Positions 1-64,000 of a stretch of DNA of 64,000 nucleotides are shown here, in pieces (within the stretch, counting starts at the first letter, position 1; each line of letters begins with the position of its first letter). The notes beneath the pieces are model-generated. The model saw nothing but the letters and a program-made list of their open reading frames with translations, was not told the DNA's origin and searched no databases. The DNA is taken from contig NC_080046.1 in NCBI RefSeq assembly GCF_012489685.1, positions 25,116,223 to 25,180,222 on the forward strand, written 5' to 3'. Made by a program: the position numbers and the translations under genes. This stretch comes from Lotus japonicus (lineage: Eukaryota; Streptophyta; Magnoliopsida; Fabales; Fabaceae).

Positions 1-593
1 GTTGGGATGCTGGAACAGGAGCGCGTCGCGGTAGCGAGAGGATGACGGATGGTGTACATAGACTAGGTCGTTCTGGATTTCGAATTCGGACGACGATCAT
101 GCTAGCATGTAGGTTTTGGTGCTGGTGTGAGCTCCTCAAGATGGGATTAGTGTAGGAGTAGAGTCTTAGCTCTGAACATCATTTGTTTCTTTTGGGACAG
201 GGTAGCTTCCCACCTATAGCTTTTGTGTGGTTTCTTAACAGGAATCACAGAGAGTTGGTTGGACTTAGGAGGTCTTGCTTCAGGCCGATGGGCCAGCTGA
301 TTTTCAGTTTTGAGGGATGGTGTTGCGGACACTTCACCTTTATTTTCAGTCTGTACATATTGCCTACGGGCGTTGCACCTTTCTTTCCGTCACTGGAGGT
401 TACTCGTGACGAGGTTGCTACCACAGCGGGGGGGGCTGTTTATATATTGTATATTATTTCTATTGCTTTTCGCTTTTGGGTTTTATTTAATTCAGTCTTG
501 TCTTAGTTATTATCAAAAAAAAATATTCACGTTTTTCCGCATTAAGTTTACTTTTGGTTACTAAAGTGACGCCACCGAAATCGGGGTGTTACA
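1..593 (+). mobile_element. 3' end of a long chromovirus-type LTR (cut by window edge)
   Basis: This stretch matches, base for base over long runs, the last ~600 bp of the LTRs at 30048-34173, 55246-59263 and 54720-62514. It ends with the shared terminal block: a poly-A run, TTTCCGC, 'AAAGTGACGCCACC' and the terminus GGGGTGTTACA at 583-593. The first ~120 bp retain a broken copy of the small ORF these LTRs carry near their 3' ends (reading LEQERVAVARG, with stop codons). The LTR sits inside a Sirevirus envelope-like gene, whose reading resumes at 594. The 5' part lies outside the window, so solo LTR versus full element cannot be decided. Confidence 0.85.
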
Positions 594-1554
594 GCTCTGA
601 TGTGCTGGAGTGCAAGGAGGTTATGACACACATTGAGAAAGCTGGGTTGATGAAACGATTTTGCATGTTGGTAGATGGCTTTGATAGGCTGGTACAGGAA
701 TTTATGGTGAATTTGTCTGTGGAAGTGAGACTTTCTGAGAGTGATGAATACAGGAAAGTGTTTGCAGGGAAAAACGTGTGAAGTTTTCTCCTAAAGTGAT
801 CAACAAGGAACTTGGAAGAAGTGTTGTTGCAGTTGCTGATGAAGAACTACCCTTGGACGTAGTTGCCAAGGAACTCACTGCTGGAAAGGTTCAGAGATGG
901 CCCAAGAAGAAGCTTTTGTCCACTGGGAATCTCAGTGTGAAGTATGCAATCCTTAACAGGATTGGTGCTGTGAATTGGGTCCCTACCCAACATACCTCTT
1001 CTATTTCTGCCACTCTTGCCAGGTTAATTTACAAAATTGGTAATTCTATTCCTATTGATTTTGGCACTTTTGTGTTTGAGCAAACCTTGAAGCATGCAAA
1101 GACCTGCGCTGTGAAGTTGGCGATTTCTTTTCCATCTCTGATCACAGAGATCATTTTGCAACAACATCCTAAGCTTGTCAGGGATGTTGAGGAGGTTTTG
1201 CCCAAGGGTGCTCAAATTACTTTGGACCATCGTCTGTTTACTGGGCCTCATATCCCAGACATTGTTGTGCCATCCAACAGGACATTTGCATCTGCTCCTG
1301 TGAGCAAGGCTGGAAGAAAGGTTGTTATTGATGAACTGCAGGCTGTGTCTAAGGCTCTTCAAGAGACTATCTCCACAAGCACGACAAGGAAGGTCAAGGT
1401 GGATGAGTTGTTGTTGAAGCTTCAAGAGGAAGAGGACCAAGAGGGTGAGCCAAGTGCTGCAAATGCTGCTGATGCAGATGCAAGCACTGATGAAGAGGAA
1501 GGATCTGATGAGAATGAAGAAGAAACTGGGGAGGATTCCAGTTCTGATGATTAG
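594..1554 (+). pseudogene. Sirevirus envelope-like protein, C-terminal two thirds, frameshifted
   Basis: Reading begins SSDVLECKEVMTHIEKAGLMKR and continues with the conserved landmarks of the env-like/putative plant transposon protein of SIRE1-type copia elements: a WPKKKLLSTGNLSVKYAILNRIG-type block, NWVPTQHTSSI, the FGTFVFEQTLKHA block and the LFTGPHIPDIVVPSNR block. The C terminus is a Lys-rich heptad-like helix followed by an acidic Glu/Asp/Ser tail. A frameshift near 775-781 separates the first 60 codons (stop at 779-781) from the remaining 258. The N-terminal part is missing because the LTR at 1-593 interrupts the gene. In Sireviruses this ORF lies between pol and the 3' LTR, which agrees with what follows. 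Its function is unknown; a true envelope role is unproven. Confidence 0.8.
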
Positions 1555-2004
1555 ATATTTGCTGCATTTCTTTGCTATCTAGTTCTATTTTTTTTGTTTG
1601 ACTGTATTTGAGGACCCTTTGCCGAATTTGTGTTAAAAAGGGGGAGTAGCTACTAGTATGTTCTGGTTTGTACTAATCTGAAGCCTACACTCAAGAATTC
1701 AAGACTTAGTTATGTATTGGTTGTTTCTGTGGAAGCCAAGTATGTTTGTGCAAGTTGGTGCAAGTTGTGCTTATGCTGTTCTCCAAGTGTTGCTACTGGT
1801 AGTTAGTTAGCTTGTGCTTGTTACTAGTTTCTTGCTAGTTACTCTACTGTTGATGTGTGCATCAGAAAGCTGTCAAGGGTGTGCTATTTGTTTTGTGTGG
1901 TATGGGCTGCACTATTTGAGGGGGAGTTTCGGTGCTATGGGGGAGATTTGTGAATCTTCTCAATACTCAAGTTGTTTTAGACAAAATTTGACAAAGGGGG
2001 AGAT
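1555..2004 (+). other. Sirevirus 3' untranslated region with multiple polypurine tracts
   Basis: Non-coding stretch between the env-like stop and the 3' LTR. It holds at least four G-rich polypurine tracts of the AAAGGGGGAG type, at about 1635-1646, 1918-1926, 1938-1945 and 1994-2003. Several polypurine tracts upstream of the 3' LTR are a known Sirevirus hallmark. The last one directly abuts the LTR and would be the plus-strand primer. Confidence 0.7.
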
Positions 2005-2850
2005 TGTTGTTACTTTTGGTTGTCTTGCATTTTGTCCAAAACAACCTGATGTCAAAACAGATGCTGTGACATCTGCATTCGTGTAGCACAGGACATCAGT
2101 CCTTGACTTGGAGTGCTTAAGTGTGCCCTGGAAATCTGCTGAAGATTCTAGTGTGGTTACTTACGCTTTAAGTAGCTATTTTATGGGCTGGTTTTATTGT
2201 TGGAATAATCTCTGATTAAGGGATTGATTCCTATTGTGTTTATGATGATTGACTAGTGAACACAATCAACATTTATGGAAGATTGCGTTCTGATTTGCTG
2301 TTGTTGGACTACTGCTTCAGCTTTTGAAAAACCTAGTGTGGCTGCTGAAGCTTATATATATAGTGAAGACCTAAAACGGGAAGACTACTGAAGCTATCGA
2401 GTGAAATAGATCAAGTGTTTTAGGGTTGTGTTTTGTGCTAGTCCTTGTGTTCTTTGTGAACTCACCTTGCTCATTGATTCTATAAGGCAAGGTTGAGTTC
2501 TGTGTTCTTGAGTGGTAGAACTCTACTTGTTGTTGTTCTTACCAATCACTATGGCAGTGGTTGAGAGAAAGTGAGAGGAGCTCTCATACCTAGGTCGATA
2601 TACTAGGTAGAAATACACTGGGTAGATTAGGAAGAGAACTATGAGCTATGGGTTCATGAGTGTCTGTAGTTCCTGAATCTTGAGATAGTGAATTTTCTTT
2701 CTTTGGGTACAAACCCTCAAGACGTAGGTGAAGTTTCACCGAACTGGGTTAACAACTTTGGTGTTGTGTCTTGTTTATTTTATGCTTTTACTCTTTACTG
2801 TTGTATGATTGTTAAAGCAGTTGCCTAAGCATCGCGTATGACATCTGCCA
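2005..2850 (+). repeat. Sirevirus 3' LTR (end approximate)
   Basis: Begins TGTTGTTACTTTTGG right after a polypurine tract and contains the words CAAAACAACCTGATGTC and GTGACATCTGCA typical of legume SIRE-type LTRs as I remember them. A TATA-like stretch (TTATATATATAG, about 2353-2364) lies in the middle. The 3' end is placed at CATCTGCCA (2850) because copia RNase H coding starts soon after and the LTR-like word GACATCTGC recurs there. No second LTR copy is in the window to fix the boundary. Confidence 0.55.
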
Positions 2851-2872
2851 TACGAGAACTAGAATTACAGGA

Positions 2873-3433
2873 AAGCATTGATTCGCATGGTCAAGTATCT
2901 GAAGAAAGTTCCAAGAAGAGGTATCGTGTATAGTGATCATGGACATATGTGAGTGAAGGTATTTTCAGATGCTGATTGGGCAGGATCTCCCATGGATAGA
3001 AAATCCACCACTGCCTATTGTGTATTTTTGGGAGGTAATTTAATTTCTTGGAAAAACAAGAAGCAAAATGTGGTGGCACGATCTAGTGCAGAAGCTGAAT
3101 ATCGTGCTATGGCTCAAACTACCTGTGAACTTATGTGGGTAGGAAAAATCTTGAGTGAGATGGGAATTGAGAGCATATGTTCAATGAAACTATAGTGTGA
3201 TAATCAGGCTGCCCTACATATCTCATCAAATCCTGTTTTTTCATGAAAGAACTAAACATATTGAGGTGGATTACCATTTTATCCGTGAGAAGATTCAACA
3301 TAACCTTATATCCACTTCTTATGTTATAACAGGTGATCGACTTGTAGATGTGTTTACAAAGGCTTTGAATGGGGTGCGTAATGATTTTATTTGTAACAAG
3401 CTGGGCATGATTAATATCTATGCTCCAGCTTGA
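2873..3433 (+). pseudogene. Copia polyprotein tail (RNase H domain), broken
   Basis: Reading IRMVKYLKKVPRRGIVYSDHG followed by FSDADWAGSPMDRKSTTAYC, SSAEAEYRAMA, CDNQAA, HERTKHIEVDYHFIREK and DVFTKAL is the standard Ty1/copia RNase H and terminal region. Catalytic-type residues D (in DADWAG), E (in AEAEYRA) and D (in CDNQAA) are present. Stops occur after SDHGHM (about 2949) and at 3193, and the frame shifts near 3195. Everything upstream of RNase H is absent, so this is a 3' fragment of an unrelated copia element that the Sirevirus LTR abuts. Confidence 0.8.
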
Positions 3434-3440
3434 GGGGGAG

Positions 3441-3628
3441 TGTTAGCATTAAGGATTATGTTAAGAGTTAGGGTTAGATGTAAAGTCTATGGGTCAGGCC
3501 CATATGTACTTTGTACTACATGTTGTACTACTACTCTTAACCTAGTATTATATATATGAGGGAGGCTGCACCTTGCAGTGTATCCCATTACAATATCTCT
3601 TTCTCTCTCTTAGTCTTTTGTATTTACA
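3441..3628 (+). repeat. Short copia 3' LTR
   Basis: A polypurine tract TTGAGGGGGAG (3430-3440) ends the copia coding fragment and is followed by TGTTAGCATTAAGG, a usual copia LTR start. A TATA box (TATTATATATATGAG) is at about 3546-3560. A pyrimidine-rich stretch ends in TATTTACA at 3628, giving a compact ~188-bp LTR typical of small copia lineages. The right end is judged from the TG..CA rule only. Confidence 0.5.
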
Positions 3629-4487
3629 TATATCAAGTTTGGGATTGAGGACATTGAAGCTAGGCTTAACGATTTGTTTCAGGGGAGCAGTGGATCAAAT
3701 GGTGGTAGAAAGTTAAGGTGAAAAATGTACTCATGTTAGTGTGTATGATTTTGTAGTGTAATTTGGATACAAAAAGTTTTGGATGTCACAGATGTAGGAA
3801 TTTCTAGTCACAAATGGATTTACTCCTCTTAATTATAATTAGACGGATTATGTTTTGAACAAATATTTATATTTTATTCATCTAGATTAAATACTATTTG
3901 TCCTATCTGAATTCAAGGACTCATATTGAATGACTGCATTAAAAGTTGACGGTAGCGGATCAAATCCTAAAAAAGGTTGATATAATTGATGGTAAAATTT
4001 GTCTCAGCATACCTCAAATTCCAGCTACACAACAACCTCTAAAGAGTAAACACTTCCATTATTGTCTATTATGACTTCTATCAATGAATACATGTTTGAT
4101 TACATTTTAAGCTAAATATGACTGATATTGCTCTCATATTCTCTGTTAAAGTTAGAGAATTCTCTCTCCGAGTTATTGTTGATTTAAAACTATTTCTAAC
4201 AAAATACAAATTAAAGCACTAGTCAATAAACTCGTGCACTATGCAATGTGTGAGTCCTTACCTAGTTAAATAAAAATGTGAAAGCTACCTAAATATAAAT
4301 TTTCTCTACCCAAATATAATGGTATAGTGTGAATGCAGGTAAATTGAGACAAAGGATTTTTAGAGTTTTGGTTTATATTTATTTATAACAAAAATGTTCT
4401 ACTTCTATCAAAAGAATGTTTTTTCGTGTATATATATTTTCTTGAGATTCACTTAATGTATCAAAAATCAAAGTTGAAGGGTTGTTG
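3629..4487. other. AT-rich intergenic DNA, 3' side of the CHX gene
   Basis: No coding potential and no repeat that I can relate to others in the window. The last ~100 bases next to 4488 would be the 3' UTR of the minus-strand antiporter gene. Confidence 0.5.
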
Positions 4488-7467
4488 TTACACCACCAAA
4501 ACTGAAAATGTAAAATCTGAGGCTAGGAGGTTCCCAACTAATCCAAGCTCTGGGAGTTCACACCATTCTGTCAAGCCTAGCGTGCATGGAGACTCCATTA
4601 TATGATGTTTACCCACTATGACCAAATTAAAATGTCCCTCCATTGTTCGGATAACATGTATTGTTCCTATCCCATCTTCCACAATCTCCTCCTTAAAGTT
4701 CACCTTGCCTTTAAGGTTAAGATTATACTTTATATGCTCCATCAAGTAAATAAAAGGATTCTTCATATTCCTTTGTTTTTCTTCCATGTTAACCCTTACC
4801 CAAAACATTGTAAGTCTGATATTTGGATGTTGAGCCATTTGCAAACTAAAAGCCAGTGCCTCTTGGTCATCATCACCGCCTAAGAAGATCATGGCAATTT
4901 CACAGAATGACTTATCATATGTAACTAATAGTTTTCCACTCATATTGCTTCTGTCAATTAAGACTCCAACTGAACAAGGAGCTTTACTAAGAACTTTCTG
5001 GTTTATTGTCCTGATTGAAGCGTTGGAAACCTCAATATTTCCATTAATGGACCATCGCTTATGAAATGGTATGATCACAAAATGTGATTTTGTATCCATT
5101 GCAAGGTAGCATATGTCATCGTGAATGCTTGCAAATGGTGCAATTGCAGTAAAGAACTGCAACATGATACTCTCTTTGTTATGCTGCTGAAATTGATCAA
5201 AGACTTTGTTTATGTGTTGAGAGGAAGCATCTCCATGTGGATGTAACTTGTTAGTGGTCTCGCTTTTTGTAAGGACTGGGGCTGCTCTGCCTGAGAGCTC
5301 CATGAGATGGAGAACAAAGAGTGACAACGGTGTCTCCTTTGAGGGATTAAATGCTTCGAGAAGGTTGACCAATGGATATACGTTTTCTTCATTGTGGACA
5401 CATACAAGCAATTTGAATTCGTGGTCCTTGTGGTCCTTTACTGATTTTCTAATGTAGTTTCTGTATCTCTTTGAAGGATCATATATGTAATAAATAACTA
5501 GAGTTGCAAATCCGGTTACACCTACCATGGTATATATGACAATAGTGTAAGACAGTCTCCCAAGGTCCTGCAGGTATAAATCAAATAGATTCAAATTAGC
5601 ACTATATATATATTTACATGTACAATTAATAAATAACACAACAAAAAACTCTTACATGATTTTTTCTTTTCATGAACTTCCATGATCATTAAATTCTGAT
5701 TTTACGCAGAAGCACAAACAATATAAAATGTAACGAGTATCATTTAAAAAAAACGTGTATACCACTATAAATTCATTCATTTCCATTTTTGTGGAATAAT
5801 TTTTCCTCTCTAACCGAAAATGGAACTAAAATGAGGTATTGATTTTAGTGGAAAAAGTGCAAAGCTACAACCATTTGCTGAAAATAATTTTCTATATACA
5901 TGTATTTTGTCATGCCCTGGTTTCAGTTTCAGTTATTTTAAGGATAACACCTAAAAATATATACCTTTCTTTTTAATAAATAGGTGTAGAGGGAGAGATC
6001 TACAAGGCCTTTGCAACACATGATTAGAGACAACGCAACAGAATCCCAGAATTCAATTTGAAAGTGAAGTGTGGATAAAATGGTGCCTGCAAACTTTCCT
6101 ATTTTTCCGGCAAGTAAGACAGCCTCTATGCATCCTGCTTGTGATGTTAAAGGGGGAACGATTGTGCTCAAACCACATATAGTACAATAAGCTGGAACAA
6201 TCAAAGTAGAACCAACAATATCAATCCTCTCTGCCAGAGCAGAACCTAACGGGGGGCCATCTGGCAACATCAAGCCAAACCAAAACGTAACAAGAAAAGC
6301 AGGCTGTCCAACAACTTGTGCAGACAATCCAAGAATAAAAAGTATAAACATGATTATCATGTAATGACCTCCCGTCATATGCTTTCCCTTTGGATTGCGG
6401 TGGGAGATCCATATAACAAGGGGCCTTAGCATGAAGAATAAACTGCCGAAATAACAAACTGTCACAAGTAGTGTCAGAATAGGCATAACTGACTTTTGTC
6501 CCAAGGATTCAATACTGCTGATTACAACAAATATTAAAAACCACGTGCATTTATCACTAACCATGGAAGCAGATAATGCCATGCGTCCAATTTCTGAATT
6601 AAGAATATTCATCTCTTTGAGAAAGCTACTTGTAGCAGGAAATGCAGTCAAAGCATCAAAAATTACCAAACCTCTAACACCATTCGCTTCAGACTTTAGA
6701 GATGAGACTCCTCCAACCATAATAAAAACTAGAGCGCCAACTGCTATAGAAGACACATGGCCTACTAAACCAATTATTTTTGCATGCTTTCCAATATTAA
6801 ATATATGTTTGGGATTGATCTGCACCCCTATCTTGAAGAAGTAAATTATCATGCCAAATTCTGCAAATGTTGTAAGTGTCACTATGCTCATTGATGGAAA
6901 CATCAACTCATAACCTGCTTGGAGTCTACCAAGCAATAATGGACCTAATATGATACCAGCCTGATAAGAGGAGAAACAAAATATACTATATCATCAAATG
7001 AATTTCTTCCAATAACCCAAAAGCTTAAGCCAAAATGAATGTTATCATATCTTTAAAACTTGTGCTCTCTCTAAATAATACAGAAGAACCAAACATAAAA
7101 TATATGAGATGATTTGTATTTGTTGATCTTGTTTTTAAATTCTTCAAATACTAATTGATGATTAAAACTTAATAAACCTGCAAATGGAAGGTGTTAATTA
7201 TGACGAAAATAAACTTACCACTATTTGTGAAACGAGTTGTATTGGATGAAGTGGTCTCAGCAGGAGATGAGTAATTTTACCGACAATAAATATAAGAATA
7301 ATTTGAATTACTAGTATGGATGTGGGATTATGGAGGGGATTGTCCCCAAGAAATATGCCATTGGTTGAGCGGCTTCGATCAATATATTGACATACTATTG
7401 GCTCCATTCCAATATTTCCATAGGAACTCAACTGATCTAGCTTTTCTTGTTCTGGCTTATCAGCCAT
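4488..7467 (-). CDS. CHX (member not assigned): Cation/H+ antiporter, CHX family (CPA2), three exons, 774 aa
   Basis: Exons are 7467-7219, 6960-5965 and 5567-4488. Both introns have GT..AG ends (GTAAGT..TCAG and GTATAT..GCAG) and phase 0, and together the exons give an uninterrupted 774-residue protein, the usual length for plant CHX proteins (about 770-850). Residues 1-50 are a hydrophilic N terminus ending in FLGDNPLHNPTS. A CPA2 exchanger membrane domain covers about 51-435: RPLHPIQLVSQIVAGIILGP at 71-90, and NILNSEIGRMALSASMVSDK at 201-220 with the conserved Asp (D219). The remaining ~340 residues are the cytosolic nucleotide-binding/USP-like region (LLVCVHNEENVYPL, GVLIDR, IFLGGDDDQEAL, VIVGKHH). 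CHX proteins exchange K+ or other monovalent cations for H+ in endomembranes or the plasma membrane, and many are pollen-expressed. The substrate here is inferred from the family. No inactivating change is visible. It is the only clearly intact host gene in the window. Confidence 0.93.
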
Positions 7468-8000
7468 CTTAAAATCTTTAATGAAAGATAAGGATCCAAA
7501 GAACTACAGGAAAATATCGTAGGAAGAATGCAAATAAGCTTGAAAGAATGAGAGCGCAAGAGAGAGAGATGATGGAAAAAGAGAGTTTGAAAATTGAATG
7601 GATGAACACGTTAGAAATTTAATGGCTGAAAAGTGACATTGTAGTTTACTATTGTCCCATTTAGTTGGTTAGACAAGAATAGCCATTTCAAGAAAAATGA
7701 ATTTTCTTCATTGATTCTTGGTAGTTTAGTATTTATATATATATATATGCAAAACACACTTAAATTTTACATTAAATACATAAGCAAAAACATTTGCACT
7801 TGCACTATTAATTATCAACTTTTGAGTTACGCACAAAAAAATTTGAGTTCCTTATAAAATAATAATTTATTAAGTATTAATTAAAACTAGTTAGAATTGT
7901 AATTAATAATAATAATCTGAGACAAAATTAAAAAAATGTTAAAACAAAACAAAGAATTATATTTATATGTAAATAGTATTAAGAATTAACCATAAAAATA
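7468..8000. other. Promoter-side intergenic DNA of the CHX gene
   Basis: AT-rich, non-coding. About 160 purine-rich bases upstream of the start codon (read on the minus strand these are pyrimidine-rich) fit a 5' UTR. A TATATATATATA run lies at about 7735-7749, roughly 270 bp upstream; whether it is the core promoter cannot be told. The Tat element begins at 8006, so the natural upstream region of this gene was displaced by about 9.6 kb. Confidence 0.4.
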
Positions 8001-8005
8001 CTATT

Positions 8006-8372
8006 TGTTCCGTACTAGGGAGTTCTGACGTCGGAAACTGACAGAAAGTAAACCCTAACAGAGTGCTAAAAATATCACAAAAGGAATATTCTCATTAAAT
8101 GTTTGAAAGGTACTTTTTACAAGGGGTTGACCTCTCCTTTTATAGAGGGAATGATCATAACATGGACTTTCACTGTACTTGGGCCTGACAACCGGGGCCC
8201 AAACCTCTATACATATAAGACAAAACTAAAGGAATCTTCCAGCTGGCGCGTGGACCCATCCAGAAGACGGGCGGGCTTCGACGTTGTTCCATAATCCCGC
8301 CATGGCTGCTTTCGTTCATCTAAATGCTTGATTTGGGCGGGAATAAGGGATACTTATATCCCGCCCAGTCCA
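8006..8372 (-). repeat. 3' LTR of the Tat element
   Basis: 367 bp, nearly identical to 17263-17628. On the element strand it starts TGGACTGGGCGGG and ends GTACGGAACA. TATA-like words (GATATAAGTATCC, CTATAAAAGGAGAGG) occur inside. The second, at about 8135-8149, is well placed to be the promoter in the 5' copy. Confidence 0.92.
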
Positions 8373-8535
8373 CATGCCCCCAAGACATGAGGCTTAAGTA
8401 AGTTGAGTCGAAATGTCTTTATACGTTGCTTCGTCGCCTACCTTTATCATTTACTTCGTTCTTCTGATAATTGTGTCGCCGTTCTTTCACTTGTGTAGGT
8501 GTCCCGCCCAGTCCACATGCCCCCCAAGACATGAG
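8359..8535 (-). repeat. Duplicated polypurine tract and LTR edge
   Basis: The block CCCGCCCAGTCCACATGC plus CCCCCAAGACATGAG appears at 8359-8391 and again at 8503-8535, 144 bp apart, each followed by a related TTGAGTCGA..TGTCTTTA stretch. The block spans the first bases of the 3' LTR and the adjoining polypurine tract (TTGGGGGCATG on the element strand). A second polypurine tract with an attached scrap of LTR therefore lies just inside the real one. Confidence 0.75.
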
Positions 8536-8855
8536 ACTTAGGTTCCTTGAGTCGAGACGTCTTTACAGTATATCGCCATTCTTTGTAGTCATGGTTCTGT
8601 CGTCACATTCTTGCTTATGAATTCTCGCCATTTTTTATCTTTGTCGATATCTCGCCGTTATCACACCTGTCAAACACGTCTTTTCAACTGACGCACGTAT
8701 CCTTCTTTTTCGGGATTTTGCTATCATTTGCCATAAATGCAGTTGTGCGTCTCGAGGAGTTACGTCTTTTCGTTTCATACCTTTTCAAATTTCAAACCCA
8801 CGATCCCACGATCCTTCGCAGTCTTTCCCACTCATTCTCTCTCTTCCTTTTTCTT

Positions 8856-8865
8856 CTATAAATAC
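8856..8865 (+). promoter_or_regulatory. TATA box of the opposite-strand gene in the Tat element
   Basis: CTATAAATAC preceded and followed by pyrimidine-rich DNA. It lies ~290 bp upstream of the ATG at 9143. A likely 5'-UTR intron (9043-9141, CCG/GTGAGT..CCCAG) sits between them, so the mature leader would be ~130-150 nt. The box points away from the LTR promoter and opposite to gag-pol. Confidence 0.6.
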
Positions 8866-9142
8866 CCTTTTTACCTTTCACTTTTCACTTTTCTGAAAAC
8901 CTTTGCTCTGAAAACTTTTTCATCGCAGCTTTCCCTCTCTTCTTTGTTCTCCGGTGAACCTTGCTCACTCCGGCCGTTGTCATTGCGCGGTGCTCCCCCA
9001 TCGCCGACGTTCTCTTTACTCAATCCTCCGCTTCTTCCTCCGGTGAGTCCTTCCCCTTTCTCTTTTCTTGACACTGTGTCTTCTTCTTTCTTTGTGTTTG
9101 GACCTGTTCATCTTCTTTTTTATTTTTATGAAATTACCCAGC

Positions 9143-11259
9143 ATGTCGACACAAAATTTTAGCATTTCCTCCTTAGAGCTCACTTCCCCTTCTACGGAGG
9201 GGGAAGTTTCTGCCCCCACCGTTATCGAAATACAATCCTCGCCCTCCACTCACGAGGATTCCGGTCCCGCCGGCTCCGTTGATTCTATTCTCTCCTCTAA
9301 TGGAGATTTGTCTTCGCCCGAATGGCGTTCCAATGCGCATTTAGTTGAAGATAAGTGTCTTTGGCGCTCCATCTGGGGTAGCCTTGGGAGCATCAGTTCG
9401 CTTCGAATATCTTCTCAAGGGTTTACAAAGATAAATCCCGCCACCTCAAATAACGAAGATCACCTGTTAAATGTTCTTCCATGTGGCGAGGACGATTGCG
9501 TTCTTTTTCGCAAGGAACCCACTGATGAATCGCCCAATTTCTTTTTTGTTTATGGTTATTTTTTCTTGGATTTGAATATCAAACTCCCTTTCTCGCCCTT
9601 CATATGCCACGTTCTTACCTTTTTGAACGTGACGCCTTGTCAACTCCAGCCCAACGCCTGGGGTTTCATACGCTGCTTTGAAATTCTCTGTGAACATTTG
9701 AGTTGCACTCCCACCTATCCCTTGTTTTTCCTTTTTTATAAGACTGTCACCACAAAACCTACATCTGTCAAGTGGGTTCCCCTTTTGGCTCGCAAGAACA
9801 TGAGCCGATTCACCGCCCTTAAAAGCCATTACAAAGTGTGGCAGAAAAAATATTTCAAAGTCATGGAGTCGCCTGAAATGAATAACTTGTTTCGAGATTC
9901 CAATAACCACCCTCTCTTCCCCTTTTACTGGACAAAAAACCCTCGCCGAAAAATATCCGTTTCATACGACGCCTTGGATGAATCCGAGCAAGCCATCGCC
10001 GATTACCTCCGCACATTACCAGTGATCTCTGGTCATGACTTGATTGAAGCGTCGAAATCCGGCACTTTAAATCAACTTTTTAGTAAGTTTATAATTTTTG
10101 CACAACTTGTTTTTCCTTTTGTTTATGTACCTCGCCTAATTGATGTTTTCCATGCAGCCACGATGGGAAAAAGCAAGGTTGATGCCAACCCCCTCAAGAT
10201 GAAGGAATACCTCGTCCAGTCTGCTGCGGCGGCGAAGAAAAGGGCCGCCGAGACTAAGCAAAAGAAAAAGAATGAAGGTACTTCGGGCTCTGATAACGTC
10301 AGGGACCCAAAGCGCCAAAAAACTTCGAGCGCTGCTGGTGTTAAAGCTCTTCACCAATCAACTCTTGATCCAAAAGGTCGTCCGACTGAGAAAAAGAAGG
10401 GGCATGACAATGTCCCGCCACATCAACCGGATTCAGGCGCACTGATCAACCGCCCTTCAACTCCATTCGTCCAGGCTGGCCCTAGCTCAGCTATTGGGGG
10501 CAGAAACTTCCCCCTTTGCTGAACCTATCTGATCCTCGCTTCAACGGATTGGATTTTATGAATCGTACCTTTGACAACCGGATTCACAAGGATGTTTCCG
10601 GTCAAGGCCCTCCCAACATTGCTTCTGTGGCGATTCATCATGCGCTCTCTGCCGCCAGTACTGTGGCGGGAATGGCTCAGTGCGTGAAGGAGTTGATAGC
10701 AACCAAGAACCGTTATGAAAAGAAGGCGGCTGACTATAAGACTGCCTATGAGCAGGCAAAAGCCGATGCTGAGACCGCTAACAAAAACCTGAAGGCTGCT
10801 GAGGAGAGGTGTGCTAAGTTAACTGATGACTTGGCGGCTTCTGACTTGCTTCTCCAAAAGACCAAATCTCTGAAAGAAACTATCAACGACAAACACACTG
10901 CTGTTTAGGCCAAGTGCCAAAAACTGGAAAAGAAGTACGAACGCCTAAATGCTTCCATCTTGGGGCGTGCTTCTCTCCAGTTTGCTCAAGGCTTTCTGGC
11001 GGCCAAAGAGCAGATTAGTGTGGTTGAGCCGGGCTTTGATCTTTCCCGTATTGGGTGGCTGAAGGAGATCAAGGATGGTCAAGTAGTTGGTGATGATGAC
11101 ATTAGCCTCGACCTCCTTCCCCAATTCGATGATGAAAGTGAGCCTGAAGAAGATGGCGAGGATGGGAATGAGCAGCGCAAGAATGAGGATCACGAGAAGG
11201 AAGACCCTCAAGCTGGGACAAGCCAGGGCAACAACGCCAACAATGAGAACCTGGCTTGA
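9143..11259 (+). pseudogene. Additional opposite-strand ORF of the Tat element (putative gypsy-type transposon domain), damaged
   Basis: Runs against gag-pol. Chosen start MSTQNFSISSLELTS at 9143, one base after the acceptor of a predicted 5'-UTR intron. The N-terminal half (about residues 60-300) has the features of the plant 'putative gypsy type transposon' domain: LNVLPCGEDDCVLFRKEP, FFLDLNIKLPFSPF, LTFLNVTPCQLQPNAWGFI, TSVKWVPLLARKN and a WQKKYFKV block. A 75-bp segment 10083-10157 has good intron ends (TTA/GTAAGT..TGCAG); being a multiple of three it also reads through. It is followed by a basic, nuclear-signal-like stretch (KKRAAETKQKKKNE), then a coiled coil (TKNRYEKKAADYKTAYEQAK) and an acidic C terminus ending NNENLA. 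Damage: a frameshift near 10500-10520 and a stop at 10906-10908. The product is of unknown function. Confidence 0.8.
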
Positions 11260-11760
11260 ATTTCTTCTTTTATTTCATGAAGTTAAAATTTTGCTTTGGG
11301 CATTGCCCTGTCTTTTATCATCATTCCAAATCATGTACGGGCGTCGCCCCCTTTGCCTTACTTTTAATGAATACCATTTTAAGTTCATTCGTTGTTACCT
11401 TGAGTTGTTACTAACTTTTGTTGTTACTTTGGTTTGCATACCTTAGTCGATTTTTCGACGAGGCTTGGTTTCTAGTGGCCACTAGAATTGCCATGGCTTT
11501 TAACATTTGATGGCGACACTTTCTTATTCCGAAAGGTTTACTCGCAGTATTGCATACTTTGATACGATTTGCATTGCATGAACTCGTAATATAAATTATA
11601 TTGAATTAAAAAATACAGACGATTTTGTTAAAATAACCTTTTCATTAATTTTCTTTCACATGAGAACAATTGTCCCATTCTTTTTACATGCCGCCTCATT
11701 AAAAACCTCTCCAAAGAAAGGAAAAAAGAGTGCGACTTCATTCACCCTTGGTTGTTTCTA
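11260..11760. other. Convergent spacer between the opposite-strand gene and pol
   Basis: About 500 bp where the rightward gene and the leftward gag-pol transcript would end head-on. No coding potential. AT-rich words such as TTTTAATGAATACC and TAATATAAATTATATTGAATTAAAAAATAC could serve 3'-end formation in the plus direction. Confidence 0.45.
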
Positions 11761-14700
11761 TTAACTAAAATACTGCTTGAGATGAGAGGCGTTCCATGTT
11801 CGTGGAACCTTTTGACCATTTAGTTGTTCCAACTTATAAGCTCCTCCTCCAACATCACCTATAATCCTGTAAGGCCCGCCCCAGTTGGGTGAAAGTTTGT
11901 TGTGTTTATCGGGTATTGTATTTTTTCGGAGCACTAAGTCTCCTACCCTCATTTTTCTAGGCACTACTTTCGTTGAGAATTTTCTTGCAACCTTCACTTT
12001 TCCCGCCTCATTCCTTATGTGAGCCTCACGTTGTTCCTCGGGCAGCATGATTAAATTTGCTATTAAATTTTCCCCGTTGTCATTCTCATTAAACCGAACC
12101 ACTCGCCAATTTTGATTTTCAATTTCAACTGGGAGCATGGCATCAGTCCCATAAGTTAAACGATACGGGGTTTCCTTTGTGCTTGACTGTTCAGTGGTGT
12201 TGTATGCCCAAAGAACGCCTGGTAGTTCCTCCGCCCAAAGCCCTTTTGCTTCATCCAGTTTCTTCTTTAAACCTTTCAGGATAACCTTGTTAGCCGATTC
12301 AGCCTGCCCATTGGTTTGTGGATGTTCTACAGAGGCGAATCGCATCTCGATTCCCATTTCTGTACAAAATTCCCGGGTAACATTACTTGTGAATTGTGTT
12401 CCATTATCCATTACTAACGCTCTGGGGACCCCAAATCTACAAACAATCCTTCGCCACAAGAAGCTCCTGACCTTGGCAGTCGTGATAGTTGCCACCGCCT
12501 CGGCTTCTATCCATTTAGTGAAGTAATCAACCGCCACGATGATATACTTCATTTGTGCCTTCGCTACTGGGAATGGTCCCAAAATGTCTACCCCCCACAT
12601 AGCAAATGGCCAAGGCGCCATCATGGTTGTTAACTCTTCTGGCGGAGCCTTGTGCAAGTCAGAGAAGACTTGGCATTTTTCACATTTCTTAACATACTCA
12701 GGACAGTCCTTCTTCATTGTCGGCCAATAAAATCCAGCTCTCACGATTTTCACCACCAAGGATTTCCCGCCTATATGGCTTGAACAAACACCTTCATGGA
12801 CTTCCGCCATTATTCCATGGGCGTTCTTGGTGTCAACGCATTTGAGCATAGGGGACATAATTCCCCGCCGATACAACTCACCATCCACCACTGTGTAAAA
12901 ACTGGCTTCCCTTCGTTTTGCTCTTGTGTTCACATCGTCATCCTTTGGAGGGTTTTCTAGGAAGATTTTGATTGACTCCATCCAAGAAGGCTCGCCTTCA
13001 ATTACTGACTTGACTGCTTTCAACTTTATTTCTACCAAATCAATGCTCGGGCGAGGCAGGGTTTCCTGAATGACTGTTTGGTAATTGCCCAATCTCCCTG
13101 TGCTCGCCAATTTTGCTAACACATCTGCCCTCTCATTTTGGCCCCTCGGGACATGTTCTATCTTAATTTCTTTGACCTCCATCATCAATCTGTGTACCAC
13201 TTCCAAGTATTTGGAAAGTTGTGGATCCTTTACTTGGTACTCGCCTTTCACCTGTTTAACCACTAACTGCGAATCTCCCTTGATAAATAACTTTTGGACC
13301 CCCAGCTCAATGGCTAGCCTTAAGCCGGCAATCAAAGCCTCATACTCAGATTGATTGTTGCTCGCCTTGAACTCGAACTTTAGAGACTGTTCAATGATCA
13401 TTTTGTCTGGACTTTCAATTGTTATCCCAGCCCCACTTCCAGTCTTATTAGAGGATCCATCCACAGATAGGACCCATTCTCCTCGAGTCTTCTCGCCTTC
13501 CGTGGGTGTTAATTCCGCCACGAAGTCGATCAAACTTTGAACTGTGACTTGGCCCCTTGGCTCATATTGTATATCATATTCTGACAATTCCACTGACCAG
13601 CTAACCAATCGCCCTGACAAATCGGGCTTCTGAAGTACTTGTCTTAAGGGGACATCAGTTTTAACTTTAACTTGGAAACTTTGGAAATAAGGCCTAAGGC
13701 GCCTCGCAGTTTTCAAAATCGCCAATGCAGCCTTTTCAATTTTTTGGTACCGCAACTCTGCCCCCTGTATAGTATGGCTCACGAAATATATAACTTTCTG
13801 CTTTTTTCCCTCTTCCTGGAGCAACACTGTACTCACCGCCTTGTCAGTAACTGCTAGATAGAGCACTAATGGAAAGCCTGGAGTTGGTTTGGAAAGTACT
13901 GGCAATGTGGCCAATGATTCCTTTAATTTGGTAAAAGCTTGTTCGCATTCCTCAGTCCACTGAAACTTTGAATTATTTTTTAAGCATGTGAAGAATGGGG
14001 CCGCTTTGTCACCCGCCATTGGCAAGAAACGTGACAAGGCGGCCATTCGTCCTGTTAAACGCTGAACTTCTTTGACACTTGTTGGGCTTTTCATCTCTAA
14101 GATCGCCCTTCCCTTATCAGGATTCACTTCTATTCCTCTCGATGTCAACATGAATCCCAAGAACTTTCCTCCCTGGATCCCAAAAGAACACTTCTCAAGA
14201 TTCAACTTCATTTGATATGTTCTTAATTGAGTAAACGCTTCCTTAAGATCGCCGCCATGATCACTAGCCCTGGCGGACTTTACGATCATGTCGTCCACAT
14301 ATACCTCCATATTCCTGCCCACTTGTTTTGAAAAGATTTTATCCATGAGTCGTTGGTACATAGCTCCTGCATTCTTCAATCCAAAAGGCATTGTCTTGTA
14401 ATAGTAATTCGCCTGATTGGTCATAAATGCTGTACTTTCTTCATCCGATGGATGCATCATGATTTGATTGTAGCCCGAATAAGCATCCATGAGACTTAAA
14501 AGTTCATTCCCCGACGCTCCATCCACAAGCTTATCGACATTGGGAAGTGGATATGAATCTTTAGGACACACTTTGTTCAAGCTTGTGTAGTCCGTGCACA
14601 TTCGCCACTTCCCATTGGATTTTTTGACCATCACAACATTGGCGAGCCATGTCGGGTACTGCACCTCACGGATGAAGCGAGCCTTGATTAGTTTCTCAGT

Positions 14701-15915
14701 CTCTAATTGTACTGCCTTATTCTTTTCATCACTCATTCTCCGCCTTGGCTGGATGACTGGGGTCGCCCCTGGTCGAATAGCCAATTTGTGAGTGATCACA
14801 TTGGGGTCAATCCCTGGTACATCATTGATGGTCCATGCAAAGAGATCCAAATTATCACCCAGCAGCGTGATCAACCTTTCCTCTTGTTCCTTTGTCAAAC
14901 TGCTGCCAATCTTTAAAACTTTATCCTTAATTTGCACTTGCTTGGTTTCTTCCAGAGGTTGTGGGCGGAAATCATCAGCATCGTCTCTTGGATCCAAACT
15001 GAATCCCTCTTGCGGAAAGATTTCTGTGATTCTGTGACTTTCTTTGGCGGCCTTACGCCCATAAAGCGCCACACTTCTTAGATAACATTCTCTTGCTGCA
15101 TTTTGGTCCACATGTAATACCCCAACCTTTCCATTGCAGGCTGGATATTTAACAGTCAAATGAGCTGTTGAAACGACCGCACATAGCTTGTTGAGGGTGT
15201 CTCGTCCCAAGAGTACATTGTAGTTGGCTCTACACGCCAGGACTAAGTACTTCACTTGAAATTTCTTTACAAACTCTCCTTCGCCAAAAGCAGTTGGTAT
15301 TTCCACATATCCTCGAACAGTGACACGGTCCCCTGTAAACCCTACCAAGGTTCCTTTATACGGCCTCAAGTCTGACTCTTTTAGCCCCAGGCGATCAAAG
15401 GCATCTCCATAAATGATATCCGCCGAAGACCCCTGGTCTAAAAATACTTTCTTCGTGACATAATTGTTAACCCTGATTGTTACCACAATTGGGTCGTTGT
15501 CATGGGGAATCACGTGCGCAAAATCCTGAGGAGTGAATATGATAGGGGAGTGATTCACCCAACACTCGCTTTCGCTTGCCTCATGTACTGCCGCCACATA
15601 GCGCTTTCTAGCCTTACTTGAAATTGCACCCCCGCCAAATCCTCCTGCAATAGATGAACATTCCCCAACAGGATCGCCCAACTCTTCCACTATCTTCTTG
15701 CCTTTGCCTTTGTCTCCTTGGGTGATCCTAGCGACTTCTGGCGTTGCTGTGTCTTTAACGAAGTTTGCCAGATGACCAGCCTTAATCAATCGATCAATTT
15801 CCCGCCTTAAATTCCAACAATTATCCGTCGTATGCCCCAACGCTTTGTGGTACTCGCACCACCTATTGGTATCTACATTAGCTGGCGGTCGCCGCGGGGG
15901 TGGCGGGTACTGCAC
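11761..15915 (-). CDS. pol: Tat-type pol polyprotein (PR-RT-RNase H-aRNase H-integrase), open
   Basis: An uninterrupted frame of 1384 codons from the first Met (15915); the same frame stays open upstream past 15990, so the true start is by fusion with gag. Visible domains: a C2H2-like CEYHKALGHTTDNC near the start; aspartic protease with DQGSSAD at D160; reverse transcriptase with YVDD at 539-542; a first RNase H followed by a second, archaeal-type RNase H with VDGSSN (D819), EYEAL, KGDSQLV and NERADVLAKLA; integrase with HHCC (HEGVCSSH..CEKCQ), D1110 in VDILGPF, VMDNGTQFTS and HPQTNGQAESANK; then a C terminus ending WNASHLKQYFS without a chromodomain. All catalytic motifs look intact, so the protein may be functional. 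The gag frame ends at 15963 in another frame, so expression needs a frameshift or this copy is broken at the junction. Confidence 0.93.
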   Translation of the reverse strand: MQYPPPPRRPPANVDTNRWCEYHKALGHTTDNCWNLRREIDRLIKAGHLANFVKDTATPEVARITQGDKGKGKKIVEELGDPVGECSSIAGGFGGGAISSKARKRYVAAVHEASESECWVNHSPIIFTPQDFAHVIPHDNDPIVVTIRVNNYVTKKVFLDQGSSADIIYGDAFDRLGLKESDLRPYKGTLVGFTGDRVTVRGYVEIPTAFGEGEFVKKFQVKYLVLACRANYNVLLGRDTLNKLCAVVSTAHLTVKYPACNGKVGVLHVDQNAARECYLRSVALYGRKAAKESHRITEIFPQEGFSLDPRDDADDFRPQPLEETKQVQIKDKVLKIGSSLTKEQEERLITLLGDNLDLFAWTINDVPGIDPNVITHKLAIRPGATPVIQPRRRMSDEKNKAVQLETEKLIKARFIREVQYPTWLANVVMVKKSNGKWRMCTDYTSLNKVCPKDSYPLPNVDKLVDGASGNELLSLMDAYSGYNQIMMHPSDEESTAFMTNQANYYYKTMPFGLKNAGAMYQRLMDKIFSKQVGRNMEVYVDDMIVKSARASDHGGDLKEAFTQLRTYQMKLNLEKCSFGIQGGKFLGFMLTSRGIEVNPDKGRAILEMKSPTSVKEVQRLTGRMAALSRFLPMAGDKAAPFFTCLKNNSKFQWTEECEQAFTKLKESLATLPVLSKPTPGFPLVLYLAVTDKAVSTVLLQEEGKKQKVIYFVSHTIQGAELRYQKIEKAALAILKTARRLRPYFQSFQVKVKTDVPLRQVLQKPDLSGRLVSWSVELSEYDIQYEPRGQVTVQSLIDFVAELTPTEGEKTRGEWVLSVDGSSNKTGSGAGITIESPDKMIIEQSLKFEFKASNNQSEYEALIAGLRLAIELGVQKLFIKGDSQLVVKQVKGEYQVKDPQLSKYLEVVHRLMMEVKEIKIEHVPRGQNERADVLAKLASTGRLGNYQTVIQETLPRPSIDLVEIKLKAVKSVIEGEPSWMESIKIFLENPPKDDDVNTRAKRREASFYTVVDGELYRRGIMSPMLKCVDTKNAHGIMAEVHEGVCSSHIGGKSLVVKIVRAGFYWPTMKKDCPEYVKKCEKCQVFSDLHKAPPEELTTMMAPWPFAMWGVDILGPFPVAKAQMKYIIVAVDYFTKWIEAEAVATITTAKVRSFLWRRIVCRFGVPRALVMDNGTQFTSNVTREFCTEMGIEMRFASVEHPQTNGQAESANKVILKGLKKKLDEAKGLWAEELPGVLWAYNTTEQSSTKETPYRLTYGTDAMLPVEIENQNWRVVRFNENDNGENLIANLIMLPEEQREAHIRNEAGKVKVARKFSTKVVPRKMRVGDLVLRKNTIPDKHNKLSPNWGGPYRIIGDVGGGAYKLEQLNGQKVPRTWNASHLKQYFS

Positions 15916-15962
15916 AACATTCGTTTGCCCAACGACCCTTAAAATGGTGCTTAAGGGCGCAT

Positions 15963-17198
15963 TTAACTTTGTAAGTGAACTGGAGCTGGCGCAGTACCAT
16001 GCTGACCAGTTGTGGCTGCAGCGGGACCTTGAGAATTACGGTGCCATGTATTTTGAAATCCTGGTTTGGAGTTTTGATATGGTCCCGGTCTTGGTACACG
16101 GGGGGTTTGTGCTACCCTGGTTTCCTTCCCTGCCTTAGGTTTATCCTGCGAAACCCCACCGGAATGGGCTTGCTTGCGTCCTTCCTCTCTTTCTTGTTTT
16201 TTCTTATCATCCTGCTCAATTAATATGAATTCCTGAACACGAGCACGAAGGTCCATCATGTCTTTTGCTAGTCGCCTCGTCAAGTCCCGATTCAAGTCAC
16301 CCGCCCGAAGACCATTTTTGAAAGACGCAAGGCAAACATCCGGATTGCCCTCCTCCAGTTGAACTGCCATTTTACTAAATCGCGCCATGTAGTTCTTGAG
16401 CTTCTCCCCTGGCTGTTGATGTATGCTGATAAGATCAAACATGGTTGCCTTGGTAGTTTTATTGGCGGAGAATTGAGTTAAGAACTTTGTGGACAAATCA
16501 GTAAAATTGTCAATGGAGAAGGGCGGTTGACGGATGAACCATTGCATCGCCATCCCCTTGAATGTTGATGGTAACAACCTACACTTCACCTCATCTGTTG
16601 CTCCTCCAATAACCATTTTCGTGTTAAAATAACGCAAGTGTTCCATGGGGTCTGAGTCGCCTGAAAAGGCGTCCAACGCCATCGTTTGCAGATGCTTTGG
16701 TATGCCCACCCATGTGATGGCGGGAACAAAAGGCTGGAATTCAACAACGTCTTCGGCCTCGAGCCGTTGTTCTTGCTTATAGTCTTGTCGCTGAGTTAAG
16801 TACTGCACCTGGGCTTGCAACTGCTCGTTCTGGCTTTGTACTTTTTGCAAAGTGTCCAACATTTGTTGCAAGGCCGCCGGAGTGATTCCCGTCACCACCT
16901 CTGGCGCTTTTCTCGGAACGCTGGTTTTGAGGTCATCCAGATTTACATACTCAGGCGGCGCTGATCGTCGCCTGACTCCTGGATCTGATCTAGCTATCAG
17001 ATCTGAAGGTCTTCCTGGAGCTGCATTCACCAACGAGACCGGTGACTGCGCCACCGAGTGAACCCCCGCCGAAGAAGCCTCCTGCTCCGGCTCTTGAGGT
17101 ACTTCGCGGTTGTTGTACCGTCCACCGCCGCGGCCGCCGTGACGACCACCCCTCCGGCGATGATCGCGGCGGCCCACACCACACGAACGAGTTTCCAT
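15963..17198 (-). CDS. gag: Tat-type gag protein, 411 aa
   Basis: Starts at 17198, only 64 nt after the 5' LTR and 46 nt after the primer site. Residues ~1-100 are Arg/Gly- and Pro-rich. A short coiled coil (LQQMLDTLQKVQSQNEQLQAQ) precedes the capsid-like Retrotrans_gag domain (HLQTMALDAFSGDSDPMEHL, KCRLLPSTFKGMAMQWFIRQ, FLTQFSANK, LKNYMARFSKMAVQL, ASFKNGLRAGDL). A Lys/Arg-rich tail follows. The frame ends in ..VHLQS at 15963, while pol is open in another frame across this point. That overlap is either the site of a frameshift or a single-base lesion. Confidence 0.9.
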   Translation of the reverse strand: METRSCGVGRRDHRRRGGRHGGRGGGRYNNREVPQEPEQEASSAGVHSVAQSPVSLVNAAPGRPSDLIARSDPGVRRRSAPPEYVNLDDLKTSVPRKAPEVVTGITPAALQQMLDTLQKVQSQNEQLQAQVQYLTQRQDYKQEQRLEAEDVVEFQPFVPAITWVGIPKHLQTMALDAFSGDSDPMEHLRYFNTKMVIGGATDEVKCRLLPSTFKGMAMQWFIRQPPFSIDNFTDLSTKFLTQFSANKTTKATMFDLISIHQQPGEKLKNYMARFSKMAVQLEEGNPDVCLASFKNGLRAGDLNRDLTRRLAKDMMDLRARVQEFILIEQDDKKKQEREEGRKQAHSGGVSQDKPKAGKETRVAQTPRVPRPGPYQNSKPGFQNTWHRNSQGPAAATTGQHGTAPAPVHLQS

Positions 17199-17243
17199 GG
17201 ATCTTAAAACGCACCCTCTATGTCAAGTAGTAGATCGAAGTAA

Positions 17244-17262
17244 GACCCACAAACGGCGCCAA
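17244..17262 (-). other. Primer-binding site of the Tat element
   Basis: Directly after the 5' LTR on the element strand: TTGGCGCCGTTTGTGGGTC. The first ten bases after the leading T (TGGCGCCGTT) match what I recall as the complement of the 3' end of plant tRNA-Asp, and this string is characteristic of Tat-lineage elements. Confidence 0.75.
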
Positions 17263-17628
17263 TGTTCCGTACTAAGGAGTTCTGACGTCGGAAACTGACA
17301 GAAAGTAAACCCTAGCAGAGTGCTAAAAATATCACAAAAGGAATATTCTCATTAAATGTTTGAAAGGTACTTTTTACAAGGGGTTGACCTCTCCTTTTAT
17401 AGAGGGAATGATCATAACATGGACTTTCACTGTACTTGGGCCTGACAACCGGGGCCCAAGCCTCTATACATATAAGACAAAACTAAAGGAATCTTCCAGC
17501 TGGCGCGTGGACCCATCCAGAAGACGGGCGGGCTTCGACGTTGTTCCATAATCCCGCCATGGCTGCTTTCGTTCATCTAAATGCTTGATTTGGGCGGGAA
17601 TAAGGGATACTTATATCCCGCCAGTCCA
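17263..17628 (-). repeat. 5' LTR of the Tat element
   Basis: 366 bp. Compared with the 3' LTR I count three substitutions (at about 17275, 17315 and 17460) and one missing C near 17621. Followed on the right by the target duplication CTATT (17629-17633). Confidence 0.92.
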
Positions 17629-17633
17629 CTATT

Positions 17634-18360
17634 CAATAATAAATCATTAAGGAAAAAATAATTTGAAAATTAAAAAATGTCTCTATAAGGTATTTACTAT
17701 TAAATGTATCATATGGGTGTATTATTTGAAGAGTGTTTTTTAAATATGTTGATCTATTTGATAGTAGTAAAAATAACTTGAGAAATCATAACAATGAAAA
17801 ATAATTATAACCAAAGATGAATAAATTTGATTTACTAAATAAAATGTTACAATATTAAAATAATAAATTATTATAATTTTTTAAAATAATAAATTATTAT
17901 AATTTTAAAAGTTAAAATTATTTTATTGATGATAAAAAGTATATTTTTTTACTATAACTTATATTAAAAACTTAATTATTATTTGATTTAAAATATTTCA
18001 AGTTTACTTAATGATTTTTCATACTATCAAAAAAAAAAATTTAAATGATAAGATATGATTAAATAACATATAACATCTGAGGAATAATACTCTCTCAAGT
18101 GAGTATCAATATTTACAACCAGATATATGGCAAATCATGCCCCTCCACAACTAAAACCATAACAATAGACCCCAAACATGAACCTAAATCAATTGAACAA
18201 GTTCCAACCCAAGTTGTTAAAATTACGTGAATGCTAACTATTAATCATTAATTTTTAAATTTCAGTAATATCCTTGATTTATATAAAGAGAACTTTAATA
18301 CAAGAAATTTAATTCATTAGAAATACTCTAATACTATTTATGAAGTTGATCAAGAGTAGC
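17634..18360. other. AT-rich intergenic DNA
   Basis: Very AT-rich, with a short local duplication (AATAAATTATTATAATTTT at about 17862-17881 and 17885-17904). It should be contiguous with 7640-8005 if the Tat element is removed. No genes seen. Confidence 0.5.
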
Positions 18361-20560
18361 ACAAGAAAGGAGTTGGGGGGGGGGGGGAGTTTGAATTGTG
18401 CCATCAAAAACTTGGATTTCCAAACGAAAGTGTTGGAGCTTGAGTGGTTGTCGTTTGGTGCAGCAGAAAAATGTGAGCAGAGAATGAGTCAATGAACACC
18501 AACATTTTTATCCTTGTTCACCCCCTGAATGATAGAGATACATCCAGTCCTTGGCTATACCAAGATTTCACTAAGCACAAGTATCAAGGACTTCTCCATA
18601 CAAGTATTCTTGTCCATTACTCTTCAGGAATTGTTGAGTACTATTTTACCTCTGCCTCTCCAGGCATACCAAGTATTCTTTTGCCACTGCCTCTTTAGGA
18701 ATTGTTGAGTATTCTTTGTTCCCTTCATCTTCAGACAATTACAAGTATTCTTAGGATTTCTCCTAACTAAGTATTAATAGGACTTCTCCTTTACAAAGCA
18801 TGTAGGACTTCTCCTCAAACAATCTTTCTCAAGATCATTTTCTCTACATATGTCTCTTCTAGAAAGAGTGATGGTAGATACAACTAAGTTCATGAATCAT
18901 AAAGTATTGGCTAAAAAACATTTTTGGCCTCTGATGTTTCAAGTTTGTGGAAATTCTGCCCCTACTCTATTTGTATCGACGTTTCTATCCTTCATGTTTT
19001 CCAACAGTGCACTGTTTACCCCTTCGTCAGTCAGGCTTTCTCAGGAGAGGTTCCTGAGTGGATTGGAGAGATGAAGAGGAGTATATGAAGTTGATTATGA
19101 TTAAGGAAATGATATTAATTAAATTTGCTTGATGTATATATCAATATTGTATGTAACTGAACTGGTTATATGCATGTTTTGCTACTTACAGATCTTGAGT
19201 TTTAATCTGTCATGCCTCATTTTTCCAATTTCACTTGTAATTTCCACGTGGTAGGTCCAAAAATTATGAAAAAAAATTAGCCAAATCAGCTCATTCCGTT
19301 AGTTTTTTAACGTCTGACTTACGAAGGGGTAGAAGTGCATTCTTTGAAAACATGAGGGGTAGAAACATCGACAAAAATAGAGTAGGGGCAGAATTTGCAC
19401 AAACTTGAAACATCAGGGGCCAAAAGTGCTTTTAGCCTAAAGTATTTTAGGATGAGGATTAACTTTAAGAATAAACTTTATGTTCTTTTACATGAGAGAT
19501 TTAGACAAAAGATTTGACTCTTAGGAAAATCATCTCTTGATGCTGAAGCAGACGATAATGTATTATGAAGTGTGAGCCTTAAGCTTTTGAGCGCAATGGC
19601 TAAGCTGTAATGTCTTCATATCTTTCGCTTTATACTTCTGAATCTTATGTGAAATAAAGATAGCCGTTGGAGCGTGTTCTTCACAGAGCTACTAGCCGTT
19701 GGATCAAACGGTACATTGTGTACTTGAGTCAGATGCATTGATTACATAATACTGTTTGATTGAGACCATTTACCGAAAAGATATATCCTGTTAGCTTGTA
19801 AGTAGCATAGGTCTGGGATTCTATTCATTGGTGGAAGAATATAGCAATATGATAGTGACATCATGGTACCTTTCATTTCATCATAGCATTGCGTCAGATC
19901 ATGTGATATAGTCTTTGAAACTTCAGCACAGAGTTTTTTCTTGAATTTTTCTTCAACGGGAAGTATGTTGATAAGACATTGTAGCTTTTGTTAAATGTAA
20001 TCCTTGATATTTTCTTCATAATATCCTTCTGCTTCTGTAGTCTTTCTTTATACGATCTTTCTTCATTTTTCAGGCAATGTTCCTTGCTTCAATCAATCTT
20101 CTTTCTTTCAGATGATCTATCTGTTTAGCTCATTTTTCTTTTCTTCTTTCTATTGGTCAATCTTGACTTTGATGATAACCGTTGACCAATCACTTGGAGC
20201 TACCTTTCATGAAAAGGATTTCTCTTGAAAGTATGTTGCCTGATGAAGATAGATACTAGTTGGCATCAGCTGTGATCCATTTCTTGTGTGAGAGAGAAAG
20301 AGGAAACTTTTAGCTTATAGTCTTTGTGCTTGTTTCCTTGATCAATGTGCTTCATAGTGTATCACTTGAGTTGTTTCACTTGAATTTCTCCTTTAGCTTG
20401 TCAGAGATATTTCCATTTGAATATGGCGCTCTTTTCTCTAGACATTGCTTCAGTTGGCAGTCTTGAGATAGACGTTGACTGTAGACGTTGAGTGTGCATG
20501 TGAAACATTGAATTTCATCTCAGTAAACCTATCTTGTGCATGTGAAAAATTGAATTTCTC
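18361..20560 (-). repeat. Possible Sirevirus-type LTR remnant (minus strand)
   Basis: The left end (a run of G's, then GTTTGAATTGTG) resembles the reverse complement of Sirevirus LTR ends such as 44110-44144. The following GAACACCAACATTTTTATCC..TTCACC..CATCCAGTCC and the motif AGCCGTTGGA (about 19653 and 19686) recall U3/R segments of legume SIRE-type LTRs. No coding potential. The MITE at 18909-19437 is inserted in it. Boundaries are uncertain; I see no polypurine tract at the right side. Confidence 0.3.
18909..19437. mobile_element. Mutator-type MITE with ~100-bp inverted ends and perfect 9-bp target duplication
   Basis: The ends GGCTAAAA..ACATTTTTGGCC and the reverse complement of ..GGCCAAAAGTGCTTTTAGCC match, and similarity between the two arms extends about 100 bp inward (shared words TGATGTTTCAAGTTTGTG, AAATTCTGCCCCTACTC, TCGA.GTTTCTA, CATGTTTTC). 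The element is flanked on both sides by TAAAGTATT (18900-18908 and 19438-19446), a 9-bp duplication typical of Mutator-like transposons. At 529 bp with no transposase it is non-autonomous. Confidence 0.9.
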
Positions 20561-21123
20561 TTTGATGCTATAGCCTAATTACCTTTCGATGCCTCATATA
20601 AGCAATTCTTTCAAATTAAAAGATAAGCCCAATTCCTTGTGTACTTAAGCATTCATTTGAAGCATTAAGCATGTTATATTCAGGCCAACAAAACCCAACC
20701 CTTCCTTTATTCCTAGTAGCAAGCATAGAAGGGTTAATCTCAATTCAAGTCCCTACACTACAATGCAACTTTCGTTATGATTATAGTCTAGCCTTTAGAA
20801 AGCGTGCACTCAAGCTAATCATGCAATACCGAATTAAGATTCAAAGATAGAGACAAGTACTCATGCATGGAGATAGGATTAACAAATAAGACTTCATGGA
20901 ATCACTTAAACCCAAAGCAAAAGAGAACTAACCAAATATAGCTAGAGAATCCATTCAAGATAATGTAAAGAACCTAAAAATTACAAGGTGGAAGCCTCCC
21001 ACAAGCCCCAAAGTACATTCTCAGCTTCTTAACTTAAGAAAAATGTGAAAAATGTGTCAAGTTTCTTAGTTTTCTTTCAGAAAATAACACAACTTATTTA
21101 TAGACAAAATTTCACGAGACTGG
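20561..21123. other. Unclassified, probably retroelement-derived
   Basis: No ORF of note. Sequence character matches the following Athila-like stretch. I cannot set borders. Confidence 0.3.
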
Positions 21124-21303
21124 GCGCTCAAGCGCCAGAACGACATGCTTGAGCGCCAATTTCTCCAGTGGAAAACATCAAGCCTCGGACCCCCTTGCGC
21201 TCGAGCGCCAATTCCCCACGCTCGAGTGCCAATTCCAAATATTCCTGAACTTGGCCACTGATGGTGGTAGAGCTCAGGTGCCAATTATGGGCGCTTGAGC
21301 GCC
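21124..21303. repeat. Cluster 1 of palindromic GCGCTNNAGCGCC motifs
   Basis: Six degenerate copies of a palindromic motif (GCGCTCAAGCGCC at 21124, GCTTGAGCGCCAA at 21147, GCGCTCGAGCGCCAA at 21197, CGCTCGAGTGCCAA at 21219, GCTCAGGTGCCAA at 21272, GCGCTTGAGCGCC at 21291). Most are followed by AATT(C/A/T). Spacing is irregular (20-55 bp). Confidence 0.75.
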
Positions 21304-22381
21304 AAATGCATGGATGAAAGTCCCTTGAAATTCATCTTTACTCAACTTGAATAGCAAGCTTGGGAAATATAAAGAAGCTCAAAGGTTATTAGCACAAAGG
21401 CCCAAAACAAGTGGAAATTCTAAAGGACCCCTGAAGTTAGCTAATATGCAATAAAAGTCCCTATAAAACCACAAAATCACTAAATTAATGAAAATGCACA
21501 AATAAAAGTAAAAATGCATGTAAATGGATGAAAGACTATATGAGACAAAGAAAAAGACTCAAAACAAACAATGAAATGACCCTAAAAACTAGAACAAAAC
21601 GAGGGTCATCACACCACTATACTCAACGACAACTCGTCCTCGAGCGAAAACACAACTCGTTTGCCCTCAAGCTAAAGAAATGCTTCCAAAACAAGTGCTA
21701 CACAAGGAATACTACTCACAAAACCGGGGATCACACAACTACAACTGGTTCCAAAAGAAAGACACAACAATCTAGTTCATGCAACTTTCAGACAAAGAAG
21801 AATGCAGAGTCCACCATGAGAGGCATATAGATCTAATATTCCTTGGTTAAGACATTATTTAGTGCACTGAGAACACAAGCAGTTCATAGGTTCCGAATAT
21901 CATTCACTCAAGCACAACAAAGATCAAACATGCACAACTTGAAAGAGACATTTCAAACTTGAAAGAGACATGTTGGCTAGGTAAAGCACAAGGTGGTTGG
22001 TCCCTAAGGAAGACTAAGGTTGTTGCAAAGATTGAGTGTGGTTCATTTTGAAACCCCGAAGCTCAAAACGCATGATACATTAAGAACAGAAGTCTCTTGA
22101 CCATAGTAGTTCATCACTTTTTTTTTTTTTGCTTCTTGGAACTCCAATCTTGGTTAGGAGTGCATTTTTCTTTTCCTTTTAACACTTGGGGCAAGAGACA
22201 TTTCCAACTTTTATAACTAGCTCAATGCTAGGACCATCACTCCCCAAATTCCATCCTGCTCAATTAATATCTAACGAAGAAATCTTCAATAAGTTCAAAT
22301 GGGTCAACTAGGAACAAATGTACAAGCCAACAAACTCTGAAGCTCAAACAAAACCTACTAGTCTCAAGAATAGTGCAAGTA
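21304..22381. other. Non-coding retroelement-like DNA
   Basis: Contains 'ACGAGGGTCATCACA' and 'CTCGTCCTCGAGCGAAA' (about 21600-21650), words I associate with gypsy-type element leaders. No gene recognised. Two tandem copies of CTTGAAAGAGACAT lie at about 21940-21970. Confidence 0.35.
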
Positions 22382-22761
22382 TCACTTAACATGCAAAAAT
22401 GGGCTCGACACCTCATCACATCCCCCTGAACCAAGATGAGTAGTCGGTGGATTTGGTTTGTTGCTTTGGTCGTCACAAAAGGTGTTGGCATAGAACTCTC
22501 GGACCAAGACTTCACAAGCAATGGGGGTATGATTAACCCACTCACCCCACTTCCTGGTCTCCATAGCCAGCTGTATCCCAAGAATGTCCCTTCTCCCCTC
22601 CTGATAGAAAATTCCCCGCTCCTTGACACACTCCTTGTGTGCTAAGAAAGATTAGTAAAATTCCTCCTTTTTTGCTGAGAGGAAGCGGGTACGATCAAAG
22701 ATCCGGGAGGAGGTAGAAGAAGCAGTGGCTCTCGCCGTAGTCCTTGACCTCTTAGCAGACA
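22382..22761 (-). pseudogene. Putative plant transposon protein (Athila-type ORF), N-terminal part
   Basis: From ATG at 22761 the frame reads MSAKRSRTTARATASSTSSR, then FDRTRFLSAKKEEFY, a stop codon, and continues in frame with KERGIFY, a GIQLAMETRKWGEWV block and VREFYANT, ending after ~125 codons. The pattern (Ser/Thr-rich start, 'RF.S....Y', 'RGI', 'VREFYAN') is that of the putative plant transposon protein encoded by Athila-like elements. One in-frame stop (TAA about 37 codons in) and the missing C terminus make it a relic. Confidence 0.65.
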
Positions 22762-23432
22762 TCTGCAAAACAAGCACAATCACAAAACCACTAACTCACA
22801 TTAACATTGTTAGCTATAAACAAAAATAAAAACCTTGAAGGAAAAACCTCCTCACACTCACCTATTCACAAATCCAAAACTCAACTACCTAAGAACACTC
22901 AACAAATTTTCTAGAGATTTTGGTCAATCAAAAGAGACAACCAAAAGAACATTTGCACAAAATCGGCCAGAAAATTCATTGAGGCATTCTAACAAAAACA
23001 TAGAAGACAAGACTTAACTTAGGCATATTCACAAGATTCTACACTACCCACACCAAAAATTCAACCCATACTTACTAAATAAGCACAAATCTACCCAAAA
23101 AGAGATGAAACTACCCCACACTAACTCTCACAAGCAAAAGAACACTCACCCAAACTCCCATTGAAGCATGCACTATTACACCCCATGACCAAAGATGAAA
23201 AAATGAACTTACCTTGAAATGAGAGTGAGTGAGTGCAAGTGAAAATGCACTTGAAGCAATGCAGAACCTTGAGAGCAAAATGAGAACTAAAGTGTGTGTA
23301 AGTGAGAAGTGGGAAGTAGAAAAGGGGTTTAAGTAGTGTGGGGGCGGTTTCGAGAGAGAAATGGAAGTTAAGAAGTGGGAAAATGAAGAGTTAGTGAGAG
23401 TTTAAAAAAGAAAAGAAACAGATCGCAGAACT
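22762..23432. other. Non-coding retroelement-like DNA
   Basis: Immediately upstream (minus sense) of the transposon-protein relic. The nearest ~400 bases would be its leader or promoter region. A-rich, no gene seen. Confidence 0.35.
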
Positions 23433-23623
23433 AGCGCTCGAGCGCTATACTTGGGCACTCGAGTGCCACTGGGTAAGAAACGGTGGAGCTCTCTGTAGCT
23501 CCTAGCGCTGGAGGGCCAATTTAGGGCGCTGGAGCGCCAATTCAAGGCGCTGGAGCGCCAATTCCCAGTGAATTCCACTGTAAGTGGCAGCGCTTGAGCG
23601 CCAATTCTGGGCGCTCAGGCGCC
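23433..23623. repeat. Cluster 2 of palindromic GGCGCTNNAGCGCC motifs
   Basis: Seven copies: AGCGCTCGAGCGCT (23433), GGCACTCGAGTGCC (23454), AGCGCTGGAGGGCC (23504), GGCGCTGGAGCGCC (23525 and 23546), AGCGCTTGAGCGCC (23589) and GGCGCTCAGGCGCC (23610), mostly followed by AATT. Arm changes are partly compensatory: GGCACT/AGTGCC in the second copy keeps the palindrome. Confidence 0.8.
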
Positions 23624-23753
23624 AATTGAGCTCAGTTCCTTCAAAAAAAAATTTGTCTTTTTTTAAGGGCATACAAATAAAACTTATAAAAGCTAAATAA
23701 AGATGAAAGTCTAAATACATGGGTTGCCTCCTATTCAGCCCTAAGTTATAGTC

Positions 23754-24039
23754 TTAGGTAGACTCTCCTCCCTTTGGTGTTAGGAAGTAAATTCCTAACC
23801 ATCTATCTTCTTTCCACATGAACCTTGCACAAAACCTCTAGAACAAATCCTCCCAAGAGGTAATGTCTTCTTGTTCATCAAACCAAGCTCTAGCTTCTCT
23901 TGTCAAGGAATATGGGAAGAACTTGATCTTAAGCTCATAACTTGATAGTCCTTCCATCTTGACAAGAGAGCTAGCTTGGGTAAACTTGACCATGTGGGTA
24001 TGAAGATTCTCATACTTAGTCCTGTCGTACTTGTTCCAC
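23754..24039 (-). pseudogene. Athila-like gag fragment
   Basis: Reads KWNKYDRTKYENLHTHMVKF, then ASSLVKMEGLSSYELKIKFF, SLTREARAWFDEQEDITSWE, a stop codon, FCARFMWKEDRW. The 'F.YSLT.EA..WF.......TSWE.L...F...F' pattern is the capsid-type Retrotrans_gag domain. It lies downstream of the protease fragment in transcript sense, the reverse of the normal gag-PR order, so the relic is rearranged. Confidence 0.65.
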
Positions 24040-24402
24040 TTACAAGTTTGATGAGAGCTGGATGAAACTCAACATCCTTTCTTTAACCTCAGGGGTCTCT
24101 TCTGGAGTCTTGGGCAAGCTCTTGATCACATCATAGACAAAACCTTCAACAAGGTTAGTTTGTATCATAGGATTGAAAACTGAAAACCTTACCTTGTCCT
24201 TACCTACTCTGAGAATGAGCTGACCCTTATCGACATCAATCTTAGCCCTACCAGTAGCTAAGAAGGGTCGGCCAAGGATGAGAGAAATATTTGCATCCTC
24301 CTCCATGTCTAACACCACAAAGTCCACGGGGAACACGTACTTGTCCACCTTCACCATCACATCCTCAACGATCCTGTGGATACCCCTTTTTGTCAGGGCT
24401 TA
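24040..24402 (-). pseudogene. Athila-like aspartic protease fragment
   Basis: Reads KRGIHRIVEDVMVKVDKYVF, then PVDFVVLDMEED, ISLILGRPFLATGRAKIDVD and GQLILRVGKDKVRF. The ILGRPFLATG block and the VEDV.VKVDK..FP.DFV.LDMEE block are those of the C-terminal half of the retropepsin of Athila-type gypsy elements. The catalytic D-T/S-G motif would lie upstream and is missing. Confidence 0.8.
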
Positions 24403-25070
24403 ATCTTTTGAATCAAGAAAAATATTAATAACTTAATTAGAATAAGAATTATCAAGTGAGTTAATTTATTTTCATTCTTTAACCATGTGACAGTAATAAA
24501 AGGAAAGACTTGCCAAACTAAAAAAAAGTGTGTTTCATTAGTCGGCTTTGGCCTATTTTGTGCAATCAACCATGAAAAAAGAAAAAAAATAAAGAAGTCA
24601 GCAATGGGATCCATGAACCCCACCTTTGAGGTAAGTGTTCCTCCTATAAATAAGAAGTCTTGACTTTTCCCAAAGGACCCAGAATTGAATACAAAAAAAT
24701 CACTAAAGAAAACGGAGCTTGTCTAAAACAGAGGAACGAGTTGGTCAGCTTTTGGTGTTGTGTAGTTTTGTCAAGGAACTTTTCCTCTACTCATCACTAC
24801 ACTATGGAATAATTTTACAACGACATGTATGCTCATGCCTCTTAAATGATTATAGAACTTTCTTTTCTTTCTTTACTGTCCTGTTTCAGTTCTTTCTCCT
24901 TATTTTTATTTTAAGGCTAGTAATAAGAATGAAACTAAAATAACTTATGTATAGAGAACAAAAATAATGTAGTCATCTAATGAAAATCCAAACCCAATAT
25001 GAGAAAATAGAAAGAACTAGAAGGACAAAGGATTATTCAAGGTACACAGACAAGAATGAAGGCTCATCCT
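24403..25070. other. No gene recognised; possible 3' flank of the small gene
   Basis: A TATA-like CCTATAAATAAG at about 24643-24654 points rightwards, followed ~65 bp later by short frames that I do not trust. Read leftwards from 25070, AT-rich DNA could be the 3' UTR of the disrupted small gene. Confidence 0.3.
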
Positions 25071-25484
25071 TCATGGCCTCACTGAGTCACTGCCAGAAGA
25101 TGGTGGCTTAGTGTTGTGGCAATGCATTTTCGAGCCACCTTCACTCATGTAACGCCCCGATTTCTCGAGTGTCACACTGTAACCAAGTAACCAATTTTTG
25201 TAAAGAATTTTCATCGATTCAATTATTAATCTTGTATTAATGACAAAGCTCAATTATTGCGTAACTCTTGAAAACTTTACGACTTAAACTTGCGGAATAA
25301 ATAAAACATAAATTTCTGAATAAACCACTCCTTAATTAAAAGCAATAATAATTCAACAGTGCATAAACTGAAAACTCGGGCTAAAGCCCTAAATCATAAT
25401 ACATCAATAATCTCTGAACAATAAAACTAGTAAAGGATAGTTCAGAACTACGTGTCACTCGACCCCCAACAAAACAAACATCAA

Positions 25485-25931
25485 TCACTCCTCGAGCCCC
25501 CCACAAAGTCTCTGCCGCTTCTTCACTGGGGCCTTGACTTCTGGTTCAGCACATTTACTCTTCGTCTCTGCCTCCACTGGTATAACAACTTCAGCAAGGG
25601 ACGGTGGGGCAGCAACCTCCGCATGCTCGGAAGGATCCTCCTCTGCATCAGCCAATTGTGGAGAGTTCGAGCCGGAGCTCTCATCACCTGGGTGTAGGAA
25701 GCGGCAAGGCGCAAATGGCATCTTCACCTTGCCCCATTCCATCTTGTGAGTCTCGATGATGTTTCCTTGTCGGTCACGTCCGGTGATCGTAGCACTGCCG
25801 ACGTACAAGCGACGTACCTGGCTAGAGTCGGTCTGCCAGGCGTTGTCCTTCCCCTGATCAGGAAGATCGATCGTCCATGAAGTCACTGCGCTCTTGATCT
25901 TCACCCCCCCCCAGAATAACACATAACACAT
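25485..25931 (-). CDS. Small ORF in the 3' part of the solo LTR, 148 aa
   Basis: Open for 148 codons and ending 337 bp before the LTR terminus. The central part reads VTSWTIDLPDQ, RRLYVGSATITGRDRQGNI, and MPFAPCRFLHPGDESSGSNS, then an acidic/Ala/Pro-rich stretch and a basic end (PVKKRQRLC). It occupies the same place in the LTR as the 222-codon ORF at 58127-58795, which has a faintly similar start (TAWVIDVAG..RATYRGRVMEDR) and the same Pro/acidic-rich composition. Homology is suggestive only. No known domain is recognised. The N-terminal 10-15 residues cross a C-run and may be wrong. Confidence 0.4.
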   Translation of the reverse strand: MCYVLFWGGVKIKSAVTSWTIDLPDQGKDNAWQTDSSQVRRLYVGSATITGRDRQGNIIETHKMEWGKVKMPFAPCRFLHPGDESSGSNSPQLADAEEDPSEHAEVAAPPSLAEVVIPVEAETKSKCAEPEVKAPVKKRQRLCGGLEE

Positions 25932-26120
25932 AAACAGGGTCAGATCTCATGTTCAACATATAAGCATTCACAATTCTCATACATAACAAGATTTAATAGG
26001 AAAATCTTTAAGTTATAACTCGGTTAGTCACCTAAGTTTAGTTAGACTAACGTCCTCACCATTCACACAACCACCTCAACATCATGACCAAATCACGATA
26101 ATCTGCAGATGAACAATCAC

Positions 26121-26231
26121 AAGGGGACACACAATACAACCCAAGTCACATGGGGACACTCAGTACAACCCATAAATCTCAAGGAGACCGCAGTCAACCT
26201 CATCATGTGGGGACACACAGTACAACCCACA
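26121..26231 (-). repeat. Hairpin array in the solo LTR
   Basis: Four tandem-like units share the core GACAC.CAGTACAA (on the plus strand) with flanking arms that pair within each unit: TGTGGG/CCCACA (26206-26231), ATGGG/CCCAT (26150-26173), AGG/CCT (26182-26200) and GGG/CCC (26122-26142). Arms differ between units yet stay complementary. Confidence 0.7.
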
Positions 26232-28087
26232 AACACCCTTGCGTGCAAGTAACCGTTTTTCTCTAACGGCACCATCGTTCTCATGGTCCATAGTCATAAC
26301 TAGACCTATGTTCCATTTACATTCACATTTTACTTGCAAGCAATTAAATTCTCAATTCTCTTTGTTCATGGCTCTAATATGTCAACCTAGAGTCTTAACA
26401 ATTATAACATCGAATAATGAAATATAAACGACAGAAATAATCACAACACCAAAAGGAATTACAGCTAGATGAGCGACCCTTTGGCAATATCCAAGTTAGA
26501 CAACATATAAGCTATACCAAAACACATAGTCATATTCTCATGCATACCAATACTTAAATCATGGTGAACTCATCAATCAAGCTATCACATAAACTTGTGC
26601 ATGAATCGAAAGAAAGAAAACTCGCCGACAACCACAAAAGTGGCTCAGCCGAACCCTAAAGGGCTCAAGGATTTCCAAAACTATTCCTTTCTTCCATTCC
26701 AACTTCACAAGCCAATGTCCAGCCAAAAATATCAAGCATATTCACTCAAAAATCCAGAACTGAACGTACATCAACTTCCATGCTAAATCATGTGAAAATC
26801 TAGTCTAATTTGGCAAATAATCATGGATTTCATACATAAGAACATTGGTTCATTTGATAAGCATTAACATATTGAACATATCATCATACAAGCATCACAA
26901 CTTTGGTAAAAATTCCAGTAGCAAACCGCAATAACCATTAGCACAAAAGACTAAAGAAAAATCCACCAAAACCCAAAATTTGGGCATGGCCGAGAGCACC
27001 ATATGCTCTAGGCTTCTCTTTTTTTTTGTTGAAAACGTTTTGGCCATCCTCTATGCCAACACACAGCAAGCAACTCATCATGTTATTTATCAAAATAATC
27101 ATCCTTAAGCATATGATTCAATCAAGAAATCTGGTCTAGGAAAAACTTGGAAAAATTATCAAGTTTGGCATCATTTTCATGTGATCATAGCATCAACTTT
27201 TGTTCATTTTTTAGAACAGCGAATAGCAAATCCCTAAGGCATGTGATCAAACTTCTTCCCTCATACATCATCAACCAACACAAACTCAGATCATAATCGT
27301 GCAAATCATGAAAACCTTCATCATATTGATCCTAGACTCTACCCACTAGATCCACCCTTACCTTAGCTTTTGGGAATGAAAGGATGAAAGAATGGTGATG
27401 GAATAGATGAATGAAGAAGCCCTCTCCTTGCTGCTCCTCCAGCCTTTGCTTGCTCTACTCCTTTCTCTCTTGATTTCTCTTGCTTTCACTCCTTCTTCTC
27501 CTTCTTTCTTTCCTCTAGCCGCCACCCCTCTCTCACTCTTTTTTTTTTTTTTTTTTTTTTTTTTGCTGAATGTGTGTGGAAAATGAGGGTGTGTGTTTAG
27601 GTTTCTCACTCAGCTCCTTTTTGTCTCTCAAAAGGTTGAAAACTCTCCCCCTTTTACCCCTATACCTGCGGCCACACTATGCCAAGCAAGAGCCTTCAAA
27701 ATTTTCACCAATTTGAAAGGAGACCAAGCATTAGTGGCTCATCATTCTCCATTATTCTCTTGACCAAAACTGATCAGCCATAACTAGGAGCCATAATCCC
27801 TCAATATTCCCCTTAACTCATGCATTCCTAGTCAAAAACAAGTCTCCTCTCCTTTTCACATACTCGAGTATGACCCTCATTCTTGGCCCTCAAGCAACCC
27901 AAAATCACTTATCTTGGAGTCCTTGACCTTACACATAATTATTTCCTAACCCCCAAGTATCATCACTTCAATATTAATAATACTATACACTCCAATGCAT
28001 CAAGGAAAATTCACAATTCACAGGCAAGTCACATTTTATCATTTATTCTAAAATAAATAATTTTATTCATCAAGGTAGGGTCTTACA

Positions 28088-28344
28088 ACTCACCCTCGTC
28101 GGAGCACCACCGAAAGGTGGCGGATTTGACGTCGTGGGTTGAGGCTCCAATCCACTTCATCACCGTCAGAATCACCACTAGAGAGGTCAGACTCAAGGGT
28201 CAAGGTATTTTTCATCGTCGATTTACTCACCTTCGCCGGAGCACCGCAAAAAGGTGGCGACTTTGACGTCGTGGTGGTGTTGAGGCTCCGATCCACTTCA
28301 TCCTTGTCAGAATCACCACCGGAGAGGCTATATTCAAGCGTCAT
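28088..28344 (-). repeat. 141-bp tandem duplication inside the small gene
   Basis: Two copies offset by 141 bp. The pairs CTTGAATATAGCCTCTC / CTTGAGTCTGACCTCTC and GGTGATTCTGACAAGGATG / GGTGATTCTGACGGTGATG show the match, ~85% identical by eye. Both copies end in GGTGAGT. Confidence 0.8.
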
Positions 28345-28443
28345 GAGAAAGAGAGGAAGAAGGGAACAGAAACAGAAGCGTTAACTGAGAGAGAAAGAGT
28401 GATAAAAGAGGAAATAAATGAAACTGAGTTTAGGAACAACCAG

Positions 28444-28740
28444 GGTTTGTTACTTTTTTTTTTGGTAACAAGTGCTTAAAGAAAGAGAAAAACAAAAAAC
28501 TACTCCTACTGCCTACAATGCAGTATTCCCATGCAATCTGCCCGTAGCAAAGGGGCAATCCCTGACGGTTTCTCTTCATACACGATCATAGATGATCACA
28601 GACTTGTGCCCAACTTCGCCATGAAATCTGCCACATCGTTTCGTTTGGGCAACAAATGTTGGCGACACACATCCCATGCCCGCTACAACAGCGCTTTCAC
28701 TCGACTAATAAGAGCTCAATAAAATTGGAAAACAGGATGT
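28444..28740 (-). pseudogene. 3' end of an L1-type LINE with poly-A tail
   Basis: On the minus strand the reading RQHLLPKRNDVADFMAKLGT, VYEEKPSGIAPLLRADCMGI resembles the C-terminal RNase H-like tail of plant L1-type LINEs (..N.VAD.LAK.G...., PP.G...LL..D). It is followed by ~85 nt of non-coding DNA and a terminal A-run (T-run at 28450-28461 on the plus strand). 5' truncation is usual for LINEs. One stop lies in the frame. I could not identify its target duplication. Confidence 0.55.
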
Positions 28741-28787
28741 TCCTCAGTCACCGGAGCCAGGGATGCTAAGGAATCAGAAAAAACTGA

Positions 28788-28868
28788 AGGTATGAAAAAC
28801 GATAGAAAGAGCGGGGGGGGGGGGGGTTGAATAGCGTTTTAAAACTTTAAACTTAACCCGCTTGAGAT
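28788..28868 (-). repeat. Terminal scrap of the Sirevirus A 3' LTR
   Basis: The plus-strand order TGAAGGT..GAAAAAC..AGAAAGAG, a G-run, TTGAATA..GTTTT matches the reverse complement of the LTR end of element B (44105-44144: AACTATATTCAAACCC, TCTTTCTAG, GTTTTTCGCACCTTCA). Only ~80 bp remain; env-like coding is joined straight to it, so the polypurine tracts and >1 kb of LTR have been deleted. This marks the left end of element A. Confidence 0.65.
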
Positions 28869-30794
28869 TTAAACAGAATGTGGATTGGCAGTGGTTTTAT
28901 CAGAGTCTTGAAGTTCAGTAACTTGTGGTACGGAGGTTTGTTGTTCAGAAGCTTGTGGTTCAGAGGTATGTGAATGGTATGGTAGAATGATAGGTGTAGT
29001 GGAGGCAGAGGGTTTGTTGGCTTGAAGCATTTTCCAGAGGGGTTCTTCCTCAATGGTAGGTTGAAAGAAGGAGTCTCTAGGGGGTGAAGGGTGAGAGGTT
29101 TGTTGATGAATTGGTGATGGATCAGGATTGGTAGCATCAAGGGTTGCATTAAGAAAATTTAAATCATCATCAGAGAGAGCAACAAACTTACTTGAAGCTC
29201 TTGCTGCAGATCTTGTGATTCTGATGGAGGGTGTAGGTCTAGCATGTTCCTGAGTAGTTTCCATGAGAACTACTTGAGGTGCAATCCTGACCTTCTTGGC
29301 CTTCTTCTTAGGCGGTGGAGCATCATCATCATCATTGTTATCACCATTAGAGGGATCCTTCTCCTCAGATGCTTCAACTTGCTTCCTCTTGGTCTTCTTC
29401 TTCCTTGGGGACTCAAAGTTTGGAGGCTCTGGAAGATTTCTGAAGAATTTGTTTACATCAATCTCAAAGCCTTGCTGCTTCAGATCCTCTAGATAGTATC
29501 TGATTGCCTCTAGATCATCAGCCTTGGACCAGAGAGGATAGTCCTTTAGAGGAATCCTTTTCCTTGGCCTTCCTTCAGCAGTGCTGGATTCAGCTTTGGT
29601 TTCGATCATGCCCATTCTTTTCAAGGATGTGGCATTGAAGGTATCTCCAGCAATTGTAGTCAAGTCTTCAGAACATCCCAACCTTCGTAGGGCATGCACC
29701 AATTTGCTTTCCACAAAGAAGTCAGAAAGCAAACTACCAAAAGGTATATATTTTATGGCAGATTTTGGTGAAGAGGTGGTTCTGGACTTCTTGATGCACT
29801 CCTTCAGATAAGAAAAGATGAAGTAAGGCAGGCACACCTTCTTGTGGTCCTTGACGAAGAACAACAACACCTTCTGGGTGAAGTTGATGTAATCAGGAGA
29901 GCTTCTCTTTGGTCTCTAGTTGATGCAGTGCAGAAGAATCTTGTGCCATATTCTCAAGTAAGGGTGAAGCTCTTTGGTCTTGCAGTCATTCTTTCCTGGC
30001 TTCCATGTAGAGTAGAGAGCCATGTTGACTTTCTCCTTGGTGTTGGTTGTAAGACCCAAGTTTTTAAGTTTAGAATAAGTGAATAAAATCCTATTCACGA
30101 TTAGGGCTGAGGTACCGTGAAGGGAAACCTGAACAAGAGTTTACCAAATGAAATAAATTTATGAAGGAGGAAGTTCCGGAAAAGTCTAAGGATTGTATCA
30201 AAATCGATAAAAGGTATAGAACGATCAATATACGCTTAAACCTAGGGCAAAAACCCTAGTAAATAGCTAGTTTACGGGTAAAGTCACGATGGAAACTAAT
30301 TCCAAAAATCTTCAGAGAAATGTTAGAACTTCTCTTATTCCATATATAACAAGCGTTTCAAGGCGAAACCCTAGAATCCACGAACGTCCGTTTCCAATCA
30401 TCGGAAGTTTGCCGAAACTAAAACCCTGATAGTTCAAAAACCCAAAAATCAACCGACGATGAAGACTTTTTCTATTCGGAGCTTCGAATGAAGATTCCAC
30501 ACGCGTACACCCATTTCTCTCGATGATTTCAATCTTTCTTCAGAAGGAAGTTTTCTCTTCCGACATCCACTGCAAAAAGTAACTTATCGGGTAAAATAGA
30601 TTTACACCGACTTTGCATTATGCACCTAAAATCCAAGAAACCTCTTTTGAGTTTTGGAATTCTGTCGCCAAAACCTACCTTAGAATTCACAGAGAATGAA
30701 GCCGGAAAAATCGGAATCGCTCTTATATTTTTATCTTAACTCTATGAGTTAAATCCTCTGATGTCTAAACTAATCTGTACCGGTTTACAAAATA

Positions 30795-30962
30795 TCTTTA
30801 CAAAATATCTTCTCAAAATATCTTTGATAAATATCTATTCATCCTTATCCAATCTTTGATAAATATCTATTCATCCTTATCCAATCCTTGATAAATATCT
30901 ATTCATCCTTATCCGATCTTTGATAAATATCTATTCATCCTTATCCGATCTTTGATAAATAT
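30795..30962 (+). repeat. Direct repeats, ~33 bp period, in solo LTR
   Basis: About four copies of TTTGATAAATATCTATTCAT plus CCTTATCC(A/G)ATC in the U3-like part just before the TATA-like box. Each copy also contains the inverted words GATAA..TTATC. Confidence 0.85.
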
Positions 30963-32580
30963 CTTCCATTTCATTCACTATATATATGTTGTTGTAGCTT
31001 GAAAAATGAAAAACAAAAATCTCACCCAAAAACCCACCCAAACCCGCGGCCAAGGAGGAAGGAGGAGGAGAAGAGTTTTTCGCCGATTCTTGCCTGATCG
31101 TCCCACAGTTCGTTGCTACGCGTAGGTCTCAAGGTACTGATGCTAATCCTTACTTCTGATCGTAAATTCTGCCGCTTTTCTCTATGCTTTTCTGTGCTAT
31201 AAGTTTTGTGCTTTTTGCAAAACTATCCAAATAACTTCATCTTTTTATCTAAACTTATTCCCTGCGTGCCCCTTAGCATGTTTAGCGGATTATATTTCGC
31301 CGATTCTCGCCGAATTGCCGCCGAGTTTCAATTCTGCTCATAATACCCACTTTTGGCTAAAGTTCCAACCTTTGGGCTTAAAACCCTCGACTGAGCTTAG
31401 CGTTAGTAAGATTAGTCGTCATAATCGTCGTTGGTATCGACCCCGTCTAATTTGTTTTTCGAAATTCTGATTTTGAGTTTTCGAGCTGAAAATAATGACC
31501 AAAATACCCCTGCGACAGTTTTTGATCCGATAATTTTTCCGAGTTTAGATTCACCTGAGTTACGACTAATGATAACCTAGGAACCAAGTTTGATCGAAGA
31601 AAAATCGACACACACAATTACCATGTGTGGCCGTGAGCACCCTAGGAGGAGGAAGAAAATTCTTTTTCGAAAACTTGTCCTTTCGCGCTAGATTATCGTA
31701 CCTCGGAGTATATGCTACTTCGTGTAGCCTTAGTGAGTGTTGATTTCCGAGTTTCTGATAGATTTTGATGGAATTCTGTGGTTTTTACTCTAAAGGTTCT
31801 TTTGAGGAATTTCCCGAAGAACAAGGAGCTGATTGTGAAGGAGCGTTTGGAGAGAACCCTGGAGAATCTACAGGTGAGGGCTACTCACTAAACTATTAGC
31901 TAATGCTTTAGGTGTCGACAAATTCGACTTGATTTACTGTTTATGCACTTGTTTGTGTTTGACTGGGAAAATGTTTTCTGAGGCTTCGGCTGACCATGAT
32001 GATTATTCATCTATTGACTGTTTTTGAGTTTGAATCACATGCTATGTACTAAATGGTTAATCTAGGATGTGTGATATCTGCTTTATATGCTAAGTGCTAT
32101 GTGGTTATTCTTGGATATGTGATATATGTGACTTGTTTGTTGACTGTGCTGATTTAACTATGCCATAACACATATATCTGTGGTACTGAGGAGTGAGAAT
32201 AACAGGCAAGTCATGCCAATTTTTATGAGAGTTTTGAGAAAGTTTGACGGGACGAACAGAGTTCGGGCCTTGTTATTGATTTAGTGGATCGAGACATTCT
32301 CTGGGAATTACTTGGGATTATGGGATCTTTGAAGGCTCATAGGAAATACGATAAGACTAAAAGGAAACTATTTTTACAAGGAAAATTCATAAGATATTAA
32401 ACAACCTCTAAACCTTTAAATAATGATAACAATCTCGGATGCAAGCTTAGGATTGAATATTAGTTTTGGAAAAGGAGAATTGTCGTCGAATCCAAGTTAT
32501 GGGAGAATTGTAAGTCCTGAGTATGCTGATACTCCTTCGCTCTTTCAGCAGTTTGTTTAGCCATCCATGGGATGAGCCGA

Positions 32581-32830
32581 GAAGCTTCACTGAGGCGTGA
32601 GACCTTGTGAAAGCGTGAATCTTCACTGAGGCGTGAGACCTCGTGGAAAGCATGGATCTTCATTGAGGCGTGAGACCTCGTGAACAGCATGAAACTTCAC
32701 TAAAGCGTGAGACTTCGTGCAAGTGTGTAAATTCACTGAGGCGTGAGACCTTGTGAAAGCATAAAACTTCACTGAAGCGTGAGACTTCGTCATTGTATAA
32801 GACTCCACTGAAGCGTGAGACTTTGTGAGA
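32581..32830 (+). repeat. Hairpin array in solo LTR (loop CGTGAGA)
   Basis: Seven units of about 34-38 bp. Each has CAC-T-arm, the constant heptamer CGTGAGA, then the complementary arm and GTG. Arms are GAGG with CCTC or CCTT, and GAAG with CTTC or CTTT, so when the left arm changes G to A the right arm changes C to T. Remaining differences are mostly G.U-tolerant. Confidence 0.75.
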
Positions 32831-33531
32831 GCATTGATGACTCGAAGAGTAATCGTGAGTGTTTGCACTCATTTTACGATTAATTGTATTTTGTCGCAGA
32901 ATCGACTTTTACCTTAGGGTAATCTTTTTAGAGACAATAAGTTAGTTAGAACACGTGGCGACGTGTCGAGTGAGGTCGGAGACGTTGTTTGGCTAATCAC
33001 TTTGCATTCATGCACTCATTTTGAGGTATTAACACGAGACGGACTTCAGACCTCGGTGGATTCCAAAATGGTCATAAGACCCAAATTTCCACGTAAGAAC
33101 ACTGCGGTGATTCTTAGTAGCAGACGGAAATGGCAGACCTTCGGGTTCACTGCTGATCTGACTACACTTTGTGTGGTGTAAGAGACACGCGAGCGGAAAT
33201 GGTCCCACCGTTGCTGGTGCTAGGATTGACTCGTTGATGCCCATCCGTTCCGGAATGCATTTGTTAACCGGCATTTCACTTCATGCAACATGCATACTGA
33301 CTTAGTCGCTGAGTGTGATTGATAATTGTTAATCCTATTTGATGCATGCTAATTGTTATTATCGTCTTTTATATTTATTGTGAACTGTACAACCCTAGGA
33401 TGCTATCTATAACTTATAAGCCTAAGTGGCTACTCCTTATCTTTACCTATTGGATTTATTATTTACATAATTCTTTGGAGTTGACCCTCGCGTCTTCTGT
33501 GTGTGCTTTGGCGGACTACGCCCTTTGTCAG

Positions 33532-33693
33532 ATGTCCATGGCGGACTGATTCACGATGGTTCACCCTTCGGGGGGAACTAGGTTCGAGATGCCGGAACAG
33601 GAGCGCATCGCGGTAGCAAGAGGAGGACGGAAGGTGTACATAGACTTGGTTGTTCTGGATTCAGATTCGGACGACTATCACGCTAGCACGTAG
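33532..33693 (+). pseudogene. Relic of the LTR-encoded small ORF
   Basis: Reads MSMAD, stop, FTMVHPSGGTRFEMPEQERI, RGGRKVYIDLVVLDSDSDD and stops at 33693. The beginning equals that of the ORF at 58127 (MSMADWFSTVSPSGG) and the end its Asp/Ser-rich tail (TVDSDSDSESS); the ~150 residues between are missing. Equivalent relics occur at 1-112 and in the outer LTR (59400-59264 continuing at 55245). Confidence 0.65.
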
Positions 33694-34867
33694 TTCGGAG
33701 CGCTGGTGTGAGCTCCTCGAGATAGGATTAGTGTAGGAGTAGGGTCGTAGCTCTGATCGTCATTGTTTCTTTTGGGAACATGGTAGTTTCCCGCCGATAG
33801 CTTTTTGTGTGGTTTCTCTACGGAAATCACAGAGAGTTGGTTGGGCTAGGAGGTCTTCTTTTAGGCCGTTTGGGCTAACTCATTCTCATTTTTGAGGTTT
33901 GTGTTGCAGACACTTAACCTTTACTTTTGGTCTGTACATTTTGCCTACGGGCGTTACCTTCTGTTACTTCCCGTCACTGGAGGTTTACTCGTGACGTGGT
34001 TTGCTACTTACAGCGGGGGCTGTATTTATATTATATATTAGTTATGTTATCTTTTGTTGGGAGTTTATTTCTTTCAGTCTTTGGTTCTATTATCGGAAAA
34101 AAAAATTCACGTTTTTCCGCTTAAACTTTCTTTTTGGTTACTAAAGTGACGCCACCGAAATCGGGGTGTTACATTGGTTGAGACCTTTGATTCTTGCAAC
34201 TGGAACCTGTAGCCCTTGCTTGATTCTGGACCCAGAAGCCTTGCAATTGTCTTCTCAGTTATGATGATCCTTTTGCCCAGAATAAAGGATACTACTTGAT
34301 GCTCATTGCAATCAGCGTGTTTCCAGAAATCCTTCACCAGCTTATCTTACACAGGACCACTGATCCTTTGAAAATACCCTTCCCAGCCTTGTACTTGAAT
34401 CTCAGGACACAAGTCAAACCCATTTGCAGCAATGACATCAAAATCAAATCTCCATCCAGCAAGAAAATGGAGTTCTTCAGGAGCAAAGCAACAGGTGACC
34501 GCACATTGTCTCTGAGAAAGTGGGACAACATCCTCAGCATCTTGCACTTCATGTTGGGCACTCTTAGTCGAACGAGGACGCAGAACAGGACCCACTTGCC
34601 CTGTTGGAAGACCCACAACCATTTTGGGGAAAACTCTTCCATCGGCGGAATCAGACTTGTCACCGGAGTCAGCTCTTTCTTGATTCACCATTGTTGAGGA
34701 TGAAGGTTTGGGTAGAAGAGAAAGGGTCGAAAGCGAGAGAGAATTGAAGAAGATAAGGGTTTGGCAAAAGCAAGAGAGAGAAATTAAAACCGAAAGTGAT
34801 GGGAAACGTGTGTGCATAGTGGTTTTGAAGGTAACCATTGTTGATTAAAAAGCAAAGTGAAATCAAC

Positions 34868-35290
34868 GGTTAAAAATTAAAGACATCATTACAAACAGTT
34901 GATACACATATCACACGGTGGAGAGAAGCACATCTACACTCATTACAACAGATTGTCAGCACGAGCACAAGGAACGATGTATCATAGCAACTGACACACG
35001 TTTACTGTCTCAGTTTCAGAGTAAGCAGCTATGGGTACTTAACCTCTGATAGAGTTACCTTCTGAACTAGACATCTTCTGATAGAGAAGCATCGTAGCCA
35101 GAGGTTCTGATCCATCTTCATGCTGGACAAAAGTCCATATTTAGATTTTTCAGAATGAAATTAAATCTATCCTCTGCTAAGGGCTTTGTAAAGATAACTG
35201 CCCATTAAATCTATCATCTGCTAAGGGATTTGTAAAGATATCTGCCCATTGATATACATCAAAAACTGGGGTATACTCCCCCTTTTTGTC
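34868..35290 (-). pseudogene. Duplicated pol tail and leader joined to a polypurine tract
   Basis: From ~35290 (GACAAAAAGGGGGAGTATAC on the minus strand) the sequence passes into words of the pol C terminus (QWADIF..PLADDRF, itself duplicated locally) and then the same leader that follows pol at 39495-39110. This is the seam of a tandem duplication that placed a second pol tail plus envelope-like gene behind the first. Confidence 0.7.
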
Positions 35291-35538
35291 ATAAGCAAAA
35301 AGCTTGGGGTGTGAAAAACTTAGCTTGAAGTACAAGGTACTCCCCCGTAAGGAAGGACTAAGTTCAAAAAGATGGAGAATTAATTAATGATGAAAAAGAG
35401 AATAGCGGATTAAAGAGAGGAGTTAATGCATGTGTAGAACGTTTACCACCGGCCACGGGAGTAAAGAGAAGCGTCAGTTACCAAGGACTTACCCTCGAGA
35501 AACTGCAAGAGCAATAACTTCCGGAGAGAAAAGGATGC

Positions 35539-35548
35539 TTATATAAAG
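35539..35548 (+). promoter_or_regulatory. TATA box ahead of the rightward ORF at 35598
   Basis: TTATATAAAG, 50 bp upstream of the ATG at 35598, in a stretch without other TATA-like words. Confidence 0.5.
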
Positions 35549-35597
35549 CGATTAGGAGCACAGTAAGCTTCACAACAAGATTAATTCCAATTAAAAC

Positions 35598-35990
35598 ATG
35601 GCATCATACATGGTTGCATTAGAGGAGCTCAGGAAGAAGGCCTTTGAAGAAGATTTGTTCTTTAATGTTAGGCATCCAGATGGTTCAAAAACCATACATG
35701 AGCTTACCACATCGCTGCTGGAAAGGGATCTTAGTCCAGAGATGGAGAAAGATCTGAAGGAGTTCCTCTGCTACGTGGAGGAGATTCAGGAGCTGTGCAT
35801 GCTGGAGCTGGATCTGCTGGAAGAAAAGGAAGCAGTGGAAAAGACTCTGGAGACGATAGAAGATCGTCTGGAGAGGGAGGATCTGAGCAAAAGGCTTGGC
35901 AACATAGAGTACATGCTCGATCGTCTGGAGAAGGAAAGAGTGGAGCAGCGCCAAGAGTGTAGGAGAATGAGAAATGATCCTCCATTCTAG
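35598..35990 (+). CDS. Opposite-strand coiled-coil ORF in Sirevirus A, 130 aa
   Basis: Intact 130-codon frame (MASYMVALEELRKKAFEEDL..., ending RRMRNDPPF) running against the surrounding Sirevirus. It has a TATA box 50 bp upstream and AT-rich, poly-A-signal-like DNA downstream (TATATAAATAAAAG at ~36024-36037). Residues ~45-125 are a strongly charged Leu/Glu heptad pattern (MEKDLKEFLCYVEEIQELCM, LEEKEAVEKTLETIEDRLER) predicted to be a coiled coil. Element B has an intact ORF in the same interval between env-like gene and polypurine tract (51544-51975), but in sense orientation. A weak resemblance is visible between the two. Function unknown. Confidence 0.55.
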   Translation: MASYMVALEELRKKAFEEDLFFNVRHPDGSKTIHELTTSLLERDLSPEMEKDLKEFLCYVEEIQELCMLELDLLEEKEAVEKTLETIEDRLEREDLSKRLGNIEYMLDRLEKERVEQRQECRRMRNDPPF

Positions 35991-36190
35991 AGTTATGTAA
36001 ATGTATGATGTAATATGTAATGGTTATATAAATAAAAGATTTTTTTTTTCAAATATATGTTATGATAAATGCAAGAAGGAACATGAAATGAACAAGCACA
36101 TATAAAACATGGAAGCAAATATCTTAAAGTTAAGAAAACAAAGAACTAAAAGTTTATCAATTAAAAAAAAAACAATAGAGATCCTAAAAA

Positions 36191-39074
36191 CTAAGGTTTG
36201 GCAGTGCGACGCAGGAGCTCTTGAATTGCTTCATTCATGCTGAACAGGAGAGTCTCATGAGTGTTAAGACGTTGTTCCAAAATAGCAAGTCTGGAAGAAC
36301 ATGGCTGAGTAGAAGTAGATGGAACATCCTGAGCAGAGTGAGGAGCTTGAGTGGATTGTGAAGTAGCACTTGTGAAAGGCACTGGTGCAAGAACTTGACC
36401 TCTGAGAGCTTCAGCTTCAGCCTGTAGCCTTTCAACTTCTTTCAGTGCTTCTAACTTTGCATTTTCAATTTGTTCAGCTTCTAGGCGTGCAGCTTCCTCT
36501 TCTTGTTCTTTCTTCTTTCTCGCTTCCTCAATAGCTTCAAGTAACTCAACCCTTAGCTGTTGTTCAAGCATAGCCACTCTTCTGTTGAAACGCTGCCTAG
36601 CAGCTTCAATCCTCTGATCCCTTTCAGCTGTGAGATGATGCATCATGATAGGAACTTGAGCAATCATTCAATCACTCAGATGATTCCATTCTTCAGCAAC
36701 AGAGTCAGGATTCTCATGAAGGTCAATGTGACCTTGCACATTGCGAATCATTAATGATGCTTCATAATTAAACATACTGATGCACTCAAGAAGGGAGTTA
36801 GGTTTGAGATAGGTATAGGGAACAGGTGGGGGTGGTTACTGCTATTGGCTTCAGAAGCACCTTGAGGAAAACCAACATCTTAAGTTTGAACATTTGAATT
36901 GTTGATCTCAAGGTTAGGCTGAGAGGTTTCAACCTCAGGGTTTGGAGATCTAACCGAAGAATGATTAGAGACTGAGTTTTCTGGTTGAACAGGTTCTGGT
37001 TGAACAAGTTATGGTTGTGAGGGAAGTGTTGGTTGGATGGGTTGAGATGAAGGAGATGCTACATTCATAGGGACTACTGGAATGGGATGATCTGGATCAA
37101 CTAGACGTTCTGGTCTAGGTCCAGGATATCTCCTTGGGCTTGGAACGGTATGGTAGTACTCAGGAATTGCATACTCTTTTTCTTTCGCAATTTGATCAAA
37201 TTTGCGAATGGATTTAGAGTTATTGGAGGGTGAGGAGTCAGCAACATTTGTGGGAAAAGATACAGAGGGACAAGGAGTTGTATTTCTATATCGGTTGTTT
37301 TGCGGACCGGATGATCTGATGCTCTAAGGGCAAAGTGATCAGAGGTTCTGGGTTCATGTTGAGATTGTTCAGAAATAATAGGTTCAGAGGCTTGTGGGTT
37401 GTATTGAATGGTTATAGGTGACGTAGGTTCAGAGGGTCTTGGAGTCTGAAGCATATTCCAAAGAGGTGCTTCTTCATGAGAAGGTTGAAAAAATGAAGAT
37501 CTAGGTGAAGTGGGTGGAGAAGTGTTTTGTTCAGCTGGTTGAGACTCTTGAATAGAAGAGAGTGGGGTAGCAGTTCGGTTAAGAAGTGCAGAAATAGGGA
37601 GTGCATCAAATGCATTTAAATCATCATCATTAAATGCAATAGCAAACTTACTTGATGATCTCACTGCAGACCGAGTAACTCTGGCAGGACCCTCAGTTCT
37701 GGTTACTTCAACAGCTGGTTCCACACGGGTTGGCCTCTCCACTATTCTCACATGCTTCTTTGACTTCTTTGGTGGAGGAGGAGCATCATCATTATCACCA
37801 TCAGATGGAGCATCTGGCTTGGTGGGTTCCTCATGCTTCCTCTTAAGCTTGTCATTCTTCTTCTTCTGATCAACTCCATCAGAAGGATCAGACTCTTCAG
37901 AGGATTCCTCAATAATTATTTTTCTCTTCTTCTTCTTCTTGGGAGAAGAATCAAATTCTGGAGCTGGTGGTAAGGTTCTGAAGAACTCGTCCACATCTAT
38001 TTCATACCCTTGTTCCCTCAAGTCAGCTAGATAGTGCAAGACAGCAACTGGATCATCAGCTTGGGACCACAGAGGGTAATTGATTAGAGGGACTCTTCTC
38101 TGTCTGGCTTCATCAGAGGTGTCTTCATGAGCAGGTGCAACCTTTGTCTTGATCAATCCCATCTTCTTCATGGATGTGGAGGTGAAGACATCACCAACAA
38201 CAGTCGTCAGATCCTCTGTGCAGCCTGCCTTAGTCAGATCTTCTATCAACTTGCTTTCAATAAATAGGTCTGAGAGTAATCTTCCAAGGGAAATGTATCT
38301 GATAGCAGACTTTAGAGAAGTAGTTGTTATGGATTTCCTGATGCACTCTTTGAGGTAAGAGAACAAGAAGAAGGGAAGGCAGATCTTCTTGCGGTCCTGA
38401 ATGAAGAAGAGCATCACTTTCTGGCAAAAGTTGATGTAGTTAGGAGAGCTTCCCTTTGGCCTTTGATTGATGAAATGAAGCAGAATCTTGTGCCAAATCC
38501 TCAGCTTAGGATGGAGTTCTACTACTTTGTAGTCACTCTTGCCTGACTTATAGTTTGTGTAAAGAGCTTTGTTGGTTTCTTCTTTGGTCTTGGGTTTCAC
38601 CTTTGATTCCGTCAGTTGGAATCTGTAGCCTGTGCCAGTGTTCTCACCCAGAAGATCAACAATCGATTTCTCCCAGATGATGATTCTTCTGCCAGCAATG
38701 TAGGAAACCACTTGGTTATCATCACAATCGGCATGTTTCCAGAATTCCTTTACCAACTTGATGTAAACTAGACCACGAAGCCTGTTGAAATATTCTTCCC
38801 ACCCTTGGGCTTGAACTTCAGGACGAAGATCATACCCATTTGCAGCAATGTTGTCAAGGTCGAATCTCCATTCAGCAAGAACCTGGAGTTCATCAGGAGA
38901 GTAGACACATGTAATGACATAGCCCCTTTGTGCGAGAGGAATCATCTGTCCTGTAGCTTGAGCTTCTGGTTAATTTCTCTGACTCGCAGAGCCCGATTGA
39001 CCGGTAATTTGACCTACTACCATGACAGGAAATCTTCTTCCGTCGATAGTTTCACCTCTGTTAGATTTCACCAT
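36191..39074 (-). pseudogene. First Sirevirus envelope-like gene (copy A)
   Basis: Start MVKSNRGETIDGRRFPVMVV at 39074; stop at 38971 region, then open for 614 codons (38945-37101). Blocks: SPDELQVLAEWRFDLDNIAA, QAQGWEEYFNRLRGLVYIKL, FWKHADCDDNQVVSYIAGRR, LHPKLRIWHKILLHFINQRP, FFLFSYLKECIRKS, DEFFRTLPPAPEF, then long Lys-rich and acidic low-complexity runs and Pro/Ser/Thr-rich tail. A further open piece (36667-36191) forms a coiled coil (RRVAMLEQQLRVELLEAIEE...) ending ELLRRTAKP. Frameshifts and stops lie between 37100 and 36670. It is the putative plant transposon/env-like ORF of Sireviruses, located between pol and the 3' end. Confidence 0.82.
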
Positions 39075-39494
39075 CTCTGAAGCGGTTGAAGGTTTGGGTG
39101 GAAAGGAAGAGGATGAATAGAGAGAGAGAGATCGTGGGGATTAAGGGTTCGCAACCGAAGAGAGAGAGAGTAAATCAGAAAGTGATGGAGAACGTGTGTG
39201 TATAGTGGGTTTTTGAAAATAACTGTTGTTGATTAAAAACAAGGTAAAATCAACGGTTAAAAATTAAAGACATCATAGCAACACATAACACACGATGGAG
39301 AGAAGCACATCAACACTCATTACGACAGACTATCAGCACGGGCAAAAGGAACGATGTATCATTGCTACTGACACACGTTTACTGTCTCAGCTTCAGAGTG
39401 AGCACCAATGGGTACTTAAACTCTGATGGAGTTACCTTCTGAACTAGACATCTTCTAGTAAAGAAGCATCATAGTCACAGGTTCTGATCTATCT

Positions 39495-42400
39495 TCATGC
39501 TTGACAAAAGTCCATATTCAGATTTTTCAGAATGAAATTAAATCTATCCTCTTCTAAGGGCTTTGAAAAGATATCTGCCCATTGATGGTCAGTATCAACA
39601 AACTTCAGAAGAAGTACGCCCTTCTAAACATAATCTATAATAAAATGATACTTTACCTCAATGTGTTTTTCCCTTGAGTGTAAGATAGGATTCTTACTCA
39701 GTGAGATTGCAGCAGTGTTATCACAATAGATTGGGATGTTGCTCTCAAGGATTTGATAATCCTCCAGCTGATGTTTCATCCAGAGCATCTGAGTGCTGCA
39801 AATTGCTGCTGAGATATATTCTGCCTCTGCAGTAGATAGTGCAATGGTTGATTGCCTCTTGCTTGCCCATGAGACTAAGTTGCTTCCCAGAAATTGACAA
39901 TTTCCAGAAAGGCTTTTTTTCTCTGTTCTATCTCCAGCATAATCAGCATCACAGTAACCAGAAAGCTTATACTCTGATGTTTTCTTATACATCAAGCCAA
40001 GGTTAGTGGTGCCTTTCAGATATCTCAGGATCCTCTTAACAGCAGTTAAGTGGGTTTCCCTCGGATCTGATTGGAAACGAGCACATAAATGAACACTAAA
40101 CAAAATATCTGGACTAGATGCAGTTAAGTATAGAAGAGATCCTATCATACCACGATAGAGCTTCTGAAAAACTTTACCACTTGCATCTTCTTTCTCCAGG
40201 ATGCATGTAGGATGCATTGGAGTCTTAGCAATTGTATATTCTGTCATGTTGAACTTCTTCAGAAGTTCTTTAGTGTACTTCCTCAGATGGATGTACGTTC
40301 CTTCTGGTGTTTGATCAACTTGTATACCACAAAAGTACTTAAGTTCTCCCATCATACTCATTTCAAATTCAGCCTGCATCATCTCAGAAAATTCTTTGCA
40401 TAAAGATTGATTAGCAGATCCAAATATAATATCATCAACATAAATTTGCTCAATTAAGATATCATCTTTGTACGTTTTGCAGAAGAGAGTTGTATCTACT
40501 TTACCCCTTACAAACTCATTTTCCAGAAGGAATGAGCTGAGTCTCTCATACCATGCTCTGTGAGCTTGCTTCAGACCATAGAGAGATTTCTTCAATTTAA
40601 AAACGTGGTCAGGATTCTGCTCATCTTCAAAACCTGGGGGTTGGTGCACGTAGACTTCCTCCGAGATGTAACCATTCAGGAAGGCACTCTTAACATCCAT
40701 CTGATGAAGGATTATGTTGTGATTCACTAAGAAAGAGATCAGCAGTCAGATTGCTTCTAGTCTTGTTACTGGAGCAAATGTTTCAGTATAGTCTATTCCT
40801 TCCTGCTGACTATAGCCTTGAGCAACTAGCCTTGCCTTGTTTCTGACTACATCTCCTTTCTCATTCAGCTTGTTTCTGAAAATCCATTTGGTTCCAATCA
40901 CATGAACACTTTGAGGTTTCTTGACAAGGCTCCAAACATCATTCTTGGAGAATTGATTCAGTTTTTCCTCCATTGCCAAAATCCAGTCTTTGTCTTGAAG
41001 AGATTCATCGATAGATTTTGGTTCAATTAAGGATACCAATCCCTTCAGACTTAGCAGAGTCTCTTCAGAGGGTCTGAAGGCTGATATGGTTCTGACTGGT
41101 TCATCTTTGTTACCCAGAATCAATTCCTTAGGATGAGCCGCAGTGATTCTGCTCTTCTTCTGAGATTGTAAATCAGAGGGACCAGCTTCTTCTGGTTCAT
41201 CTTGCTCTGGCTCATCTTCCTCTGGAGCTTTGTCTTTGTCAGGAACATTTATACTTAAATCTGCAAACTTCTCAACTAGCTTTGACTGATCAGAGTCAAG
41301 CTTATCATCAAATCTAACATGAATAGATTCTTCAATTGTTTTAGCATCAGTATTATAAAATCTAAAACCTTTAGATCGATCAAAATAACCAAGTAATAGA
41401 CATTTAGAAGACTTAGCATCAAACTTATGCAATCTATCCTTAGTGTTTAAAACATAACAAACACAACCAAAAGGATGAAAGTAAGAAATGTTGGGTTTTA
41501 TTTTCTTCCACAATTCATAAGGAGTCTTATTCAGAATTATCTCACAGAGATTCTGTTCTGAATGTAACATGCTGTGTTTACTACCTCTGCCCAAAAGTGC
41601 TTAGACAAGCCAGTTTCTTGGAGCATGGTTCTAGCCATCTCCTAAGGGTTCTGTTCTTCCTCTCAACAACACCATTTTGTTGTGGAGTTCTAGGATAAGA
41701 GAAATCATGTGCAATTCCATAGGAATCAAACAGACTCTCAAACTTGTCATTCTCAAACTCTCCACCATGGTCACTTTTGACATGCACAATCCTACAAGCC
41801 TTCTCATTTTGCACTTGGGCTATGAAGGTAGAGAACACAAAATGAGACTCATCCTTGCGGGATAGAAATTTTACCCATGTCCAACGGCTATAGTCGACAA
41901 CAATGACCATCCCATATCTCTTGCCACCTATAGACTCAGTTTTCACTGGTCCAAACAGGTCGATATGCAGAAGTTTCAACGACCTTGAGGTAGAGACAAC
42001 ATTCTTTGCCTTGAAAGGGACTTTTGTGAATTTGCCTTTCTGACATGCTTCACAGAGAGCATCTGAAGAGAACTTCAGAGTGGGTAAGCCCCTGACAAGG
42101 TTGAGCTTACTCAGTTGAGAAATCTTTCTCACACTGGCATGCCCTAACCGTCTAAGCCATACCCATTGCTCCTCATTAATAGAAAGAAGGCACTTCACAT
42201 TCTGAGATTCCAACTCAGATAATCTGATCTTATAAATGTTGTTCATCCTCTTGTTGTTAAACAGAACAGAGCCATCGATCTGACTTACAGCCCGGCAGGA
42301 TTTTTGATTGAAAATAACATCATAACCCTTGTCAGCTAATTGACTTATAGACAATAAGTTATGAGTTAAGCCGTCTACCAATAAAACATTATCAATGCAT

Positions 42401-42594
42401 GGACTACTATCAACACAAATAGTACTAGTACCAACAATTTTACCCTTCTCGTTGCCACCAAAGCCAACTTCGCCTCCAGGCTTAAGTTTTAGCTCTTGGA
42501 ACATACGCCTTTCTCTCGTCATGTGATGCGAGCATCCACTGTCCAGATACCATGACTGGTGTTTCAGTAGAGCTATTAAGGATATCTGCAACAA
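39495..42594 (-). pseudogene. pol: Sirevirus A pol (PR-INT-RT-RNase H)
   Basis: Protease DSGCSHH motif (WYLDSGCSHHMT), integrase zinc region (RRLGHASVRKIS..CEACQKGK), DDE motifs HIDLFGP, KSDHGGEFEN and PQQNGVVERKN, reverse transcriptase FLNGYISEEVYVHQPPGFED, SLYGLKQAHRAWYER and YVDDIIFGS, RNase H SGYCDADYAGDR, STAEAEYIS, YCDNTAAISLSKNP, and terminal DTDHQWADIFSKPL ending at 39495. Damage: frameshift near 41640, stop at 40746, stop at 39624. The catalytic residues themselves are retained. The frame overlaps the gag frame by about 110 nt at 42482-42594. Confidence 0.9.
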
Positions 42595-42903
42595 AGATAA
42601 TCTTATCCTTAGGTACCCACTTTTTGGGTCCTCTCTTGTTAGTTACCTCAGAGGTTCTGATCACTTTGGGTTTCTCAACGTGATAGTGTAAAGGAATTTT
42701 GGCATGATATTTAGACATGGAGACAATTCCCTTTTTGAGAGGGGGGTTAGCAACTTTAACATGCAATGGTTCAGGCAATATAGTACTGGAGGGTACAAAA
42801 CATTCATATAAGGATTTAGCCTTAGGCATAGGAGGCTCATTTATATTGGGTCTAGAATAGCCAATGTCATGCATTCCATTTCTGCTTACGCCATAGATCA
42901 TCG

Positions 42904-44144
42904 TGTAAGATCAAGGTTTGATCAGTGGTTACATCTCTATATTTTGATGATTACAATTAAGGTTTGTGATGATGAACAATTGTGGTACCCTAACATTTGT
43001 CTCTTTTAGTTGTGACAAACAGGTTCTGATTCTGGCCCAAGCCGATTCCTTCAGAAGATGAAGAACCAAGGGTTACTAAAAAGAGAGCTCTAAAGCTTAC
43101 CATGTTCGTTCAGAACAGTGGCAAATCCTTCAGAAGTTCTGAAGATAGAAGCTCTCAAGAGGTACTGAAGAACCGGAGTCAGAAGCTCTGAAGACCAGAG
43201 ATTCCAAAAGGAACGGTCCTGACAGTAGAAGACTCAAGTTCTGAAGACCTGTAAGAAGTTGGCTCTGAAGACCTAAGCTATTCTAGCTCAGACGTTCAGA
43301 AGTTCTGAGGAACTTGTTCAGAAGCAGAAGTTGCAAGGTCAGAGGATCCAAGCTTCCGTCTGACTCTGATCAGAAGCTTCACCAACGTTCATCTGAAGCA
43401 CTCCAGATCATAAGTCAGCTGGTGAAAGGACAGGTCACTGTCATAGTACACATCGTACAGTCTCAGGCTGTCTGCCCCCTACCTCGTTCAGCCTAGCAGT
43501 TTGATATTACAAGATTGCCACTCCAATGGGCAAAACCCTAGCAACGGCTACACCATATGCCTTGGAGTATATAAGGGCTGAAGAAAGAAGAAAGAAGCTA
43601 AGAAAATTTTCTGAAACCATTCAACTTATTCTAGCCGATCTCTTAGCAATATTTCTTCATTGTTCTTAAACATCTGAGTTTACCATTAGCTTTTCAGAAG
43701 CAATTCTTGTAAACCCAAAAGTCTTTACAAATACTTTGTAAGTTCCTTGAGAGACCAAGTTTGGTCGGATCTTGAGAGGACTAAATCAAGGTTGATTCAG
43801 TGTTTAGCTAGTCTTGAGAGGATCGGTAGATCAGCTTCTTAAGAGTATACTAGTGAGAAAATCAGTGTATTGTTAGTCACTTAGCAGGAAGCAAAGTGCA
43901 GTTGTAACACTCATTGATTTTAGTGAATTGCCTTCATCAGAAGAAGGAAGAAACCACCTTCACGAGTGGACTGGATTAGCTTGAGCTTTTATCTCAAATG
44001 AACCAGGATAAAATACTTGCGTGCTATACTTCATACCCTTCAGCACCTTGTTCTTATATTTGAGTTTGGAAAAAGTTCAAAAGTATATCTTTTATTTAAA
44101 AACTATATTCAAACCCCCTCTTTCTAGTGTTTTTCGCACCTTCA
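42904..44144 (+). repeat. 5' LTR of Sirevirus B
   Basis: TGTAAGATCAAGG to TTTTTCGCACCTTCA. It contains many GTTCTGAAGA / AGAAGTTCTGA words in the first 400 bp, and a TATA box at 43568. The last 50 bp match the LTR scrap of element A. Confidence 0.93.
43568..43574 (+). promoter_or_regulatory. TATA box of Sirevirus B 5' LTR
   Basis: TATATAA within GGAGTATATAAGGGCTG, a strong plant core promoter context, repeated at 53268-53274 in the 3' LTR. Confidence 0.75.
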
Positions 44145-44146
44145 AT

Positions 44147-44158
44147 TGGTATCAGAGC
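44147..44158 (+). other. Primer-binding site, initiator tRNA-Met
   Basis: TGGTATCAGAGC two bases after the 5' LTR. This is the complement of the 3' end of plant initiator tRNA-Met, used by nearly all plant copia elements. Confidence 0.92.
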
Positions 44159-44221
44159 TCCGGTTCTGATTTAAACACTTAACAATGATCAGTGATCCAG
44201 AACCTAGTGTGAAAAACAACG

Positions 44222-45145
44222 ATGGCCCAAGCCAATACTTCCGCTGACAACAACAAGAACAACCAACTCAGAGCACCGGTCTTTGATGGTGAAAAGTTTG
44301 AATACTGGAAAGATAGAATCGAAAGTTATTTCCTTGGCACTGACCCAGATCTCTGGGATATGGTCATGGAAGGCTATACTGATCCAGTAGATGCTTCAGG
44401 AGTGAAGATCCCCCGTAGTGAAATGACTGACGCTCAGAAGAAGCGTTTCAAGGATCATCACAAGGCGAAGTCTATGCTGTTCAGCTCAATATCATATATT
44501 GAATATGAGAAGATCTCTGACAAAGAAACAGCAAAGTCCATCTATGACTCCCTGGTCATGACGCAGGAAGGAAATGAAGAAGTCAAGGAGACCAAGGCTC
44601 TTGCTCTCATAAAACAATATGAGCAGTTTAAGATGGAATCTGGTGAAACCATTGAGGAGATGTACTCAAGGTTCCAAACTCTGATTGCTGGAATCAGAGT
44701 GCTAAACAAGAGCTACTCTACTGGTGATCATGTCAAAAGGATCATCAGAAGTTTGCCTAAGGAGTGGATGGCTTTTGTCACTGCACTAAAACTCTCAAGG
44801 AATCTGAACTCCTTGAAGCTAGAAGAGCTTGTGAGTCATCTCAGAAGCCATGAGATTGAACTCAAAGAGCACAAGCCTCAAAAGAAAGACAAATCTATTG
44901 CTCTTAAGTCAAAATCTGACAAAGCGAAAGCTTATCAGGCAGAAGAAGAAGATTCCTCTGAAGAATTATCACATGCGTATGGTGATGAAGAGCTATATCT
45001 TTTCACAAAGAGATTAAGCAAACTCTGGAAGAACAGACATAACAAGGGAAAAGGACTAAAGACACCTGTCATGGTACCTGGACAGTGGATGCTCGCGACA
45101 CATGACGGGCATAAGGTCTATATTCCAAAAGCTGATGCCGCTTAA
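44222..45145 (+). CDS. gag: Sirevirus B gag, 307 aa, internally deleted
   Basis: MAQANTSADNNKNNQLRAPV start, then the UBN2/copia-type capsid domain: FDGEKFEYWKDRIESYFLGT, LWDMVMEGY, AKSMLFSSISYIEYEKIS, KQYEQFKMESGETIEEMYSR, GDHVKRIIRSLPKEWM. After ELSHAYGDEELYLFTKRLSK the C-terminal part found in element A (zinc knuckle, coiled coil) is missing: KNRHNKGKGLK jumps to TPVMVPGQWMLATHDG. The gag frame ends at 45145, overlapping the pol frame, as in element A. Lacking the CCHC knuckle it would be poor at RNA binding. Confidence 0.88.
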   Translation: MAQANTSADNNKNNQLRAPVFDGEKFEYWKDRIESYFLGTDPDLWDMVMEGYTDPVDASGVKIPRSEMTDAQKKRFKDHHKAKSMLFSSISYIEYEKISDKETAKSIYDSLVMTQEGNEEVKETKALALIKQYEQFKMESGETIEEMYSRFQTLIAGIRVLNKSYSTGDHVKRIIRSLPKEWMAFVTALKLSRNLNSLKLEELVSHLRSHEIELKEHKPQKKDKSIALKSKSDKAKAYQAEEEDSSEELSHAYGDEELYLFTKRLSKLWKNRHNKGKGLKTPVMVPGQWMLATHDGHKVYIPKADAA

Positions 45146-48100
45146 GTCAGGAGGAGATGTTGGCTTTGGTGGAAACCAGAAGGGAAAAATCATTGGAAAA
45201 GGCTCCATAGGAGATGGAAAAATTCCAGTCATTAATGATGTACTTCTGGTGGAAGGATTATTGCATAACCTGCTCTCCATAAGCCAAATAGCTGACAAAG
45301 GTTATGATGTGATCTTCAATCAAACCGGCTGCAAAGCTGTCGGTCAAAGAGATGGATCTATTTTGTTTTCTGGGAAGAGAAGAAATGATATTTACAAAAT
45401 CAAATCTTCTGAACTGCTATCTCAGAAGGTCAAGTGTCTCATGTCCGTTAATGATGAGCAATGGGTTTGGCACAGACGTCTAGGGCATGCCAGCCACAAG
45501 AAGATCTCTCAACTAAGCAAGCTAAATCTCGTCAGAGGATTGCCTCGTCTGAAGTTCTCATCAGAGGCTCTGTGTGAAGCTTGTCTGAAGGGAAAATTCA
45601 CTAAGAATCCTTTTAAAGCAAAGAATGTGGTATCTACAACAAGACCCCTTGAGCTACTTCACATTGACCTCTTTGGACCAGTGAAAACTGAATCCATTTG
45701 AGGAAAGAAGTATGGGTTGGTCATTGTGGATGACTACAGCAGGTGGACATGGGTAAAGTTCTTAAGGCACAAGGATGAAACAAACACTATGTTCACCAAC
45801 TTCATTACCCAAGTTCAGAAGGAGTTCCAAACTTCAGTGATTATTGTCAGAAGTGATCATGGTGGAGAATTTGAGAACAAAGCCTTTGAAGAATTGTTCA
45901 ACTCTCAAGGGATCTCTCACAGCTTCTCCTGTCCTCGCACTCCTCAACAAAATTGAGTTGTTGAAAGAAAGAACATAACTCTTCAGGAGATGGCTCGCAC
46001 CATGATGCCAGAATCAAATATGGCCAAGCACTTCTGGGCAGAAGCAATCAACACTGCATGCTATATCCAGAACAAAATCTCCATCAGACCAATTCTGGAG
46101 AAGACTCCTTATGAGCTATGCAAAGGAAGACAACCTGATATCTCTTACTTCCATCCATTTGGAAGTACTAACTACATGCTTAACACTAAGAAGCAATTGG
46201 GTAAATTCGATTATAAAGCTTTAAAATGCTATTTTCTTGGTTATTCTAAAAGATCCAAAGGTTTTAGAATTTATAATATTGTCCATCAAACTGTTGAGGA
46301 ATCTATCCAAATTAGATTTGATGATAAAACCTTCAGAAGAGACTCTTCTGAGTCGGAAAGATCCAAAGTTGTTTGAAAGATTTGCAGATCTTAGCATTAA
46401 TCCATCCGAAGCTAATCAACCAAAAGTCAGTCCAGAGGATGTTGCTCCAGAGGCAGAAGCATCTGAAGATGCTCCACCAACTTCTGATCAACTTCATAAG
46501 AAGAAGAGAATAGTTGCTTCTCATCCAGAAGAACTGATCATCGGCAACAAAGATGCTCCTGTCAGAACTAGGTCCATGCTCAAACCTTCAGAAGAGACTC
46601 TTCTGAGTCTGAAGGGACTTGTATCTCTCATTGAGCCCAAATCAGTTGATGAAGCTCTTGAAAATAAAGGTTGGATTCTAGAAATGCAAGAAGAGCTAGA
46701 TCAGTTCACCAAGAATGATGTCTGGTCCTTAATGCCAAAACCCAAGGGTTTCCATGTCATAGGAACCAAGTGGGTATTCAGAAACAAGCTGAATGAAAAA
46801 GGAGAAGTGACGAGAAACAAGGCAAGACTGGTGGCTCAAGGCTACAGTCAACAAGAGGGGATTGATTACACTGAGACCTTTGCTCCTGTGGTAAGGCTTG
46901 AAGCTATAAGGCTACTGATCTCCTTCTCAGTGAATCACAACATCATTCTTCATCAGATGGATGTCGAGAGTGCCTTCCTTAATGGCTACATTTCTGAAGA
47001 AGTGTATGTCAAGCAACCTCCTGGCTTTGAAGATGACAAGCATCCGGAGCATGTTTACAAGCTCAAGAAGTCACTCTATGGACTGAAACAGGCTCCCAGA
47101 GCTTGGTATGAAAGGCTCAGCTCCTTTCTTCTACAGAATGAGTTTGTCAGGGGTAAAGGTGACAATACTCTTTTCTGCAGAACCTACAAGGATGATATTC
47201 TTATAGTTCAAATTTATGTTGATGACATTATATTTGGCTCTCCTAATCCTTCTCTTTGCAAGGAATTCTCTAAGACGATGCAGGCTGAATTCGAAATGAG
47301 CATGATGGGAGAACTCAAATACTTCCTGGGAATTCAAATTGATCAACGACCAGGAGTCACTTATATCCATCAGAAGAAGTATACTTTGGAACTTCTGAAG
47401 AAGTTCAACATGAGTGACTGCGACATCTCTAAGAATCCAATGCATCCAACATGCATTCTTGAGAAAGAGGAAGTTTCCTCTAAGGTTTGTCAGAAGCTAT
47501 ATCATGGAATGATAGGCTCTCTTCTTTATTTAACAGCTTCCAGACCTGATATATTGTTTAGTGTGCATCTCTGTGCTGGATTTCAATCAGATCCTAGAGA
47601 GACTCACTTAACAACTGTTAAGAGGATCCTCAAATATCTGAAAGGAACCACTAACCTTGGCTTGATGTATAGAAAAACATCAGAGTATACACTTTCAGGT
47701 TTTTGTGATGCTGACTTTGCTGGGGACAGAGTGGAAAGGATAAGCACCTCAGGGAGTTGCCATTTCCTTGGAGCAAATCTTGTCACTTGGTCAAGCAAGA
47801 GACAGAACACAATTGTCTATCAACTGCAGAAGCAGAATATTTCTCAGCTGCCACTTGCTGTACACAAACCATATGGATGAAGAATCATCTAGAGGACTAT
47901 GGTTTGTCTCTGAAGAAGGTTCCTATCTACTGTGACAACACACCTGCTATCTCACTCAGCAAAAATCCCATTCTACAGGCACATAGAGGTAAAGTATCAT
48001 TATATTCGAGATCATGTTCAGAAGGGCACTCTATCATTAGAGTATGTTGATACTGACCATCAGTGGGCAGATATCTTCACTAAGCCCTTAGCAGAAGATA

Positions 48101-48150
48101 GGTTTTTATTTATTCTTGAAAATCTGAACATGGACTTTTGTCCAGAGTAA
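45069..48150 (+). pseudogene. pol: Sirevirus B pol
   Basis: Begins in protease (WYLDSGCSRHMTG), then RRLGHASHKKIS..CEACLKGK, HIDLFGPVKTES, stop at 45699-45701, VDDYSRWTWVKFL, RSDHGGEFEN, stop at 45954-45956, [14 protein letters not shown], a frameshift around 46330-46350 with a local duplication of KPSEETLLS coding, then 500 open codons of reverse transcriptase/RNase H (NGYISEEVYVKQPPGFEDD, YVDDIIFGSP, GFCDADFAGDR). Two further frameshifts follow near 47815 and 47985 before the end DTDHQWADIFTKPLAEDRF..NMDFCPE. Five lesions make it non-functional. Confidence 0.92.
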
Positions 48151-48583
48151 GGTTCTCTTCAGAACTTCTGACCATGGTGCCTCTAAAGTCATCAGATGTT
48201 ACCCTTTCATAAGGTACTCGATCAGAAGCTCTTAACCCACCGGTTAAATTTCTGTGGTAGGCAACAATACACATGTCACTTCATTTGTGACATAGTTCCT
48301 TGAGTCGCGTGGTGTATCTGCTATAATGATGATGCCTACTCTCCTCCACTATGCTATTTTCAGACTAATTATTTTACAAACCGTTGATTTTGCTTTTCAC
48401 TTTTTGCCTTTTAAAATCTCAACGGTTACTATTAAAGCCACTATATGCACGATCTCACACACGATCTAATTCACACACATACACAAACGGTTTTCATAAT
48501 GCTTGTGTGCATTGAATTTCATTTACTCTTCTCCCTCCAATATTTCCTTCTCTCTGAACCCTAAACCCACATTCTTGAGAATC

Positions 48584-51298
48584 ATGGGCAAATCAAGGAA
48601 ATCAAGAGCAAATGTTACTGCCTCTTCCAAACTAACTGCTAAAGAGCAAGAGAAACAAAGATTTGAAGAAGCTCAGCAAATTCTGAACACGGAAAATGTG
48701 GTCACCTGCGTCAAGAAGGCTGAAGAACTGGTTGTGTGCAACGAAGCAAGAGTGGACTTCGACAATCTGGCTGAGCATGGGTTTGACATCAGGGATCAAG
48801 TAGACTTGCAAGGTTGGTCTGGTTATTTCAATAGGCTCTGCGGACCCATCTATTACAAATTAGTTGTTGAATTCTGGAAAAATGCTGTCTGCAACGACTA
48901 CTTTGTCGTTTCTCATGTACTAGATAGGAAGATTGTTATTTCTGAGGAATCCATTGCAAAATTGTTGGGAATGGAGTTCCAACAGGGGAAGAGAATCAAA
49001 AATGTGGATGCTAATGTTCCTGTCATGAGAAAATTAGTAAATAAAGCCATCTATGACAACTGGTCTTTGGAGAAGACGAAGTATGGCATAAAGGATCTGA
49101 AGCCAACAATGAAAATCTGGCAGAAGATTTTCATCTACTGCATTCACCCCAGAACGAGAGGAACTGACTACCTTAATGCAACTCAAAAGGTAATCATGTA
49201 CTATATTTCTAAGGGTGAGAATGCTTAGAAGCAAAGGAGATCCAATCACTCTTGAGGAATTCATCAAGAATCTTCCTGATAGTCCTCCTGAGGTGCCAAC
49301 AAGGAGGTCCAAGAGAACAACCAGCAAGCCTTCAGATCCCAAAGGCAAAGGGATTCTGATAGAGAAGACCAAGAAGATAAAAGCAGCATCAAAGTCTGTA
49401 GTCATCAAGGAACCCGTTCCAGAACTTTCTCCTGAAAGAACTCCAGTGGAGTCATCTCAGGAATCTCAATCTGATAGTTCTGAGAGCTCTATGGATTCTT
49501 CCACTGGAACCCAAGAAGAAGAAGTTCCACCTAGAAAGGATGTCAAGAGGAAAGCAATCATAGAAGAATCTTCTGATGAGGAAACTGAAGATGATGATGT
49601 TCCTCTGGTCAAAAGGCAAAGAATTCAAGCAACCCAAATTGAGGAAGAAGTTGAGCAGGATGACTGTGAGATTATTGAGAATGTGCTCCAAGTCATAAGG
49701 GAATCAGCAGAAGCTGACGAATCCACTGATTCTAATGTAGAGCCCATAGGCAAGAGAATGAAACTACCTCTGAAGGGTCCACTTCAGAAGAAGGAGTCAG
49801 AACCAAAGCAAGCTTCTGAAACTCTTGCAGAGGTACAAAGAGAAAGGAGATCAAAGATAGCGTTAGATCCTGCAAGGACTGCTAGACTCACCAGATCTAC
49901 CATACTAAGAGAATCAAGTAAGGAATTTACTAAAAGCATTAATTTAGATTCTACTTTAGTAGTTATTCATGAACAACCTGTACCTATATCTACATCCCTT
50001 CCAACATCAACCCAAACAGTTTTACCCTAAACAGAACCTCAAACAAAAGCTCCCCACTCAAACATCCAAACTGTTACCACCTCCATTCCATCCATCCCAA
50101 TTCAAACCTCTTCCACATTCACCACCACTGAGTCTGCACCCCTCTTCAATTCATTCATCAAGGATATCGCTTAGAGTGAAGCCACCTTAAGGGACTTGGT
50201 TCAGCAGTTCACACCCAAACCTCAATCCACCTCAAGAACTCTTCTAATAACTGAATCTGGGGAGATTCCTGCTGAGAAGGACGATGAAGATGAGGATGTT
50301 CAGATTCTAGAACCTCCCTTCAATGTGCAACCTATCCAGCAGGTAGCCTCCTACTTTGAAGATGTGCTCCCTGATGCTGTTGCTGAGTCCTCCTATGTGT
50401 CCTTGTCTCACTACTCCACAGTGAACTCAAGAGATCTGAGTTTCACTTCACCTGAGAAGACTGCTACATCCAGACAAAGACAAGAGACAATTCCTGAAAT
50501 TGAACGCATGGATGAATCAGATCATTCTGGACAAGGAAAAGCTCATGTGGATGAATCAATGCCTTCGGGGCAAATGAGGACTGAAAGTTCAAATGCATCA
50601 AGTTCAAATGCAACCAACTCTCCTACCGGCCACAGAATCTTATTCAGCTCATTCAGGAGTTCTCTGATGAAGCAACCAGAAGACTGCAATGGCTGTATCA
50701 AGTAACTTATAATCAATTTGATGCATCTCTGGTTGATGGCATGTGGTATGCTTTTGGAAGATGGTCAGAAAGTAGGGCTTCTGAGATTGAGAAGCAGCTT
50801 AGCAGATAGAAGCGTCTAAGAGTTCATGATGCTTCAGAAAGAGCTTATGAGCAGAGGCAGAGGGTGTTACACAAGGTCTGTGAGCCCATGAGAAGGGCCA
50901 TGGCTGAAAGAACTCATGTTGTCTCTGAACGTACCTCAGAAGATGCTGATATGATTTCAGCAGAGGTTGCAGAGGACAGTGCTGAAGAGATCATTATTCA
51001 TGAGACTGCAGAGGTTGATGAAGTTCAGATGGAAATGCCTACTCAAGCTGCGGCAGAAGTTCAGGCACCTACAGATGTTCCTATTCAAGCTCCAGAACCA
51101 GCTCCACAACCGAAAGTTGCTCTCCTGGCTGCCAGAATTGATAGGATACAAGATGATCAGCAGAGGCTGTTTCAGATGGTTGAACATCAAGGACTTATTC
51201 AGAGTGAACAAAGTCGGCAGATTCAGGAATCCTCCAGCAGAATGGAAGCCATGATGAAGTATCTGATCGAGAATCTCCCATCTTCATCCAAGCCTTGA
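48584..51298 (+). pseudogene. Sirevirus B envelope-like gene
   Basis: MGKSRKSRANVTASSKLTAK start at 48584, 433 nt after pol. Blocks match copies A and C: FDNLAEHGFDIRDQVDLQGW, SGYFNRLCGPIYYKLVVEFW, FVVSHVLDRKIVISEESIAK, LKPTMKIWQKIFIYCIHPRT. At ~49218 a deletion of roughly 120 codons plus frameshift joins to LEEFIKNLPDSPPEVPTRRS, followed by a Lys-rich/acidic region, stops at 50028-50030 and ~50174, a Ser-rich region, further breaks (50703, 50809) and a C-terminal coiled coil (LLAARIDRIQDDQQRLFQMV..) ending LPSSSKP. Same unknown-function Sirevirus family. Confidence 0.82.
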
Positions 51299-51543
51299 AC
51301 CCCTCTTATCTATCTTTCATGCATAATTTATTTTAATTATCTGTGAACTTAATTCATGTTTGACTGTGTTTAATTTTGCAACACTTATTCAATGCACCGT
51401 CCATTTCTTTTAGTAACTCACATGCATTTATGATTCGTTGAGTTTTATACATGTTTTTCTGTTACTTCCCTTCCTTATAATTTGTTGCTACCCCTCTTCC
51501 TCATCACAACTCAACTCAATTCTCTTCTCTTCTCAAACCAAGA

Positions 51544-51975
51544 ATGACTTCTGTTGAATTGATCTCTGAACTCAAGACTCTGGTATTTGACCAGGTCTAT
51601 CCCTGGAGTGTTAATCTCTCTATTTCTCAAATCTCTCAAGCTCTTGGGAAGATTGAGAATCTTTTAGACTGTTGGCTGACATCCCATCAGACTCACTGTC
51701 TTCAAAATCTTCAGGAAGTTCTGAACGACCTCCTTCGTCTGGCCTCTCGCCGGAAGGACCTTGAAGCTCAGTTCGAGGGCATTTGTGTGCTTCTTGAACA
51801 TGAAGAAGATCAAGAAGAAGCAGGTCAAGATGCTGCCTCCACTCCTGCTATCTATGAAAGTGAAGTTCTGAAGGAAGAACTGGCTACCCAGTTAGCCTCC
51901 ATTTATCAGGACATTCGTCCCCTGCACCTTCAGCTTCTTTCCATGAAGGACTCTCGTGCCTTCTTATGTATCTAG
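51544..51975 (+). CDS. Small ORF downstream of env-like gene in Sirevirus B, 143 aa
   Basis: Intact 143-codon frame MTSVELISELKTLVFDQVYP... with a CT-rich leader (51495-51543) like a plant 5' UTR and an AT-rich trailer (TTATTAATAATAACAAG). Mostly helical, Leu/Glu-rich (LQNLQEVLNDLLRLASRRKD, EHEEDQEEAGQDAAS, LKEELATQLASIYQ). It is remarkable that this frame is intact while gag, pol and env-like of the same element are all broken. A resemblance to the opposite-strand ORF 35598-35990 of element A is weak. No family recognised. Confidence 0.5.
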   Translation: MTSVELISELKTLVFDQVYPWSVNLSISQISQALGKIENLLDCWLTSHQTHCLQNLQEVLNDLLRLASRRKDLEAQFEGICVLLEHEEDQEEAGQDAASTPAIYESEVLKEELATQLASIYQDIRPLHLQLLSMKDSRAFLCI

Positions 51976-52107
51976 GACTAGTTTTCTTCGTCCTTTCTAT
52001 CCTCTGTACTCTTTCTTCGTTTATTAATAATAACAAGCGTCTTATCTGCATTACTTCCTTGGATGTTATTGTTATTGGTTGTGTTTTCCACTCTTTTTGC
52101 TTATGAC

Positions 52108-52603
52108 AAAAAGGGGGAGTACATAAAATGGTTTTTGATAAAATTTTAACTTTGCTTATATTATATAATAAAACCAGTAGAGGAGAATAAGTATCAAATA
52201 CTTATAGCACATAGATATTGCCAAGCGTCGCCTAAAACAAGGAATACATTTTGTTCAAATCTGAACTTATATGTCTCTGATGCCTTATTCCAATACACCT
52301 AGACAATACTCTATGTTTCCATGTGATCTACGCGAGTTCTGAACCATCAATTTCTGATGAGTATACATCCTTCTACGACTCCGAATCTAGACTCTTCATC
52401 ATCTCATCAAGTCATAGATTCAGGGGGAGTCAGGGGAGACTCTAGCTCAGAATCAAGTGCAATACTAGATTCAGAAGGAGCAACATAAACCATTACACAA
52501 GGATAAGTTTAAACTCTGATCTCTTCTCTCTTGTGTATTCAGTTTATTGTTTAAGAATTGTTCATCAAAATACTTGTTTTGTCATCATCAAAAAGGGGGA
52601 GAT
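52108..52603 (+). other. Sirevirus B multiple polypurine tracts
   Basis: CAAAAAGGGGGAG at 52107-52119, CAGGGGGAG at 52431-52439 and AAAAAGGGGGAGAT at 52590-52603, the last touching the 3' LTR. Same multi-tract arrangement as at 1555-2004. Confidence 0.8.
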
Positions 52604-53844
52604 TGTAAGATCAAGGTTTGATCAGTGGTTGCATCTCTATATTTTGATGATTACAATTAAGGTTTGTGATGATGAACAATTGTGGTACCCTAACGTTGGT
52701 CTCTTTTAGTTTTGACAAACAGGTTCTGATTCTGGCCCAAGCTGATTCCTTCAGAAGAAGAAGAACCAAGGGTTACTAAAAAGAGAGCTCTAAAGCTTAC
52801 CATGTTCGTTCATAACAGTGGCAAATCCTTCAGAAGTTCTGAAGATAGAAGCTCTCAAGAGGTACTGAAGAACCGGATTCAGAAGCTCTGAAGACCAGAG
52901 ATTCCAGAAGGAACGGTCCTGACAGTAGAAGACTCAAGTTCTGAAGACCTGTAAGAAGTTGGCTCTGAAGACCTAAGCTATTCTAGCTCTGACGTTCAGA
53001 AGTTCTGAGGAACTTGTTCAGAAGCAGAAGTTGCAAGGTGAGAGGATCCAAGCTTCCGTCTGACTCTGATCAGAAGCTTCACCAACGTTCATCTGAAGCA
53101 CTCCAGATCATAAGCCAGCTGGTGAAAGGACAGGTCACTGTCATAGTACACATCGTACAGTCTCGGTCTGACCGCCACCTACCTCGTTCAGCCTAGCAGT
53201 ATGATATTACAAGATTGCCACTCCAACGGGCAAAACCCTAGCAACGGCTATACCATATGCCTTGGAGTATATAAGGGCTGAAGAAAGAAGAAAGAAGCTG
53301 AGAAACTTTGCTGAAACCATTCAACTTATTCTAGTCGATCTCTTAGCAATATTTCTTCATTGTTCTTAAACATCTGAGTTTACCATTAGCTTTTCAGAAG
53401 CAATTCTTGTAAACCCAAAAGTCTTTACAAATACTTTGTAAGTTCCTTGAGAGATCAAGTTTGGTCAGATCTTGAGAGGACTGAATCAAGGTTGATTCAG
53501 TGTTTAACTAGTCTTGAGAGGATTGGTAGATCAGCTTCTTAAGAGTATACTAGTGAGAAAATCAGTGTATTGTTAGTCACTTAGCAGGAAGCAAAGTGCA
53601 GTTGTAACACTCATTGATTTTAGTGAATTGCCTTCATCAGAAGAAGGAAGAAATCACCTTCACGGGTGGACTGGATTAGCTTGAGCTTTTATCTCAAGTG
53701 AACCAGGATAAAATACTTCTGTGCTATACTTCATACCCTTCAGCACCTTGTTCTTATCTTTGAGTTTGGAAAAATTTCAAAAGTATATCTTTTGTTTAAA
53801 AACTCTATTCAAACCCTCCATTTCTAGTGTTTTTCGCACCTTCA
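52604..53844 (+). repeat. 3' LTR of Sirevirus B
   Basis: 1241 bp. Same ends as the 5' LTR, about 35-40 scattered differences by eye. Confidence 0.93.
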
Positions 53845-55931
53845 CATAAAAGCCATTAAGCTTCTATCTACGCTTTTAGCTAGGAATATTTGAAAGGATT
53901 TTTCATATTTAGATTCATTCTTACTATCAGAGGCATCACAAGCAACTACTTCTTCTAACTTAGCAATCTAGTTCTTAAGCACAGAGTTAGAATTCACTAA
54001 AGCATTATTATCATTTTTCAACTCAAAAATAATTTTCTCATGTTCAGAAGGAGTCTTAGAAGCAGCAGAGAAATCCTTTTTCAACTTTTTATGCTTAGTC
54101 AATAAAGAGTTATACTTATCCATAATATCAGACAAAGCATGTTTTAGTTCAGAGGTTGAGAAAGAAGCGAATACCTCATTTTCATCGTCTGAGTTAGAAT
54201 CTTCTTCTGATGCTGAGTCAGAGTCAGTTGCATCTTTTGACTCTGCTTCTTTGTCTTTGACAATAGCCATGAGCCCTTGAACTTCACCATTAGAGTCAAC
54301 ATCCTCTGACTCTGATTCGTCAAAAGTCATCATCAGACTTTTCTTTGTCTTGAAGTGCTTCTTTGGCTTCTTGTCCTTTTTCAGCTTTGGACAGTCACTT
54401 TTGTAGTGCTCTGATTCTTTGCACTCGAAGCATGTGACTTCCTTGATTGAGGACTTCTTCTAGCCTGATGAGGATTCAGACTTTCCTTTGGCCTTTCCAG
54501 AGCCTCTGTACTTGCTCTGCCTGTGCTTCTAGATGCGGTTGAGCCTTTTTGAGACCAGAGTCAGCTCATCTTCATCAGAATCTTCTGATGCTTCTTCAGA
54601 TTCTTCTGCTTCAGCTTGAAGAGCTTTTGACTTCTCAGATTTAGCCTTCTCAGATTTGGATTTCAAGGCTATAGATTTCTTCCTCAGATCCTGCATCTCT
54701 GAGAGCTTCAGTTCATGACTGTGACACCCCGATTTCGGTGGCGTCACTTTAGTAACCGAAAGTAAACTTAATGCGGAAAAACGTGAATATATTTTTTTTT
54801 TGATAATAACTAAGACAAGACTGAAATAGATAAAACCCAAAAGCGAAAAACAACAGAACTAATGTACAATATATAATACAGTCCCCGCTGTAAGTAACAA
54901 CCTCGTCACGAGTAACCTCCAGTGACGGAAAGAAAAGTGTAGCGCCCGAAGGCAATATGTACAGACTGAAAGTAAAGGTGAAGTGTCCGCAACACCATCC
55001 CTCAAACTGAGAATGAGCTGGCCCATCGGCCTGAAACAAGACCTCCTATGTCCAACCAACTCTCTGTGATTCCCGTAAAGAAACCACACAAAAAGCTATA
55101 GGTGAGAAACTACCCTGTCCCAAAAGAAACAAATGATGTTCAGAGCTAAGACTCTACTCCTACACTAATCCCATCTTGAGGAGCTCACACCAGCACTAAA
55201 ACCTACATGCTAGCATGATCGTCGTCCGAATTTGAAATCCAGAACTGTAAGACCTGAATTTTTAGAACAAGCTAGTTTCCGACTCACGCGTAGGATCAGT
55301 GTAAGCGTGACAGGAGTTTGATATTTGAGGAAGATTAATGAAGAAGAAAGTTCGGGAATTGCTTGAGGAATGTTGCGTAGTCGTTTTCGGAGTTAGTGCG
55401 AGACGTCTGCACACTTGCCTTAGGGCGAGCGTGTCCAGAATAGGCTATTTCGCTCTTAAAGCAACGTTTTGAGTGAGATTTCGAACTCTCGGAAAATTTA
55501 AAGATTCTCTTTATTTTTCCATCGACCAGCGTTTCATTTCGGAACTCTGGACTGTACGCACGATAGGTTTCACTTTTCGGATGTCCGCCGACGCTAATTT
55601 CTTTGCTTCGAAACCCTAATTTTGAGCGATGGATGAAGACTTTTTCTATTCGGGACTTCTAACGAAGATTCCGTCCGTGTTGTTAGACTTGTTTCGACGT
55701 TTCCAATCTTTCTTCAGTAGGAAGTTTTGTCGTCTGAGCATCACATCAAAAAGTAGTTTTTCGGGGCAGATTAACCGACACCGCTTTTGAGTTTTTCGAT
55801 ATCGTTTTTCCCAAATCTTAGATGTTTGTTTTGAGTTCTGGATTCTGACGCCAGAATCTCTCTTAGAATTTCTCGGTGAACGTGCTGCAAAAATCGGAAT
55901 CGCGAAATTTTCATTTTCCCGCGATTTCACC

Positions 55932-55947
55932 CGCCTATAAATAGGCG
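55932..55947 (+). promoter_or_regulatory. TATA box inside a palindrome
   Basis: CGCCTATAAATAGGCG: a canonical TATAAATA flanked by fully complementary arms CGCCTAT/ATAGGCG, ~690 bp from the LTR start. Probably the LTR core promoter. Confidence 0.65.
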
Positions 55948-57409
55948 AAAAAGCAAAAATCTTGCCATTTCACCCATTCAAGGCCGCGGTTTGTGGAGAG
56001 AGAGGGAGAGGAGAGATTTTCGCGAAATCTTGACCAATCTTCGTGCAGTTCGTCCCTACTTCTAGGTATCGAGGTAACTATCATGAATCCTGCCTCTGAT
56101 TTCTGTTTCTGCTGAGTTTCTGAAGTCGTTTCTGTGCTCTAAGTTTTGAGCTTTTTCTAAAATTGTCCGATTTCTCTGATTTCTCGCTTGGGTTATGTTC
56201 CTTATGTTCCCCTGAGTCTAAAACCTCTGTCAGTAAACTCTGATTGCGATTCATTTGTCCAGGGTCTGAAAAATTGACTCAAAACTCTTTTTGTCTCACA
56301 TTTCGAAACTTTATTGTCGTAAAGCTATAATCTGACTTCGTGCCTTTAGGATTTGTTGTCACGGATGCATTGAGGATCAATACTGTCAAATCTGTTTTCA
56401 GAACTGATAACTTTGAAGTTTTGAGCCTTTATTTTGGACCAAAATGCCCCTGCGTAGTCGTATTTCGACCCGATTGTCCGAAAATTGTTCTGACAGTTTC
56501 TTTGCCTTGGTTTTACCCTAAAACTACCTTGTGAATTGATTTAATCAAAGAAAAAGAGCCGAAGCCCTTTTCTCGTTATGGCCGTGGGTTATTTCCTAAG
56601 GGGGGGGGGAGTTTTTCGTTTTCGAAAACTTGTCCTTTCGTACCCGGTTGTCGTATTCTGAAGCTTTAATGCTTTGTCTATCGTTTATGTATTGTTTTGC
56701 GATCGAACTAATCGATTTTGTTTGAATTCTGCTTTGTTTTTCTCCGAGGTTCAGTTGAAGGAACTTTGGAATATTCAGAGCAACTGTTTGAGGACAACCT
56801 TGATTTCGAAGCTGGAGCAGCTCGATGTTAGGGCAACTTACATATATATTAGCTATGATTGCATGATAGGCGTCGATAAATTCGACTTATGCTTTGCTAT
56901 GATATTGATTATGATGATGGTTATTGTTATGAATGTTTTCATAACTTATGATGTTGATGTTGTGTTGGATTGAGCGTTTTGACGCAACTTCGGAGTGGAG
57001 ATTCATTGATCTGGTGATCTTTGATATTTCGGGTTGGATGAACAACCCTAGGCAAGTCCAAATGAGGGGTTTGAGACTTAGCCCTGTTGGTATTTGTTGG
57101 TTTACATAGACTTTCCCCGGGAAACTTCTTTTGGGTGGTTGGTTTTCGGAAAACTTAGAAGGATTAGAATTTCGAAAACTAAAGACTTGGGAAACCTATA
57201 TTTTGAGAAATAAACTCATAACCTGACTAATCTGAATTGAAATCATTTTTATTAACGTTTAAGTATAGGAAAACTAAAGGGGAAAATATTTACGAAAGAC
57301 GGGGAAAGTCGACTTTTGTTGTGGGTTTTGGAGAGATTGGGGGAAAGCCACTGCGGTGAGCTAAAGTGACGAATGAAAGTCACCGAGTACCTTAGTACTC
57401 TTGTTATTC

Positions 57410-57559
57410 GAGTGGTGTTGTATTGACCGACACCTAGTGCTCTTGTTGTTTGGGTTGTGTTGTATTGACCGACACTAGACCCTTGTGTTTTCTTGTTGGA
57501 GTTGTGTTGTATTGACCGACACTTACTCCGAGTTGTGTTGTAATGACCGACACTAACTC
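57410..57559 (+). repeat. Hairpin array 1 (core GTGTTG-TATTGAC-CGACAC)
   Basis: Four units. The core stem GTGTTG/CGACAC (one G.U pair in RNA) encloses TATTGAC (TAATGAC in the last). Outside the core the arms differ from unit to unit but pair within each unit: GGGT/ACCC (57452-57482), GGAGT/ACTCC (57498-57529), GAGTT/AACTC (57530-57559). Confidence 0.8.
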
Positions 57560-57646
57560 ATTGGGTTGTTTGAGATTGGATTGTGCGCTAGACACTTTCG
57601 TGGTAAGGACGATTCGTTGTTTGGCTAACCACGTTGCATTCAATCG

Positions 57647-57888
57647 GGTGAATAACGGGAATGGTTCACCTGTGCATATCATGGTGAATAACGGGAATGG
57701 TTCACCTTGCATAAATGATGAATAACGGGAATGGTTCATCATATGGTGAATAACGGGAATGGTTCACCAAGGATGAATAACGGGAATGGTTCATCCAGGA
57801 TGGATTTCATCCAGGATGGATAACGGGAATGGTCCATCCATAGTGAAGAACGGGAATGCTTCACTTGTGGCGAACGGGAACGCGTCAC
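57647..57888 (+). repeat. Hairpin array 2 (loop AACGGGAA) with covarying arms
   Basis: Eight units sharing AACGGGAA, each flanked by complementary arms: GGTGAA/TTCACC (57647, 57683, 57745), GATGAA/TTCATC (57717), GGATGAA/TTCATCC (57771), GGATGGA/TCCATCC (~57815), GTGAAG/CTTCAC (57843) and GTGGCG/CGCGTCAC with a wobble (57867). Nearly every arm substitution is matched by its complement. Confidence 0.85.
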
Positions 57889-58126
57889 AAATCCGGATTC
57901 ATAATTGCATTTCACGCATACATTCATGCTGACTGAGACTGTGTGCTGTTTGTTTATTGAAGCAATGTTAGAGCCATAACATGCTAGGATTACTTATATG
58001 CTTAAATTACAACTTATATATATACCATGTCACATGTTGTGTGTATATGTACTTATTGCTGTGAGTTGACCCTAGCGCCTTGGCTTTGTTTGTATGTTTG
58101 TGTTTGGGCGGTCGGCCTGCTGCCAG

Positions 58127-58795
58127 ATGTCGATGGCCGACTGGTTCTCGACGGTCTCTCCCTCGGGGGGGATCAGATATGAGCTGCTGGATCGGGATGC
58201 CCCCACCGCTTGGGTGATCGATGTAGCTGGTCACCGAGCGACGTATAGGGGAAGGGTCATGGAGGACCGGACGGATGAGCGAGGACGCCTGACGAGCGGA
58301 GTGCTACGGCGTATGGAGCTGAGTTTTGACTTGCCGCCCTCAGTTCATTGTGGACCAGGCACTGGACATGCACCACCTGCACCACCTCCGACTTCACCTT
58401 ATGTTGAGGAGGACCCAGAGGAGATCGAGCCTGCTGCTGCTGCTACACCTGTTGTGCCACCTCCGGCTACTGCCATCGCTTCTACCGACGTGGCGTCGTC
58501 CTCTAGGCTCGTACAGCCGAGGAGGGAGTCTGTTGTCCCATCTGCCTCACGTCTCTTATCTTTCTCTTCACCGCACGGCTACCGTGTGGACCCCTTGATG
58601 AGGGTGGAGGAGGAGGATGTTCTCACAGGAGAGGTGGATGTGGAGACCGGCTCGACTAGGGCGGTGCGCAGGACAGTGAGGAGGGAGGTTATGGACTTGG
58701 ACACCGAGATGATTACGGTGGATTCCGACTCTGACTCCGAGAGCAGTGGGGAGAGCTACTCGCCGAGCAGCGATGAGGAGGAGGAGGATTGGTGA
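58127..58795 (+). CDS. LTR-encoded ORF, 222 aa, unknown function
   Basis: Open from MSMADWFSTVSPSGGIRYEL (58127; the same frame is open from 58094) to DSDSDSESSGESYSPSSDEE..W at 58795. N-terminal ~80 residues look globular (TAWVIDVAGHRATYRGRVME, LTSGVLRRMELSFDLPPS), the middle is Pro/Ala/Ser-rich and the end strongly acidic. It ends 468 bp before the LTR terminus. The GC content is clearly higher than the surrounding LTR. Broken relatives sit at the same place in the LTRs at 1-593, 30048-34173 and 54720-62514, and a positional counterpart at 25485-25931. I recognise no family. Confidence 0.55.
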   Translation: MSMADWFSTVSPSGGIRYELLDRDAPTAWVIDVAGHRATYRGRVMEDRTDERGRLTSGVLRRMELSFDLPPSVHCGPGTGHAPPAPPPTSPYVEEDPEEIEPAAAATPVVPPPATAIASTDVASSSRLVQPRRESVVPSASRLLSFSSPHGYRVDPLMRVEEEDVLTGEVDVETGSTRAVRRTVRREVMDLDTEMITVDSDSDSESSGESYSPSSDEEEEDW

Positions 58796-60073
58796 GCTGA
58801 GCTGGGAGGGTAGGTTAGGGTTAGTGACATTTTTTGTGTAGAGCTCTGATCATCAGTTTCTTTTGGGGACAGGGTAGGTTCCGATGTGTGGCTTTTTGTG
58901 TGGTTCTTTTGAGGAGGATCACAGAGAGTCTGTCGGAGTATAGAGGTCTTCCTTTCAGGCCATTTTTGAGTGCCGACTTTCTCTTGGATAACTGTATTTT
59001 GATACTTTTACTCACAGTTCTGGTTTGTATATTTGCCTGCGGGCGTACTACTTTGGAGTCACTGCGGCTTCGTGTGACATGGAGTGCAGCCGAGGCTGTA
59101 CAGATGTATATATTTGTATATCGGTTAGTTTAGTTGTTGGGTGTTGTCTCTACTTCTTTATCGCTTTGATTTAAAGGAAAGAAACGGAAAAAAAAATTAC
59201 CTGTTTTCCGCGTAAAGTTTATTTTTGGTTACTAAAGTGACACCTGGAAATCGGGGTGTTACAAGAACGACCTAGTCTATGTACACCATCCGTCCTCCTC
59301 TCGCTACCGCGATGCACTCCTGTTCCAGCATCCCAACCCTAGTTCCCCCCGAAGGGTGAACCATCATGAGCTAGCCCGCCAAAGACATCTGACAATGGGC
59401 GTTTGTCCGCCAAAGCACACACAGAAGACGCGAGGGTCAACTTCAAAGAATTATATAAATAGTACCACCGATAGATACAGATAAGGAAATAGCCATTTAG
59501 GCTTATAGCTAGGGATAACATCCTAGGGTTGCATATTTCACAATGAACATAAACGACAGTAATCACAATTAACATGCCTCAAATAGAATTAACAAGTATC
59601 ACACACACTCATCAACTAAGTCAGTATGCATGTTGCATGAAATGATATGCAGGTTAACCCAGTCAACCAATATGCAATCCGGAACGGATGGACATCAACG
59701 GATCAGCCCTAGCACCAGCCACGGTGGGACCATTTCGGCCTGCGTGCCTCTTATTCCAACGACAGCGGTAGTCAGATCAGCCGTAACCCGTAGGTCTGCC
59801 ATTTCGGTCTGCTACAAGAGACGTCTACAGACGCTCTTACACGGAAATCCGGGTCTTATGACCATTTTGGAATCCGACGAGGTCCAGAGTACGTCCTGTG
59901 TTAATACCTCATTAATGTTGCATGAATGCAGGATGATTAGACAAACAACGTCTCTGAATCTCACTCGACACGTCGCCACGTGTTCTAGGTAAATTAAAGT
60001 CTCTAAAAGCTTACCCTAAGGTAAAGTCGATTCTGCGACAAAAGACACTTCTCAACAACAACACATAACCCAC

Positions 60074-60213
60074 GATGATCTCCAAATCATCCGACTCATC
60101 TCAATCCGATGGTCGCAACTGCTCAACGAGCACAGAGTATCCACATACTCGGGAACTATCAATTCCCCGGACTTATCCCCAGGATAGCCCAACAACATAG
60201 CTGCTCCAACAGC
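60074..60213 (-). repeat. Hairpin-rich segment of the outer LTR
   Basis: At least five short perfect stems in 140 bp: GATGA/TCATC (60074-60091), CATC/GATG (~60096-60110), GAGTAT/ATACTC (~60145-60160), GGGAA/TTCCC (~60161-60177) and GCTG/CAGC (60200-60213). Loops are C/A-rich (TCTCCAAA, TCAATCC, CTATCAA, CTCCAA). More degenerate than the arrays in the other LTRs but in the equivalent place. Confidence 0.5.
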
Positions 60214-62514
60214 ACAACAACAAACGCGGCTCCAACAGCACAACAACAACACATACTCAACGCCTCTCAACTTTTTCAACACTAGGATCCGACGACACTT
60301 CTCGTTTTCCAACTAAGATTTGCATCCAAAGCTTCCTTTCGAGTTTATTATCATTAAATGAAGATTTAAAGGTTGTTTAATGTCTTATGAGTTTTCTTTT
60401 CAAAATAATATCCTTTTAGTCTTATCGCAAAATCTTATAAGTTCTCGGGATCTCCTAATCCCCAACTGACACCAGAGAATGTCTCGATCCATACAACACC
60501 ACGACAAGGTCCGAATCTCATTCGTCCTATCACACTTTCTCAAAACTCTCAAAATAAAATCGGCATGACCTGCCCGCTATTCTCGCCATTCAGAATCTCA
60601 GATCTCATTGCAAAAGCATAAATACTCAGCACAACCAATCAACATGTCATATATCAACATATTAAGCAATAATCACATAGCACTTAGCATATAAGGCATG
60701 CACCACACATCCTAGATTACCCACATAGCACATAGCATGTAAGTCAATCTCAAAAACATTCAGTAGATGAATCATCTACATTGTCAGCCGAAGCCTCAGA
60801 AAACATTTTCCAATCACACACAATCCAGTGCATAAACAGTAAACAATGTCGAAAACATCGACCCTAAGTATTAACTAGAGATTCAGTGAGAAGCCCTCAC
60901 CTGTAGGTTCTCCAGAATGATCGTCTAACGCTTCCTCGCAAGCAAAGCCTTGTTCCTCGGGAAACTCTTCAAAAGCACCTTTAGAACAAAACCACAGAAA
61001 TCAATCAAAATCTATCGAAAACTAAGTTATCGATACTTACTAAGGTTACTCGAAGTAATCTATACTCTAAGGTACGATAATCTAGCGCGAAAGACAAGTT
61101 TTCGGAAAAGGAAATTTTCCTCCTCCTCCCCCTATAGGCTCGGCCACTTTTCACAATTAGGAGACTCGATTTTTCTTCGATCAAACTTGGTTCCTATGCT
61201 ATCATTAGCCGTAACTAAGGGTATTCTGAACTCGGAAAAATTATCGGATCAAAACTGTCGCAGGGGTATTTTGGTCATGATTTTTAACTTAGAAATTTCA
61301 AAACTGAAATCCCAAAAAACCAAATTTTGCAGGGACGTCACCAACGACGTTTATGACAACTAATCCTACTAGCACTAAGCTAAGGCGATAGTTTTCAGCC
61401 TAAAGGTTGAAGCTTTACTCCAAAAACTCCAAAAATGGGTATTTAAGGCTAAAATTGATTCCGGCGGAATTCCGGCGACATAACGGAAAATCTAACCCGG
61501 CAGAAGTGATCTTGGGCATGTAAGGAAGAGGTTTAGAATCAGAAATGAAAGATTCAGGATAGTTTTGCAAAAACCCATAAACTATCAGCTCAGAAAAGTC
61601 TACAGAAAAGCTATGGAAAAAGTGATCAGAGGTAAGGATTAGCGACTATACCTCGAAACCTTGAAGCAGCAACTAACGGATCAACGATCAAGCAAGTAAT
61701 GAAGAAAATTCTTCTTCCTTCTTCCTTGGATGAACTCGCGGCCTTGAGGAGAGAAAATGGAGGAGTTTTATGTTTTTTTTCTCACTTGTTTGCTATATAA
61801 AGAAGATGGAAATTCGCGGGAAAATGAAAGTTTCGCGAATCTGATTTTTCCGGCGTCATTCTCCGTGAATTAATAGATATGTTTTGGCAAAAGAATTCCA
61901 AAACTATAAAGATGTCTCCTTGTATTTTTGGCAACTAATGCATAGTCGGTATAAAACTATTTTACCCGATAAGTTGCTTTTTGCATCGAATGTCGGAATA
62001 GAAAACTTCCTTAGGAAGAAAGATTGAAATCATCAAGAGAAATGGGTGTACGCGTGTAGAATCTTCATTTGATGTTCCGAATAGAAAAAGTCCTCATAGT
62101 CGGGTAATTCTAGGGTTTTGAAACACCAGGGTTTCGGTTTCGGCAAACTTCCGGTGATTGGAATCGGACGTTCGTAGATCCTAGAGTTTCGCCTCGAAAC
62201 GATTGTGATATATGGAAAAAGAGAAGTTCTAACATTTCTCTGAAGAATTTTGGAAGAAATTCCTACAGTGTTCCAAGGGTGGAACATAGTTTGATTTCCT
62301 AAGGTTCTTGTCCTAGGTTTTAAAACGAATATTAGTCGTGCTATAACTTAAATCGACTTCGATAAAATCCTTTGACTTTTCCTGAACTTTCTCCTTCATA
62401 AATCTATTTCATTTGACAAACTCTTGTTCAGGTTTCCTTTCACAATACATCAACCCTAATCGTGAATAAGAAATTTATTCACTTAGCATAAACTTAAAAA
62501 ACTTGGGCCTTACA

Positions 62515-62797
62515 TTACTACCCTCCAAAAAGAAAGTTTCGACCTCGAAACTTAAGGGTTAGTAAAAAGTTCTGGATATTATTCCTTGATCTTTTCCTCT
62601 AATACCCATATAGCACCGTCCGTGTCTTTGTTCCAAATAACTTTCACTAAAGCACTCTGCTTTCCCTTCGATTGTTTCACTCTTCTAGTCCCAATGCTGA
62701 CCGACGGTGTCTCAAAAGACATATCGTCTTCTAACTCTCTGTTATCCGGTTTGACCACTTGCGTCGGGTCTCCGTTGGAAATAGTATTTGTTGGCAT
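62515..62797 (-). pseudogene. C-terminal end of gypsy polyprotein and polypurine tract
   Basis: Reads VSIGTRRVKQSKGKQSALVK, VIWNKDTDGAIWVLEEKIKE and stops at 62579. This is the segment just after integrase in chromovirus-type gypsy elements (pattern R..K..G....LVKV.W......A.WE.E..I). Then comes FRGRNFLFGG-type wording and a purine tract TTTTTGGAGGGTAGTAA touching the LTR start. With the long LTR this fits the Tekay/Del type; lineage assignment is inference. Confidence 0.75.
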
Positions 62798-64000
62798 TCG
62801 TGCAATCGCACAACCTTAACCACTTGCTCCTTTGCTTTTGTTCGTCCAAAATACTGATTAGAAACTCGGTACATCTCTATGCTCCGGAGTGAATGCTCAA
62901 CTTGAGTCTTAATACCTCGGGCATCACAAGACTCATTCCCTTTAACATTAACTTATCAACAACTTATAAGCTAACCTTCATCTTAATATCTAACAATTCA
63001 TTATTATCGTCTTCGTCCTCAAAACCTTCCTCACTCAAACCAACTCAAACTTACTGAAATCTCTAACGCTTTGCATAAATCGAGTCTTATCCTCTAGAAG
63101 ATCAATTCATAACTGTACCTCAAAGGTCATAACTAGTCATTTTATCATCCGATCCTCCAACCTTCTGAGGTTTAACTATTATCGTAACTGCTATCACCAC
63201 TACCTCCCTTACTCATACATGATTTTCAACTCCCCAAGTCAATCTTAATCATAGGATTCTTATTCAACTGAGCAAAATTCACTTGCTAACTCTAGCACGC
63301 ATCACCGAAATCCATAACAAAGTTCCATTCACTATTAGACTCTGAGTAGCTTGTCCAAATATGATAACTTCAAGTATTCATCTCTTAAAACTACAACTCC
63401 TTCGCAAGGAAAACAAATACTTAATGAGAACTTTTTCCTCCCAAACTCAACTAATCTTCGATCAACACAAGTTAATCTTACCAATCCTTCTATCAAAGTC
63501 CATAGCCAGCTATGATTCCGAATATCACCCCCTCAATATTAAGTTGATCAGGCCTAATACATCGAAGGTGGAAATCTAGAAAAAGCCCACTGGAACAGTC
63601 AATGAGTTTCCTATCATCCAGTGGTCACATACACCCTGATGATAAATCTTCAATGATGTCGCTACGGAACTACACACCCTCGACATCATACGTATACTAT
63701 CCATGAGGAATCTCTCTGAGATTCATTCTTCGGCTTCTACCTTCCTTATAATCGCATCGGCGCAATACTACTTTCTAGGCTTAGTGGGTTATTCTAAACC
63801 TCGTGTAACTTCTATAGTTAAGCCATTCGGTCAGGGCTTACCATCATGTGCTTAGTTAAACAAACAGTTGGTACTTATCACAAGATAGTCTCTGGCACAA
63901 CTATATAGTATGATTAAGCAATAACTTCAATCAATTCAAAGCGAAAAATCGCTTGCAGACAATCAATTTTCACTCTTTGCAGAGTCACACAACCTAGCAC
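62798..64000 (-). other. Degenerate internal region of the gypsy element
   Basis: Minus strand, many stops in all frames. A trace resembling the integrase zinc region (LSIHSGA, then EMYR in a shifted frame) can be made out near 62830-62960, directly before the C-terminal segment. If correct, the integrase core has been deleted. Nothing else could be assigned. Confidence 0.35.

Follow-up and report, generated by a model that had tools for sequence, protein, structure and literature searches.

Tandem hairpins with a fixed loop and covarying stems in a Ty3-type LTR of Lotus japonicus

Eight neighbouring units in a long terminal repeat (LTR) of Lotus japonicus share one short motif, and the arms on either side of it differ from unit to unit. 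The locus raises the question of whether the folded stem, and not its letters, is what is kept, at which level (RNA or DNA) this happens and what such an array could be for. The window is the whole stretch of 64,000 nt that was analysed. Arrays, pairing, covariation and splice-like sites were all observed by computation. The features are listed in Table 1. LTR A carries the arrays A1 and A2 and sits within the inverted related LTR B; the related LTR C lies elsewhere in the window.

Table 1. Positions of the features in the window
Feature	Position	Strand	Description or basis
Solo LTR C, related to A	30048-34173		5-bp duplication TTGGT on both sides
Array in LTR C	32573..32834	+	seven units, loop CGUGAGA
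Solo LTR A, Ty3-type	55246..59263	+	4018 bp; starts TGTAAGACC, ends GGTGTTACA
TATA box TATAAATA	55936..55943	+	sequence
Donor-like splice site	56064..56078	+	AGGTATCGAG then GTAAC (GT at 56074); sequence
Single hairpin GTGAC/GTCAC ahead of the arrays	57366..57383	+	sequence and fold
Anchor hairpin	57385..57400	+	GAGTAC-CTTA-GTACTC; sequence
Array A1	57405..57560	+	four hairpins; inner stem GUGUUG/CGACAC, 7-nt loop UAUUGAC or UAAUGAC
Array A2	57647..57888	+	eight hairpins with covarying stems; loop AACGGGAA(T/C)G
Additional (ninth) hairpin within A2, lacking the loop motif	57798-57812	+	GGATG-GATTT-CATCC; sequence and fold
Acceptor-like site, directly before the ORF ATG	58117..58126	+	CTGCTGCCAG; sequence
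Small acidic-ended ORF	58127..58795	+	222 aa from MSMADWF; open frame from 58094
Matching stretch of LTR B	60050..60281	-	non-identical hairpins including an anchor hairpin (60135-60150)

All eight A2 units with their common loop were found where the original prediction had placed them. Each unit is a hairpin with a stem of 7-9 bp, and the unit starts are spaced 24-43 nt apart. Five distinct pairs of 7-nt arms occur: GGTGAAT/GTTCACC (three times), GATGAAT/GTTCATC (twice), GATGGAT/GTCCATC, AGTGAAG/CTTCACT and TGTGGCG/CGTCACA. The predicted change of the arms in step was borne out: the inner 7-bp stems are paired in all 56 cells by Watson-Crick or G.U pairs (seven G.U, no A.C), and the 8-bp stems in 62 of 64. 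The alignment of eight pairs in eight sequences has two-sided changes at six pairs, and two pairs are invariant. The stem has one inner pair more than had been described, U.G or, in units 7 and 8, G-C. The loop is therefore 10 nt long, and AACGGGAA is its first eight letters.

The covariation score of the array was 0.594, compared with a mean of 0.214 after shuffling, and none of 500 shuffles reached it. Sliding the partner by one to three columns (six registers) lowered the pairing to 29-53% of cells. When the 3' arms were swapped among units, 12 of 40320 permutations paired equally well, which is no more than the number expected because three units and two further units are identical and exchangeable. 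With arms of 12 nt, none of the other pairings among the 40320 matched the true one in folding energy. Eight perfect hairpins were found at 57340-57900 (seven array units and the hairpin at 57385), compared with a mean of 1.4 and a maximum of 5 in 1000 sequences of a Markov null. An Rfam scan of the 64-kb window gave no match at the gathering score, and the exact A2 unit had no match in viral contigs.

The A2 unit is abundant in the genome. The pattern AACGGGAATGNTTCA occurred at least 9804 times genome-wide, and its reversed control not once. We used 79 loci (L009-L047 and L051-L090) plus two from the window; the repeats L001-L008, L048-L050 and L091 were excluded. L009-L027 and L051-L090 all lie on contig C1, and L028-L047 on C1-C5. 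The first 20 copies (L009-L027 and the window) are the least biased set, as the pattern fixes the loop and only four bases of the 3' arm; in these, 950 of 959 cells pair (826 Watson-Crick, 124 G.U, 5 A.C and 4 other, the A.C and other cells being the remainder). The pattern used for L028-L047 required four inner bases to be paired, and L051-L070 came from lists of perfect units; paired units and the GACAAAG type are over-represented in both sets. L071-L090 were picked by a G.U unit, and the G.U share is inflated there.

With identical array strings counted once, the loci gave 58 distinct arrays with 412 units and 44 arm types. Of 2884 cells, 2841 were paired (2518 Watson-Crick and 323 G.U; 7 were A.C and 36 other). 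The core was exact in 386 of the 412 units, in a search that tolerated one mismatch only. Units with unpaired arms, which would have spoken against a maintained stem, are few, and 396 of the 412 keep all six inner pairs. Across the 44 types, 283 of 308 cells pair when each type keeps its arms; 5000 arm shuffles reached at most 248. Further stem types such as GACAAAG/CTTTGTC bear the same loop, and new paired stems occur in divergent arrays such as L027. The number and order of the units vary between copies. Eleven types are found in at least nine arrays; ten of them pair at all seven positions and AGTGGCG/CGTCACA at six. Genome-wide, GGTGAAT..GTTCACC was found at least 4346 times, GATGAAT..GTTCATC at least 2981 times and their A.C hybrid at least 33 times (reversed controls: none), counts that mirror descent as well as selection.

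Types that have spread were then set against private ones. The types in at least nine arrays differ by two-sided changes in 9 of 13 changed columns (four are one-sided), in a type tree from which six types of middling spread were excluded; an alternative weighting gave eight two-sided and five one-sided columns. Private types, each compared with its nearest relative, are two-sided in only 1 of 29 changed columns (Fisher p 1.4e-5; 2.7e-5 to 0.004 with other cut-offs and weighting). Looser cut-offs gave two- to one-sided ratios of 7:8 (at least three arrays) and 7:12 (at least two arrays; 7 of 19), and the rarer types under them 1:32 and 1:28. The number of independent two-sided events is about 7-9, not thousands. 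Fresh changes in inserted copies are thus mostly one-sided, and types that spread are compensated more often. Relatedness alone does not predict this split. Two-sided changes among widespread types together with one-sided private changes fit selection in a replicating lineage and not neutral drift. The claim that the folded stem is kept, and not its letters, is hence supported by the 58 arrays, by the arm shuffles and by the contrast between private and widespread types. The sole private type with a two-sided change is a unit of L036, GACGAAG/CTTCGTC, next to the common GACAAAG/CTTTGTC.

A2 is one of several arrays in this stretch of the LTR, and the original prediction had understated the case. 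The outer arms of A1 covary in units 2-4 (GGGT/ACCC, GGAGT/ACTCC and GAGTT/AACTC); in unit 1, the outer extension is short. GAGTAT/ATACTC occupies the place of the anchor hairpin in both related LTRs of the window. The array of LTR C lies between this anchor-type hairpin and a motif common to LTRs A and C, and its inner arms alternate between GAGG/CCTC and GAAG/CTTC. The arm-swap test was weaker here than in A2, with 56 of 5040 permutations pairing as well. One of the seven units, at 32777, did not form its hairpin in the folding test, and the C stretch showed no excess of perfect hairpins (it has two, and 289 of 1000 nulls had as many or more). Of the 241 core matches in 20 C-type arrays, 212 were taken as hairpins, and the other 29 were excluded by rule as spacers. 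The 36 distinct C types pair in 257 of 288 cells, compared with at most 248 in 5000 arm shuffles. In A1 (94 types), A2 (99) and C (62) alike, none of 400 arm shuffles reached as low an energy as the true arm pairing. A1, A2 and C arrays hence behave alike in pairing despite the unrelated letters of their loops. In three LTR copies on C1, namely L077 (C1:31309700-31310900), L081 and L082, A2- and C-type units apparently lie within about 200 bp of each other, judged by their coordinates. This neighbourhood suggests modular exchange of arrays.

In a fold of 630 nt, 10 of the 12 A1 and A2 units formed local hairpins with a probability of at least 0.8. The probabilities of A2 units 1 and 2 in the unrestricted fold were 0.26 and 0.41; these two compete with longer-range pairs unless the span is limited. 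The sense fold was stabler than the antisense fold in 84 of 94 A1, 89 of 99 A2 and 41 of 62 C types. G and T make up 57.7% of the sense strand at 57330-57960, and part of this advantage is therefore composition. For single units, the sense-minus-antisense energy was -3.11 in A1 (shuffled: -1.33) and -1.95 in A2 (shuffled: -0.93), both outside the range of 30 shuffles; the value of the C units, -1.57, was within the shuffled range of -1.70 to -0.81. In A1 and A2, but not in C, wobble pairs therefore seem to favour the sense strand more than base composition would explain. We rejected the whole stretch 57330-57960 as evidence on the strand: its value of -45.4 kcal/mol, against a shuffled mean of -53.1, is explained by composition. 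The z-scores from 30 shuffles were -3.6 (sense) and -4.6 (antisense) around A1 and -2.2 and -5.0 for the B stretch. The sense strand of the C array was not stabler than shuffled sequence (z -0.7 to 0.3), and z-scores of the LTRs are noisy. The unit-level excess in A1 and A2 thus favours selection at the RNA level, whereas the full stretch does not. Over all results, and with a slight deduction for the composition control, we regard it as likely that the stems are kept as RNA structure.

LTR A is flanked by the 5-bp target duplication AGAAC (55241-55245 and 59264-59268). Its ends, TGTAAG..TTACA, give it the TG..CA termini that, together with a short target duplication, mark an LTR. The assignment to Ty3 comes from one element on C1 whose two LTRs (L013 and L014) carry identical arrays. 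Its internal piece (L093) matches RVT_1 and RT_RNaseH in Pfam, and the downstream piece (L094) matches SH3_Tf2-1 and, below the curated cut-off, rve. Reverse transcriptase and RNase H are hence followed by integrase-end domains, which is the Ty3/gypsy order. By eye, L094 and the sequence beside LTR B show a tail like a chromodomain; Pfam gave no chromodomain match. The element resembles chromoviruses of the Tekay/Del clade, to which it may belong. Other repeats were seen in the window. A copia-type element or nest spans 42904-53844, with direct repeats of 1241 bp (42904-44144 and 52604-53844) that are 96.7% alike and enclose a copia gag ORF. Inside LTR C, 4.5 tandem copies of a 32-bp unit lie at 30820-30964 (97% matches), and a tandem 21-bp repeat with a self-complementary part, GCGCTGGAGCGC, lies in a hairpin-dense spot at 23505-23564.

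The original prediction had placed the array between the likely promoter of the LTR and its small ORF and hence in the RNA leader. These places of LTR, promoter and ORF stood up; the array, by contrast, probably belongs to a leader intron that is spliced out and not to the mature leader. Fifteen of 16 further copies have a TATA-like box, and the sequence stretch of the sixteenth (L102) seems to start too late. The exact TATAAATA was absent from LTRs B and C of the window. The TATA box of LTR A lies within a palindrome, GCCTATAAATAGGC, the matching right half of which is missing in most other copies compared. The donor-like string was present in all 16 further copies with at most two mismatches, 116 to 138 nt downstream of the TATA box where both were found. 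An acceptor-like CAG adjoins the ORF start in 47 of 81 loci. Where at least 450 nt follow the array (47 loci), the acceptor-ATG string was found in 34 and missing in 13. LTRs B and C keep the donor and acceptor places. These conserved splice-like sites probably delimit an intron of the leader, about 2.05 kb long (56074-58126). Both arrays fall inside it and would be present in unspliced RNA only.

From the likely start to the small ORF there are 47 ATGs, too many for plain scanning to the ORF to be likely. The ORF had no match in a Pfam search. Its six database relatives are four uncharacterized Lotus japonicus proteins and two without a name. Among 20 copies, that of the window has the ORF intact, two others have it open as far as their sequence extends, and 15 have it broken by a stop; in two, the start was not found.

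Little is known about how plant LTR retrotransposons choose the genomic RNA that they package. Retroviral psi is a structured leader RNA downstream of the splice donor and consists of a few distinct stem-loops. The reading that we prefer is similar. Selection on replicating elements would maintain clusters of RNA hairpins in the LTR. Each cluster would be a tandem array in which the loop hardly varies and the stems are free to change provided that they pair. As the loop is invariant on such stems, it is most likely the recognised part, with the stem as its holder. The arrays would lie between a promoter-near donor and an acceptor right before the small ORF. Spliced RNA would then lose the arrays and make the small protein, and unspliced genomic RNA would retain 12 or more fixed-loop hairpins. 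The putative binder of the loop would be the Gag of the element or a host protein, and the loop site would mark the unspliced genomic RNA in the manner of the retroviral packaging region. Splicing, binding partner and packaging role are what we infer here; conserved stem-loops in the leader, as a packaging signal would have, were found by prediction and covariation only. The whole statement, that the selected hairpin clusters are a multi-copy loop-binding site by which unspliced genomic RNA is marked to be packaged or sorted, we place slightly short of an even chance. Packaging or sorting of unspliced RNA, taken as the role of the arrays, is a tentative proposal.

The main rival to packaging or sorting is an aid to splicing, in which the hairpins compact the 2-kb leader intron and hide cryptic splice sites and the loop is simply inherited from a founding unit. 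The position of the arrays between donor- and acceptor-like sites agrees with this, as does the different-loop array at the matching place of a related LTR, as if structure and not letters were needed. A mere spacer, however, should let the 10-nt loop drift, and the loop was exact in 386 of 412 units (one mismatch being allowed in the search) while the stems change; we judge this rival rather unlikely. Long leader, many upstream ATGs and strong structure ahead of an ORF would also suit a translation device, by which ribosomes shunt past the 47 ATGs as in caulimovirus leaders. Yet known shunt leaders, as far as the accessible part of PMC5902531 describes them, use one large stem-loop and not many small hairpins, and an acceptor-like site touching the ATG is the simpler route, which leaves shunting highly improbable. 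A DNA-level element is improbable; it would consist of cruciforms or of binding sites with dyad symmetry, in line with a proposal for the LTR palindromes of Sireviruses. Clusters of palindromic repeats in LTRs are known and, in the passages available, thought to be cis-regulatory (PMC2829016, PMC10760457), and the strand bias of the C units and of the whole stretch is within composition. Against it stand the location of the arrays downstream of the TATA box, the fixed unpaired loop within a variable dyad, and a strand bias of A1 and A2 units that exceeds composition.

Two further rivals concern the origin of the matching arms. By template switching inside the hairpin during DNA replication or reverse transcription, one arm could be copied onto the other, so that mutation and not selection would match the stems in one step. 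Such a mechanism has been reported, and stems can be both created and repaired by it (PMC8794818, in the part at hand); the multi-base two-sided step from GATGAAG to GACAAAG, at two neighbouring pairs, fits it. The private changes in inserted copies are, however, one-sided in 28 of 29 columns. Template switching should moreover yield strict Watson-Crick stems, and the U.G closing pair persists in 7327 units of two types; it should act in dead copies and remove wobble, and neither was seen beyond one private column. We consider it unlikely; a form limited to reverse transcription may be at work. An ordinary minisatellite, in which matching arms descend from a few founding units and have no present function, agrees with the variable number and order of units and with the origin of many copies from few masters. 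Inheritance explains identical copies but not two-sided differences between widespread types. It also leaves the new paired stems in divergent arrays (L027) unexplained, and likewise the common behaviour of three arrays whose loops are unrelated; the chance that we give it is very small.

Close in kind are the LTRs of Sireviruses, Ty1/copia elements with palindromic repeat clusters upstream of the TATA box and a CGG-CCG core in nearly all elements (PMC2829016, as far as its accessible text goes). Bousios et al. reportedly dealt in 2016 with maize palindromes and small RNAs. Common to the Sirevirus LTRs and the arrays here are many clustered dyad-symmetric units in plant LTRs that are able to form hairpins. 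The arrays here (57405-57888) are in contrast downstream of the TATA box at 55936, they vary the arms and keep the loop where Sireviruses keep the core, and their element is Ty3-type. Maize Ty3 elements generally have no obvious hairpin peak, according to the portion of PMC10760457 that we could use. The leader RNA for packaging and dimerisation of Ty1 is structured (PMC5454406, accessible part). The retroviral leader is structured too and lies downstream of a splice donor. Those leaders have a few distinct stem-loops, whereas the window copy has 12 in two arrays with one loop each. Large non-chromovirus Ty3 elements of plants have LTRs of several kb and tandem arrays in non-coding parts (PMC6317226, citing Macas et al. 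on the 3' untranslated region); hairpins are not mentioned for them in the accessible part of that paper, and the arrays here are hairpin arrays. Two-sided stem changes are common to our arrays and to the template-switch hairpins of PMC8794818 (accessible part), but template switching is a mutation process, and the private changes here are nearly all one-sided.

The titles and abstract openings searched, mostly outside the subscription literature, do not mention arrays of covarying hairpins with a fixed loop in LTRs. LTR leaders that are structured and rich in repeats are known; the fixed-loop covarying organisation and the evidence for its selection we did not find described.

A broader idea, which we hold to be doubtful, is that of a modular and fast-evolving hairpin code in the leader intron. 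Any array would serve as long as one loop is shown repeatedly on paired stems, and loop families would swap at the same place of the LTR (UAUUGAC or CGUGAGA; AACGGGAAUG is a third family next to these). The code would perhaps co-evolve with Gag or with an LTR-encoded partner, whose reading of the loop would separate genomic from spliced RNA. A loop preserved across thousands of units, on stems constrained by pairing alone, would be a defined RNA bait for a partner protein, and the many natural array variants could be used for testing such a partner. Moreover, dead copies and propagated types can be compared within one genome, which makes these arrays a case for studying how two-sided stem changes originate.
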